A stretch of DNA of 64,000 nucleotides from Chalciporus piperatus (lineage: Eukaryota; Basidiomycota; Agaricomycetes; Boletales; Boletaceae), in NCBI GenBank assembly GCA_038093975.1, contig JBBPTG010000008.1:348890-412889 (forward strand), given 5' to 3'. Both the position numbers and the translations under genes were made by a program. A model generated the notes under the pieces. The model was not told where the DNA came from. It did no database searches and was given only the letters and a program-made list of their open reading frames with translations. Below, in pieces: positions 1 through 64,000 of the stretch; within the stretch, counting starts at the first letter, position 1, and every line of letters starts with the position of its first letter.

Positions 1-1
1 C

Positions 2-409
2 TACAATTTTATTTTTCTTGGCAAGGGATACGAAAATGTGTTGGCAGCTATTGAAGCAATCCAAGACATCTTGCCATTATCGGGAGACTACGCTGTGGGA
101 GACCAATACACTATTGCGGATGTCATCATCACGCCCTTCCTCGGCCGACTGAAGGTGGCTCTCAAGTACGATCTGGGGAAATATCTCGCCGGCCAGGGTA
201 CCGAGATGCTCAAAGTCCTGACTCAGGAAAAATATGCAAAGTTCTACGCTTATTCTAAACGCGCCATGCAACGCGCCAACTTCAGGGAGACCTTCGAAGA
301 GGTAAGGTCATGTGCAGCGTGAGGAAATTTCACGTCCAGTCGAAGTCTAACTCTTGTCATCCAGGAGTACATTAAAGGCGTCTTTGCGGTACATTTTGCT
401 AGGGCATAG
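2..409 (+). CDS. Glutathione S-transferase, C-terminal part (5' end outside window)
   Basis: The reading frame is already open at the left edge and runs to a GTAAGG donor at 302. A 63-nt intron (302-364, ending CCAG) is followed by a 14-codon last exon and TAG at 407-409. The visible protein matches the all-helical C-terminal domain of cytosolic GSTs: a motif of the form GDQYTIADVIITPFLGR is the usual 'pTlADi...P...R' helix-6 signature. GSTs conjugate glutathione to electrophiles in the cytosol. The thioredoxin-like N-terminal domain with the glutathione site lies outside the window, so the class cannot be assigned. An ATG or GTG inside this stretch is not the true start. Confidence 0.75.
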
Positions 410-885
410 AGTGTTGAAGTATCCGAGACAGGTGCAGGGATTACAAAGGTTATGAGAGCTGACCTGTACTATTATGACGAATGCATATTCACCTTTACCT
501 GTGGGGTTTGAGGCTGTTGACAAATGGGTGAATAATAAAAGTGAAACCTGGGGAAAGTCGTTGCCCTGGGTTCTCAGATGGGAACGCTCACCTGAGCGAG
601 AATAATCTCGATCCACTTGAAGGTTGATGTTCACAGCGCCACTCCGCCAACGTCAATGTGATTACAATGGCGAAATCGTAAATAAACTGAAACACACAAG
701 ACGTGAAACTGGTCTTTGCGCCAATGATGTTTTACGTTTTGTTTCCTGGTTGCAAGGGGTTTCTCGATAGATCATGGGGGTGTTGGATACTAGTCAGCGT
801 CAAAGAGCGGTGGTTTAGTGAGGTCCAGCGTCCCTGTACGGGCTGTACCATACCAAAACAGTACTGAGAACCGGCGAGAAGACCG

Positions 886-1579
886 TTATTTATGTGAGAT
901 TTGCATTGCAGTAGACATTGGCAATAACGTGGGCGCAATGTTCTTATCTGCGATGCGAAGGCGCTGCTCGAGAATCAGACACGCTACCACGATCTCGTCT
1001 CGGAATGGTTCCGCCACGGACTCCAAGACGAGAGCGAGGTTTTGGGTGACTGAAGCGGGTTGCAGGTAAGCGATACACTGCGTCGGATCATCCCTTTGGT
1101 ATAGCTTGGTCGATCGCCCAGAGTTAGATTGATAATCCACAGCGTGTCAAGCAATGTACTCACAGCCCAGCGGTGAGTGGCAACATTGGATCTCCACACG
1201 TATAACCCAGCACTGGTCTGCACCTGACTATCAACAGAAGTGTTACTGCAGGTGATTATGCCTTTGAGCCAACTCCTACCACTTACTATCCAACTGGGGT
1301 TGTGCTCCTCTCCAACCACCTATGCAAGTTGACGGCCTGCCCACCATTCTTTTCTGCGAAAGTAATCGTATCCGGGAAGAGATCCTTTCGGTTGATCACT
1401 GCGATCAAACGTCTGGTCCGAGCTTCAGATATCTTGGTCTGTTTGTCGGATTTGTCGGTGGAGACGATGTAGAGAGGGCGGGAACGGTCTGCGAAGATGG
1501 TTGTGTTTTTCACGCTGTCGACGCTGAAGTAGTACGGCGTCGGGGGAGCGGGGTTGACGAGCGTGACCGTCGAGTCCAT
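886..1579 (-). CDS. DUF6593-like basidiomycete protein
   Basis: I place the start at the Met of MDSTVTLVNP (1577-1579). The first exon has the layout I associate with DUF6593: an N-terminal beta segment, 'RPLYIVSTDKSDKQTKI', then 'RRLIAVINRKDLFPDTI'. Two further short exons seem to follow (around AGLYVWRSNVATHRW, about 1180-1215), then a longer last exon whose end, 'ESVAEPFRDEIVVACLILEQRLR', fits the helical tail of the family. Stop TAA is at 886-888. The function of the family is unknown; it is common and multicopy in Agaricomycetes. The middle introns were placed by eye and the family call comes from pattern memory. Confidence 0.5.
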
Positions 1580-3129
1580 CGTGGGGGTGTGGAGGTGTTC
1601 GTCCTCAGACACCCCAGTATATATGATCACCAGATCTGTATTGTATGCCCACGTGGGCTTTCTGAGCGCTGAATCCGTGAGGCGGGGTACTTAGGACCGC
1701 CCCCACTGATCCAAAAGAAGCCTCGAGTATAATACAAGATGGGCACATCCTCAAGGTGTCCCGTTGCCAGGCAGTGTTAGGTATCTCACTGGAGTCGCAG
1801 AGTTTAGAGCACACTGCGGCCACCGAAAGACGCTCGACCACTGGCAAAACCTCGACTGGTGATGTCTACAGGCTTCGGAGGGCTTCAAGTTACGTTCGTA
1901 TCAAGTTGCGACAGCAACTTGCTGTTAACAGTTAGTATCCCGAGATACCAACAGTACTAACTTAATCAAAAGGGGAAATCGACCCACACCGGATATCCGC
2001 TTGATTCTGTCGGGGGGGGAGAATTGTGGCTTGGTACCGTGACATTCGACACGGCCCGGGTAGGACGCACGGAAACACGTTTGGAAGGTACCCTCCGAGT
2101 CACGCAAACTCAAGATCGGCATGAGGGTTGCCCACAGGAACAATTTTCTTCCTACCTAGGGAGGAGACTAACAATTTTATCACTGTCAAGTATCACTGAT
2201 GCGTGATGCTAGGTGATGCTGAATCCTGATGGACCTTCCTGCATATCGTTCGTACCATCTTCGTACGGCGCCTACTACCACTGGCATGCATCTGCTCAAC
2301 ATCTGCTATCACTTTGTCATCTAGATATAACCGTACTCACACTGAATCCTCGTGCTTGGCCCTGTCACCATGCCCGCAGCATCGTTGGTAAATCTACCAC
2401 AACCCTTCCCACCAATCATGTCAATGCTACCGGTCTATCCTCGCTACAGTCCAGTATACAACATGGAGTTCTTGTTGAGGTCCATCTTCTGTCGAGACCA
2501 GCTGACCTAGTCTGGTGACCAGACCATCTATGAGGCAAGCCGTCGATAGACGGTCACCATCCGTCGTCGAATAAAACGCCACGTTTGCCTGCTCGCTCGC
2601 GGACCGTATCGACGCGACCTCATTTTTCCTTGACGAGGTCTTCAATGTCGGGGTTTCGAGGTACTTCCGAGTCTTACAACTTCAAAGTTGCTGTTAGGGA
2701 CCTAGGAGGCTTAGTACAGTCAAAGGCTATCGCTTGTCATGCAATTGCGTACACACTTGATGATCTAGTGACGAAATAAAAGACAGAAATGAAATCCTTA
2801 TCAGCAGCCCTCACTCATCTAGAGCATCTAGAGCTGTGTCCACCAATACCAGGGTGATTTCGAAGCATGAGTTCAACTGAATGCTGCATGTTATGCTACA
2901 CCCAACCGTCGATGAATTCGAGATTCACATGTCACAAACCAGGACCAGCCTCACTCAGATCACGGTGATAATAAAAGAGATGGAATTGAAAATAAATAAA
3001 TAAATGAACACAGGTCGCAGTAAAGAAAGATGGTGTAGTGTGTGTGTTGGTAGATGCTCTGCCGACCAGCAACAGAGCAGCTCGGAGTGCGATTTTTTTT
3101 CGGTATTTTTTTTCCACATTTAACGACAC
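1580..3129. other. Intergenic, no gene seen, contains one hairpin repeat
   Basis: About 1.5 kb without a recognisable coding region. Short open frames occur on both strands but show no family signature and no exon chain. The only structured sequence I see is the 48-bp hairpin repeat at 2508-2555, described separately. A poly-T/A rich stretch near 3091-3120 lies just 3' of the fusion gene and may hold its 3' UTR. Confidence 0.5.
2508..2555. repeat. 48-bp hairpin repeat, copy 1
   Basis: This 48-bp segment recurs at 59081-59128 with two mismatches. The sequence is an imperfect inverted repeat: GACCATCTAT is paired with ATAGACGGTC around a central GAGGCAAGCCGTCG. In one minus-strand frame both copies read DRLSTACLIDGLVTRL, but the flanking frames differ, so I treat it as a repeat element and not as a protein domain. 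Confidence 0.6.
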
Positions 3130-6100
3130 CTAGTGGTTGCTCCTTGCAGCCGCCATGAGCTTAGAGAACATCGAGTTGGGTTGTGAGAGGAGTTCGCGAG
3201 GGGAAGCATATTCAACGGGGACACCCTGTTCCATGACCAAGACCTTGTCACATTCCTCAAGGACCTGGTCGCTCAAGCGGTGCATAACGCTCAGGATGGT
3301 GGCATCAGGGCAGCTGCGGCGCATAGCGTGCTGGATGAAAGCGTCGGAACCGGCATCGATCGATGCGGTGGCTTCGTCCAAGAGCAGGATCTTGGGGTTG
3401 CGGAGGATGGCAGCAGCGAGGCAGAGGAGCTGACGCTGACCAACAGAGTAGTTGGCACCGTTGTCCTGGACCTTGGTGTCGAGCTTGGATGCCTGGGAAG
3501 CGACGAACTGCTTCATGCCGACGAGGTCAAGTGCGTGCCAGAGTTCGTCGTCGCTGTGCTTGCCCGAGAAGTCAAGAGAAGAGCGGATCGTGCCCGAGAA
3601 GACGAAGGGGTCTAATGATGTCAAATCAATGGTTGACGTCAGCGAAGCAATGATTGAGAGCTTACCCTGAGGAATAACCTCCATGCCGCGGCGGAGGGTA
3701 GACACACCAAGGGACTTGATGTCTAGAGAAGGTGGTGAGAGGTATGCGATACACAGAGCGCATTAATCCTTACCTCGGCCATCGATCTCGACGGAACCAT
3801 TGCTAGAGTCGATCATGCGAAGCAACAAAGACAGAAGGGTGGACTTTCCAGAACCGGTGCGTCCAACGATGAAGACAGTCTCGCCAGCGTTGAAAGTGAC
3901 GTTGACGTTGCGGAGAACGAGCTTGTCAGGACGGGAGTGGTAGGCAGCATCGATGTCACGGATAACGATCTCTCCACGGGAAGGCCAAGCAGCCTCAGCA
4001 GGGTCGCTACCGAGACAGGCAGGGTCCTCCTGGGGCACGTTGTTGATGTAGCCCATGATGCGCTCAACAGAGTTCATCTGGACCAGGAATGAGATCCAAC
4101 GCTACAGATCGCTCAAATCAGACGCACCTCAGCCTCAATGTTAGCAGAACTCTTGAGGAGCAAGTTCATAGTGTAGGTAAGCGTCGAGGAGTTGGTCAAT
4201 GCGAGGGCGAATGCAGTGGCGTTGCTGATGAGCTGGGTGTGCGCAAGCATGGCAAGAATGAAAACAACGGTGGAGGACATTATCTCCATGCGGATGGTAA
4301 CCCAGATCTCTGAAGGGACTGTCAGCTATTCTGAACGAAAACAGAAGAAAATAACATACCGGCGTGCATCCTCAAGAAGCTAGGTCTGTTGGCCAAGTCA
4401 AGGAGACCGCCAACGGCATTGGCAAAGTCAGTCTCGCGTTGGTAAGCCATGATCGTCGGGATTCCATCGAGGGTCTCGTTGATACGGGACTGTAGAGGGC
4501 CACGTCCGGTAGACTCGAGACGCTTGAGCTCACGGAGGGACTTGCGGTAGAACCTGAGGACAAACCAGTACACAATCACGATGGGGAACACGAAGGCTAG
4601 GAAAATCAATGTTAAAGAAGTCGGATGTTAGCACCAAAAGGAAACTCACCAAGCATGATTGGGGCGGAGTAGGCCAGGATAACCAACGTAGCGAGGAGGT
4701 TTCCAATACCAGAGACCAACTGGAAGAGCTGAGGCATGAGACGCTGGTCGACGGACTCGATATCCTTTGAGAAACGGTTCATGATGCGACCAATGGGCTG
4801 GCTCTCGAACCACCACATAGGAGCGTGGAGGACACTGTTGAACATCTTGGAGTGGAAGACACGGCTGGCCCGGGTAGTGCTCACGAGGATGGTGGCATTG
4901 AGGATGATGATCAAGAAGATAGTCGCGAAACCGATGCCATCGTAAATCCCAATCCAAGCCGCAGCCTTCTCGTGGAAGTTTTCCTCGGACCACCAAGTGA
5001 GCCACTGGTTGAAGAGGATGGTGGCGCCTTGCTGCAAGAGAAGTTCGATCAAGAGCACAGCGATCATGGGCACACCACCAGTGGCCTTGAGGTACGTCAA
5101 CCACGTAGTGGCATCAACGGCACCCTGGACGCGCTCTTCAACGGCGATGACCTGGTCAGGTTTCTGGGGAGCGGCCTGTTGTTGCTTAGGAGCAGCAACG
5201 CTCTCGCGCTTGTCAGTCTTGTCCGAGTCCTCAGAGGATGAGGCAACCTCGCTAAGCAAACGGGTGAGTTCCCCGTTCCTAGCAACGAGCTTCGCAAAGG
5301 AGCCCTGCTCGACGATACCGCCCTCGGAAACAACGATGATGTTGTCGACTTGGCTGAGGTACTGGAGCTGGTGGGTGACGAGGACACGGGTCTTGCCGTG
5401 CAAAGCCTTCTTGATGCAGTTGTTGAACACCTTGCGGCCGACGCGGGGGTCGAGAGCGGCGAGAATATCATCGAAGAGGTAGATGTCGGCGTCGGAGTAG
5501 ACAGCACGGGAAAGAGCGAGACGGGCCTTCTGACCACCGCTGAGGTTGCTACCCTTCTCGGTCATTTGGGTGGCCATACCGTGAGGGAAAGTCTCGAGGT
5601 CGGAGTCAAAGCAAGTGGTCTCGATGGCCATCTGGAGCTGCTTCATGTCGAATGGACGACCGAAAAGGATGTTGTCCTGGATGGTGGAGGTTTGGACCCA
5701 GGGTTGCTGGGCGCAGTATGCGATGGAACCGTTGATGTGAACCTCACCAGAGACGCGCATCATCTCTCCGATGATTGCCGAGAGGAGGGAACTCTTGCCA
5801 GATCCAACGTGGCCGACGATGGCAGTCAGCGAGCCGGTGCGGATGTTCATGTTGATGTCATCGAGGAATGGACGGGGGACATTGAACTTCTCGATGCTAG
5901 AAACCTCAGCCTTGTCAGTGGCGGGAGCAGCAGCCTCAGGCTTGAGAGCAGTCCACGAGAAACCACCGTCGGTAATGCTGATAGCGTGGCGGCTGAGGGT
6001 CATGACATCAGGGTGAGAAATCTGAACACTGCCGGAGGAAGACGAAGGCTTCTCATCAGCGAGGAGGAAAGCGTAAACACGGCCCCAGGAGGTGGTTGCG

Positions 6101-9100
6101 ATGACGAGAGCACTGACAGAAACGCGTCAGTACGAACACGCTTGGGGTAATCAACGACATACCTGAGGAGCTGGGGGAGCGAAATGAGGGGGTCCACCAA
6201 CATGCCAAAGAACGAGAGAGCAGGGAAGACCCTGGAAGCAGGGATCATGCCCATGTTCTCATGGCCAAAGAGGGAGAAAGCAGCAAGAGGCATGAGAGTG
6301 TTGGTGACCTGTCCGACGATGACGAAGCTTGCGACACCAACGTTGAAGCGACGCAACCAATGGAGCTGTTCATCACGGATGCCTTGGACCTTGTTCAAGA
6401 AGTGGTCCTCGCGGCCATTGATTTTGACGAGGCGGATTCCTACGAGTAGACGATCAGTCAATTGTCCAGCAGGATTCGAGGTAGTCATACCGTCGAAGAT
6501 CTCGCGGATGGTCTTGAGACGACGGTCACCAAGACGCATGAACCATGGAGCAGCCTTCTTCATGAAAACAGGGACAACCATAATGAGGAGGAACAGGGCG
6601 AAGAGCAAAATACCGATGCTGGCCAACATAGAAGTTCCAAGGAGGCGAGAGAGGAAGACCGTGACAACGATGAGTTGCAGGGGAATGCTCCAGATCTGGT
6701 GGGTCGACTCGAATGCCTTGGAGATGGACTCGCAGTCGACGTTGACGAGGTTCATGATGTATCCCTTACCGAACTCCTGGCTGCTCTCCGGGGATAGACG
6801 AAGGGCCTTCTTGTAAACGGCGGAAACGAGGGTAGTCTTAACATCCAAAGCCATGCGCTTCACTAGCTGGTCTGCAGAGCGTCCGCAGAGGGTGAACGCG
6901 AGCTTGAAAGCCATCAAGATGCCGCCCAATGCATAGGTGTTGTCGACGAAAAGGGGGAATCCACCGGTGTTTGCTTCAATAGCCGTGTTGAACTCAGCGA
7001 GGGCGGTAGCGTTTCCAACAGGGGCGGGAGGAGCGCTGCGGGCGACGATGATTTGCTGCAACAGCAAAGGGGACATTATTCCAGAGCAGATGGAAAGGAA
7101 CCAGAGGAAGCCGGAAAGGAACCTGTCATTTGGGCAACATTCAATTGTCCGTGGCATATACAACAATAAGAGTGCTCTTACCACAAGTTAACGGCAGCGG
7201 CGAAGATCGTCTTGAACAAGGCAGGCTGCTTGCGGTCCTGGTCGAGGAACCACACTCGCAACTGAGTCCAGAAAGGGTCCACCCAGCGTTCCACCATGGA
7301 AGCCTCGTCGGCCCGGCGAAGAGGGAGAAGATCCTGTGAAGATAAAAACACAAGTTATACATTTTCACCGCGTACGAAACGAAATATAAATACCGATTCC
7401 ACCAATGGACGCTTGGCTCCGAGCGTCAACAATGGGGTGATCCAGGACAAGGTCAAGAACGAGAGAATCGAGATTTCCTGAGCCCGGTGAGTAATACTGT
7501 TAACAGCCTCGGGGAGGGTTTCAACGGGGGGTTGCACGAGGATCATCTTGCTGACGGGACGGTACTTGGAGACAGGGACGTCGAGGGCGACATCGTCAAC
7601 TTCAACTGACTTAACTGGGTAGTCAACATCTTTCTCGCCGATGAACATTTCGGGAACATCGTCCTCAACGATGGTAGCCTGGCTGGCAGGGCTGTCAAGG
7701 ACGTCGAGGTCATCACCCAAAATCTCAAGGGCAAGAACCTCTGCAGTGACATCCTCCTCGAAGAGGTGGGTCATCTCCTCATCGTACTCGAACTCGGATT
7801 GCAACCAGAAGTAGAGGCGGATCATGGTGACGGAGTTGAGGCCGGAGTAGATGAGGGGCAGGGTGAGAGGGATGGCGTTCTCAGATTCAGCAAGTAGCTT
7901 GATCTCGGATGCGATTGTCTCAGCGAGAAGCTCTACCTTGGACTCGGCGGAGTAGGTGGAGGTTGCGTCAGATCCCGCGTTACGGCCAAGGATAGCAATG
8001 GTGCCGTCAGCTTGCAAGCAACCAATGTCGTCTGTGTAGAGGAGCATCTCCTGACCACCCCAGGGCAGGAACATGCGCTGGGTGGCCTCTTCGTTGTCAA
8101 GGTAGTGAGTTGCGCTCTGGCTCGTAACAATGCCAACGATTCCTGTTGCCCCTTCCTCGTTCTGGGGAATGACGGAAAGATCGTCGTCGATGAGGACAAG
8201 GTCACTGCATCCGTGCGTGGGCCCGAAGGAAATGACGGAGGGGATAGCATCAGAAGGGCGAATGAACACCTGGGAAACTCCAGCAAAACCAACTTCGGAG
8301 CACTGCAAAGATCGTTAGACCTGTGTGAGTGAGTACAACCCAGAGATAACTTACAGCGTAGTTGCAAGCAATGGTGGCGTTGGGGAAGATAGCACGAGCA
8401 ACCTCGAGGTCGTAAACGTCCAAGGTTTCACCGCCAATAACGACCCAGTAAACACGCTTGAAGCCACGGGGAAGTTGAGAGCCGTCAGCGCGAATTTGAA
8501 CCAAGTCGACGAATGCGCGGAAGAAGCTGGGAGTGACGTGCACACGGAGCAACTGAGAGTTACGGGTGGATTCGAGCTCATCGCAAAGGGCGGCGCATTG
8601 TTCCGCGACGGTGGAAGATCCATCGAGGTACAAGGTGGTCTGGTTGAACATGAAGCGACGGATCTCGAAGAAAGGGCGCAGGAAGGTCTGGTTTCACCAG
8701 ATGCGTCAACATCAGGTCTCTTGCGAAGGAACGAAAGGCTTACCGATCCACCACGGAGCCATTGGCCATCCATGGGCTTGAGGAGAGTGGACGACTCCTC
8801 AGCGAGAACCGCCAAACTCCTGCTCATAGGGTACACGATGGACTTCGGAACGCCAGTGGTACCGCTGGTGGGAGTAATTGAGCAAATTCGGGGAATTGCT
8901 TCGACGATCTCTGAGGCCGAGGGAGGAGCAACGTAGCTGGGAGCCTTGGGGGGGACGAAGCTCAAGGTGGAGACAGTCGTAACTCCAGCAACAGCCGAAG
9001 GCTCAATAGAACCGAACAGGACAAGGCGGGCATCTGCGCGCTCGAGGACAACCTGAAGGACTTCAGGGGTCCAGTGGGTGGAAAGGAAAACAACGGTGCG

Positions 9101-9387
9101 ACCAGAAAGCCAGATAGCGTGGGCTGCGGCAACATAGTCGATTTCAAGGCTAAAAATGCAAGATCAGACACCATCTAGTAGAAACGACAATAATCTTACC
9201 CCATGTAAAGGCCAACAGGATTCCTAGTTTCGTCAAGGTCATGAATTTTCTCAGCAATCTGCCTAACACGAGCCCAGAGGGCGGCGTAAGACCATTGATT
9301 GTCCGCACAGCGAACAGCAATCCGGAAGGGGTTCTGCTTGGCGACTTGGAGGAGAGCCTCGGTGGGGGTAATTAACGAGCCAGACAT
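3130..9387 (-). CDS. Adenylation domain - carrier domain - ABCC transporter fusion protein
   Basis: About 13 exons and roughly 1,850-1,900 residues. Start Met is 9385-9387 (MSGSLITPTEAL); stop is 3130-3132. Residues 1-~425 are an AMP-binding fold: core motif SGTTGVPKS (A3), NYACSE at the A5 position, TDDIG at the A7 position (normally TGD), and LGR at A8. Residues ~430-505 resemble a phosphopantetheine carrier domain, with candidate Ser466 in GLNSV. An acidic linker follows. From residue 585 comes ABCC sequence (LSWITPLLTLGAKRPL), then TMD1, NBD1 (GHVGSGKSS, LSGGQ, LFDDILAALD), TMD2 and NBD2 (GRTGSGKST, YSVGQRQ, LLLDEATASID). Exon 4 (7394-8302) encodes the end of the adenylation domain, the carrier, the linker and the ABCC start in one open frame. 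Exons 1-4 join in phase 0. The ANL C-terminal lid with the A10 lysine seems absent. Possible role (inference): activating an acid and handing it to, or gating, the transporter. Substrate unknown. Confidence 0.85.
7394..8302 (-). other. Exon 4 of the fusion gene, carrying the carrier-to-transporter junction
   Basis: A single 909-nt exon in phase 0 at both ends. It runs from the A5-like motif (CSEVGF) through the truncated end of the adenylation domain, the carrier-like domain (Ser codon 7832-7834, in YSGLNSVTMIRL) and a roughly 80-residue acidic linker to the first ABCC segment (SFLTLSWITPLL). No stop or plausible intergenic signal lies between the two halves. The fusion is therefore in the genomic reading frame itself and not a product of intron guessing. 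Confidence 0.85.
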
Positions 9388-9559
9388 CGTGATGTGGATA
9401 CCGAAATGAGTGGATGGTGCACGGAGCAAAAAAAGATTAAGAAAAATTGAAGTGGTATAACCAGACCCGGGTCCCAGCCCGGAGCGAAAGAGAAGAAGGG
9501 AGAGAGACGTACGGGGAGGGTCAATAGGAACCTGAAGTTCACAATCCGCTCTGAATCCC

Positions 9560-9568
9560 TTATATATG
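9560..9568 (-). promoter_or_regulatory. TATA box of the fusion gene
   Basis: On the minus strand this reads CCATATATAA, about 175 bp upstream of the chosen start Met (9387). This leaves room for a leader of about 140 nt. Confidence 0.45.
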
Positions 9569-9569
9569 G

Positions 9570-10783
9570 ACAGTCGGAGCTACGTGCCTGGTACCGCCTC
9601 GGCGGCAGTCTCATTTAGAGAACAGGCGCAAGACTCGGATCATTTGCTCGCAACAGCTACTGATGGGTTCATCTGGCAGCTCGTTAGTGGACCGGTGTGA
9701 ACTCATCTGCTATTAGCAATTCGTACGCTCGAATCGTTGATTAGTCGCTCCAGGATTACTGCTTTGAAGCGCCGTTGCGGTGGGGTGTTCCACCGGGGAT
9801 AGACTGGTTTACTGGGTCGAGCCGTTCGGATGAATGATGTCCGATCTGATGGGGATTGATCCCACCCAAAACAGCAGTTCTTGGTTGTCAACCACACAGC
9901 CTTCAAGAGCCTTGGCGACTTCGTGAACCAGGAATTCCAACGTACAACACCAAGATCGACCTGGGGAGTAAGGATGGTAGCAATGACTGTCAAATATTCG
10001 AGTTCCGAGTCTTACAACCGCTGTTGGAGGGAGTAAGGTCTTCACTCTGTCCGTGTCAATGCCAATGGTTTGTGAGTGAACCGCACCAAAAATTGAAAGT
10101 GAACCGAACGTGCGACAGCTCGCCAGAGGCACGTGAGGAGATGAGATTTTTTCCTACCAAATATTCCCGGGTATCGATCTGAGTCAGTGCTCCACTGCTC
10201 CTCTGATTCTGAACAGCCGATGACAAGCCAATCAGCCTGAGGTTTCATTGATATTTCACCAAAGGCTCGATTTGTCGGGCAGTGCACAGTGCGCATATCA
10301 GTCCAGGTCACATTGTGGCATCCCAAACCACCGCCCAGCTCCTTATGTAGTCTGCGGGCGTACGTGCATATCGGATCATTTGGGTATCGTTGCAATGTAT
10401 ACGCGTGTACATGTAAGATATTGATGAGACACCTGTCAAGACCAAGACTCCGCAGTAAATGTGCCGTCGGTTGAGGAAAGTTAGAAAAGTTTCACTGATG
10501 AGTTGCTGATGAGTCGATGGAGACTAATGAAGCCCAGACAGTACTGCTCCATTCCACGAGATGGAGTACAAGTACTCATCGATACCTCCAGATATTTCGC
10601 ATGACCACCTTGTAATGTCAGTGAATCTTCACTAAATCTTTGGCGCGAAAAAAGAATGGATTCTTCAAAGTTGTTCCCTGAACGCTTCCGGAGCGGTCTA
10701 CATTAACGTCATTACTGTGAACATGTACTCTACACTGTTCGCATCGTTTCCACGTCATCCCTGTCCATGTCTGATGGAATCGT
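9570..10783. other. Intergenic, no gene seen
   Basis: About 1.2 kb between the fusion-gene promoter and the 3' end of the next minus-strand gene. Short open frames exist on both strands, but none has a recognisable motif or exon chain. Confidence 0.5.
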
Positions 10784-11762
10784 TTATGAGGGGAGCTCTT
10801 CCCGCGAGGGAACGAGACCGGGTGCAGCAAACATGACGACTGCGATGAATTCGGTCAAGGCGGCGAATGGATACCAGTAGTTCTCGTTGTTCTGAATGCC
10901 AAGGTTGTTCACAGTTATGGCGAAGAACGCCTCACGAGCAAGCAGAAGCAGAGAAATGACGGCGAGAATCTGGATGCCATATTGTGCACCGAAGGCGCCG
11001 TTTGAAACCTTAAACGTTCCATCTAAAGTATCAGTCAGTCCCACCGATCGACGCGAAGATATATATATACGATACTGACAGTTGGCAACGGCGCGAATGA
11101 GCAGAATGGTCTGGAACGCGACGAGGATGCAAAGAATGAGGAAGATGAAGATGGCGACCTTGCGAAGCGTGTTTCCGAGATTCACTCCACTGGTCGACTT
11201 GGCAAGTGCGGACTCGATGGCTCCAGTGATTCCCACAGCGACTGCACCGATCAGCACGATGCGGAAAAGCAAGGGTCTACGCGTGATGGTCGAAATGGGA
11301 CCATTCGGGAGGGGAGCATCGGACAGCCGACCACTGCAATTTATAGAAATCAGTGGCGCGGATCAGCAGTTCAAGTGAATAACATTACCGGTCCAAAACC
11401 AATGTGTATGCCGAGTAGAGGAGACCGAAGAACCCGACATTGTAGAGGATTTCGTACGCGATGACGATAACCAAGTTGTGAGCAGCTGTCGATGACGCCG
11501 CCAAGACTGCCCTCATAACAAATGCGGCAATTCGGACTAGATTGACACTGTGAGTGATGACAAGCCTTCAAAACAGTTGAGAAACTTGACCTGCAGCAAA
11601 GAACGCGATAATGAAGTAGACATATGTTGGACGAACGATTGCCTGCCTGATGAAGAACAGAAGGAAAGGAAGGTAGAGTACGGCAAAGACCACGGCGCCA
11701 GCGACGGAATCGATGCCAGATGCTTGAGCATAGTTGGGAGTAGTAGTGGTGTTAGTAGACAT
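10784..11762 (-). CDS. Seven-transmembrane-type membrane protein (DUF7702/RTA1-like)
   Basis: Start Met is at 11760-11762, stop TAA at 10784-10786, with about four exons. Hydrophobic segments appear in order: AGAVVFAVLYLPFLLFF; YVYFIIAFFAAG; NLVIVIAYEILYNVGFFGLL; LFRIVLIGAVAVGITG; VAIFIFLILCILVAFQTILL; YGIQILAVISLLLLARE; and YPFAALTEFIAVVMFAAPGL. That gives about seven membrane spans. The N-terminal 'TTPNYAQASGIDSVAGAVVF' pattern resembles the basidiomycete DUF7702 family, which is broadly like RTA1-type lipid-stress proteins. No catalytic residues are evident. A role in membrane or lipid stress would be inference. Confidence 0.65.
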
Positions 11763-12582
11763 GACGTTCAGGGATTAAGAAGAATAACAAAAAAAGGTGA
11801 AGGAGTGAGAAGGGGGAGTAACAACGCAGATCAACCGCAAGGAATGATGTGACAGGATGGGCATCCTTTTGAATGATGCCTATGCACAGCCTCGATCAAA
11901 ACGATCAAACGATGCGTGGAGCCAACCTGAGAATCGAGCCGGCTCACACCCTCAAAGGGTCACGAACTGATGAGGTATCCATCGAACTCATCGCCAGGGT
12001 CATCGGATGATTCGAATCCCATCAATCCTATTTTTCTTTTTGAAATTGCTCGTTTAAAGTACACACAGCGCTCGATTCAGGATGGCGTTCAAATCATGAT
12101 AAGTGGCGTCCGCCGATATGGCGCTGTTGGCGGAGCAGCGCTGGGCCCGTGTGGACCAACACCCACGGTCTGGTCACTTGGTGTATGTCAATGCCGTTTG
12201 GGAGGGGGATATTTTTTTACCGGGCAAGTCTTCGATATATCATTCAGGACACGTTTGTCAATCTTCCAAGTTCCAATCACAGCAAGATAAGCTGCCCGAT
12301 ATATGTCCCCGAGGTGATTGACTCTACGAGCCTTACACGCTGTTATTTTTGTAACTTGGATCCCCTGTGCGTGACATGCATCGTCTCAGGGTAAGCCGTG
12401 CGTCGGACTTTATTATGGCGAGACGATACATTCCCCAGGTACGTAACGTACGTTGAGCACCTCGATCAGCGTTCGTGTCGTGGATGCTGATAAGGAAACC
12501 ATGGGTAGATAACCTGGATGATCCAGTCCGTCTGGATTCCACCAACCCAGGATCTTTTACCCGAGGGTAAGCCACTCACCCG
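11763..12582. other. Intergenic, no gene seen
   Basis: About 0.8 kb upstream of the 7-TM gene. It contains pyrimidine/purine-rich leader sequence next to the start codon (11763-11830). I see no supported coding sequence or RNA gene. Confidence 0.4.
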
Positions 12583-13071
12583 TTACAGAAAGTCATCCGT
12601 GCGGCCAGGTTCTACAATTCTCATCTCTGCCAAGACGTAGGCACCTCTAATGCTGTCAGTCATCATCTTGATATCGATAAAGGTTGGTTGACGATACCAG
12701 TCCATGAACTCATCGCTCCTTTCCCCATTCCCTAGGCAAACGAAGAGTCCTTCAAGCGGCTGATCTTCGCCTAGGACGTTCAGCAAATCGAACGCTCCTT
12801 CAAGGCAGATCAACTCCCGCGAGAGGTACCTTGAAAGTAGGCGCTGTCGCCAACATCGAGGGCAATGGGCGCGGATCTTTACACAGGCCTCGCGACACCC
12901 TCTAACGGGACTAGTGGCACTTACAAGCCAATTTTTATCCCTTTGAAGGTTACGCTGTAGTTGTACAATTCGGCGAATGATGGGCCTATCTAACAAGCTT
13001 GATGACAGGCCACGTTCAACTAAGCACGATAAGCCACCGTAGCTTTTTGATAGACCTTTTTGACTTGACAC
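12583..13071 (-). CDS. Hypothetical open reading frame, unrecognised
   Basis: An open frame of 162 codons. Its second half (FDLLNVLGEDQPLEGLF ... DEFMDWYRQPTFIDIKMMTD) has the composition of a real protein, whereas the first half is Arg/Leu rich and looks less coding. It may be the 3' exon of a decayed or unrecognised gene. I recognise no family and see no neighbours that suggest a role. It could be chance. Confidence 0.25.
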   Translation of the reverse strand: MSSQKGLSKSYGGLSCLVERGLSSSLLDRPIIRRIVQLQRNLQRDKNWLVSATSPVRGCREACVKIRAHCPRCWRQRLLSRYLSRELICLEGAFDLLNVLGEDQPLEGLFVCLGNGERSDEFMDWYRQPTFIDIKMMTDSIRGAYVLAEMRIVEPGRTDDFL

Positions 13072-13651
13072 GATCTCTTCTTGAGCACGCGCCGCAGGTT
13101 TTGATACATCTGGAAACTCGAATGGTTACGGGGTATGTACTTCTTTCATCGTGTCTTGTCAAGCATGCTCCTTGACGAGGCCGCGTACGACACGGGGAAC
13201 TGGATATCCTCTCGTTGCATGGATCATCTTAGCCATCCTGCATCTAGCTTGGCTATGTGTGATATCAACGCATGTTACCGACGCCTGGTTGTCCAATCCT
13301 ACAAGCATTGCTGTCGTAGTCTTACTCACTGTCTTCGAAAAACAGCATGGTTGGGCAAAGCAGTTCATTGCCCCAAAATGCTTGTCGAAATGAAAATATT
13401 CCAAGCAAAAGCAGGACACACAAGCGTTGGTCGGAAAAGATCTCAACCTGATCCGCATAATGGGCATTGCATTCCTGAAGTGTGCCGGTCGCTGCACATC
13501 GCCTGGTCAATTCACACTAGCACGCGACATTGAAACTAAGTCGGTTGCTTTCATTATGATTATGGTAGAGCCCAGGGCAGGCGCCAAAACAGGGTGTAGC
13601 ATCTATGGGTGTTAATTTCATGAGTGAATCAAAGGACATGGCTCCTCTCGT

Positions 13652-15408
13652 CTAAATCTTGTCGATTTCTACACCAGAATCACTGGCATTGTCATCCATA
13701 ATCTTGGGCTTGCTGGTCGCCAGGCCACGAGCGTTCTTGTAGAACACAATGTTTCCTTCATCCTCGACAAACTGGAGCATCCATAAGCACGCGAACGAGA
13801 GCAGGACATAAATTCATACCTTGCATTCCTTGAAGACACGGTATACCTCCGACCATCCACCAGGAGCACCCTGAAGAACAATCCCAGCCTGCTTCAAGCG
13901 CTGACGAAGGGCATCAGATGCCTCCCATCTACCAGATGGGGTCAGCAATATGCGATGGAAGGGCGGCAGAACCTTACGCGTTGTAGTGGGGAATTTTGCT
14001 AGAAACATGGTGCAGGACGTGTGTCTCGGAAATACCGTGGGTGGCGTGAGCACCGATCCAAGCCATAAATTTACCGCAATCACCCAGGAGGTTCCGGTCG
14101 AGGGTAGCGAGAGCGCCACGAGGGAATGTGAACTCAGGTGCACGGTAGTGGGGGAGAAGAGGGTCGGTGTGTTGCAGGAATGTGATCAGCACCAGCCAGT
14201 GGTTAACCCTGAGATGATCCATCAGTAAAACGCAGTCGAGGAACAAAATATACTCACCAAAGGTAAGGAACGAGGTAGACACGGAAGACATTCCAGAAGC
14301 CATAGGTATAGATAGATCCGAAAACTCCAGCCAACCACAGTAGAATTCCAAAGTCAGAGATAAGGATGGAACCTGCTTGGTGAGGGGCGAACATGGCTGC
14401 ATTTGGGTTGAAATCTGATGGGGTTAAGTACAAGTATCGAGAGTCACAAACGCGAAAACTTACGGTTGGAACTCTTGGGGTACCGCTTCTGGCCAGAGGC
14501 ATTACGAATTAGGTATGCTGGCCATCCAGCGATCTGAGAGACAAATCAGCATACAAGATCGAATGCCTTCCATGGACACCCACAAGGTAACTAGCAGCGC
14601 CTAGGGTTGCACCGATCGGAGAATCACCAATAGCGTCCCAGAGTTCCTTCTTAACCTCATCGCTGACGCTGGAACCAAGGATGTTCTCCTTTGTGGGATC
14701 AAAGGCGGGTAATCCAAGTTGGGAGCGAGTCTTCGGTACGAAGACCTGATCCTGGGTCAAGTGACCGGTAGACGCATGGTGTTTCGCGTGCGTGATTCTC
14801 CAGGAGTGGTATGGAACACCCAAACTGGAATTTCAAATCCCCAAGATCGCGTTAATCACGTGATGAACGGTGAAGAAAAAAATCGCGTACGCGGAGTGAA
14901 GCACCCAACCCACGCTGTTGTTAATGAACTTGGACTCGGAGAACGCCTGGTGGCCACACTCGTGTGCTACGACCCAGAGTCCAGTTGCAAAGAGACCGTT
15001 CCAGAATCCGTACAAAGACCACAGAGAGACGCGGGCAATGGGGTACAGAAGTGGATGGGGGAGAGCGATGGCCTCGGGTGTGATGAATGCGTCGAGGAAA
15101 GAGGTAGCCTTGTAGACACCACCAATGACGATACAGTCCCAAGCGCTGAGACGAGAAATCCCGCGTTAGCAGGGCGATTAACAAAGAAAAGTGGCGTGCC
15201 CACATGTACAGCGACGAACGGAGGGCGGACCGTTTGAAGCAGTGCTGGCTGTTCATAGGGCGGGGTTAGCTGTTTGCAATAGGGTGATCGTAGAATGGAT
15301 GTGAACCCACGGGATGGCACTGAGCAAGTCTTTGATGGTGAGGTCGGGAATAATGACCTCGGCCTGCTTGATGGTCGTTACGCCGTCCTTTGATTGAATC
15401 GTGCTCAT
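13652..15408 (-). CDS. FAD2: Delta-12 fatty acid desaturase (FAD2-like)
   Basis: Start Met is at 15406-15408 (MSTIQSKDGV), stop TAG at 13652-13654, with about eight exons. The three membrane-desaturase histidine boxes are present in order: HECGHQ (exon with LWVVAHECGHQAF), HAKHH (WRITHAKHHASTGH) and HVLHH (SETHVLHHVSSKIPHY). HECGHQ as the first box is typical of Delta-12/omega-6 enzymes, which convert oleate to linoleate in phospholipids at the ER using cytochrome b5. Hydrophobic segments flank the boxes as expected. The C-terminus ends in a polar tail (KIMDDNASDSGVEIDKI). I see no disruption. Confidence 0.85.
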
Positions 15409-15920
15409 AGTGGTCGTCGAAGGAGGCCCGTTCTATCCAAGATAGTCCAGCAGAAAACGACAAGTCAGAAAGAGAAGGGTGGTATCAGGAAGGAGGCAAA
15501 TTGCTGCAAGTTTGAGCAGACCATTTTATTTGGGGAAAATACCGGCTAACCGGATTCGGCCGGAATTTCCACGTGGCAGCGTAGCCGAGTAGCAATTTTC
15601 TGCAAACAGACACGAACGGCCGGGGTCCTGTGGAAATTTGTTGGAATGGTAGGCTATCAGACCTGCTAAGAGCAACTTTCCTCGGCCCCCTCTGTCGCGG
15701 GGTTCTACCATAGAAACTGACCAGCCTCGGACGCCATCACTGAGCCTCTGATGGGACCAAACCTTGGGGCGAAGGATATTTTTATCAAGGACAGGAAAGC
15801 GAGATGAATTGGGGTCGGAACTCTCAAAATTCCAGAATCAGGCCATAACGATAGGAATTCCAGTACTTCCTCATTGGGGAATGGGGCTGGAGTGGCGCTA
15901 TCAAGATGCTAAATTGAGAG
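15409..15920. other. Intergenic, no gene seen
   Basis: About 0.5 kb containing the presumed desaturase promoter and the kinase 3' flank. I find no clear TATA box and no RNA gene. Confidence 0.4.
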
Positions 15921-17777
15921 TCAACTCAGTACCTGCAGTCTGGCTGCCAGGCCCTCTAGAAAAGCAAAACCATCCTTCGTAATCGTACGACCACTGCTCC
16001 TGTTCGTCACAGTTCCAAAATCTGCCACCATCTGAGCGAGTGCTTTGTTATCCGGTGCAGACGCCACTTCTCGCTTCAACCTCGCCACCAAATCCAGCTT
16101 CACCCAACCAGGTTGGGGTTCATCGGGCTTAACCTGATTCGTACTCCGAGTTCGTGATGTTCGCATCGGTTGTACGATACCTCCTGGCTCCCCGAGTTGC
16201 TTGTACAGGGCATCTAGGAAATGGAAACCCTCTTTCGTCAGCGTTTTCGAGGTTCCTGTCTCCTTTAGGAACGTGGTAAACTCTGCCACTATCTTTGAGA
16301 GAGCAGCATTGTCTCTTGCCTTCAACACTGCCAGTCGCAGCATCCAGAGTCGATCCGCTTTCTTTGTGCGAACAGGGGTACGGGGTACGGGGTTGTTCGG
16401 TTGTTCCGGAGTCTGGCGACTGTCGTCTGTGGATTCGCCGGTGAGATCAATGACGTCGCCCTCCTTTGCAACACCCTGCTTGCCAGCCTGTGCAGCTTGT
16501 TGCGGAACGTTTGTCTGGTCGGCCAGGGCTGGCCGGTGATTCAGTTCGAGTTTGGCGAGATCCTGTAGCAGGTTTTCCATTTCTGAACTGGTATGAGCAG
16601 GACGTTGCGGTGCTTTGGGTACCCGGACTAGTTTCGCCTGGCATTGAATTTAATTGATTGGAAAACGAAATCACGACAGGAAGATGACCATACCTGTTGG
16701 GGTGGCGGTGGCCAGATGAACTTGTCGATATTCGTAAACCCATTCTCCCGAGCAAGTTCTTGGAACTCGTTCATCCAATGTTCGTAGTCAGGTCGTTCGG
16801 AGAACTTCAACCGTCTACAATACCGAAGGAACTCCTCGAACTCTGAAGGCATTCCTCGGCAAAGTTCTTCGGGACGCGCGCTCTCCTTGGCGAATTTTAT
16901 GCGCGTGTGCTGCTCGTCCGTCTTGGGAACGCCATTGCGAGTCCAGGGAAGTCCCCCAGGCATGAGAAGGTGAATGAACATGAGTGCAGCGGCTTCGAGA
17001 TCGTCCCGACGAGACGGCACTACAGCGTAATTCATGGGGATGTGTATCGACCAGCAAAAATCCTGGGATAACTAACCCTTGCCTTTACAGTGGACACCCA
17101 CCGAGGTGAACCAGTAGTTTCCTAGAAAGTCTCTCTTCTGCTTTGAATCGGGAATGTGGCGACGAGTTACAGCATCCATATATCGCTTGGAGAATCCAAA
17201 GTCGATCATATAGATCATTTTGTCGTGGGGTGGAAGACCAAGCGCACAATTCCCGAGTTGGATATCGCGATGAAGGACTTCCCGGTTGTGCATGGTTTGG
17301 AGGCGTGATATCTACAGAAAGTTCGATCAGGATCTGTGATCATGAAGGTGGGTTGTGCAATAGTACCACTTGGTAAGCTATCGAGCAGACACTTCGTAGA
17401 TCCAACATCTGCTTGTTGTTGCTTCGGTAGATGCTGTCCAAGCTCGGTCCAAGGAGGCTGATGACAAGGTAATGCCACTTCCCCTGCACACCGCTGGCGA
17501 ACAGTCGAGGCATTCCCTCTCCACCTTGCAGCAGTGGATAGAAGTATTCCTCGTATCGGTTCGTTGGGCACTCGTGATTGATATCTTGCACCTTGAGGGC
17601 AACATACTCTCCGCTGTGCACGTTGCGGGCGCGGTAAATCGAGCCTATCATCGCTCAGGTGGAGCGCAATATTATAGAAAGATGGATGAGTGGCTGACCA
17701 GAATACCCAGAACCCAATCGTGTATCCAGCCGGTAGTTACCTAGATGGCGAGGTACTTCGTCACGAAGGTGCGCCAT
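15921..17777 (-). CDS. CK1-like protein kinase with duplicated C-terminal repeat
   Basis: Start ATG is at 17775-17777 (MAHLRDEVPRH), stop TGA at 15921-15923. The kinase domain follows casein-kinase-1 order: glycine loop (NYRLDTRLGSG, split by an intron), VAIK-type lysine in EYVALKV, catalytic loop LHRDIQLGN, DFG in MIDFGFSKRY, and then the substrate-lobe helices. CK1 kinases have HRDIKPDN; here the lysine after HRD is Gln, so catalysis may be weakened. After the kinase comes a low-complexity linker, then two related segments of about 55-60 residues (DRLWMLRLAVLKARDNAALS... and GWVKLDLVARLKREVASAPD...). Both segments end in 'KEGF/KDGF...FLeaL'. The 5' end of this gene is duplicated and decayed at 23890-24175. 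Confidence 0.7.
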
Positions 17778-18128
17778 AAGTGGACAGGGAGACCAGCCGA
17801 GGAATCAGAGGATGGGGAAAGGATTCACGAGTCAGTCAACAAGGATGGGTTGGGCGGCAGTGTGGGAAGGTTCTGGCTGATGCAAAGACTGGATGTGGAT
17901 GTTCAAATTCAAGCTGCAGGGGGTGGAACACGTTCAACTTCAGGTCCCCACCCCGAAGCGCGTCCGTCACGTGTGGCCTAAAAAGGGAGTATAGCCCCTG
18001 GCCTCGTGCCCAGAGTTGTCATATATTCACCCGTTCCGTGATAAAATTACAACCAGTATATGATGCGGCTTCACATACAATGCAAGATGGAAACGTTTGA
18101 AACCTTGAGCTTGGGTTGCACAGAATGT

Positions 18129-20713
18129 TTACATCTGCTTAGCTGATTTCTCCTCGTACATCTTCGTCAACTCACCGACCGCTTTCAGAGCGCGAGGCGT
18201 GTCGTACTTGCCCATAATGACCTCCACGAGCTGGATCTTGCCCGCCTGAGAAAACTGGGGATCATCCAGTAATTTGTCTAGCCCAGACTTGTCCCGCACG
18301 GAGTATGACCTCGACAATTTCCCATCAGGGTCTCCCAGGGTCGTCAGCAGTGAAGTCCATTTCCTGATTACATCCCGTCAAGTTCCCGAACTAGAGTGAC
18401 GAAGAGACATATATCCAACTCACCAATCGACGATGTCGTTATATTTCCTGCTCTACACGTAAGAGTATGGTGCTGGGGAGCAGAGGTGTCACTCACCTCT
18501 CCATACCGTGAAGGTTCCTCTCGATGTTGTAACCCTGATTGTTGAGCAGGAAAATGATCGGAGTGACTCCGTGGTGTATCATAGTAGACAGTTCCTGGAC
18601 GCCGAGTTGCCTAGAACAACGTTCAGAACTGGTTGGATATGCGAGGGCAGAACCTACATGCTTCCGTCGCCAACGAAGAGGATAACTCGACCGAGTCCCT
18701 TTTCACGGGCGGCGAGGGCTGCTCCCAGAGTGCTCCCTGGAACAGTATTGTGTGCATTTCTCCCGTGAAAACATGCTTCGATGCTCACCGACTGTCCAGC
18801 CAATACTTCCATAAAGTATCTGACTCATGAAGATAGATTGTTCGGGTAGGGGAACGTCCAAAATCCCGAAGTTGGACGTTCCTGTCAAATATTCAGTTCG
18901 GTATCAAACGAAAGTATATCTTCTCGATTACCTGTTTCAGCGATAATGACGTCTTTTCGTTTAAAGAATTTTCCGACGCTGGGCCAGAAGTATGCCTGCG
19001 TGATAGCATCTTCTCGTTCCTGCGGAATTTCGAGCTTGGGCCTAGGAACGAATAGTTCAATAGCGTGATGTTTGTATTTGCTAAGCCGGGTAGTGAGCTT
19101 TGGAAGAAGAAGCTTCATCCCGATCCCTGGAAAATGCGCATGATGTACAAGAGTGTGATCGGAATGCAGCTGGGAGGGATTAAACACCTGAATGCTACGA
19201 GGTCGACCATGAACATTACCTCGATGGCATGACTGGCAGGAATTCTGTATGTGAACATCCCGGTATTGAAGTCTGATTTCAGAGCGCCGATGGACAATAT
19301 CAACTTCGCCCCCTCGACCTTGTCCTTAATTATCGGATCGCTGATAGACCCTATGTAGATCTCCGAGGACATGAAAAGGATGAAGAAAGGGTAACAATTG
19401 ATATACTCACTCCGCCATACCGGTCGTACTCTTCGCTGACTGCCGTCTTGCCCATGGGTGCAGAGTACACCGGGAAATGGGTTGCAGTAACCAAATCTTT
19501 CACCTCATCTTGCACGTCATGACGAGAGACACAAGCATCGACGAGTATGACGATGTCCTTCTCCGCAGCGTCGATAGCCTTCATGATCTCGTCCAATACA
19601 AAAGCTTCGATATCGGGGTTGTTCGGAGGAGGAACCCGCGAGATAGGAACCTTCAGTCGTTTCGCAGGGATTTTTTCGGATACCATATCCACTGGAAGTC
19701 TGAGGTAGACTGGGCGCGTCTGGAGAGGAGTAAGACTATCATAGCAACCAAGTCGGTCGTGTCGCGTACGAATACAATCAATCAGAACGCGATCAATCTC
19801 TGAAGCAGCATTTGTTCTGTCCATCAGTATTGCCTGAGATATGGCAACTTGCTCTGCAGCCTTCGTGTATACATCAAACCTATCCGTCGACGTCAGTGAC
19901 ATGGTGCACTCGCATAGGATCGTCATATACCTTCCATCACCGAGAGTGTGGTGAAGCAATGGCCTCGTCTTGAGTTGAGTGGTGCTTGGAACCCCGACAA
20001 TATGGAGCACCGGAACCATCTCGGAGAATGCTAGATCGCACGCAAGCACATGTGAGGTCGGCGTCGAGAGAAAGATGGTGCTACCTCACCTCCTGCAATG
20101 CCATTGATAGCGCTCAACTCACCCACTCCGAACCTTACAGAGAGGGGTTCGAGTTAGAGTTGTTGGGAAAGACGACGAATCGAACTACTTACGTGGTGAC
20201 AACGACCCCAATGCTATGATCCTTAACCCTCGCATAGCCGTCGGCGCCGTATGCTGCGTTGAGCTCGTTGCTACGAGACGTTAGTCTCGCAAAGTCTGGA
20301 GAAAAACCAGGATACACACCAATTCCCGACCCATTGAATCCTGGGATGATCCTCTACGTAATCCTGCGCGTTGAATCTGTGAGTGAAGCAGCAACGCCGT
20401 GATGCTTTAAGCGCACCAGGAATGCTGTGGGTGATGTGAGTGTTAGCTATAAAATCGGTTCGGCGTATCACACATACGCATGTTGAAGTCACCGGGAACA
20501 CCGAAGATTGACTGAGCAAGGTGGGGGGAGCGGGTGTCAGCTCTCAATTAGATGGTCAAAAATGGGATGTACCGAAACACCAAGCTGGTCCAACCTAGTC
20601 AAGAGATAGTCGGAGATGGTGGTCTGTTCCTCATCAGTAATTCTGCTCTCAACGGAGAGCTCATCTATCTGGTGGCGAAGTCTCGCAATCTCTGCCTGAA
20701 GATCAGCTTCCAT
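18129..20713 (-). CDS. PDC: Pyruvate decarboxylase, copy A
   Basis: Start is 20711-20713 (MEADLQAEIARL), stop 18129-18131, multi-exon. It is a thiamine-diphosphate enzyme converting pyruvate to acetaldehyde and CO2 in the cytosol. Seen: FGVPGDFNM; catalytic Glu in NCNELNAAYGADGYARVK; the PDC His pair in LLHHTLGDG; and the ThDP/Mg motif GDGSM...LLNNQGYNIE. An 8-nt microexon (20417-20424) is needed to read FNMPFLDYVEDHP. The first about 35 residues, before TTISDYLL, form a heptad-like coiled coil that usual PDCs lack. Oddity: near 19770 copy A lacks five nucleotides present in copy B just before a donor. Splicing there would shift the frame; retaining the 50-nt intron keeps the frame and adds 17 codons. 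Function of this copy is therefore uncertain. Confidence 0.85.
20417..20424 (-). other. 8-nt microexon of PDC copy A
   Basis: On the minus strand this reads CATTCCTG, preceded by CCACAG and followed by GTGCGC. Joined to the exon ending 'AAC ATG C' and the next exon starting GATTAC, it gives N-M-P-F-L-D-Y. This is the sequence expected in PDC between FGVPGDFN and VEDHP. Without it the frame does not join. Confidence 0.7.
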
Positions 20714-21928
20714 GGTGAGCGATTAGTACTTGTTGTCTGGGAGCTGGTTCGAGGGTCAAAGGGTGAAGAAGACAGCATTTCAACAGCTCTTTCAGACATG
20801 TGTACTCTCAGATCTAGACTCATGACCAATCCCCCTACGAGGTAAGCAGACGGTTGGCGCAAGGGGGGATGTTTATATATCAAAATCCGTCTGTGGGCGT
20901 AGGTTTAGCAGAGGGTACGGGAGGCAATGAATACGACTTGTTCGGACTTGTCGCTCACATGATGATGTCATGATGACGATGATGATGATTGGCCTTCCAC
21001 CCACCAGTTTTACGGTCGCTTCCCAGAAGCTTCCGGTGGCCAATGAAGGTTACGCCTGGTTCCTAGAACGTCTGGTTGGACACTAGGCCTTCCATAAGCA
21101 CTTACTCGATGAGAACACTCCCGTTGTATTCCAATTTTCTGCACAAAGAACTGTTTTGATACCCTCGAAATTGATTGAGGAACTACGCCTAGCCTTGGCA
21201 AAATTGACGGGCCGCTGCGGATCGTCCGAGTAAGGATGCAGAGAGTTCATAACGTAGCCTCGAACCGGTGACCAAAATGTATGGAGTTGCGGTCAGTCTT
21301 GCGCAGGCATAGGATAAAGAAAAGCAAATTATAGTACCTGCCTAAACCCATCATAGATAAATCCTGGTAATCAGTCGTGATATGGAGTTCCGAAAGCTCA
21401 CTGCGCGAGGCTCGAACTTGGTGATTTGCAATAGATGAAGCTCACGTCATCGCCGGAAACGGGATGCATGGTCAGATTGCCCTCATCCGCAAAACACATT
21501 CGACAAGACAGACCAATTACAGCAGCGATACCTGTGAAAGGAATGCACAACCCTCGGTCTTCATGACGGTACATTCGCAGTTCTGCGAGCTGTGGGGCAA
21601 GTGCAAGGTACACATCGATTATCGAAAGTTCCGATACTAGCCTTATAGGATACTATGCTTGCTCGCGAGGCAATGAACGATAAGGAAGGGTTCGAAGTAA
21701 CAGGGGTGTAGTAGATTCTAAATGTAGCCTGAGCTCACGGGGTGAACAACTTCAAGTTGAATGACAACGTTTTCTATTGACGAGCACAGGATCAAGGACT
21801 ACATTTACACACATAACTACCATTACCCGAGTGAAACCCATTGAACGCTTCTGTGAATGTGTATACTAGTACAGTGACCGGGGTTCAAGCTTCAATCCTT
21901 CCGAGTCAGTTTTGTTTGTTGATCTCGT
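20714..21928. other. Intergenic, no supported gene
   Basis: Contains the PDC-A promoter and a short ATG/ATC trinucleotide-rich tract (about 20957-20991). A minus-strand open frame at 21398-21613 (LALAPQLAELRMYRHEDRG...) has protein-like composition, but I recognise no family and no exon partner. Confidence 0.4.
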
Positions 21929-23379
21929 TCACTTCGACGCATCGAGCACGACTCTTCCAGCGACCTTTCCTTCATCCAGCTCGCTGTACACCCTACAGTC
22001 GTGGTTACTCTCCATTACGAGCACTCAGACCGTCACACTCACCGTTGTAGCTCCGTCAGGGGCCTCAACACATACCTCACTTTCACCTTCCCAGCAGCCG
22101 CGATCTCTATTGCCTCGATCGAATCCTGCCTATTCCCTACATACGAACCCTTGATTGAGATATTCTGAAGCACCACTGAGCATATCTGTCTCGAAACATT
22201 GGGCCATCCCTACCTTGAACACCGTCCAAAAGATTGACGCATCGAGAGTACCATCTGCAGGTAGCCCAACCGCCATGAGCGTACCTCCTGGTCTGAGATA
22301 GTCAACCGCTTGAGAATAGCCGGCGGCGCAGTGGGGACCGAGACCATCAGAAGCTTCTTTGATGGATTTAACGAGGTCAGGGGTTTCTTTGAAATCGATC
22401 CATTTCTCAGCGCCAAGCTCGAGGCAGAGTTTCTTCTTTTCTGCACCAGTGTCTGTGGGGAGATTGTAAGTCTTGTGAAAGTATGCCTGAGAGATATTGA
22501 TAACTCACCTACTGCTACGACACGCGTTCCCATTGCCACGGCGTACTGAACCGCTGTATTACTTGGTCAGCAAATGGAGGTTCGCAAATCAGCGGAAGAT
22601 ACTGGTCTCCCATAGGCAGACCGAAAATCGAAGGAATTCGCTACGGGAAGATACATACCAAGGTGGCCGAGTCCTCCTCCAGCACCCGGAAGCACAACCC
22701 AATCTCCGATCTTTGCATCAGAGTGTTTCAGTGCTCGATAAACAGTCACGCCCTGAGAAAGTTGCTGAGTCTGCACGGCTTTCAGGTAATACGGACTCAC
22801 GGCACACAGCAACGAGGCAGCTGCAAAGCTGTCCAAAGAGTCTGGGATTGGGGTGACAGTATGCACCCACGATGCCTAAGAGGTTCTATTGAACCAAGCT
22901 ACTTTCTTCCTGGATCTGTTGTACATACCGCATATTGACTGAACGTGCCGTGCACCGAAAAGCCACTCTGTTTCGCTTCAATGCAATCTGGAAACGAGGT
23001 TGTGAGAGCCGTCCCCTTAAACAATGATATCCCACCAACTGACTCTGCTCAAGCCCCTTTCGGCATTGTTCACAATCCCGACAGGAATACGCGATCCACT
23101 TGATCCCCATGCGTTGACCCACCTTGACCGGTGAATGCTCCGTGTGCTCTGCGATAGCGACGACTTCGCGATGAGAGGCGTCACGGCTGTGACTGGCCAA
23201 TCATCTCTGCTCGCGTGAAGGTCAGTATGGCAAACGCCAGTGCAGATCAGTTTGATGAGACATTGCCCGGGTTTGAATTCTGATGGTTGCGGAACGTGGA
23301 CGTCGTATCGAATTTCTAGGGGTTGTCTGTGACCGGGGATAACAGCAGCAACCTGTGTCTTTGGGATTTGGTAGGACAT
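21929..23379 (-). pseudogene. Zinc alcohol dehydrogenase (ADH1-type), broken
   Basis: Start 23377-23379 (MSYQIPKTQ), stop 21929-21931. Several introns rebuild a typical fungal tetrameric ADH: CTGVCHTDLHA; GIKWIAYSCRDCEQCRKGLEQ (structural zinc); GTFSQYA; WVVLPGAGGGLGHL (NAD fold); MAVGLPADG; and a C-terminus VAGRVV. Such enzymes reduce acetaldehyde to ethanol. At about 23167-23172, where the family has GGHEGVGEVVAI, the sequence goes from PLI straight to EVVAI. Only two bases stand where about 21 are expected, so the frame shifts and the catalytic-zinc His/Glu motif is lost. I see no intron there. The rest is well preserved, which suggests a recent break, or an assembly error. It sits between two PDC copies, so it once fitted a two-step fermentation pair. 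Confidence 0.75.
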
Positions 23380-23889
23380 TCGTGCGTTGTATACGAGGAG
23401 ATAGAGGGACGAGAGAGACGAGAGAGGTTGGGGATGTCTTATACGTGCTTCAGTTAGAAGTAAACAATAAACAGAATAGACTTGATGGTGCGTAAGGCAG
23501 GTTCCTGAGCGTGCAGCATTTAGTGCGCCAATATGATAAAAAGATTTAAGGAAAGCGAGGTTCCTCAAGGGGAGCCTGAAGGAGAGACTACCGCTCTATG
23601 TTCCTGTGAGATGCTGCGCTGCCCCGCTGCATATCAGGTTGGTCCAGGCCCAGTTGAAAGGCGGTGAAACAGTGGGGTCCGAACGTGAATCAAATGACCT
23701 CGCTAGGCACACCTCCCAGAGATCGATCTCAAGTTCCTGGCCGCTGACGGAGGACCTAAACAGGTGGAAACTTTCTCAACTCGTCCGGCTGCGCAGCAAG
23801 CATTACCCGCTAAACTCGCACCTGCACCTGCACCGCATAAAGCGCGCCGACACCCCGTTCTGCTCTCACTGTGGAGATAAGCGGGAGGA

Positions 23890-24175
23890 CGTTCGTCAAT
23901 ATGGAAAACACCCTGGGCATCCCTCTCCACCTCGCAATTGATATCTTGCACATTTAGGGCTGTACACATTGCAGGTGCGGCAGATCGAGCCTACCATCGC
24001 ATTGGTCAAACACAATGTCACGGAAAGGAGGAGTGGCTGACCAGATTATCCAGAATCCAGTCAAGCATCCTGGATCGGAGGATGCGCGACACCGTGTCAT
24101 TCAACAAGAACAAGTTGGACTGCAGTGTGGGAAGGGTCTAGTTGAAGTGAAGACCAGATCTTGCTGCAGGGATAG
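23890..24175 (-). pseudogene. Remnant of the CK1-like kinase 5' end
   Basis: Aligns with about 17520-17880. Shared landmarks are ATTGATATCTTGCAC, GATCGAGCCTA(C/T)CATCGC, GAGTGGCTGACCAGA and GGACTGCAGTGTGGGAAGG-like stretches. Many substitutions and small indels, including an in-frame stop in the part matching the VAIK exon, destroy the coding frame. No kinase catalytic loop follows, so only the 5' exons were carried by the duplication. Confidence 0.65.
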
Positions 24176-24179
24176 TAGA

Positions 24180-25021
24180 TTTTTTTTCATCACTATTGAC
24201 AGCGGAATGCATTTCGACCGTGAGTGAGTGCAGTCTTCGAAAGTCCTGAAGATGGGGGGTCTCCAGCGGCTCGATATCATGCACTGGCAGGAGGGCGTGG
24301 TCAGGGCGCATGTGGTCAGATGAGTCGTTCTTCCAGATGGTGTTCGATGAATCCTTGCTATCTCAGTCCACGCGTAAATCCTGATACCGGAGAAAGACGA
24401 CGGGACCCCTCGAGAATCGCAACTGATCAATTCCTTGACACGACAGGTCTGTGCTTGGAAACTCGTACCGTTACGTGGGGTTGTTCGTCTGGTTGAGTGG
24501 ACATGCCAAAGTGCCTAGGAATTCTTGTGAATGTTTCTTCCGTCAGCACGCCAATCTCTTCATGCTGGAGGGTGGTATCTGATTCTGATGCTGGCGTTCG
24601 TGATGCAAGACTCTTAGATGATGAATATGTCTCACCATCAACTCACCATCATACCATAGAGCGTCCAGGGGACGCCCCCGTTGAACGCAGTAACCATAAA
24701 ATTGACCTCTGTCCCTGGCCCCTTCATTTCTACTCCTCTCTTCAAGTTAATGAGCAGGCTATCACAAATGTTCCGTGCGTGTTGTAGAGTCTAGCCAATA
24801 GGTCCATTGGATTTGGATTGATTTGGATTGAAGTTCAAGTTGACGCGCGGGAAGGAACAGCTGCAGTGGCCTCGCCTAAAAACTTAAAAAACGGAGTGTT
24901 CACCAAGTACTTATTCACCAGCTACGTGATTGACAGAACTACAACCAGTATTCCTACACCGTGACTGCTAAACATACAATGGAAGACGAAAAAGTTTCAA
25001 ACCTTGAATTACAAAGAATTT
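24180..25021. other. Intergenic between kinase remnant and PDC copy B
   Basis: About 0.8 kb with no recognisable gene. Its right end holds decayed similarity to the flank of PDC copy A (for example the GTTTCAAACCTTGA-type stretch shortly before the stop codon). Confidence 0.4.
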
Positions 25022-27607
25022 TTACATCTGCTTGGATGATTTCTCCTCGTGCATCTTCGTCAACTCACCAGCCGCTTTGAGAGCGCGAGGCGTGTCGTAC
25101 TTGCCCATAATGACCTCCACGAGCTGGATCTTGCCCGCCTGAGAAAATTGGGGATCATCCAGTAATTTGTCTAGCCCAAACTTGTCCCGCACGGAGTACG
25201 ACCTCGACAATTTCCCATCAAGGTCTCCCAGGGTCGTCAGCAGTGAAGTCCATTTCCTGAGTACATCCCGTCAAGTTGAGTTACGAAGAGATATATATCC
25301 AACTCACCAATTGACGATGTCGTTATATTTCCTGCTCTACGCGTAAGAGTATGGTGCTGGGGAGCAGAGGTGTCACTCACCTCTCCATACCGTGAAGGTT
25401 CCTCTCGATGTTGTAACCCTGATTGTTGAGCAGGAAAATGATCGGAGTGACTCCGTGGTGTATCATAGTAGACAGTTCCTGGACGCCGAGTTGCCTATAA
25501 CGACGTTCAGAACTGGTTGGGTAGGCAACGGCAGAGAACCTACATGCTTCCGTCGCCAACGAAGAGGATAACTCGACCGAGTCCCTTTTCACGGGCGGCG
25601 AGGGCTGCTCCCAGAGTGCTCCCTGGAACAGGATCGTGTGCATTTCTCCCGTGAAAACATGTTCCAATGCTCACCGACTGTCCAGCCAATACTTCCATAA
25701 AGTATCTGACTCATGAAGATAGATTGTTCGGGTAGGGGAACGTCCAAAATCCCGAAGTTGGACGTTCCTGTCAGATTTTCAGTGCAATTTCCTATAAGCG
25801 TGTATTTACCAACCCACCTGTTTCAGCGATAATGACATCTTTGCGTTTAAAGAATTGTCCGACGCGGGGCCAGAAGTATGCCTGCGTGATAGCATCCACT
25901 CGTTCCTGCGGAATTTCGAGCTTGGGCCTCGGAACGGGCAGTATAATGGCGTCGTTTTTGTATTTGCTAAGCCGCGCAGTGAGCTTTGGAAGAAGAAGCT
26001 TCATCCCGATCCCTGGAAAGTGCGCGTGGCGTACAAGAGTGTGATCCGAATGAAGCTGGAAGGGATTAAGAATAGGTTGGTGTAAGGTCAAGTCCATGAA
26101 CATTACCTCGACGGTGTGACTAGCAGGAATCCTATACGTGAACATCCCGGTATTGAAGTCTGATTTCAGAGCACCGATGGACAATATCAACTTCGCCCCC
26201 TCGACCTTGTCCTTAATTATCGGATCGCTGATAGACCCTATGTAGATCTCCGAGGACATGAAAAGGGATGAAGCAAGTGTAACAAGTGATATACTCACTC
26301 CGCCATACCGGTCGTACTCTTCGCTGACTGCCGTCTTGCCCATGGGTGCAGAGTACACCGGGAACTGGGTTGCAGTGACCAAATCTTTCACCTCGTCTCG
26401 CACGTCATGACGAGTGACGCAAGCATCGACGAGTATGACGATGTCCTTCTCCGCAGCGTCGATAGCCTTCATGATCTCATCCAATACAAAGTTTTCGACA
26501 TCCGGATTGTTCGGAGGAGGGACGCGCGATAGGGGAATCTTCAATCGCCTGGCTGGTACTTTTTCGGATACCATATCTGTTGGAATCGTGAGGTACACAG
26601 GGCGCGCCTGGCGACAAGTGAGTCCATCATGCAAGCGAGTCCATCATGGTCGCGTACGTGGGTAATGCAATCGGTGAGGACGCGATCAATCTCAAAGACA
26701 GCGTTTGCTTTGTTCATCAGCACTGCCTGAGATATGGTTACTTGCTCTGCGGCCTTCGTGTATGCATCAAACCTATCCGTCGACGTCAGTGACATGGTGC
26801 ACTCGCATAGGATCGTCATATACCTTCCATCACCGAGAGTGTGGTGAAGCAATGGCCTCGTCTTGAGTTGAGTGGTGCTTGGAACCCCGACAATATGGAG
26901 CACCGGAACCATCTCGGAGAATGCTAGATCGCACGCAAGCACATGTGAGGTCGGCGTCGAGAGAAAGATGGTGCTACCTCACCTCCTGCAATGCCATTGA
27001 TAGCGCTCAACTCACCCACTCCGAACCTTACAGAGAGGGGTTCGAGTTAGAGTTGCTAGGAAAGATGACGAATCGAACTACTTACGTGGTGACAACGACC
27101 CCAATGCTATGATCCTTAACCCTCGCATAGCCGTCGGCGCCGTATGCTGCGTTGAGCTCGTTGCTACGAGACGTTAGTCTCGCAAAGTCTGGAGAAAAAC
27201 CAGGATACACACCAATTCCCGACCCATTGAATCCTGGGATGATCCTCTACGTAATCCTGCGCGTTGAATCTGTCAATGAGGCAGCGAGGCGAAAACGCTT
27301 GAAAATCGCACCAAGAATGCTGCAGGTGACGTGAGTATTAGCTATGAATGCGTTCAGCGTACAACACATACGCATGTTGAAGTCACCGGGAACACCGAAG
27401 ACAGACTGAGTAGAGTGGGGGAACTGTCAGCTTCCTCCTTACATGGTCAAGAATGGGATGTACCGAAACACCGAGCTGGTCCAACCTAGCCAAGAGATAG
27501 TCGGAGATGGTAGTTTGTTCCTCCTCATCAGATATTTTACTCTCGACGGAGAGCTCATCTATCTGGTGGCGAAGTCTGGCCAACTCGGCCTTAAGATCGG
27601 CTTCCAT
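25022..27607 (-). CDS. PDC: Pyruvate decarboxylase, copy B
   Basis: Start 27605-27607 (MEADLKAELARL), stop 25022-25024. The exon pattern matches copy A and the same motifs are present: FGVPGDFNM, NCNELNAAYGADGYARVK, LLHHTLGDG and GDGSM...LLNNQGYNIE. The 8-nt microexon is at 27312-27319 (CATTCTTG on the minus strand). Unlike copy A, the junction before RPVYLTIPTDMV splices cleanly in phase 0: ITH, a 50-nt GTACGC...CGCCAG intron, then ARPVYL. This copy looks fully functional. It makes acetaldehyde from pyruvate in the cytosol. The N-terminal coiled-coil extension of about 35 residues is kept. The two proteins differ at scattered sites, mostly outside the catalytic motifs. Confidence 0.88.
27312..27319 (-). 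other. 8-nt microexon of PDC copy B
   Basis: On the minus strand this reads CATTCTTG between an acceptor CTGCAG and a donor GTGCGA. It supplies the codons for P-F-L between FGVPGDFNM and DYVEDHP, exactly as in copy A. It is conserved although the flanking intron sequence differs between copies. Confidence 0.7.
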
Positions 27608-27778
27608 GATGAGCGATAGCTTGTGCGAGTGTATTGTCTGGGAAATGGTTTGAGAGAGAAAGGGGTGAGGGCGACGACATTTCGACTGCCCTTTTATAAG
27701 TTTGACTCTTAGATCGGGTTGAGGAGGACTGACGTTTGCGATGACGTTGAATGAACAAGTTGCCTGAAAAGACATCCC

Positions 27779-28446
27779 CTAATTGGTAGTGCGAGAACAC
27801 CAATGTCCATCTGCCCAGTTGGCATGCCGCTTCGCCCCTTCGTGCTTGAACCCCCTGTAATCATCATGAACGAGGAGATCATCGAGTGTTGGCTGTTACT
27901 CACAATTTCTTGTACGCTGATATCGCTGATGCGTCCCATTCCAGCACGGTCAAACACTCTTTGAATGCCCAAAGCGTCCGATTATAAACTTTCCATTTTA
28001 TTTCCCTCCGAAAACCGTCAGCGATACCCTTTGAATTCCCAAAGCTCTGAACGCGTATTCGATCACGAATTTAGACGCCTCAGTCCCGTACCCTCCCCCC
28101 CAAAACTTGGGCAAAAGTGCTATGTCAAAGAAACTGTTTCCGTTCTTGGGTTCTAGAACATGGACGCTGCATTCTCGCATAAACTCCCCTGTTTCTTTCA
28201 GGGCGATGATGAAGAGCATTGTTTTATTTTCTTCCCGCCTTCTCATTCCTTCTTTGAATTCTGTTGGCCGGGGCACGATAGGTTCGTTGGCGATGAAACG
28301 CGCCACTTGAGTGTTATTGCGAGCGCGAAAAGACTGTTGACATCATCTTCTAAACCACGGAGCCGATCGGGCGTAAAGATGAGATAGAACACTTGTCGAG
28401 CGTTGTTGATGGTCGGGGAAACAATGGGTTTACAGTCCGAGAGCAA
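27779..28446 (-). pseudogene. GNAT acetyltransferase (RimJ/RimL-like), broken
   Basis: Reads as a GNAT protein in pieces: YLIFTPDRLRGLEDDVNSLF, then (one base short) RARNNTQVARFIANEPIVP, LFIIALKETGEFMRECSV, FDIALLPKFWGGGYGTEASKFVIEYAF (acetyl-CoA loop region), LGIQRVSLTVF, and after an intron AYKKLGFKHEGAKRHANW with stop at 27779-27781. At least two frameshifts are visible, near 28330 and near 27960. At the second, a short LGIQRV(S/F) segment is present twice and an in-frame stop intervenes. GNAT enzymes acetylate amines; nothing indicates this copy still does. Confidence 0.6.
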
Positions 28447-28731
28447 TTATGGTAATTCATTATGGCAATTTGGGTGCTTACTGGGACCCTGAAGCTAATC
28501 CACGGGTGATCTGGATGAGCTTGTCAGCGTGTCTGTACAATTGGCCAAGGATTCAAGCGATCGCGAGACTCTTGTGAGCGTCGCAAATGATTAGAGAAGC
28601 AATGAAGTGCCATATTTTTTTTGAGATCTGCATGCATCATACCGTATCATCATAGAATCAATAACCATGTGTGACCACGCGGAGAGCATGCACAGAATCG
28701 GGATATGCGGGGGACTTCCAGGACAATACAT
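28447..28731. other. Intergenic between GNAT pseudogene and RPS19
   Basis: About 0.3 kb with no gene seen. It probably contains the RPS19 3' UTR. Confidence 0.4.
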
Positions 28732-29327
28732 TTACTCCTCGTCTTCCTCCTCACCGTTCTCTTCCTCCTCATCCTCATCCTCCTTTGCAGCCTCGACGAC
28801 AGCCGTTGCGATTCGGTCAAGGTCGCGCTGACCGTCCTGGCTGATTCTCCGGCCACCGTTGTCGGTCTGCTCGAGGACACCAATCTTCTCCAGCGATTGG
28901 CAGATCTTCCGTTGGACGGAACCAGAGGCATCTGCGTGATGCGAAGGGCGGTTACCGCGTCTGTTGCGGCCACCGTGGAGTTTTGTTAGCTTGCCGATCC
29001 CGACGTCTTTGCGAAGGTAGATGTGCCGTGCGACAGCAGCTACGGCGCGGTGAACGTGTGATGAGATCAAAGGGGAATGTATCGATGGAGTTGGGATGAT
29101 TACCTGCACGAACGTAGTACCAGTCGGGGTCATAGGGTGCGAGTTCTTTGAATGCTCCGGTTTTGACAAGGTCGACCCATGTTGGGACCTCGAGCTTGCC
29201 TGACCGCTTGAGGTGGGATGCGTATGCGGTGATGAAGTCCTCCGCGCTGGATTATGACGTGAACTCGTCAGGATATGAGGGATAGATGGGATAAGGGTGC
29301 ACACCTAATGTCTCTTACTCCTGGCAT
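28732..29327 (-). CDS. RPS19: 40S ribosomal protein S19 (eS19)
   Basis: Three exons. Exon 1 is very short (MPGVRDI, start at 29325-29327). Exon 2 gives [31 protein letters not shown]. Exon 3 begins in the middle of [14 protein letters not shown] and contains [22 protein letters not shown] and the [13 protein letters not shown] helix. All are hallmarks of eS19, a small-subunit protein needed for late 18S rRNA maturation. A short first exon is typical of fungal ribosomal protein genes. The C-terminus carries an extra run of about 17 residues, nearly all Glu/Asp ([17 protein letters not shown]), beyond the usual end. The F-box gene starts divergently about 390 bp away. Confidence 0.93.
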
Positions 29328-29715
29328 GATGAAAAACGGCGTGGGTGACCTTGATGGAACTTGCGCGGGACGTTGAGCGCGACGCTGCCGTGCGTTGACA
29401 AAGAATTAGAGTTTATAGCTGAGTTTGAATACAGCCACCGTATGTGCAGTTCTTGAGCTTAGTCAGCAAGCAGTGCCGACGCTACTCAAGTACTCTAGTG
29501 CTACCGACTTTAGATCCCAAAGTGCAATGCGAGCAATGACAACTCTAATCCCATAATGCTCTCGGATGGTTCACTAGGTGGTCGTGGAGGACTGGTTATC
29601 TTCTGGTCGATTGTGATCTCGCTCGTCGATGGCTTTCTAATAACATCTCAACGGTTGAATCAAGGTTGAACTTGAAGTGCAATTTTGCGACTCATGTCCC
29701 CGCACCGCATCGGTC

Positions 29716-31143
29716 ATGGACCAACTACCACATCCAATGATCGTCGACATAGCTCAATGCCCAGCCAGCAATTCATCAACGACGATATATTCCCTACCTC
29801 CAGAATTGTTGATTGAGATATTTACAACGTCAAGCAGGTCCGGTAGTTCATTTACCCCGCTCATCATTTCCAGAGTCTGCAGACTCTGGAGAGACATCTC
29901 TATATCGTCCCCAAGAGCATGGCAGCTCATCATCATCGATAAATCATGGCGCCGCATCTCATCTATCAAAGCACAAGCCGAATTGTGGATAGCTCGATCA
30001 GCTCCGCTTCCGTTCGACGTCGATGTCGAGCTGACCGACTTCGAACTTCTCCTCCCAATCATGTCTTGCTTCCTTTCCTATCTATCCCGCTGGATGGATT
30101 GCAGAATAACATTCGAAGGGCGCACAAATCACACCAGACTATCCGATCTCACCCTATCCGCACCTCGCCGCGTCCTTCACCATCTTGATGTGCGCCTCAA
30201 GACCCCATTTGATGACGACAGCGACGATGACGACAACATCTTCTTCTCATGCGGAACCAGCGCATTCCGACATGTGTCCATGAAGATCTCGGCTTCCAAT
30301 CTCCCCTCCGCAGACTTTCTCAACCCACTCCTCTTCACATCTCTCGACATCACCGAAACATCCTTCGTGCACACCGTGCGTTCGCATGATCTGCTCAGCT
30401 TCCTCGCACGGTGTCCTAACCTCGAACACTGTTACCTCCACGGCGTTTCGTACGAAGAGGGCGCCTTGAGCATCTCACCAGCCGTCGTCGCTCTCCCACG
30501 TCTCCATACCCTCCTCCTAGACCTCATCTGCATCCAACGAAGTGTCCTCTCCCATCTCCACCTCCCCGCCCTCCGGGAACTCCATCTCCGCCATTTAAAC
30601 ATGGACGTCTCTCTCGATGATTACCACGCGGAAGAGGAAGGCGACAGTGACGACGAAGCGAGCGACTATTCGCAGTCGCCCTCGAGTGATCATCACACTG
30701 GAATGGGTCTTAGGAAACTCATTTCGCGATCTCATCCACCCCTCGAGGTCCTTGATATGGATCTATCGGACATGCGTACCAAGGATTTCGGATGGGTATT
30801 CGACAGATTACCAGATCTGAAACATTTCTCCATCGTTGGGTCAGACATGTCTGATAACGTGGTCCAGCTACTCGAGCCGCAGCCTATTGAAGGGAGCCAG
30901 GGAGATACTGGAGCCCAGAGTCGCGTCCGTCTTCCGCAGCTCGCCACACTCAAGTTATTCGGATGCCAACGGTTTTCCGGAGAGGTGTTGGTGGACGCGC
31001 TCAGTGCTCGGGTTGCCTATACGGACGTAGCAACGCCCAATGAGACGTTGACCAACGTCGTGGTCTCTGGATGTGACCAATTTACGACCAGTCATGGAAT
31101 TCAGCTTTCGTGGTATTTGCATGAACGTCTTCATTTCTCGTAG
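29716..31143 (+). CDS. F-box protein with LRR-like C-terminal region
   Basis: Single exon, 475 codons from ATG 29716 (MDQLPHPMIVDIAQ). The upstream in-frame GTG at 29677 is not a likely start. The F-box is at about residues 25-70: IYSLPPELLIEIFTTS ... PLIISRVCRLWRDISISSPRAWQ. F-boxes bind Skp1 and make the protein a substrate receptor of an SCF ubiquitin ligase. The remainder has irregular leucine-rich segments (LARCPNLEHCYLHGV, LHLPALRELHLRHL, FDRLPDLKHFSIVGSDM, LPQLATLKLFGC) broken by an Asp/Glu/Ser insert (about residues 310-330). This is the architecture of the large F-box families of Agaricomycetes. The substrate is unknown. Confidence 0.8.
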   Translation: MDQLPHPMIVDIAQCPASNSSTTIYSLPPELLIEIFTTSSRSGSSFTPLIISRVCRLWRDISISSPRAWQLIIIDKSWRRISSIKAQAELWIARSAPLPFDVDVELTDFELLLPIMSCFLSYLSRWMDCRITFEGRTNHTRLSDLTLSAPRRVLHHLDVRLKTPFDDDSDDDDNIFFSCGTSAFRHVSMKISASNLPSADFLNPLLFTSLDITETSFVHTVRSHDLLSFLARCPNLEHCYLHGVSYEEGALSISPAVVALPRLHTLLLDLICIQRSVLSHLHLPALRELHLRHLNMDVSLDDYHAEEEGDSDDEASDYSQSPSSDHHTGMGLRKLISRSHPPLEVLDMDLSDMRTKDFGWVFDRLPDLKHFSIVGSDMSDNVVQLLEPQPIEGSQGDTGAQSRVRLPQLATLKLFGCQRFSGEVLVDALSARVAYTDVATPNETLTNVVVSGCDQFTTSHGIQLSWYLHERLHFS

Positions 31144-31360
31144 CACACCCTCATCTTAACCCCTGCTATGTATTTTTTATGAGTTATAGTGGATTCCACT
31201 CATAGTCGTACTTATGCTTTTTATCCTTGGTTGTATGTAAGGTTATTGAATATCATTTTGCCTCAAGTAGCTCAGGCCAGAAGCTGAGCGTTCATACCAT
31301 TGTCCGCTATGGGCACAGCAAAACTTCAGTCCCGGGATCGTAGAAAGCCATCACCTTCTA
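31144..31360. other. Convergent intergenic region
   Basis: Short space between the F-box gene 3' end and the 3' end of the minus-strand glycosyltransferase-like gene. It is AT-rich (TATTTTTTATGAG and similar), consistent with two polyadenylation regions. Confidence 0.4.
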
Positions 31361-34300
31361 TCACTGGTCGAAATATACAGGGAAATCGAGGCCCATGCCC
31401 TGGCGTTCTGCTGACTCCTGGAGAAGATGCCGCACGTCGGTGACATGATGATGATCACCCATCCAAATCCCATCTTCCCCGCGTTCGCCCCAGTGGAAAG
31501 TGTGAAACGTGTCCACCTCGTAGCCTTCGGCCCATTTCTGCCTCACGAACGACGCATTGAACGGAGGTTGGTAGATCCACCACTGTATAGTCATCCAATC
31601 ACGAGAGTCAAGAGTCAGTCAAAGAGACAGATCAAACAACGGTAACGTACGTGATCGACAAACTGGATAGGCTCGCCTGGCGGAACGACGAGATGGACGG
31701 TCGTTGGTGTCGCAATCTCCAGGAAACAATTCGTCTCTAGGAACAGCGCCAGAACGTCCATGAACGACTTTCTATGACGGCCGGGTATGTACAACGTATC
31801 CGCCGATCCTCCGATGAGCCTCGTCTGATTGCCAGTGAGTTCAGCGAGATGCGTCCGCATGTCCTCAGGAACCTTGCGAAAAGCCTCCATACAAACAGAT
31901 ACCCCCACATGAGGGTCGCTATTCATCATGCTCATCAGTGACCATAGCATCCGGGGCACTCTGCATTCAGAAACTCACCCCCACCTATAAAAGATCAGAA
32001 AGGCAGTCGATTCAGATCACGCGAACATTGAGTAGCGCTGGCAAGAACCACTGCTCACCACCAGTCAAGTCCCCAACCTCGCCATGTTTCTGTGAGATCG
32101 AGCGACGGATCGGGAGAGATTGTCGCAGGAGGGGCATGTCGGGTGCTGTTCAGCGTGTCTTCCATCAAATTCCCGAACGATGGGTTCGGAACGGGTTGTC
32201 CCCACGGCGAATGGTACCAAAATTGGCTTTGATTGAATTGCTGTAGTCGGGGAATATTAAGGAGGGTATCAAAAGGTACCCAGAGATACCCGTCATAGCA
32301 GTCATATTCTCGCAAGGCCGTGTGGAGCATGTGGTGCGCCATCTTGCAAAAAAAGAATGAGGGATTTTGTACCCTGACAGAGACAGGAGCACGACTCACC
32401 CGCCCTGACATCTTGTAAAACAGGGGATCGCTGAGATCCTCGTCCGATTGGAACGAATCGACCCAAACATCGTAGGAGTGATCGAACCCCTTGTCCTCGC
32501 GGCTCGCAGGACCGATATAAAGGATCTTTTCCAGTCAAGGTGAAAATATATTCTGGTGTCAAATTCTCTGTGCCAGTACTTACGTTCGGGAAATAGTCGG
32601 TGTAGACTTCTTTATGAAAATCTAAGTTTGCATCATATCGAGGATGGCTAAAGAATACGACGAGCAAAATATTGTTGAAATGAGTGTAAGTGTTGTTAGT
32701 ATGAGTCGGTGTCGACACTGTGGGTGCACGGCATCCGGGGCGACTAGATGATACACCTGATTCCTTTCGCCAAAACGGAGACAAGCCCGAGGAAACAGTC
32801 TGAGGGTTCTGAAGTATGAAGACAACGAGAAATCCCAGTGGAATCGAAAATGTCGCCGCAAGTGCGAGTAATCGGCGGGCCTGTGGTTCCACACGCCGGA
32901 TGCAATGAATACAGTCCAAGACCTCACGGAAATAATGCTTACCGAAGCCAAGAGATCCCCTTGTTTTTCTTCTATTCGCTTTTGCGCGTGAAAAGTGAAG
33001 GAGATAGATGCCACTATGACAATGAGCCAACCGAAAAGCGCGGAGCATGGAGGTTCAACGGCATTCCATATGTCCACGGTGATTAACAAGGTCGACACCA
33101 AGGTGATAAGAATTCCTTGTGTGATCGCGCCATATTCTGCGACGAGATAAAAGGAGTTGTCGAGATATCAGCGGAGGGCGGATTACTCACGCTGTATAAT
33201 AAATATTGCTGTGATGTCTCTAATGCCCTCGACTAAAGGTAGTACTCGAAGTGCTGGTGTGAAATTGGTCGAGGTGCCGCTATACCATAGATGCAATAAG
33301 GAATGAAGGAGAAATGATTGTGCAAATGTTAATGAATTGACGAGATGCGCGGATGAGGAGTTGTGCAGTCCATAAATCTGGTACCGAGATATTAGTATTT
33401 AGGCACAGAAAGGAGTAAGCGACGAACTATCTCGACGAGAGTGGCCCATAGCGAGTTGCAAAGAGCGAGTGCAGCCACAAGGACATACGGAGGAACGGCT
33501 GAACCCATGAAAGCATCCTTGAAACGAGTGAACACCAAGCCAATACGCAAGTATTGAGGATTCGCTCACCCTTGTGATGAAAACGCCCGCGAACTGATAA
33601 TGTAATCAGTCTAGCATCTAAACTGAGATACGCATATGGGTATCACGAACGTAAAGAATACACGCATGCCAAAATGCCGAAGAGAAACTTCTCCAGGAGA
33701 TGATCCACAGTATGACGAGGATGCAAAGCACTGTCACAGGGGATGCGAGGTACAATGCAAAAGAATCAGCAAATTCTCGAGTCCTGAGATCCTGTGAGAA
33801 CGGTTTCAGCAAATGAACCCGCGGATTGAACAACCTCGGTCCAAGTGCACATACAGTATATCCTCGAAGAGTGTAAATGAGACCGACGACGAGAATAGAC
33901 AAAGTCGATCTCAGGCTCCCGACGGTTAACGTGGCTAAACTCGATTGAGGATGCTGTTCTCGGTGACTATGAGAACACCTAGAGCTGGGAAAGAGCTGTC
34001 CGTCCTCGGGAAAGCGTGTATTACAAGTTGGGAGATATGCTTCAGGGGACTCGGGGGCAGTGATAGCCGTGTAAGAATATCGGCCCTCGAGCTTTCGCCA
34101 GGCAAACCACATAAATAACGAAAGAATGGATTTGAATAGATCACTTGTAGCGAAGTCAACAATGTCCTGCGAGGCTTGGGACTGTCCCTGTTCATCCTTG
34201 CGCAGGGTTTCTGCCAGCATACACAAGCCGAGGAACGAGACCTTGAACGCGATTGCAGTTCAGCATGATGTGTGAAGGCGAGAATATACACACGACTAGA

Positions 34301-34407
34301 GCAGCCCTTCGGCATGGGAACGCGTGGTTAAATGCGTTCCATTGGCTTAGGACGAGATTGATGCCGGGCATTGACAGTTGGTCAAGAGTTCCCAAGTCGC
34401 ACTGCAA
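31361..34407 (-). CDS. Polytopic membrane protein with STELLO/DUF288-like glycosyltransferase region
   Basis: Stop TGA is at 31361-31363. Start is the Met at 34369-34371 (MPGINLVLS) or 34405-34407. About ten exons. The N-terminal half is hydrophobic, with roughly eight membrane segments (for example STLSILVVGLIYTL, VTVLCILVILWIISW, YVLVAALALCNSLWATL, CSALFGWLIVIVASISF, LLALAATFSIPLGFLVVF). A phase-0 intron joins GDLLAS to ARRLLAL and leads into a soluble region: ILLVVFFSHPRYD, EVYTDYFPNILYIGP, HHMLHTALREYDCYDGYLWVPFDTLLN, and QFVDHWWIYQPPFNASFV near the end. The 'gYdGYL...D..Ll' pattern resembles the second half of STELLO/DUF288 Golgi glycosyltransferases. I infer a secretory-pathway location. 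The family call is tentative, and the two halves could be separate genes mis-joined by me. Confidence 0.55.
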
Positions 34408-34553
34408 GCGTGGTGGGCGCTAGATAGATCTTGGACAAGGAAACTCCTCGCTCGTGCAGAATGGTGGAGAGGAATAAAAGAAGAAGTCGGAAGGACGGAG
34501 GAGCTCGCGTAGCCGCGGCTCTAGCGAGGGACTTGTCATCGTCAAACGGTCAA

Positions 34554-34591
34554 AGTGGAGCGCGTGTCATTGTCAAGGCGCGCGCTCCACT
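34554..34591. repeat. Perfect 11-bp inverted repeat in promoter region
   Basis: AGTGGAGCGCG (34554-34564) is repeated inverted as CGCGCTCCACT (34581-34591) with a 16-nt spacer. It lies about 150 bp upstream of the membrane glycosyltransferase-like gene and just 3' of the DAHP synthase gene. It could be a dyad for a transcription factor or a hairpin; nothing decides between these. Confidence 0.5.
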
Positions 34592-34692
34592 CGATGGAGA
34601 CTAGTAACATTTTTCATTCCTCTGCTAGATATCGATACAATTCATGGCACTAGATAATCTCTGTCAGGTCGTGTATGCAAACTACCAGCAAA

Positions 34693-36176
<1,484 letters not shown>

Positions 36177-37169
36177 TGTGGGATCCACTAGACAGGGAGT
36201 CGATGAATCGATCCGCCGAAGTAACTAAGGGTGTGCTGATGACTTACTTTCTTGGACTATATAGGCTTTTTTCGAGACGGTTGAGAAGATGGGGTGGAGA
36301 CGGGTTCAGTACGGTTCCTTATTCTGTGAGAATTTGTTTGAAGGGTTTGAGAAACTTGAACTGAGTCGACAGACGAGAAACGCAAGCAAACGTTTTCCTG
36401 CTCTGATCTTGACGAGTCATGTAAAGCAGCTGCTAAAGTTATCTCGACCCCACGCCTACGGCGCTCCGAGCCGCGGTTGCCGGCGACGCCTACGGCCCCC
36501 CGGAGAAAATACGAATAATTAATTCCTCTATGACGTGCCACATAAATGGCAAACTGTCCAATCGCCTTTCAGAAACGATGGGCGTACTCACTCACTGGCA
36601 TCGGTTTCAACGACACCCAAAAGTCTACTTACGGAACGCAAGCAGAACGCTCTACCTTCGCAAGGAGAGATGTCGGAGCACTTACATACAGCACTACGAA
36701 ATGTTATAGTACATTACAACAATGCTGGCTTGCACCCAATATGCTGGATAACTCGTGTACAAGTGCTGAGATAGTGCCAAACAATGGAGTATCAACCAAC
36801 TGGGTAGAATTGGGAGGGATTCACGTGTAAAACAGAGCCACACTTGTTGAGACGTCACCCCGATGTGCAGGCGAAATACTTCCCATGACTTTGGGCAGTT
36901 ATTGACAGGGGTCCAGGCCATTTCGAAAGGGAAACGTGAATGCCACGGTATTAGGGCCAACTACGGAGCCGTGACGTTACTCTAACAATTACTAGCATTC
37001 TCACATGATAAGCATGGTCCACGAGCGGATACCACGGTGCTGAAGTGCACTTCGCTACCGACTGAGCCAAGATATCGCGCACCTGCGAGCGGCATGTCGG
37101 AAGACGGCGGTCATGGTTTAGAACTCATTGACTCTGAGGGAACGTGGTGAGCATTGTGGTTAACCAAAC
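36177..37169. other. Intergenic, no gene seen
   Basis: About 1 kb. A GC-rich patch at 36446-36503 has the repeat ACGCCTACGGC twice and may be a mobile-element scrap. Otherwise only short open frames without signatures. Confidence 0.4.
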
Positions 37170-37546
37170 TTAACAGAGGGGGAGCGCACCAGCATTCAAC
37201 TCAGCAAACCGTTGACCCACGCGTTCAGAATGCTTCAGGAACTTGTCCGCACAGTTCAAGGCACATTGCTCCTGAGAACAAATTCAATTTGGACAGCGAC
37301 AGAAAGAACAGACAGCCATACTTCTTTTGAGGAGAGAGCCTTGCTAGTGAAGTCATTACAGCATGTGTTGAAGCACCTTTCGACCAAGCCTGAGTACAGA
37401 CGCAAGAAGTCTTGCATCTGTTGCGAATAGCGCGGGTCTGAACAAGCTTGGTACTCGAATGGGTATAAAATTTTACACACTTGTTTCTTTTCTATGATCT
37501 TTGTCATGTGGGCCTGCTCCGCACCATTGAGAGTTGAGAAATCCAT
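37170..37546 (-). CDS. TIM9: Mitochondrial intermembrane-space chaperone Tim9
   Basis: Three exons. Exon 1: [22 protein letters not shown] (start 37544-37546). Exon 2: [32 protein letters not shown]. Exon 3: [28 protein letters not shown], with stop TAA at 37170-37172. The twin CX3C motifs (CFNTC and CALNC) define the small-Tim family. The helices around them match Tim9, which forms a hexamer with Tim10 and guides hydrophobic inner-membrane precursors (TIM22 pathway). The twin cysteines are oxidised by Mia40 on import. Full length is about 88 residues, as usual. The peroxiredoxin gene starts divergently 350 bp away, so the two probably share a promoter region. Confidence 0.9.
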
Positions 37547-37896
37547 TGTTGAAGAAAGGGACGAGTGCACGGAAGACAATGGCGAGAATGAAGACACCTG
37601 CTTCAAATTAACTTACAAAGTTCAAGTTATTGCCAGTGCCATCATGACCAAATAGAGCCAAATAAGGAGTTGGGCTGGATTCTGATTGGCCCACGGCGAC
37701 CCTGATCTTCCTTTACCCCTTTCACACCTTCGTCACCAACCTCAACGGTTTAGCCAAAGCACAGTCAATCAGATTTATCCTTTGACTATCGATCACTTGT
37801 TTGTGTAAGAGTCCCGAATCCTCGCTTGCCTAAATATAAAATCAGTCTGATACCTTCTCACCAGCCAGTACTCGTCATATCTGAAACTCGCTCAGG

Positions 37897-38729
37897 ATGG
37901 CTCCTCACCCGTTGCTCGATAAAGAAGCTCCAAACTTTTCCGTCACGGATGCAAACGACCAGACGTTCAAATTTCCCCCAGAGGAAGGGGGTCAGCGGGT
38001 AGAGAAACCGATCGCATTATTCTTTTACCCTGAGTCTGGTATTATGCGTTCCATGAACCGTGTTCTCGCACTTTCCACTAACTGCATGCATCTGGGTACA
38101 CAGGCACCTACGGCTGTACTCGAGAAGCATGTCAATTCCGCGATGCCCTCGCTGGTATGTATCAACCGTTTCACCCCTAAAGTTCTCCCGTTCTTTGTCC
38201 ACTCATCATGATTCAGAAAAGGAAATGTTCAAGCGTTCCGATGTTCTGGTCGTTGGTATCAGCTCCGACCCTGTGGATAAGCAGAAGGCTTTTGTCGACA
38301 AGAACAAGCTCTCCGTGAGTTTTCCGGAAGGGGATTTGGACTCAGAAGTGTTGACTGAATGATGCATTACGCAGTACCCGGTGTTGAGCGACACAGAGCA
38401 AGTTGCACACAAGGCATACCACGTCGGAAAGGGTCTCTTTGGTTTGACCGATGCTCGCACCACATTCGTGATTGACAGCAATGGGATCGTCAAGTGAGGA
38501 ATGCCTTTTGGCCCGGAACTCAGACAAACTCATTTTAACCCACCTCGTCAGGGGCGTATTGAGCGCCACGATGAACTTCAACGCTCATGTGAAATTTGTC
38601 ACCAAGGAGCTCGAGAAAATGCAAAGCCCCGGTGCTGCAGACACTGGAAGTCCCGCGGCCCCTGTAGATCCTTCTGAGTCAGCCGAGAGGGACGAGCTGG
38701 GACGTGCTGCTCAAGCGGTTGGCGCTTGA
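37897..38729 (+). CDS. Peroxiredoxin Q / BCP-type thiol peroxidase
   Basis: ATG at 37897 (MAPHPLLDKEAPNF), stop TGA ending at 38729, four short introns. The thioredoxin-fold core is clear: PNFSVTDANDQTF, ALFFYPESG, then in exon 2 TYGCTREACQFRDAL. This contains the peroxidatic Cys of the GCT.EAC motif and a second Cys four residues on, the atypical 2-Cys arrangement of BCP/PrxQ. Next come VLVVGISSDPVDKQKAF, YPVLSD and FGLTDARTTFVID. These proteins reduce H2O2 and lipid hydroperoxides using thioredoxin; the yeast relative Dot5 is nuclear. The C-terminal tail after FVTKELEKM is Pro/Ala/Ser rich and about 30 residues longer than the core needs. Confidence 0.85.
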
Positions 38730-38776
38730 TTTTCATCGGTCAGAAAGTTCCCGTGTCCATGTAACGAATGTAACGA

Positions 38777-38830
38777 TTCTTGGACTGTTTCTTGGACTGT
38801 TTCTCGGAATGTTTCTCGGACTGTTTCTCT
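38777..38830 (+). repeat. 12-bp minisatellite
   Basis: Four and a half copies of TTCTTGGACTGT/TTCTCGGACTGT in tandem, 50 bp after the peroxiredoxin stop codon. Probably within its 3' UTR. Confidence 0.8.
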
Positions 38831-39832
38831 GTACTATAACCTTGTGCTGTGGATTCTTTTTCAAACAAGTATTTTTTTTACTGGTCATACCGCACGATTC
38901 TCAACAAAATGTGCAAACAAGTATCAAGTATTGCTCCGTGTGAGTTGGTTCAAGTTCCAGTCTACCGTCTCCTGAGCGCCAAGGGGGGATGTGGGTGTCC
39001 TCCGATCAATGAATTCCGCGGACGCCATGACTTTTGTCGGTTGGTTTTTATCCATACGGAAGGTGCGTGGTTCGTAGTCCGTCATCTTCCTCGATTTTAA
39101 TCCACGCCTTGGTCGGAGGACTAGCTATCAATCTGATAAGACAAAGACTTCGTGAGTTTATCCGTTCTGATCCAGGATATTCCCGAGATGCTTTTCATAG
39201 CTGGCATCAAGTTTACTTACTCCCTGATCGTGGATTCTGTGGCTTCCTGAATCCCCCGGGTGGACAGGACCCATCGGAGTGCCTGCACTTGTTAGGAGAC
39301 CGAACGCTTTACAGGGCGCGAAGAAAGTCGGCATTGACCCGCGCCGGCTACCAACCTTTATCAGAATCCCGAGGACAAATGGACTAAGTGGAGAAGTTGG
39401 GGCGATGCCCTTGTCTTCGGCACGGGCGTAATATATACCATGATATGTTGCATGTGTCGAAAGCTTGGCAACCGACTCACCTCACGGCGAGCAAGATGCC
39501 AGGATACCAATGATGACAGTGGAAATCCCCAGGCCCTCAGGTGAACACCACCAGCCTGAGGCTCCAGCTGCCAGCTGATCAGCTTCGATGGACAGCGCCG
39601 TCCACCTTCGATTAGCTGGACCCTGTGAATGGCTATCAACGCGGTTTACGGTTAGCCTTGTAGGAGGCCGGTCAACATAATCGTTCGCGACCATTTCCCC
39701 TCCGTTCACACCAGTATACCCTAACTGAATTCTTGATATACTTGGCCGCTTCGAGCGAAATCGATCGATTGATCCTCTAAGTAGATGGCTGTGCTCCTGG
39801 ACCCCATCCGACGACACGGCCCGCAGCGCAGG
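38831..39832. other. Intergenic up to the Ty3 element, no gene seen
   Basis: About 1 kb of host-like sequence with only short unsupported open frames. No part of the hAT transposase that continues on the other side of the Ty3 element is recognisable here. Confidence 0.45.
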
Positions 39833-40059
39833 TGTAACAAGTCAGGCAGTCTCACGGGCCGCGGGCCGCTTATCGCTACTGATCAGACTATATCAGTCCG
39901 ATAACGCTGACTCAGACACCCCTCGTTAGAGTATAAAGAGAGTAGATGTCCCTCAGTGGAGGGCAGTCAGTTTTCCAATAAGACAGGACTTAGAACCGTC
40001 TGTTGGTGTGACTATCTTTCCGTGTGACGTTGCAACCCTTTCGAGAGTTTACCGTCACA
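39833..40059 (+). repeat. Ty3 element 5' LTR
   Basis: 227 bp, begins TGTAACAAGTCAGG and ends TACCGTCACA. It contains a TATA-like GAGTATAAAGAGAG (about 39929-39942) suitable as promoter. I see no difference from the 3' LTR at 52823-53049. Confidence 0.92.
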
Positions 40060-40239
40060 TCTTTTTTGACGAACAAGTCTTTTCGATTTTATCTTAAAAC
40101 TTCCTTTTCGAATCCCTTACCTTTCGACTCCCTTCGCGGAACTTAGGGTTGGCCCACCCGAACGTATACCGAAGATCGTCGAACCTTCGAAGATTCGAAA
40201 CCAACAACCAAACCTACCTGATCAAAAAATATCGACAAT
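40060..40239 (+). other. Untranslated leader of the Ty3 element
   Basis: Sequence between the 5' LTR and the Gag start codon. The bases right after the LTR (TCTTTTTTGACG) do not begin with TGG, so a standard tRNA primer-binding site is not evident. Self-priming, as in Tf1-like elements, is possible but I could not pair it convincingly. Confidence 0.45.
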
Positions 40240-43200
40240 ATGTCACGCTACGTACTGCGCAGTCGTACTACTAGACTCGCTGAACTCCCTCAGACCCCGC
40301 GTCGTCGGGCGCTCAGCGATTCGTCGCCCTTGTCTCCTCCACCAGCGCCGGGACCGCAAGGTTCCCGACCTGGTTCTCCGTTGTTCGGCGCATCGCGATC
40401 TTATCGCGATGTCGTTGCGACGAGACCGTCTTCCCCTACGGAAGGACGTGCATGGGCCAGTAGAGCCGGATCGGTCGTTCCTGAAACACCGATCCAAATC
40501 AATAAAATAACGTTACCTGGTGAATTCGCACCTGAGAATAGATCCAACTCGCCTGACGAGGCTGAGAGAGTTGGACAACTGAAAACGGTACACCGTGGAC
40601 CAGCGCGTGTGTCCGAACCTGAGACCCAATCGGAATCCGCTCGAGACGAGCAGGAACATGAGAGTGAGATTGAGAGAACTCTTCAAGAGGCCGAGAAAAG
40701 CCTTACCGATGACCAGCGCGCGACGATTAAGCGTCGTAACCGTCGGGTCTCTATGCACTTGCCTAGACCTGAGCAGGAAGATAACGAGCCCGGCCCTTCG
40801 AAGGGAAAGGGTGTCGATCCCCGTAACTGGGGGGTACTTGAACTAAACGACAACGAGATGGACTTGGACGCGCAGCGTCGCGCGTTGTCAGTCTGGAATA
40901 CGATGAGAGACATCGTTAAAGAACGAAACTTACCTGTTGATACCGTCGTCGCGTCGAGTGACGACGACAGCTACCAGCCTAGCGACGCTGGTAGCTCTAC
41001 GAGAAAAGCAGCTAAAAAAGCGAGGCGTCAGCGGCGTCGTCGCAGAGAAGCTAAGAATCGCGAGGAACACTCGGTTAGTACCCACCGCACGAACTTTGCG
41101 ATGGAGCGTGAGCAAGGAAACGATCCGGTCGAGCAATTGATTGAGCGTACCTTGAAGTCCAAGGGACGGAAGTCTAAAAAGACTAAGGACCGTGCGATGG
41201 AACCGGTGGAGCAGATCGCGCCGACCAGCTACCTCGGAAAAGCATTGAAGCAAGTGAGTAGAAAGAAAAAACGAGCACGAGGGTCTCCCTCAGACTCTAG
41301 CTCGTCATCCTCTGAGGACAGCAGGAGTCACTCAAGCGATTCGAGCTCGGACTCGACAGAGACCGGCTCGTCGTCATCATCGGGAGACTCGTCGTCGAGC
41401 AGTAGCAGTTCATCCCGTAAAGGAAGGGGACGCGGCAGGAATCGCGGGAGCGCTAGACGAATTAAGCGTAAAGATCGAAAAAAGAAACGATCCCATCGAC
41501 ATGGGTATGGCAAGTTGAAACCCGTCCCTCCTACCAAGTACGACAGGTCGGCTGATTCACGCGCGTTCCACCGGTTCGTGACCGAAGGTCGAGCGTACGT
41601 CGAGGCCGGAGAGGTAAAGAGCTACGAGCAGGTGTTCGTGCTCTCGCGTTTCCTGGGTGGAAAGGCACATGAGTTCTACATCAGAGAGGTGTCGGACGAA
41701 CCCTACAAATGGAGACTTAAGGAGTTCTTCATGGAGATGTTCAATGCCTGCTTCCCGATTAACTATCGGACGAAGCAGCGTGATAAATTGCGGCGCACCT
41801 TCCAACACGAGCGTCCTGTTCGCGATTACATTGCTGAGCTTAATGAGTTATGGAATCTCATTGGAGATGTCAGTGAACGAGAGAAAGTAATGAAGCTGTG
41901 GTTCGGTCTGAACCCAGCGCTACAGTCCGAGCTGTGGAGGGATAAGCTGAATCCTGAGAAATCGACGCTGCGGCAAGTCGTGGCGGCGGCTGAGATCATT
42001 GAAATAGCTCAATCCGTGACGAGTGGGCGCGGAACGCGCGATAAAATAGGCGAATGGGATCGGTCGAGTCGTAAAGCTCGATCCCGGCGAGATCGATCAC
42101 CAAGACCCAATGCTCGAGACGATGGAGCAAAGGCCTCTGGGACAGTTTGGGGGCCTGAACAGAGGGCCAGAGGCGATGCCTCGGCGACTCATAAAGGAGT
42201 AGGAACGCCCAGTACTGGGGCAGGGCGCTTTAGCGATCGCGGAGGTCGCGGACCAAGAGGACGAGGAGGCGGTCCCACCTCCGATCGGAGGGCAAGACCC
42301 GGTCGTTCGATTAGCGAACACTTTAATCTGACAGAAGATGAGTATAAACGACGGGCAGAGAAGGGGCTCTGCTACAAGTGTGCAGGGAATGGACATACCA
42401 GCAATCAGTGCCCTGAAGGCAGGGTGGTGACGGGGGGTAATCGCTCTTCGCCGCCAGGGGTTAGCAGCTTCAGTGTCGATTTAGCGAGTGTCTCGCAGGC
42501 GGAACGATTAGTTGACTCTGTCGAACGCGTCGATGAGATTAGCTTGGGGGCGATGCACCTCGAAACGGAAGGGGAGGACCCTGACTCACCCAGAAACGAG
42601 GTAACACTTCGAATGGGTGATCCTCTGGCCAGGAGGGCTGAAGAGGTACTGCGGTTGGGGGCGCCCTATCCGGGGGATGATCCTTCGGATCAGCGAGTAT
42701 ATCGTCAAAGTCGCTGGCTGTCGTACCGGGTGTCTGACACTCAACATGTCATCTACGATGTCAGAAGGGGGAGAGACGGGGGAAGAGACGGCCCCCAGGA
42801 AGACTGGGACTTCTTGATTGACACAGACCTGCTCACTAATACTGAATTCTGCATTGGCGATTGGTATGCGAGAGCGCTAGTGGCGAAAGGCTATGGCGTC
42901 GAGGCTGGCGGGGGCACAATCAGCGCGCGAGGAACACGAATGGCGGACCCGTTAGCGAGACGGATTGAACATCTGCTTACCGAAGAATACGACGCCGGCT
43001 GGCAGTCAGGTCGTTTTGAGTGCCAAACCGTTGAAGATGGTCGGATAATGCTGTGGGACAGACGGCTGAACTATCAAGTTGAGGTTCCCTTGCATTTGGC
43101 GCTTCGCGAACGGTTCAATGTGGCGGACTGGTACCGTGTTCGTGCTCGACGCTCCACTACCGAGTTGTTCGATATGGTCAATCCAGACCTACCAGACCGC

Positions 43201-45590
43201 GAACGTTGGAGCTTACCTTTGTGGTTGTGGGGAACAGCCAGTCTCGAGGAGGAAAATGAAGACATATTGGCGAGCTTCATGGCTGAAGTAGCTGACGACT
43301 TGGAATGGTCGAGCGGCGTTGAATGCCGAACCAACAACGATGGCCTCATGGTCATAACCGAAGTAAACGGAGTGCAAATCCCTGAAGGGAGGTTCCCGGC
43401 GCTCGAGCGAAACGCGTCGGCCACCAAGGACTTCAAACGCTTGATTCCCAAACCGGTGGTTATCGTTGTCCATATCGAGGGACATCCCGCAAGAGCGCTG
43501 GTGGACTCGGGATCCCTTGCTGATTTCATGTCAACAAACCTGGCTGAGCAGCTCAGCGTTAAGCGGATTGCCCTAGCGAAGCCACTTACGGTTCAATTAG
43601 CGGTACAGGGATCACGGTCCAAGGTGAACTATGGGACGAAGGTTCGCTTCGAGTATCAAGGGATTAGCGCCGACCGCTACTTTGATATCATGAACTTACA
43701 AAACTATGATTTGATCCTAGGGACGCCGTTCCTGTTTCAGCACAAGGTGATGGTTGGCCTCAACGAGTCGAGGGTGGTGATCGGATCGGACGAACCACTT
43801 CCCATCAGAGGCGCTCAGGTACAGGTCCTGGAATCACGCGCTGCTGAGGTGTTGGACGAGCGGATCGATCAGGCTAGGAGACTGCTGTATGAAATGGCTA
43901 AGCCGTTGTGCGGTAAAGCGAGCGATACGGACTTACCGCCGTTGCGAGCGATAAACCACACGATACCGCTGATTGACACGAGCAAGATTTACCCTTGGAG
44001 GGCGTCGCGCTGCCCTGAGCCGTTGAGGCCCCAGTGGGTTGAGAAGCGGCGGTCGTATCTTAACACTGGTCGTTGGAAGATGACCAGCATTGGGAATACC
44101 GTTCCTATGCTATTCATAAAGAAGCCTGGAAGCGATAAGCTTCGCACTGTAGTGGATCTGAGAGAGAGAAACAAAAATACGCACAAATTGTCAGCGCCGT
44201 TGCCTGATATCGACGGGATCTTGAGGCGGGTGTGCCAGGGGCGATATCGATCGATTATTGATGGCCAAGATGCTTACGAGCAGATCAGGATAATTCCTGA
44301 GCACGTTGAGTTGAGTGCGGTAACCACGCCGGACGGAAACATGGTCAGTACGGTTATTCAAATCGGTGACTGTAACGCGCCTGCGACTTACCAGGCTCTG
44401 ATGAACCACCTGTTCGGAAACTATATAGGACGGTTCATGGACGTGTATCTCGATGATATTACCGTCTATTCGAAGACGCTAGAGGAGCACGTTGAACACG
44501 TTAGGATCGTTCTTGATATTCTCCAGCGGGAGAGACTGTACCTTAGTGAATCCAAACTGCGTTTCCTGTGTAAGGAGATGAAGGTATTGGGCCGTGTCGT
44601 TGACGACGATGGTATTCGGATGGACCCTGACAAAGTCAATAAGGTGGTGAACTGGAAGACACCCACTAATCGAGACTTACTGCGGGGGTTCATTGGCGCA
44701 GCGGGATACCTCGCTGATGATATCTATAAGGTTCGCGTGCCGATGGGAATCCTATCCGCGGTGACAGGCGACGCCGTCCCGTTCAAATGGAGCGAAACCG
44801 AGCAGCGGTCATTTGAGACTGTTAAGCGCTACGTCCAGGCGTGCGCTGACCACCGACGTGTACCACTCAGCTATGGGGAAAGTAGCGAGCCTATTTGGTT
44901 AATGACTGACGCATGTCTGAATGGGATCGCCGCAGTGATCGCTCAGGGGGGCGATTGGCGAACGGCGCGTATCGCGGCGTTCTTTAGCGCAAAGATGAAC
45001 TCGGCGCAGCAGAACTACCCTGTACACGAACAGGAGATGTTAGCGGGAGTAGAGGGGATGCTACGTTACCGGGATATCCTGCAAGGGGCGCGCTTCACTT
45101 GGTTAACCGACCACAAGGGATTGATTCATCTATATAACCAGAAGAACCTGTCTGGTCGGCAAGCGAGGTGGATTGAGAAGATTAGCGAGTTCGACTTCGC
45201 GATCAAGTACTTGCCTGGTGTTGAGAACGTCTTGCCCGACGCGTTGTCACGAATTTACTCGGCGGATGCGCCCGGGACGGTTCGCTCGCCTACTGAATAT
45301 GTCGAGCTTGCTGAAGATGGTATTGATGTGGCATTGGCCGAGGTCGTGAGCATGCCAGTCCTCGTAGGGCAGGAGGCTTTGGGGGCTGCTCGCCGGAGTG
45401 AACGGTTGAGGGGCAAGGTACCTGTGCATCAGGTTCCTGCAGTGGGTCCTTCGAGGACACCAGAGGCAGGGGGGGGCGGGGGCACCGCTGTTGTTGGCCC
45501 TGCAAGGACTATGGCAAAAGGGAAGGCAGTTGGGCCGCCTCGCAAGGGCCCTGGGCCGCAGCGATCAGCCGCGCCTGCTAAGGAGCCGGC
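40240..45590 (+). CDS. Ty3 Gag-Pol, 5' part: Gag, protease, reverse transcriptase, RNase H
   Basis: ATG at 40240. The frame is open for about 1,784 codons up to the nested insertion; the open frame continues 18 codons into the inserted LTR and stops at 45643-45645. Residues 1-430 are a Ser/Arg- and Lys/Arg-rich N-terminal region. The Gag capsid-type domain is at about 435-600. The zinc knuckle CYKCAGNGHTSNQC starts at residue 711. The aspartic protease ALVDSG is around residue 1089. The reverse transcriptase has YLDD at about 1403-1406 and the RNase H has MTDAC near residue 1557. There are no internal stops. An extra region of about 350 residues between zinc knuckle and protease contains two related segments (MADPLARRIEHLL / MGDPLARRAEEVL). 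I do not recognise its function. Confidence 0.92.
45586..45590. repeat. Target-site duplication, left copy
   Basis: CCGGC immediately before the nested 5' LTR; matches 50227-50231. Confidence 0.9.
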
Positions 45591-46179
45591 TGAAACGACT
45601 CAACTCAATCAAGAGCTAGCGCTATCATCAGACAACATGCCCTAGCGAAACCACATCAACTCAGTAACTAGAGCTGAGGATCAGACTAGGCAAGCAGGAG
45701 CGCTTGGCCCATGAAGTTCAAGAAGAGGAAACTCCAGGAGAACAAGACTGGAGAGCCAGTGCTTGTCAACCCGGGTTTATATACTATTGTCAGTGTTTGT
45801 ACATGTTGTGGCTAAACCTTAACTATATGACTAGGTATGACTAGATATGAGTCATGGCGAGTAACAGCCAATAGCGTATATGACTAGGAAGCGAGATGAG
45901 TCAGCGTGAGTCAGTATGAGTCACGGTGAGTCATAATGAGTCAATAAGAGTCTGAGTCATGGTGACTCGGTATGAGTCATGGACAGTGGGGAAGATGCAC
46001 AGCCACGCACAGCCACGTTATGTAAGCGAAAGGCTAGACCTAGCTGATGTCAGCAGGTTGATGTGATCTTGATAAGATAAGATAACAGGAAAGGGAGAGA
46101 AAGCGACTAAGTCCAAAAGTGAAAGAGAAACGTAGTAAGTGTAGGAAAGACTAGGATAAGGAACTGAGCGTTCGTAACA
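45591..46179 (+). repeat. Nested element, left LTR
   Basis: 589 bp. By eye it differs from the right LTR at only two positions (a G/C change near 45693 and a T/A change near 45788). This suggests a recent insertion. It carries the TGAGTCA cluster listed separately and a TATATACTATTG stretch near 45778. Confidence 0.92.
45848..45979 (+). promoter_or_regulatory. Cluster of eight TGAGTCA (Gcn4/AP-1-type bZIP) sites in left LTR
   Basis: TGAGTCA starts at 45848, 45898, 45907, 45917, 45927, 45937, 45953 and 45973. The five from 45898 to 45937 are 9-10 bp apart, one helical turn, so all would lie on one face of the DNA. TGAGTCA is the consensus site of Gcn4/CPC1 and other bZIP activators. Several TGACTAG near-sites precede it. 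Confidence 0.75.
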
Positions 46180-49100
46180 CTACCTCCTCTCTATGGATCG
46201 TATTCCAGACGATCAAGACCTTGCAAGGATATCAACCTGTGAAGCAGCACGAACATCGTGTAATGAACGGCGATGATGATGATGATATCGAGAATCATGA
46301 TGATGGGAATGGGTGGTAGGATTCTCAGAATCCGGAATTGGGATAGTTGAAACGCGAAACAGCATGTGATGATGACAACGTATCTGCGAGTGCGAGCATT
46401 GCGATAGTTGCGAGCGACGACATTGCGAACGACAGCGGCGAAGGCGTGTGAGTTCATTGTGATGATTGTTTCGACGATGGATGTGAATGGAGAACAAGAG
46501 CGTAAAACATCACTCTTTATACCTTTTCGGTTCTCGGTACGGTTTCCAATCAATCGATATTTTCATCGTCAGTCTGACTCGTTCGACTGTCATGCAGTTG
46601 CAATTGTGACTCGAATATAATTCTGAGTCATGCTGTGTAAGCGCAGGGTCAACGGATGTGTAGCGTGGGAACTTCTAATTGCATCTAGTGCAATGTCAAG
46701 AATAGACCTTGGTTTTCACGTGCGAGTTGATTTCGCATAGCTTTCAATGCGCAAGGCATTTCAGGTTTTGACCTTGTAAGCATGAATCAACGATGTAATT
46801 CACCTTGTGTTCGTCATGAGATATGGAAGCTTCAAGCGTATAGCGTTCTGACCAATCAGGTTTGCGATTGCGTAAGGTTCTAACCTTGTAAGAAAGGTTT
46901 CCTTGGATTGTATCAACACGTTTCTCGAGTGTGTCAATGAGAATTGCAGCAGCGAGTGCTAAAGCGAGTTGTGATGAGCGTGAAGATTGTGAAATCCTCA
47001 GAAATGCGCGTTCTCGGTAGAGATTTGGGTTCTTCAAGCGACTGCAGCTTGGAATTTGGGCAAGAGAAAGAGATTTTGAGCGAAGAAAATGATTATGGTT
47101 AACACCATTATTGTTCGTACCCTTGGTACTCTCTTGTACTCTTCACACTAGCGTGTTCATAGTGTGTCACTTGTCGTAACACTTGTCGTAACACTTGTGT
47201 CATTGCCATAACACTTTTGTGTTCCTTGTGTCACTTCACGTTCCATTGGTGTTCATTGGTAACACATCTTCGTGTGCATTCCCGCAACACTTCATCGTGT
47301 CACTACCATTCCACTACCTCCTCTCTTTGGTTTGGATTCCAGACAAACCCTACGGAGAACCAGACCCTACGGTGAACCCACAGAGGAACTCTATGATTCT
47401 TTGGCCCGGTCGGCCTTCTCGATACTCGATGGAAGTAGGAGTTTCATGTGATCTTGACAATCCCCCCGGTAAAAAAAATTCACGGTTTCTGTAGGTTTCT
47501 TCACAGATAACCGAAACGACGAGTGATTTGGGATTGTTCGAGCGATGAGCGACGACAGCTCAATGGAATTCAATTCCAGACTTCGAGTGCTTGAGACAGC
47601 AGTGAGGATTGATAGCGATGAGCGAAAGCAGCTCAATGGGTTTGGATCCAAGACAATGCTATTCAAGTAGCAATGAGCGGAAACAGCTCTGTCGATTTGG
47701 ATTCCAGACTACTCGGATTTCATGCACATGGCAGCGGTGTGCGCAAGAGTAACGAGCGAAAACAGCTCGACGAATTTGGATTCCAGACAGCGGGTGGCGA
47801 GAGTTTTGGATTCCAGACACGTTCAGGGATAACACCCTAGTAGAATAGACACTAGTGACAGCGTTCTTGACGCGATGTGTCGGTGACAACGATGATAAAG
47901 TCGTAAAGCTGTCTTTCAAGCTTGCTGACGACGATAGGGACAAGAGGGCGACTGGTAAACACAGTGTTCCGTTCCACTCGATGGAAGGGGTAAAAACGCG
48001 ACGCGGAGTACGATGATGTTCGACATCATGTTCGACAGTTGTTAACTCAACGAAAGCAGTTGAAGTGTCGTGAACGCGGTAAACAGAAAATCAAGTATCC
48101 AGTTCCACTCGATGGAAGGACAGAGGACGCGGCACGCTCATAGGCGGCGGGATTGCTCGACAAGTAGATACCTACTGTCAGCGATGACAAGGCGCGAAGA
48201 CAGCGCAGGTACCCACTTGCGATCGACAGTTGAGTGGCGTACTGGTGACGAGACGACTAGACGATAACGATAAAGTCGTAAAGCTATCTTTCAAGCTTGT
48301 AGATGTCGAGGGAGACGAAGTCGAGCGGCGGCGGCTCTTGCACGTGAGTTGCGATAACTCAGGGTATTGATCTTCTAAGTACTGCTAGAGTACTGCGCGT
48401 TGATTGTCCAAACCGGTATAGAAGACCAAGTGAGGTTCAACAGATCGTGAAGCTATCTTTCAGGCTTCGCGGGTGACGGCGGCGGAAGGCGCAACAGAGG
48501 TAGACACTCTAGTTGCCGAGGAATAGTTGCAGAGCAACGGTGACGATGTACACGGTAGAGGTAGACACTCTAGCAGAGTCGCGAGATAGCGACGACGATG
48601 TACGCGGATAGGGATGTGGGGTGACGACGACGACGAATGGGTAACAGAAACTGGGCACTAAATGCTGACCCATGAGAAATGAAAAGCCAGAAGGCGAATT
48701 CGTGACGTCAACAGGTGATCACGCGAACCTGGATCATGTGTACACGCAAAGGCTATTGGCTATACCCAAGCGATCTCCAATGATCAAAGAGCCCCTTGTG
48801 CACTATGGGGAACAGCAACATTATCCCGTTTAGAACGGTGGACAGCCGTATGTGCAGCAGTGGGAACAGAGTTGCTTTCTCCGAGCGTGTCACGTACGCC
48901 AACGGTCAAATGACCAACTCTTTAGCCCTAGAGTCCGGGCAGTGTGATCAAGTGTATCCAAGTGTCATGACGCAGTCATCAACACTCGGTAGTGACTCTT
49001 TAGCTCACGACCAAAGCTAGGTAGGTCTGAGTATGTGGCGACGATGACGACATGTTGCGAACGCAGCAACAGTGATGACGATATGAGCTGGCTAGCAGCC

Positions 49101-49637
49101 TCGGCAGTGACAAGGATGGTGAGCGCGACGACAGCGCAATAGATGACAGAGGTAAGCACTCTGCTAAGGTTGTAACACGGTGATGACGTACTGTTGCGAT
49201 AGCAGCAACGATGAGCTCGATCTCGATGAGCGTGTACGCGAACGACGAGCTGACTGGCAGGCTCGATGATGTTGACAATGATGAGCTGACTTGCAAGCTC
49301 CACGACGACGACGACGATGACGTCGGATTTGCTGACCAAGTTATCTTCAGCGATGAGGACGATGGTGAGCTGACTGGCAGACTCAACGCGGACGACGATA
49401 TGTTTTGCTGACCTAGTTATCTTCAGCGACGACGAAGCACGTTTCTCGATTGTGCTGGTACCCACTTGCGACGACGGTGAAGTGGCATACGATGATGAGC
49501 TGACTAGCAGCAACGATGGCGAGGCGCGAACAAGCAGCGCAGGCACCCACTTGCGACGACGGTGCAGATGGCGTACAACGAGTGCGGCAGTGACGAGACA
49601 CTGAGGCAGAGAGGATTATTAAGAAGTCTTGTTCTAA
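46180..49637 (+). other. Interior of the nested element: non-coding, hairpin-rich
   Basis: No supported protein. It contains repeated small motifs. GAGC-N7-GCTC hairpins occur at 47547, 47620, 47675 and 47754. ATTCCAGA loops occur at about 46203 and 47339. GTCGTAAAGCT(G/A)TCTTTCAAGCTTG occurs near 47900 and 48275 with a shorter relative near 48449. TTCCACTCGATGGAAG occurs near 47973 and 48101. GGTAGACACTCTAG occurs near 48498 and 48561. In the right third, GATGAGCTGACT(G/A)GCAG-type segments recur (49210-49510). Acidic open frames there are a by-product of GAC/GAT repeats. Confidence 0.7.
47547..47790 (+). repeat. Four spaced copies of a GAGC-N7-GCTC hairpin unit
   Basis: Hairpins at 47547-47561, 47620-47634, 47675-47689 and 47754-47767 have loops GACGACA, GAAAGCA, GGAAACA and GAAAACA. 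Each is followed within about 12-20 bases by a version of TTTGGATTCCAGAC (47571-47581, 47641-47654, 47696-47709, 47775-47788). Spacing is 55-79 bp. Confidence 0.75.
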
Positions 49638-50226
49638 TGAAACGACTCAACTCAATCAAGAGCTAGCGCTATCATCAGACAACATGCCCTAGCGAAACCA
49701 CATCAACTCAGTAACTAGAGCTGAGGATCAGACTAGGCAACCAGGAGCGCTTGGCCCATGAAGTTCAAGAAGAGGAAACTCCAGGAGAACAAGACTGGAG
49801 AGCCAGTGCTTGTCAACCCGGGTTTATATACTATTGACAGTGTTTGTACATGTTGTGGCTAAACCTTAACTATATGACTAGGTATGACTAGATATGAGTC
49901 ATGGCGAGTAACAGCCAATAGCGTATATGACTAGGAAGCGAGATGAGTCAGCGTGAGTCAGTATGAGTCACGGTGAGTCATAATGAGTCAATAAGAGTCT
50001 GAGTCATGGTGACTCGGTATGAGTCATGGACAGTGGGGAAGATGCACAGCCACGCACAGCCACGTTATGTAAGCGAAAGGCTAGACCTAGCTGATGTCAG
50101 CAGGTTGATGTGATCTTGATAAGATAAGATAACAGGAAAGGGAGAGAAAGCGACTAAGTCCAAAAGTGAAAGAGAAACGTAGTAAGTGTAGGAAAGACTA
50201 GGATAAGGAACTGAGCGTTCGTAACA
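49638..50226 (+). repeat. Nested element, right LTR
   Basis: 589 bp, near-identical partner of 45591-46179. The same TGAGTCA cluster recurs at 49895-50026. It is followed directly by the CCGGC target duplication and the rest of Ty3 pol. Confidence 0.92.
49895..50026 (+). promoter_or_regulatory. Cluster of eight TGAGTCA sites in right LTR
   Basis: Exact counterpart of 45848-45979, shifted by 4047 bp. It could drive transcription toward the integrase-encoding half of the outer element. Confidence 0.7.
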
Positions 50227-50231
50227 CCGGC
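50227..50231. repeat. Target-site duplication, right copy
   Basis: CCGGC immediately after the nested right LTR; matches 45586-45590. Confidence 0.9.
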
Positions 50232-52827
50232 TGTGCAAGGTCCACGACCATCCAGGCGTACTTCCAGATCGGATGCGTTGCCAAAGGACGGGCGACGGGT
50301 GGTCGAACCAGCAGAGACTGGGCGCCCCGAAACGTCTAAGGAGTTTGCAGCACGCGTAAAGGATCGGTTCGTTCTTCGAGGCCCTCGCGAACGAACGGAG
50401 GGGGGAAATGGAACGAATGCCAGTAGACCACCCAACTCACGCGAGACTCCGCGAGCAGGGAGTGATAGCGAAGACGACGCTGTATGGGGAAGGGAATTCC
50501 CGACAGATTCGCTCGCTCGGGAGGACTTGATTCAGGGCCTGAAGGGAAGATATAGTGAGGATCCCTTCTTCGAGGGGATTCTTGCCTCACCTAAGCAATT
50601 CCGCAACTTCGTCGATCGAAAGGGGTTCGTGTATCTCAAATCGCAAGAGCGGACAGCACTGTGCATTCCAGACGTCCTGGTAAACGAGCAATCAGTGCGA
50701 GAGCAGCTGATTTCGCAGGCGCACTCGCTGCTTGCTCATCTGGGATCTAACAAAACACTTACCTATCTGCGAGACCATGTCTGGTGGAAAGACATGGTGA
50801 AAGACGTCGAGGCATTCTGTGCATCGTGTACAACCTGCAAGAGAAGCAAGCCCTCTAATCAGCGGCCGTACGGGTTGCTGCACCCACTGAAGACACCAAC
50901 GCGTCCCTGGGAGGCGATTGGTATCGACTTTGTGGGGCCATTACCTGCATCCAAGAACCGGGATAGCGAGTTTGACTCGATTACCACCGTTATTGATTTG
51001 CTTACCGGGATGGTGCACTTAGTTCCTAGTCGGATCGACTACACCGCTCGAGACGTAGCGGAGCTGATGTTTGCCGAGGTATACAAGATTCACGGCCTTC
51101 CCGAACGGATCGTCAGTGATCGTGATGTCCTGTTCACCAGCACGTTCTGGACTCACCTGAATAAGTTACTGGGCATTCGCTCGAACATGTCGAGTGCATA
51201 TCACCCCGAATCGGACGGCTCCACGGAACGAGCAAATCGTACTATAGGCCAGATGTTGCGATCGTGCGTTTCTCCCGACCAGAAGGACTGGGTAGCTAAG
51301 CTTCCAGCTATCGAGTTTGCCATTAATTCGGCGCGATCCGAGGTGACAGGGTACGCACCGTTCTTCCTGAATAGCGGCCGGATGCCTCGGACCTTTGTAT
51401 GGGAAAAGGCGGGTCCGGAGGAGTATTCTAGCGTGCGGGCATTCGCCCGTAGAATGAAGTGGACAGTGATGCAAGCCCATGACGCAATTTTGCACGCACG
51501 AGTCAAGCAGACCCGAAACGCGAACCGCAAACGGCAGACAGCCCCGTTCACGAACGGCGACCTGGTGTACGTGTCGACCAAGAATATCTCTATACCCAGG
51601 GGGGTTTCGCGAAAGCTGTCGCCCAAGTATATCGGGCCTTACAAGATTATTGAGGACTACAAGAATAATTCCTTTAAACTGGACTTACCATCTAGATTGA
51701 AGCAACGGGGCATTCACCCTGTTTTTCATTCGTCACTGCTGCGGGTGCACGTTCCGAGCGACGATCGTTTGTTTCCTGGACGGAGCGAATTGCAGGTTGG
51801 CGACTTCGGTGAGACCGAGCCGGAATGGCTCGTCGAACGTGTCGCGTCGCATCACGGTAGCGGCGCCCATACGATGTTTGAAATTCGTTGGACATCGGGC
51901 GATGTGACTTGGCTGCCCGCCAGTCAAGTGGGCCAGTTGACGGCCGTCAGAGATTACCTTGACCTGCTCGATGTTAAAACTATAGCAGATTTGCCAAGAG
52001 GGAGCGGGAGGCCGCCTGCGGACGATCCTCAGGTATTTATGGGGGCAATGGACGTGCATAGTTGCCATTGCACACCCCACTCCGTCAGCTCCTGCAAAAC
52101 TCGTCAGTCAGACAAATCTGAAATAATGACTCACCAGCCAGAGGCCGAGCAGGACCATGCTTGGCGGAACTTCCGCCGCCACGGGCGCGACGGATTCGTC
52201 ATCGTCGACGGGGCGCAGAGAGGCGCTCGCTTCCTCGTATCTAGTGCCCAGATGCGTCAGTTTCTCGACTACAGTTTGGAGATTCGCGCTCGCGCTGGAG
52301 CTGGCCAGATTACCCCTTTGTCGATCATGCCTCTCGGCTACGACGTCGTCGCTCGAGTCCATAACGAGGAAGCGGCAGCTGTCGGTGAATTTTCCACGAT
52401 CGATGAACACGGCCTTTGGGCGCGGCGCCTTGGAAACGTTCCTGAACCTGACCCCGAACACATCTTTGGATCATCCACTTACCCCGCCGCTAATACCAAC
52501 CCCGCCGCGCTTGACGAGACGAACCAGCTCGTTAAGCTCATAGCGATGAGGGAGTTGAGGAAGGAACAGGCGATTCAGAGGAGGAAAGATCAGAGGGGTA
52601 CACGAGGCATTAGTGGGCGAGGCGGACGTGGCAGACGTGGGAATAATCCGGCAGGGGGACGTTTCTCGCCTTACGGCACCAAGGGCTATGACGACGAAGA
52701 AAATTACGCATCGGGTAGTACCCCCCGCGGGCGGGTCCAAACTCCCATTGCCGAAGAAGAGACCCCGATGGAAGAAGACGAAGGGGTCGAAGCGAGCGTT
52801 GGCGGCTCGCTGGAGGGGGGGATGTAA
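50232..52827 (+). CDS. Ty3 Pol, 3' part: integrase, chromodomain-like region, RG-rich tail
   Basis: This half has no natural start; the GTG at 50233 is simply the continuation of the pol frame, and the phase fits that of the 5' part once one copy of the 5-bp duplication is discounted. An HHCC zinc domain (HSLLAHLG ... CASCTTCKR) is followed by the integrase catalytic core with Asp in IGIDFVGP, Asp in ERIVSDRD and Glu in DGSTERANR. A chromodomain-like segment follows (EPEWLVERVASHHG ... GDVTWLPASQV). Beyond it about 260 more residues are unusual, including HAWRNFRRHGRDGFVIVDGA and an RGG-rich stretch (RGISGRGGRGRRG). The stop TAA at 52825-52827 falls inside the 3' LTR. Confidence 0.88.
52812..52822 (+). 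other. Polypurine tract
   Basis: GGAGGGGGGGA directly abuts the 3' LTR, the expected place for the plus-strand primer. It overlaps the last codons of pol. Confidence 0.75.
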
Positions 52828-53049
52828 CAAGTCAGGCAGTCTCACGGGCCGCGGGCCGCTTATCGCTACTGATCAGACTATATCAGTCCGATAACGCTGA
52901 CTCAGACACCCCTCGTTAGAGTATAAAGAGAGTAGATGTCCCTCAGTGGAGGGCAGTCAGTTTTCCAATAAGACAGGACTTAGAACCGTCTGTTGGTGTG
53001 ACTATCTTTCCGTGTGACGTTGCAACCCTTTCGAGAGTTTACCGTCACA
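52823..53049 (+). repeat. Ty3 element 3' LTR
   Basis: 227 bp, identical to 39833-40059 as far as I can compare by eye. Confidence 0.92.
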
Positions 53050-53715
53050 GCCTCCAACTCCTTTGCAGAAGCTTGCGACTCGCGTTTTGTCCATCTCCGC
53101 CAACTCAGCTTCTTGCGAGCGCCTTTTCAGCAATTTTGGAACCATCCTGACCAAACTCCGTTCGCGTCTCGCCCCGAAACACATGATGAACCTTGCTGAA
53201 CTACGAATGCACCTGCGCGATGAATACGTGCTGAAAACGGACCCGCGCAAACGCCTTAGACGGAAACGACATCTTGCCTCCACTGTAGCAACCACGGAAG
53301 GTTCAGCCACTCCCGTTGTTCCCGTTGACTCATCATCCCACTCTTCAACCACGGTCGCCAGCTCCTCCGAGTCCACTCAACAAGTGTTACCCTCAACATC
53401 CGAACCAGCCTCGCGCGACGAACCTGAGAACAACACCGACTCGGATGATGATTCATTTGATTCGATAACTAGCCAACTACAGGAACGCTCACTACTCGAC
53501 GACGAAGGTGGAAGCCATGATTTCACACTACCCTTAGAAAAAAAAAACTTGAACAGTTGTTTGATTTCTCGAACACGACATGGGCCGAAGTTACTCGTAG
53601 GACATCAATGAAGTCTCTTGACGAAGAGTTGGAGTTGTATGAATTGGTGGATATGGATGCCGAAGGGGAGGCAGACGATGGGGAAGTGATCGACGATCCT
53701 ATGTTTTCACGATAG
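53050..53715 (+). pseudogene. hAT-family transposase, C-terminal fragment
   Basis: From the LTR border the frame reads LQKLATRVLSISANSASCERLFSNFGTILTKLRSRLAPKHMMNLAELR in pieces. This is the hAT C-terminal dimerisation domain, whose 'S..S..cER.FS..g...t..R..L' pattern is diagnostic. A Ser/Thr/Glu-rich tail follows. At a run of ten A (about 53539-53548) the frame must slip to continue into FDFSNTTWAEVTRR ... DDPMFSR and a stop at 53713-53715. Without the slip it ends earlier. The N-terminal zinc finger and catalytic core are missing; the Ty3 LTR replaces the upstream sequence. Confidence 0.7.
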
Positions 53716-54581
53716 ACCTCGCTCGTACCAGTAGCGTCGCTTGGGAGTCAATCAACACAATATCTATGCGAAATTGAAAGGCCGAGTAGCCAATCACGCT
53801 CGTTGCTGGTCACGGGCCTGTCCTGGGAATGCCACCTGCCATGTTCATGGCTATGGCGACGCCATCCATGGATTTGTGGCTTGCCACGGGCTAGCCCGTG
53901 TTTCTTGAAACACTGCACCAGTGGGGGCTACCACGCGTTTTTCGACGATAGTGCCACTTGGAGACTGTATCGTGTAATTTACGAGCAGCTTCAAGTTGGC
54001 CGAGGGCCACCTACCTCGTCAATGTTTCAAGTTACAAGCTAACATCGGAGCACAAGGACTCAGGCCCAGGCCTCGCTGAGGAGTTGTCCAGTTCGTATGA
54101 CTTTAAGTTACTCTTCCCGATTCCTCGGTCCGCGTGAGGGGGAATGTGGATGATTCTGTAGAGACAGTAGACGGAAGAAGTAATGCAAGCACAGCCACGA
54201 CCTTCCGAAGAAACAAGTCACCTCCAATATTTTGTTCCTCGTCGGGGACTGCTTGGACAGACAGACTTTAAAATCAGCCTTATCTGGAGCACTAGAGCCA
54301 GTCGCTTGTTTCCACCCGCTGACCTAGAGCTCGCCCTAACCAATCATCCGGCGATACAAAGAACCCGCTCGAATCCGTAGTGACCACGCTCCGGTCCAGG
54401 ATGTCGGCCTTACAAATCGAACTGAAAGTTCACCGAGGATTGACACTGACAGGATATATCGTCGATCCCACGGCATTCCGGGAGGCCGTACCTAGTATAA
54501 ATCGGCGGCCATGACAATCACGCCCCCCATTGTCATATCGCACCAAACTTGCACTACGCCCCGACTACCGCTTCAGTCCCC
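53716..54581. other. Intergenic between hAT fragment and OYE gene, palindrome-rich start
   Basis: The first part holds consecutive palindromes: ATGGCGACGCCAT at 53853-53865, CACGGGCTAGCCCGTG at 53885-53900 and GTGTTTCTTGAAACAC at 53898-53913. These may be terminal or subterminal sequence of the hAT element. The second part is the OYE promoter with TATAAAT near 54495. No further gene is seen. Confidence 0.5.
54495..54501 (+). promoter_or_regulatory. TATA box of the OYE gene
   Basis: TATAAAT about 85 bp upstream of the chosen ATG (54582). Confidence 0.5.
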
Positions 54582-55901
54582 ATGGCTTCCACGCAACAAA
54601 CCCCTGCGCTTTTTAAGCCCATCAAAGTCGGCCGGGTCACTCTCCAGCACCGCGTCGTGCTCGCCCCATTGACACGTTGCAGAGCATATGCGTCCCACGT
54701 GCCTGGCCCTCAACAAGCGTCATACTACGCCCAGCGCGGCAGTGCGCCTGGAACGTTGCTTATCACAGAAGCTACGTTCATCTCCCATGACGGGGGAGGA
54801 TACGCACACATTCCCGGAATCTACACCGATGCTCAGATCGAAGGGTGGAAAAAGGTGTGTCTCGCACGGTCATGATCCTCTGCGGACGGCTTACCTTTGT
54901 GACCGAATCAGGTCACGGACGCGGTCCACGCCAAGGGATCGTATATCTTCCTCCAACTCTGGGCACTTGGTCGAGCTGCCGACCTAGATGTCCTTGAATC
55001 CCAAGATCCACTCTCGCCATATGTCTCCGCATCGTCGGTCACTTTGGCTGGCAAGGACAGACCTCCTCGCCCATTATCAGAGGCCGAGATCAAAGGATAC
55101 ATTGCCGCATACGCCCAGGCAGCCAGCAACGCCGTACATGGCGCTGGATTTGACGGCGTGGAGATTCATAGTGCAAACGGGTATCTCTTGGATCAGTTCC
55201 TCCAAACCGTCTCCAACACTCGTGCAGACAGTTGGGGCGGTGATGAAGAAGGACGCACGAGATTCGCGAGGGAGGTCGTCGATGCTGTCGTGGACACTGT
55301 AGGAGAAGATCGCGTCGGTATTCGGATCAGTCCCTGGAGCACTTTCCAAGGTTAGTACTTGTCTGAAGTTGTCGTAATCGACTGCAGTTTATTAAATTTC
55401 GCCAGACATGAAAATGCCTAACCCCCGACCGACTTTTTCATATCTCGTCAGGGCTCTGCGCGATAAGCATCCGAAGATGGCCTATTTACACGTGGTCGAA
55501 CCTCGTATCGCAGGAAACGTGGACATACCCGGAAAGGAGGGCGAAGACAACGACTTCTTGCGAGAAATTTGGAACGGTGGTGAAGGCAGTGAAGAGAGGA
55601 TATTCATCTCAGCAGGTGGTTACACCCGTGAGACGGCGGTTCGCACAGCAGAGGACAAGAGTGGACTCATTGCGTTTGGCCGGTTATACATTCCAAACGT
55701 ACGTTTCCTTTCTCGATTCTGATGTTCTTTGTTAATTTCAGCGTTTATTAGCCTGATCTTCCGGTACGACTCCAGAAGAATATACCCCTGACTCTTGGAG
55801 ACCGGGGGATGCACTACCTACCAGGAAACTTGACACCCCAAGCATACAATGATTGGCCATTTGCCGATGGCAGCGTTTCTGGGCTGGAAGGAGAACTCTA
55901 A
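54582..55901 (+). CDS. Old yellow enzyme-type NADPH dehydrogenase (FMN ene-reductase)
   Basis: ATG 54582 (MASTQQTPALFKPIKVG), stop TAA 55899-55901, three introns (at about 54854-54911, 55351-55405 and 55700-55752). OYE landmarks in order: FKPIKVGRVTLQHRVVLAPLTRCRA (FMN-binding strand 1), QASYYAQRGSAPGTLLITEATF, FLQLWALGRAAD, the active-site pair HSAN in GVEIHSANGYLLDQF, NTRADSWGGDEEGRTRFAREVV, RISPWSTFQ, and FGRLYIPNPDLP near the end. These flavoenzymes reduce the C=C bond of alpha,beta-unsaturated carbonyls with NADPH. The motif 'MASTQQTPALFKPI' gives no targeting signal. The gene appears intact. Confidence 0.92.
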
Positions 55902-57402
55902 TCAGTCAATTAGAACGAAAATGTTCGATTAGGTCACGAGTATGTCAATGTCAGTGGTGCTCGTAAGACATCCTTGAAGCAGCCTAGTCGTGATACTTAG
56001 TGCCCGAACGAGGATCAGTGACAAGATAAAAAAAATACAGGATATTTTGGCTGGTCGAGAAAAGGTTTGCTATTACCGAATATTCTCGTGAGTATCTTGT
56101 CCGCAACGAGAGAGTCCAGAGCCGCGCGACTTCCTGGTCGTTGTGCCATTGCATTTCCTTCCCTGCACGGTTCGCAAACCCTTTCACCGTCCAGCCCGGC
56201 CATACGTGATTCGCTTGGGGCGACGTATTTTACTTGCCGTTTGTCTTTCCCTATGGAACTACTATACGCTGCTCTCCCCAGAGGCATATGTTGATCCTCT
56301 CCATGAGCGTAGTACGGTGCGTGGACGTCTGAACGGCGATAGTGCGGCGACTTTCGACATCTTCGTGACATTTTTGCTTCGATATTGAGGAACGTGCGAG
56401 AACCGAGAGGGCGCGCAGTCTGAGACGGTATAGGAATTGAGACTTTTTCGGGTGACACGCGACAAACTTACAATCACCTTCCCTCGGATGATACATACAA
56501 TACCCTCCCTGGCGTGATGGATCCAAAGGAGCCTAGTGAGACGGTCAGCGCTTTCTTGCTGCGGGAGCGACTCCTAAGATGCTCCAAGCACAGAACAAGT
56601 AGAGCGCCACATAAGTTGGCTGTGGGTCAGGCAAGTACTGTATAGGATCAGAGAGCGTGCGAGACGAAATCCGAAATCCGTTCACCGTGATAGCATGAGA
56701 TTCTCTCTTCAGGCATTACAGCAGTTCTCGCCGGGCCTTTCAAATCTGCTTTGGGGCTGGAGGGCGAACGACTGTCTTCATCCCGATTCTTGCTGGAGAC
56801 TAGACTCGCAATCTTTAGATCGTACAAGAATGTAGCATGTCTGGTCGTCTGACACTCCTTTCCAGAGTGTTCGGACCACGAAGCTGAGGCATCGCATCAA
56901 AGTCCGACAGAATCGATCTGACCCTGGCGCAATATACGACACAGCTTAAATTCAACGCTGGACCAGAACGCTCTGGCGGGGACGTCAGTGGCCTGGTCAA
57001 TGTGGTTCAAAGTGGGAAATAACGGCCCGCGCACGTTTGTTGGCTCTGGAGCTGAGCGCTGAGCGCTGAACGTGCGAGATGCTGGCATTCCGGAACCGAT
57101 CCCAGGCCGCGGTCTTTTTTTCCCTGGCCAACAGTCACGTTCGTCCGGTTTATTACCCATTATAATGTCAAACCAGCTGCGTTGCTGACCGAACAGGTCG
57201 TGTGTCCTGCCTCGTATTCCGAGTTCGCCTTAAAGGTAGAGTGACATCTCTTTACGAGCCGAAATCGCTCAGAGGCTCAGAAACGTGCTAAATTACCTTT
57301 TCATGTTGGCAGCTGTCATGAAGCTGCTTCTCATGGTCCGCTTTTTAAATCGCGACACGACTTCCCTCGCCACTCATCACGTCGCCGCCACTTCCCCCCG
57401 CG
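55902..57402. other. Intergenic, no supported gene
   Basis: About 1.5 kb. The longest minus-strand frame (56015-56458) is Arg/Ser rich and matches nothing I know. The last 150 bp before 57403 are a plausible promoter (CTTTTTAAATCG near 57341). A GAGCGCTGAGCGCTGA short duplication lies near 57052-57070. Confidence 0.4.
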
Positions 57403-58606
57403 ATGTCGATCACTCTAACCTCTGATGCTGTCCCTCGTATGTTGACCTCGACAGCCTTCTGGTCCTCCTTCCTCCTCTTGGTTCTCGCCTACGTCCTTTT
57501 GGCTTCGCGCTGTACGACAATTAAGCAGCGATCATGGGTCCTTACCACGCTCAGCAGTGCCGCGATGGTCCTCTCCAGTCTCCCTTTCGTTGCACAATAC
57601 GTATACTCGCGGGGACAACTGAAGGATATGTCGGTTCCCAGTCTCGCTACGGACAGCGTTTGCAGGTTCTTCCAGGCGTACCTCATCGTGTTCGTTCGAT
57701 CAATCTTTCCTGTGCTTCCATGTAACCAATAACCCCCAGTGATTTGTCCATGGGAATGTTGTTCTATCGCAGCAAAGTCAACCTTCTCACCGGCTGGATA
57801 CACCACACCGTCTACGTCTTTGTTGTCGAATATGTCATACAATGCCACTTGAGCCATGTGTTCTGTTTGGCCTCTATCTTGGAGGTAATGTTGGTGTTCT
57901 ATTCCATAGCGCGTGTTCCATGACCTTGATCGACCCAGGTTCCGACGTTCATCCTCGCTTTAGCTAGCATCAAGCCTCAATTCCGCTCGGATGTCTTCTT
58001 CGCAATCTGCTTCTTCGCGACACGCATTGTCTTCCATCTCGCCCTCGCCATCTCCCTGTTCGTCCAGAGACACGACGTCACGGGTGGCTCTTACGGACCA
58101 GGACTCATCATGGCTCTCATATTCCCCCTTCACGTCTATTGGTTCTCAGGATGTCTCAAGGGTTTCGTCAAGCGAGTCCAGGGGAACGAGAAAGCCGTCT
58201 CCGTGGCCAAGGCTAGTGTCAACCCAACCTCTCTACCAGGCTGGTCGTTTAGCACCGTTGGATCAATTCCACAGCTGACCACTAAGTCACAGAACGTCCG
58301 AGCACTCCGAGCATGTCCGCTCCTGTCTCCCACCCGTATGCGACCCGGTCGTCTATCTTGTCACGGCGTCGCCCTTCCCTTCGTCTCGCAATGAGAGCAC
58401 GGTGGGATCAGCTCGGGCTTTGGAAGGCTGGAGGCCGGTTAAATGAGATGCAACGCCGTGTGAGCGCCGCCCTCCCAGCTCGCGAGCGCGTGGACGAGTA
58501 CGTCGGACTGGACAGACGGCGATTTATCGCGACGCCTGTACCATTTGACTTGGACAATGGTTTAGAACCCGTCTCAGAGGACGTGCAGTCATTTAACTCA
58601 TCATGA
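57403..58606 (+). CDS. TLC-domain (TRAM/LAG1/CLN8-type) membrane protein
   Basis: ATG 57403 (MSITLTSDAVPRML), stop ending at 58606, about four exons. Hydrophobic segments: FWSSFLLLVLAYVLLAS; VLTTLSSAAMVLSSLPFVAQY; after an intron DLSMGMLFYRSKVNLLTGWIHHTVYVFVV (the 'D..mg...yr....l..wiHH' pattern of TLC domains); VPTFILALASI; DVFFAICFFATRIVFHLALAISLFV; and GLIMALIFPLHVYWFSGCLKGF. TLC proteins of the ER include ceramide synthases and lipid handlers. The ceramide-synthase Lag1 motif with two adjacent His is reduced here to one HH, so I do not call it a synthase. The C-terminus (RRRPSLRLAMRARWDQLGLWKAG...) is a basic then acidic cytosolic tail reached through an intron near 58216-58292. Confidence 0.7.
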
Positions 58607-59442
58607 CTATTGACATTTCTCACTTCGTTGACGATCATCAGACCACTTACGATCACGAGCTCTAATGTATACCCTTCCCTGGGCCCTTCGCTCCTGGGCC
58701 TTTTTACCCCCGGTTATAATGATCTAGGTTATATCCATATGTGCCTTATGTCTGGGGTATGAGTAGTTTGGAGTTGTACACGTTCTTTTGGGTTTTAATG
58801 CAGCATTAATGCAAAGGTGTCCAATATTGAGCAATGTTTCTTAGGAATTGGTTACGGCGGGCCAGAGGATGACGACCCTCGGCCAACCCTCGACGGCAGC
58901 TTGTAGATCGTGAAGCATTGGATGTTTTGGAGGAGCGTGTAAGCACATGGCTCGCTCCACTAGAGTCCGTATGTTGTCATAGCAGCTGCATAAGGGGTCA
59001 CCCCTTTTTTGTGCCCTCAAGCTTTTGTCCAGGAACTCCTCAACATTATTGAAGTAACCATCGTTTGAGCCCGCCGGTCGTAGTCTGGTGACCAGCCCGT
59101 CTATGAGGCAAGCCGTCGATAGACGGTCTGGTAAAATCCGTGAAAATCTTGGAGGCAGCACGGATTCTGTAACGGTAACACCTAATATGCCCGAAAAAGA
59201 AGCTTAATAAGGCTCGGTGCAGGACTACGTAGCCGAGCCTAGTTAGGCTTCAAGCGCGCGTCCCTCAACACCAGCAAGAAACCACGCCCCAAACATCCAG
59301 TACACTTATGAAAACTGGCTAGTCTCTACCATAGAGTGCTCGGCTGTTCCAGGGCGGCCCGAGGACCGTTGTGGCAGTGGTGTGTCCCTGTCCGGCAGCC
59401 CCAGATACGGTAATAGTACCGCCGCCATTGATAATTGACTTC
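58607..59442. other. Intergenic with hairpin repeat copy 2
   Basis: No gene supported. A minus-strand frame (58841-59161) contains the DRLSTACLIDGLVTRL reading of the 48-bp repeat and some protein-like sequence (NDGYFNNVEEFLDKSLRAQKRGDPLCSCYDNI), but no family is recognised. Confidence 0.4.
59081..59128. repeat. 48-bp hairpin repeat, copy 2
   Basis: Matches 2508-2555 with two mismatches. In this copy the arms are longer: ACCAGCCCGTCTAT pairs with ATAGACGGTCTGGT except for one position. Confidence 0.6.
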
Positions 59443-59810
59443 CCACGCCCCTTCTCCTTCCTCCCCATCATCGTCGTCGTCGTGCACGTCCTCAACGCGC
59501 CTCCACACTCTCCGTCGCCGTCCCACACGTCCAGGATGCGTCCTTGAAACCCTCCACTCCATTCCACCCACATTCCCTCAGGATCCCGGCGCCCTTTCGT
59601 CCTTGAAGCCTTCAGTACTCACTTCGCACGCCCATTCTCATCCTTCCCCGTCGTCGTCGTCGTTGCGCACGTCCTCAGCGTGCTTCCACACACTCTCTCG
59701 CCGTCCCACACATCCAGGACGCATTCTCGGAAACTTTCCGCTGCCTTCCACCCGCCATTTCCTCAAGATTCCGGTGTCCGCTTGTCCTTGACGCCTTCAG
59801 TACTAGCCTC
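59443..59810 (+). repeat. Two-copy tandem repeat, unit 184 bp
   Basis: Copy 1 59443-59626 and copy 2 59627-59810 share CACGCCC(C/A)TTCTC, CGTCGTCGTCGT, GCACGTCCTCA, CCGTCCCACA(C/T)(G/A)TCCAGGA and GCCTTCAGTACT at equal offsets. Pyrimidine-rich on the plus strand. The open frame it makes (Ser/Pro/His rich) is a by-product. Confidence 0.75.
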
Positions 59811-60056
59811 ACCCTTCTCACCCCACCGCTTCCACCACCCCTAGTAACGACGTTCGGGCCTGTATCCCCTGCTAGCTCACATTTTTACTGTGTTACCTCT
59901 TCGTTACCCCGAACCATCCTCGGCTTTGCAGACGCATTTCACTAGTTGGGTCGTCAATCATCAACCTTGGTTGGCTTAGGTACGTATATTTCCCAAGCTA
60001 CAAACCTATCAATGGCATGATTGAACTCTAGTTAGCTATCTATGTGTTCGAAGTAT

Positions 60057-62125
60057 CTAGAACATTGATGAAAAACCCATCTCCATGTTTGGGAAATCGA
60101 AATTCTCTAGCTGGCGAGAAAGCTGATCACATAAGTCGTTCATTTCGGCTCCTGACATCGCGCTCAGGGCAGAATTAACGTCATCTGCAGCCGACGTCGC
60201 TCCACTAGACTTTGCCAATGATCCATCCACAGCTGCCTGGTTGGGAGTCGATCCGGACGCAGTTCCCTTGTCAGAGGGAGAATGAGCCGAGGGACCGGAA
60301 ATGGTAGGTGCAGGTGAAGGAGATGTCGCTGGTGGGGATGGAGGTGGCGTTTCATCGTCGTCATTGATGGTTTCGGAACTCTTGTACTTCTTTTTGGAGC
60401 GGGAAGATGCGTCATTGCCAGCTCGGTCCTCAGCACCACGCTTGGTACCTCTGGTGCTACCTTTATCGGAACGAACGCGGCGTGTTAATTCCGTAATCTC
60501 GCCACTCTCCAATTGCTCGTTGCGCCTTCTCTCCAGCTCCTTGTACTCAGCTGTTGTTAGCTTTTTCCAATGCACCTGGCCTGTTGTCCACTTGCGATGC
60601 AACATCTCGAGTAGAGTGAGCGAGGACGATGTATTGCTGAGGTTCGCGAATGGTATCTCATCTGGCCAGCCCTCTACTGCCACTTTGTAACGCGAAACAA
60701 TGTTTCGAAAGTAATACTTCCACTGCATACTGGCATTTGGGTCGCCCGTGATCTCCTCTAGCAATTGTACCAGTGATTAACATCAATACACACGCCCGAG
60801 GTTAAAAACACTCACGTAGCGATGTAGCGATGGTGTTACGGATACTTGCGCGTACTTCACTGACACGATCACGATAGTTGTTGGCAGAACCTGTATACAA
60901 TAAGAATTAGTTATGAGTCAGTTTGCTCGTAGTTTACACACCTCGAATCCCTTGAATTGCATAGCCCTCCATCTTGCTTACAAGATCTTGGGTGTCGACA
61001 CCCATAACTGTCCCCATGAAGCCTTCGACACCGTCTGTGGCAAAAGAGACACCACGAAGCGACAGGTCCGTCGTTCCGCGTGTCACATACATGATCGTTT
61101 CGACCCCTGTACGGGATCTCAGTCGATGGAGCTAGATAAATAAGTATCAGCGTATATTCATTAAAAAATGCAGCCGATGTACCTCGTCCTCAACCCTTTT
61201 CAGTGTTTGTGTTACATCGTTGACCCTGGAGCGCGCGGATATGCGAATGCCAACGGTCTTCGTCTCCTTGAATTTGGAAAACTCGACAACAAGGTCTTGC
61301 TTCTCATCAGCCGTAAGTTGATGATAGGTCTCCCGGTTTCCTTTCACAAGCTCGGGAAGGACACCTTGCTTGAGTGAGGTAGCTGCGAAACATGTCAGTT
61401 AAGGAATAAACAATAATGAAAGGCTGAGCTCACTGTTCTCGGCATCTGTTCCTGCTGAAGCTTCCTCGGTGCGTTTCTTCCAACAAAATGCATTCCACGC
61501 ATTGATCTTAGAGTGGCGTGATTGCAATCTTGAATGCCCTATGTGGAGGTCATTTTCGACACGTCGAACACTTTTACCGTGTGTCGCTGCAAGGGACCGC
61601 GTAACATCCTCGAACTGCTTCCAGGCGTGGTCCAAGTCTTTCTTAAAGTTTGCTGATTTGTCCCGTCGAGCGAGGCCCAAATCTTTGCGGGCTTCTCGGC
61701 TAAGAATAACTTTGGGACGTTGACGGAGAGGCGGCTGAACATGCCTCTCCTTTGACGTGGCCTTTGACAGAAAGGTCTGCGTGACCATAGCAATGGGATG
61801 AGCAGCACGCACTGGCAGGGTATCCCAGCATTTATAAAGGCTTCAGAAACAAAGAGTTATGTCATTCAAACCACGATATTGTTCAAAGGAACAGAGGGGA
61901 TCTACTGAAAAATATAATTACCTGAACTCGAGCAGGGCCTTCAACCCGTAAATCAGCCGAAAGGGCCCGAGATAAAATGGACGCTTGCTCGAAGGTGAGA
62001 TTCCAGGGTGCCTCACGCAATTTCGCTTCCCAGTGAGAGTCTCGAACGGTCTCGATGAAAATACGCAGACGTGGAAGGACCTCGTCTCCAAGGTGGAACC
62101 GATCAAGCACTGCATCCGAGCTAGG
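60057..62125 (-). CDS. Multicopy-type fungal hypothetical protein (HMG-box-like region, disordered C-terminus)
   Basis: Six or more exons, stop TAG at 60057-60059. From the 5' side: an exon with LDRFHLGDEVLPRLRIFIETVRDSHWEAKLR (61925-62125), then CWDTLPVRAAHPIAMVTQTFLSK. Next is INAWNAFCWKK followed by LPELVKGNRETYHQLTADEKQDLVVEF, a helix pair resembling an HMG box. Then come ISARSRVNDVTQTLKRVE, GFMGTVMGVDTQDLVSKMEGYAIQG, WKYYFRNIVSRYKVAVEGWPDEIPF, RKWTTGQVHWKKLT and a long Ser/Pro/Thr/Asp-rich tail. I associate this layout with a family repeated many times in Agaricomycete genomes and do not know its role. The join of the 61925 exon to the next is off by one base in my reading, so the 5' part may be damaged or mis-modelled. 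Introns from 61440 to 60057 join cleanly. Confidence 0.6.
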
Positions 62126-62136
62126 ATTAGGTTATG

Positions 62137-62181
62137 AGACTTATATGGTCATCCTGGAATTTATATGGTCATCCTGGAATT
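62137..62181. repeat. 20-bp unit repeated twice
   Basis: TTATATGGTCATCCTGGAAT occurs twice in direct succession. Confidence 0.85.
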
Positions 62182-62357
62182 AAGATACAAAGTCAATTTT
62201 TTATTTGTGGAATCTCTTTGTGGGGCTGGATAGAGCACATCTGTGGGATCATTTTGAGCTAACAATCATGAAAATCCGTGGTCTCGTTCTCGAGATAAAA
62301 ATCAAACAAGGTGGTATGGGGACATATGTTGATATCGACACGAAATAAATACGTGGG

Positions 62358-62717
62358 GTCTCAGAAGTGTTACCAATGGATTCAGAGGGTCGAGAAACCC
62401 CCGGAATAATGTTTCCAGACCATAGGGATGCTTGGTCGAATTAATTCGTACATGTCTTGAGAAGGGAGGGGGGAGGGTTTTGGACAGAGCTTCGAAATAA
62501 ATAGCAGGAGCTTAGGGAGCTTTGCCATCGTCTTCAGAGGGTTGACGAACGGTAGGAACAGGTCTACCCAGGTCCCTAGCATCCTTCAGGAGCGCTAGAA
62601 AAATCGGTTTTGGGGGGGGAGGGGCTGAATTCCAGAACACCATCAAGAAAAATCTGGATGGTCTCGGGATTGTTACCAATGGATTCAGATGGTTGATAAA
62701 CCCTTGGGAACATGTTC
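62358..62717. repeat. Direct repeat of about 55 bp, spaced about 300 bp
   Basis: GTTACCAATGGATTCAGA and its flanks (GGTCTC before; GATAAACCC/GAGAAACCC after) occur at about 62358-62413 and 62661-62717. A weaker third relative (CTTCAGAGGGTTGACGAAC) is at about 62528. Confidence 0.6.
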
Positions 62718-62719
62718 TC

Positions 62720-62740
62720 AGGGTTAGGGTTAGGGTTAGG
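62720..62740 (+). repeat. Interstitial telomere-type repeat (TTAGGG)
   Basis: Three and a half tandem copies: AGGGTTAGGGTTAGGGTTAGG. TTAGGG is the telomere repeat of most filamentous fungi. Confidence 0.85.
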
Positions 62741-62748
62741 TGAACCGA

Positions 62749-62775
62749 GCCCTGCCCCGCGAAGCGGGGCTGGGC
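62749..62775. repeat. GC hairpin next to the telomeric tract
   Basis: GCCC-T-GCCCCGC, loop GAA, GCGGGGC-T-GGGC: 11 paired bases with one T-T mismatch. It lies 8 bp after the TTAGGG tract. Confidence 0.7.
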
Positions 62776-63471
62776 GAGGGACAAGACTTTCGGAAAAAGC
62801 CGTGCCGCACTCACCCGGGCCTGGGAAAAACCACTTTATCAAGATATGCCCCTGTCTTATTCGACTCGTCCGGATTCCACCCAGACTCAAAGAGGCACGT
62901 GCCCACGCACGTGGTCGATAGAGGGATTTCGACCTTTTGGTCTCATCAGTCAGGGCGCACACCCTGAAATCCCGCTATCTTTGTCAAAGTATCTAAGGCG
63001 GCTTTAGTTGCCATCGTACAATTTTTGCTTTACGCTTCGCAGACTTGACGCCAAATTTCCATTTCTGGACATCTGGACTTAAACTCATCTTTGAGCTACG
63101 CTCGGCGCAAACCGCGTCATGTGACAGCCGGACCTCCTCGGCCCTCTCGTTCCGGATGTGAGATTCCTTAGTCGCCTGCCTGGACATCATCATAGTAAGG
63201 GACCGTTCCCACGCCACAGGAGAACTTGTTCCCACAGCCGTCCCCGTCATCGTAAGCGGTTATGAGTAGCTTTTGACCATCCCTAGGGTGAATTGTAACC
63301 CTAAACCTAACCCTAGAATGTCCCAATTAGGACATTAGGGTTCCGTAAAAGGCAATCCCCTGTCACCCTATAGTCAGTTGGTAGCTATATTGAATAGACT
63401 GCACGGAGAATGGGCTTCTGGGATGCCCGCGCACATGCTGATACAGATGCGCACGTGATCACAGTTGCGTG
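62776..63471. other. Subtelomeric-looking spacer, no gene seen
   Basis: About 0.7 kb without supported genes. Contains the inverted CCCTAA-type tract at 63297-63316. Confidence 0.4.
63297..63316 (-). repeat. Degenerate telomere-type repeat in opposite orientation
   Basis: AACCCTAAACCTAACCCTAG: two perfect and one altered CCCTAA unit, inverted relative to 62720-62740. Confidence 0.7.
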
Positions 63472-63937
63472 TTGCACGACGGGCGTCCTGGATGCCCGTG
63501 TGGTGCATTGGCATCGAAGTCACGTGACCGCGGTCCTTCGTTGCACGACGGTCGTCCAGGACGCCCGCGCGTGTACCAGTCATACACAGTGAATGATAAT
63601 ATAGGTGTTTATTACAATAGTATGTACACTGTGTATTTACTGTGGCAATGGGAGCGAGAACGGGCGTCCTGGACGCCCGTCGTGTGCGCGGGCATGGAGA
63701 TCACGTGACCGCGGTCACTCGTTGCACGACGGTCGTCCAGGACGCCCGTGACTGCACCAGTAGTACATAGTCAATTAATTCAGTACAATTGTAGCTCGTA
63801 TTTACACACTATTAACTATCTATCTATCTATAATGATGAGCACGAGCATGGGCGTCCTGGACGCCCGTCGTGCAACGAGTGACCGCGGTCACGTGATCTC
63901 CATGCCCGCGCCCACGACGGGCGTCCAGGACACCCGC
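63472..63937. repeat. GC-rich palindromic repeat units, two direct and one inverted
   Basis: Units at 63472-63570, 63660-63750 and, inverted, 63849-63937. Each has GGGCGTCCTGGACGCCC-type palindromes at both ends and a central TCACGTGACCGCGGTCAC-type block, itself palindromic. The spacers between units are AT-rich and differ. A partial relative precedes them at about 63412-63471. Confidence 0.8.
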
Positions 63938-64000
63938 AGTGCACGAGCGTAGTGAGAAATAGAATGAATATAAACTTACTTTGTTTACCTAGCCATTGTG

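What the first reader, a model, noticed from the sequence alone, without database searches (positions are those of the whole stretch)
3130..9387. Adenylation domain and carrier domain fused in frame to a complete ABCC transporter
Seen: AMP-binding motifs (SGTTGVPKS), a carrier-like GLNSV serine and an entire two-NBD ABCC transporter follow in one frame; the critical junction is inside a single exon. Known: adenylation/carrier modules activate and hold acids in NRPS-like enzymes, and ABCC proteins export conjugates. I know of no described protein joining the two. Inference: a substrate may be activated, tethered and handed to the exporter by one polypeptide, or the adenylation part may sense a ligand and gate transport.
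Basis: partly seen in the sequence, partly recalled or inferred. Interest (0 to 1): 0.88.

Follow-up and report, generated by a model that had tools for sequence, protein, structure and literature searches.

The report
Enzyme-carrier-exporter fusion protein in mushrooms
A mushroom gene really does join an acid-activating enzyme domain and a carrier domain to a membrane exporter, a fusion already in print by 2015; here the enzyme part has lost its catalytic tail while a separate second gene keeps a complete enzyme, which makes export coupled to activation testable.

Summary
On the minus strand, 9387-3130 spells a 13-exon, 1873-aa protein without internal stop: adenylation (A) core, carrier, acidic linker, full ABCC transporter; the join lies inside exon 4. 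Six fungal proteins (four Boletales-type, two chytrid) share the order, and two are uninterrupted ~2000-codon ORFs that look like cDNA. The fusion is not new: Kovalchuk et al. 2015 (PMC4692070) describe this "unusual ABC-C transporter" in Boletales and already propose biosynthesis-transport coupling. Apparently new here: (1) the middle domain has a predicted carrier fold with Ser466 at the start of helix 2; (2) this copy lacks ~114 residues holding motifs A8-A10, so it should not adenylate unaided; (3) the same genome has a separate, complete A-carrier gene that ends in an ABC-start vestige where the fused gene's intron 4 would begin; (4) intron 4 has the gene's only donor without G at +5, and in relatives its read-through gives a short conserved tail, so one gene may make both a soluble A-carrier enzyme and the transporter. 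Best model: the carrier, charged in trans here, presents an acid to the exporter. Mechanism and substrate are inference.

The parts
3130..9387 (-). whole coding region, ATG 9387 to TAG 3132-3130, 13 exons, 12 introns, 1873 aa
   Evidence: splice model without internal stop, all introns GT-AG
7982..9387 (-). adenylation-domain core, aa 1-416 (motifs A3 TSGTTGVPKS 8869-8840; A5 NYACSE 8363-8294, split by intron 3; A7 YTDDI 8038-8024)
   Evidence: PF00501 93.7 bits; motif alignment; coordinates
7958..7984 (-). junction left by the loss of about 114 residues (A8-A10, Asub) present in relatives and in the C94 paralogue
7694..7924 (-). carrier domain, aa 436-512, Ser466 at 7834-7832
7478..7693 (-). 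acidic, low-confidence linker, aa 513-584
   Evidence: pLDDT under 50 over most of it (homologous part); fastest-changing segment compared
7394..8302 (-). exon 4, aa 310-612: end of A core, carrier, linker and first residues of the ABCC part in one open exon
7334..7393 (-). intron 4, 60 nt, donor GTATTT (only donor of the gene without G at +5); read-through adds 12 residues then stops
   Evidence: tails in relatives
3133..7477 (-). complete ABCC transporter, aa 585-1873; Walker A at aa 1066 and 1665, signatures LSGGQ 1156 and YSVGQ 1768, Walker B IYLFDD 1176 and ILLLDE 1788
   Evidence: Pfam; the 60 solved relatives shown are ABCC members including SUR and CFTR; motif positions
4167..5052 (-). 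second transmembrane domain (Pfam span aa 1320-1580)
3364..3915 (-). second nucleotide-binding domain (Pfam span aa 1648-1796)

Best explanation
The gene encodes a member of a fungal family in which an adenylation domain and a phosphopantetheine-type carrier are tethered by a flexible linker to the N-terminus of an ABCC exporter (order shown from sequence; carrier fold predicted). In intact relatives the A domain would activate a carboxylic acid that is not an alpha-amino acid, load it on the carrier in cis, and the carrier's arm would present it to the transporter (inferred). In this genome the fused copy has lost A8-A10 and so should depend on the separate complete A-carrier protein (C94) or another adenylating enzyme to charge its carrier in trans (loss shown, trans charging inferred). 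The ancestral gene probably makes two products through intron 4, whose donor is weak: spliced gives A-carrier-ABCC, retained gives soluble A-carrier with a short tail (tails and donor shown, regulation inferred). After duplication the short form became the C94 gene and the long form the window gene (inferred from the ABC vestige at the end of C94).
For: Same order in six fungal proteins. P0001 is a 2004-codon ORF on a 6368-base contig, leaving about 350 bases where the window gene alone has 636 nt of introns, so it looks like spliced cDNA of the long form; P0150 looks like cDNA of the short form (733 aa on a 2422-base contig, open where introns 1-3 would lie, intron 4 read through). Carrier Ser in 175 of 176 carrier matches; carrier fold predicted in this copy. 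A4 Asp replaced by Leu in all six family rows. C94 gene: 740 aa, three introns at the same places, complete A8-A10, ends ...SSLFPSWVVPMLGESRSLMES + VVVLVAG-stop. Of 236 fetched proteins plus C94, 19 match the read-through pattern; 19 of 19 have V or L at codon 2 (T at donor +5), 18 of 19 stop after 7 residues; in the window gene 11 of 12 donors have G at +5. Window A core is not faster than its own transporter: end branches 0.170 and 0.194. Two PF01648 (phosphopantetheinyl transferase family) matches in the genome.
Against: No biochemistry; substrate unknown. The window carrier is under the PF00550 cut-off and P0150 shows no PP-binding match at E up to 5; one fused relative (P0004, Chiua) has Pro for the Ser. 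On the whole N-module the window's end branch (0.31) is twice that of C94 (0.15) and its place is unresolved. dN/dS of about 0.09-0.16 for A core and carrier rests on near-saturated dS. In another group (P0051, P0053, P0055, P0056) the A core is absent and Asub-carrier-ABCC remains, so cis adenylation is not required family-wide. No RNA data were available for this genome; contigs of relatives may be chained in assembly; many tails come from close relatives and are not independent. The missing segment could be an assembly error.
Confidence: 0.4

Rival explanations
1. One gene, two separate jobs: the intron-4 switch yields a soluble A-carrier enzyme or an ABCC transporter, and the N-terminal module on the transporter is only a passenger or a targeting/stability element.
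For: Weak donor and recurring tail; many Boletales ABC gene models start inside the ABC part (for example P0032-P0041); free A-carrier genes are common in the listing; a Met 31-33 residues before the SWxTPLL motif in P0001-P0004 and in the window.
Against: Carrier Ser and fold are kept on fused forms even where A8-A10 or the A core has been lost; the fusion is found from chytrids to Boletales.
Confidence: 0.22
2. The N-terminal module is a ligand sensor that gates the transporter, as nucleotide binding does in SUR-type ABCC proteins (analogy recalled).
For: The A core that should bind ATP and ligand is kept and constrained in a copy that should not catalyse.
Against: Does not explain the near-invariant carrier Ser or the proteins that kept Asub and carrier without the A core.
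Confidence: 0.18
3. In this species the fused A part is decaying after the C94 copy took over, and only the ABC transporter still matters.
For: A8-A10 lost; N-module end branch 0.31 against 0.15 for C94; a relic of another ABC copy lies on C58.
Against: Frame fully open through 1873 codons; core motifs intact; A-core branch no longer than the ABC branch; in the tree the intact fused P0002 is as far from the Boletales base as the window (0.17+0.099+0.039).
Confidence: 0.15
4. Two neighbouring genes wrongly joined, or an assembly artefact.
For: Several public Boletales models are split at this place.
Against: Open exon 4 spans the join; uninterrupted ORFs in P0001 and P0002; published by others in several species.
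Confidence: 0.03

Closest known systems
ABC-C transporter with AMP-binding N-terminal domain of Boletales (Kovalchuk et al. 2015, PMC4692070; their ref. 15 of 2013 not read)
   Same: N-terminal AMP-binding domain on an ABC-C transporter; relatives in Boletus, Pisolithus and Coniophora (names); coupling of biosynthesis and transport proposed there
   Different: The terms carrier, phosphopantetheine, PP-binding and splic have no occurrence in that main text; here A8-A10 are lost, a carrier is identified, a split-off paralogue and a possible intron-4 switch are seen. NRPS clusters are reported beside it in C. puteana and S. lacrymans; here no AMP-binding or PP-binding match is listed on contig C8, but the capped listings miss even this gene's own domains, so that is weak
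Standalone A-carrier proteins of Agaricomycetes (e.g. P0158 Gelatoporia CERSUDRAFT_115161; P0147 Tylopilus)
   Same: Homologous A domain (52-74% identity to P0002's module among P0146-P0168, split models P0150 and P0152 included) and carriers with GLNS
   Different: Two or three carriers in many and no transporter; some end in an ABC-start vestige
NRPS adenylation-carrier didomains (LgrA, NpsA-ThdA, carboxylic acid reductase)
   Same: A and carrier folds by VIA-align
   Different: No condensation, thioesterase or reductase domain seen; fused to an exporter
Bacterial LplT-Aas fusions (passages of PMC11416262; P0232 has PF00501, PF01553 and PF07690 together)
   Same: A transporter fused to a protein with an adenylate-forming domain; the paper calls the fused ORFs uncharacterised
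   Different: MFS flippase and lipid acylation, not an ABCC exporter with a carrier domain
ABCC transporters ABCC2/MRP2, ABCC3, MRP1, MRP4, YCF1
   Same: Homologous full transporter (E to 2e-203)
   Different: None is recalled to carry an A-carrier module; here it sits where TMD0 sits in long ABCC proteins (recalled)

Membership tests
ABCC transporter | two TMD-NBD units with ABCC as nearest solved relatives | tested here: met
ABCC transporter | both NBDs keep Walker A and signature; NBD1 Walker B ends DD (no Glu), NBD2 DE | tested here: met
   motif positions; the asymmetry as typical of ABCC is recalled
Boletales ABC-C with AMP-binding domain (Kovalchuk 2015) | AMP-binding domain N-terminal to ABC-C in one gene | tested here: met
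Boletales ABC-C with AMP-binding domain (Kovalchuk 2015) | same isolated ABC-C phylogenetic group | tested here: inconclusive
   nearest named hits are Boletales; their sequences were not placed in one tree with ours
Adenylation (ANL) domain | core motifs A3, A5, A7 | tested here: met
Adenylation (ANL) domain | C-terminal subdomain with A8 and the A10 lysine | tested here: not met
   absent in the window copy, present in C94, P0001, P0002, P0004, P0005, P0006; so filed as A core, not as a working A domain
4'-phosphopantetheine carrier | four-helix fold with Ser at the start of helix 2 | tested here: met
   predicted only:
4'-phosphopantetheine carrier | PF00550 over the curated cut-off | tested here: not met
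   14.6 against 20.8 bits; C94 17.5 bits; homologous carriers of P0158 52.7 bits; C94 22.1 bits in the genome search. A score cut-off rather than a defining trait, but only fold and Ser then support membership
4'-phosphopantetheine carrier | phosphopantetheine on the Ser | not testable with these tools
   needs mass spectrometry
NRPS-like synthetase or carboxylic acid reductase | condensation, thioesterase or reductase domain | tested here: not met
   none among the Pfam matches shown: the single family of the 586-aa N-part, and the best 25 of 39 for the whole protein

The most novel reading that the evidence does not exclude
One ancestral gene uses a deliberately weak splice donor to make either a soluble acid-loading enzyme or the same enzyme on an exporter; duplication then split the two isoforms into two genes in this fungus, leaving a transporter with its own covalent carrier that is charged in trans and exports its cargo from the carrier: a carrier-tethered ABC exporter.
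Probability: 0.22. Interest if true: 0.82.

Novelty: new variant of a known kind. Interest (0 to 1): 0.52.

Why it matters
If a carrier domain hands a thioester-bound acid to an ABCC exporter, that would be a direct, covalent form of substrate channelling into an ABC transporter, and the unknown metabolite proposed by Kovalchuk et al. becomes approachable through the standalone A-carrier protein. The C94/C8 pair, with an enzyme gene that stops where the other gene's intron starts, offers a natural test of how a fused gene splits by way of its splice isoforms.

Tried and rejected

Led nowhere or weak: hmmscan of the N-module gives no PP-binding. The A-domain tree left window and C94 unresolved. 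A4 and code positions are read from recalled GrsA numbering; no substrate prediction is offered beyond 'not an alpha-amino acid'. AF2 of P0150: mean pLDDT 62.9, 26 sequences; of exon 4: mean 64.0, good only over the carrier and part of the A core. The search for NRPS-type neighbours on C8 is uninformative. Species not identified. Paper searches for the fusion by domain words found nothing relevant; the 2015 paper surfaced. on fission through splice isoforms gave one unrelated-looking paper, not read.

Full report
Observation. A splice model with 12 short GT-AG introns gives a 5622-nt CDS, 1873 aa and no internal stop. Pfam finds AMP-binding at aa 15-361 and two copies each of ABC_membrane and ABC_tran. 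Exon 4 (8302-7394) carries, without a stop, the end of the A core, a carrier-like segment, an acidic linker and the first residues of the ABCC part.

Not an artefact. A search with aa 1-640 (7988 candidates scored, those sharing most words) listed 30 proteins: six carry ABC domains (P0001-P0006; five of the six have PF00501 called, P0004 not) and 24 are NRPS-type proteins at 20-29% identity. Named ones are Astraeus odoratus, Chiua virens and, twice, the chytrid Irineochytrium annulatum (taxonomy). Alignment shows continuous homology from A core to NBD2; P0004 lacks most of the A core in its model, P0003 part of Asub in its model, and P0006 the first part of the A domain. P0001 is 2004 codons on a 6368-base contig; the window gene's introns alone sum to 636 nt (lengths), so P0001 looks like spliced cDNA; P0002 is an uninterrupted 2021-codon ORF. 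A search with the ABC half listed 120 of 5345 hits; five of the 120 show PF00501 in the Pfam column (one column, P0060, is cut). Many Boletales models there begin inside the ABC part. Three A-carrier models lie on contigs of the same length and species as truncated ABC models: P0145 with P0044, P0152 with P0039/P0040, P0170 with P0054. They look like split models of one gene.

The missing piece. Relatives have A8 (GRSSRNVKxNG) and A10 (MPFNASYK, MPYNASFK). In the window copy the frame passes from TIAILGR directly towards the carrier; about 114 residues are gone. The A10 lysine is needed for adenylation in this superfamily (recalled), so this copy should not adenylate alone. In P0051, P0053, P0055 and P0056 the reverse is seen: they start at Asub and keep carrier and ABCC. 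The A4 Asp that binds the alpha-amine in NRPS A domains (recalled numbering) is Leu in all six family rows.

A second gene. The own-genome searches list one further A-carrier copy, C94:31748-29349, minus strand, 740 aa, with introns 1-3 at the same places and complete A8-A10. It ends SSLFPSWVVPMLGESRSLMES + VVVLVAG and a stop. The first part is a worn version of the ABCC start (SFLFxSWMTPLLxLGxKRPLLES), and the stop comes where the fused gene's intron 4 would begin. No further ABC sequence was found in the 9.9 kb fetched around it (tblastn, E up to 0.01). Standalone proteins of Tylopilus (P0147) and unnamed sources (P0146, P0196, P0198, P0199, P0201) end similarly. The simplest reading is fission of a fused gene at intron 4. 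The tree leaves window and C94 unresolved at the base of the Agaricomycete rows (24 rows, 10 of 21 inner branches starred).

Intron 4. In the window gene 11 of 12 donors have G at +5; intron 4 (GTATTT) has T. Its read-through adds VFIFRFVRGENV and stops. Of 236 fetched proteins plus C94, 19 match a pattern for reading from the KRPLLES end into intron 4; all 19 have V or L at the second codon, hence T at +5, and 18 stop after seven residues, eight of the 18 with VVIFVSG (the window and C94 fall outside the pattern). Long forms P0001-P0004 read KRPLLES-DLLPLRR there, so this is the same intron. P0150 (733 aa on a 2422-base contig) is open where introns 1-3 would lie but keeps intron 4, as an unspliced-isoform cDNA would. 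Many of the 19 are close relatives, so they are not 19 independent cases.

Constraint. Window against C94: dN/dS about 0.14 and 0.09 for the two halves of the A core, 0.15 for the carrier, 0.43 for the linker, with near-saturated dS. On five fused proteins and a fixed tree the window's end branch is 0.170 for the A core and 0.194 for the ABC part, so the A core is not running free. On the whole module its end branch is twice that of C94 (0.31 and 0.15), though the intact fused P0002 lies as far from the same node.

Prior knowledge. Kovalchuk et al. 2015 (PMC4692070; section 'Order Boletales' read in full; other passages) describe this architecture, its presence in all analysed Boletales except Suillus luteus, its earlier finding in Serpula, Coniophora and Ceriporiopsis, the coupling hypothesis, and NRPS neighbours in two species. 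Their main text has no occurrence of 'carrier', 'phosphopantetheine', 'PP-binding' or 'splic'; supplements were not seen. In the own genome no AMP-binding or PP-binding match is listed on C8, but these capped, exon-by-exon listings miss even this gene's own domains, so a nearby NRPS cluster is neither shown nor excluded. Bacterial LplT-Aas fusions are a distant precedent for transporter plus adenylate-forming enzyme (passages; P0232). Peroxisomal ABC transporters with acyl-CoA thioesterase activity, seen only as search listings and abstract starts, show that an ABC protein can act on a thioester substrate.

Verdict. The fusion is real and already described. What this window adds is a variant whose A domain has lost its catalytic subdomain while the carrier is kept, a split-off complete partner gene, and evidence for a splice switch that joins or separates enzyme and exporter. 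How it works is inference: most likely the carrier presents an acid, charged in trans here, to the transporter.

Noticed in passing
window 1-420 (+): End of a gene with a glutathione S-transferase C-terminal domain (GST_C_2, E 7.8e-08), convergent with the fused gene; ABCC exporters often move glutathione conjugates (recalled), but this may be chance.
   Followed up: partly
G000:C58:37603-37863 (locus L037): Relic of another ABC half (TMD1 piece, about 60% identical to the window, with a stop), so the family has had at least one more copy here.
   Followed up: partly
P0051, P0053, P0055, P0056: Proteins of about 1600 aa that start at the Asub of the A domain and continue into carrier and ABCC: the A core is absent, the carrier kept.
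   Followed up: partly
P0154-P0168, P0188 and others: Standalone relatives with up to three tandem carriers after one A domain (Gelatoporia, Thelephora).
   Followed up: partly
window 19354-20085 and 26544-26978 (-): Two ORFs that open with the same 60 residues; TPP-enzyme middle domains were found in 19354-20085 and in the adjoining 25795-26643, so probably a duplicated TPP-enzyme gene.
   Followed up: no
window 40222-45642 and 50215-52824 (+): An 1807-codon open frame, not scanned, and an 870-codon frame with integrase zinc-binding and Tf2-1 SH3 domains, that is retroelement sequence.
   Followed up: no
P0004 and P0151 (Chiua virens): Fused protein whose carrier serine is Pro and whose A core is truncated in the model; the same species has a standalone A protein with two carriers.
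   Followed up: no
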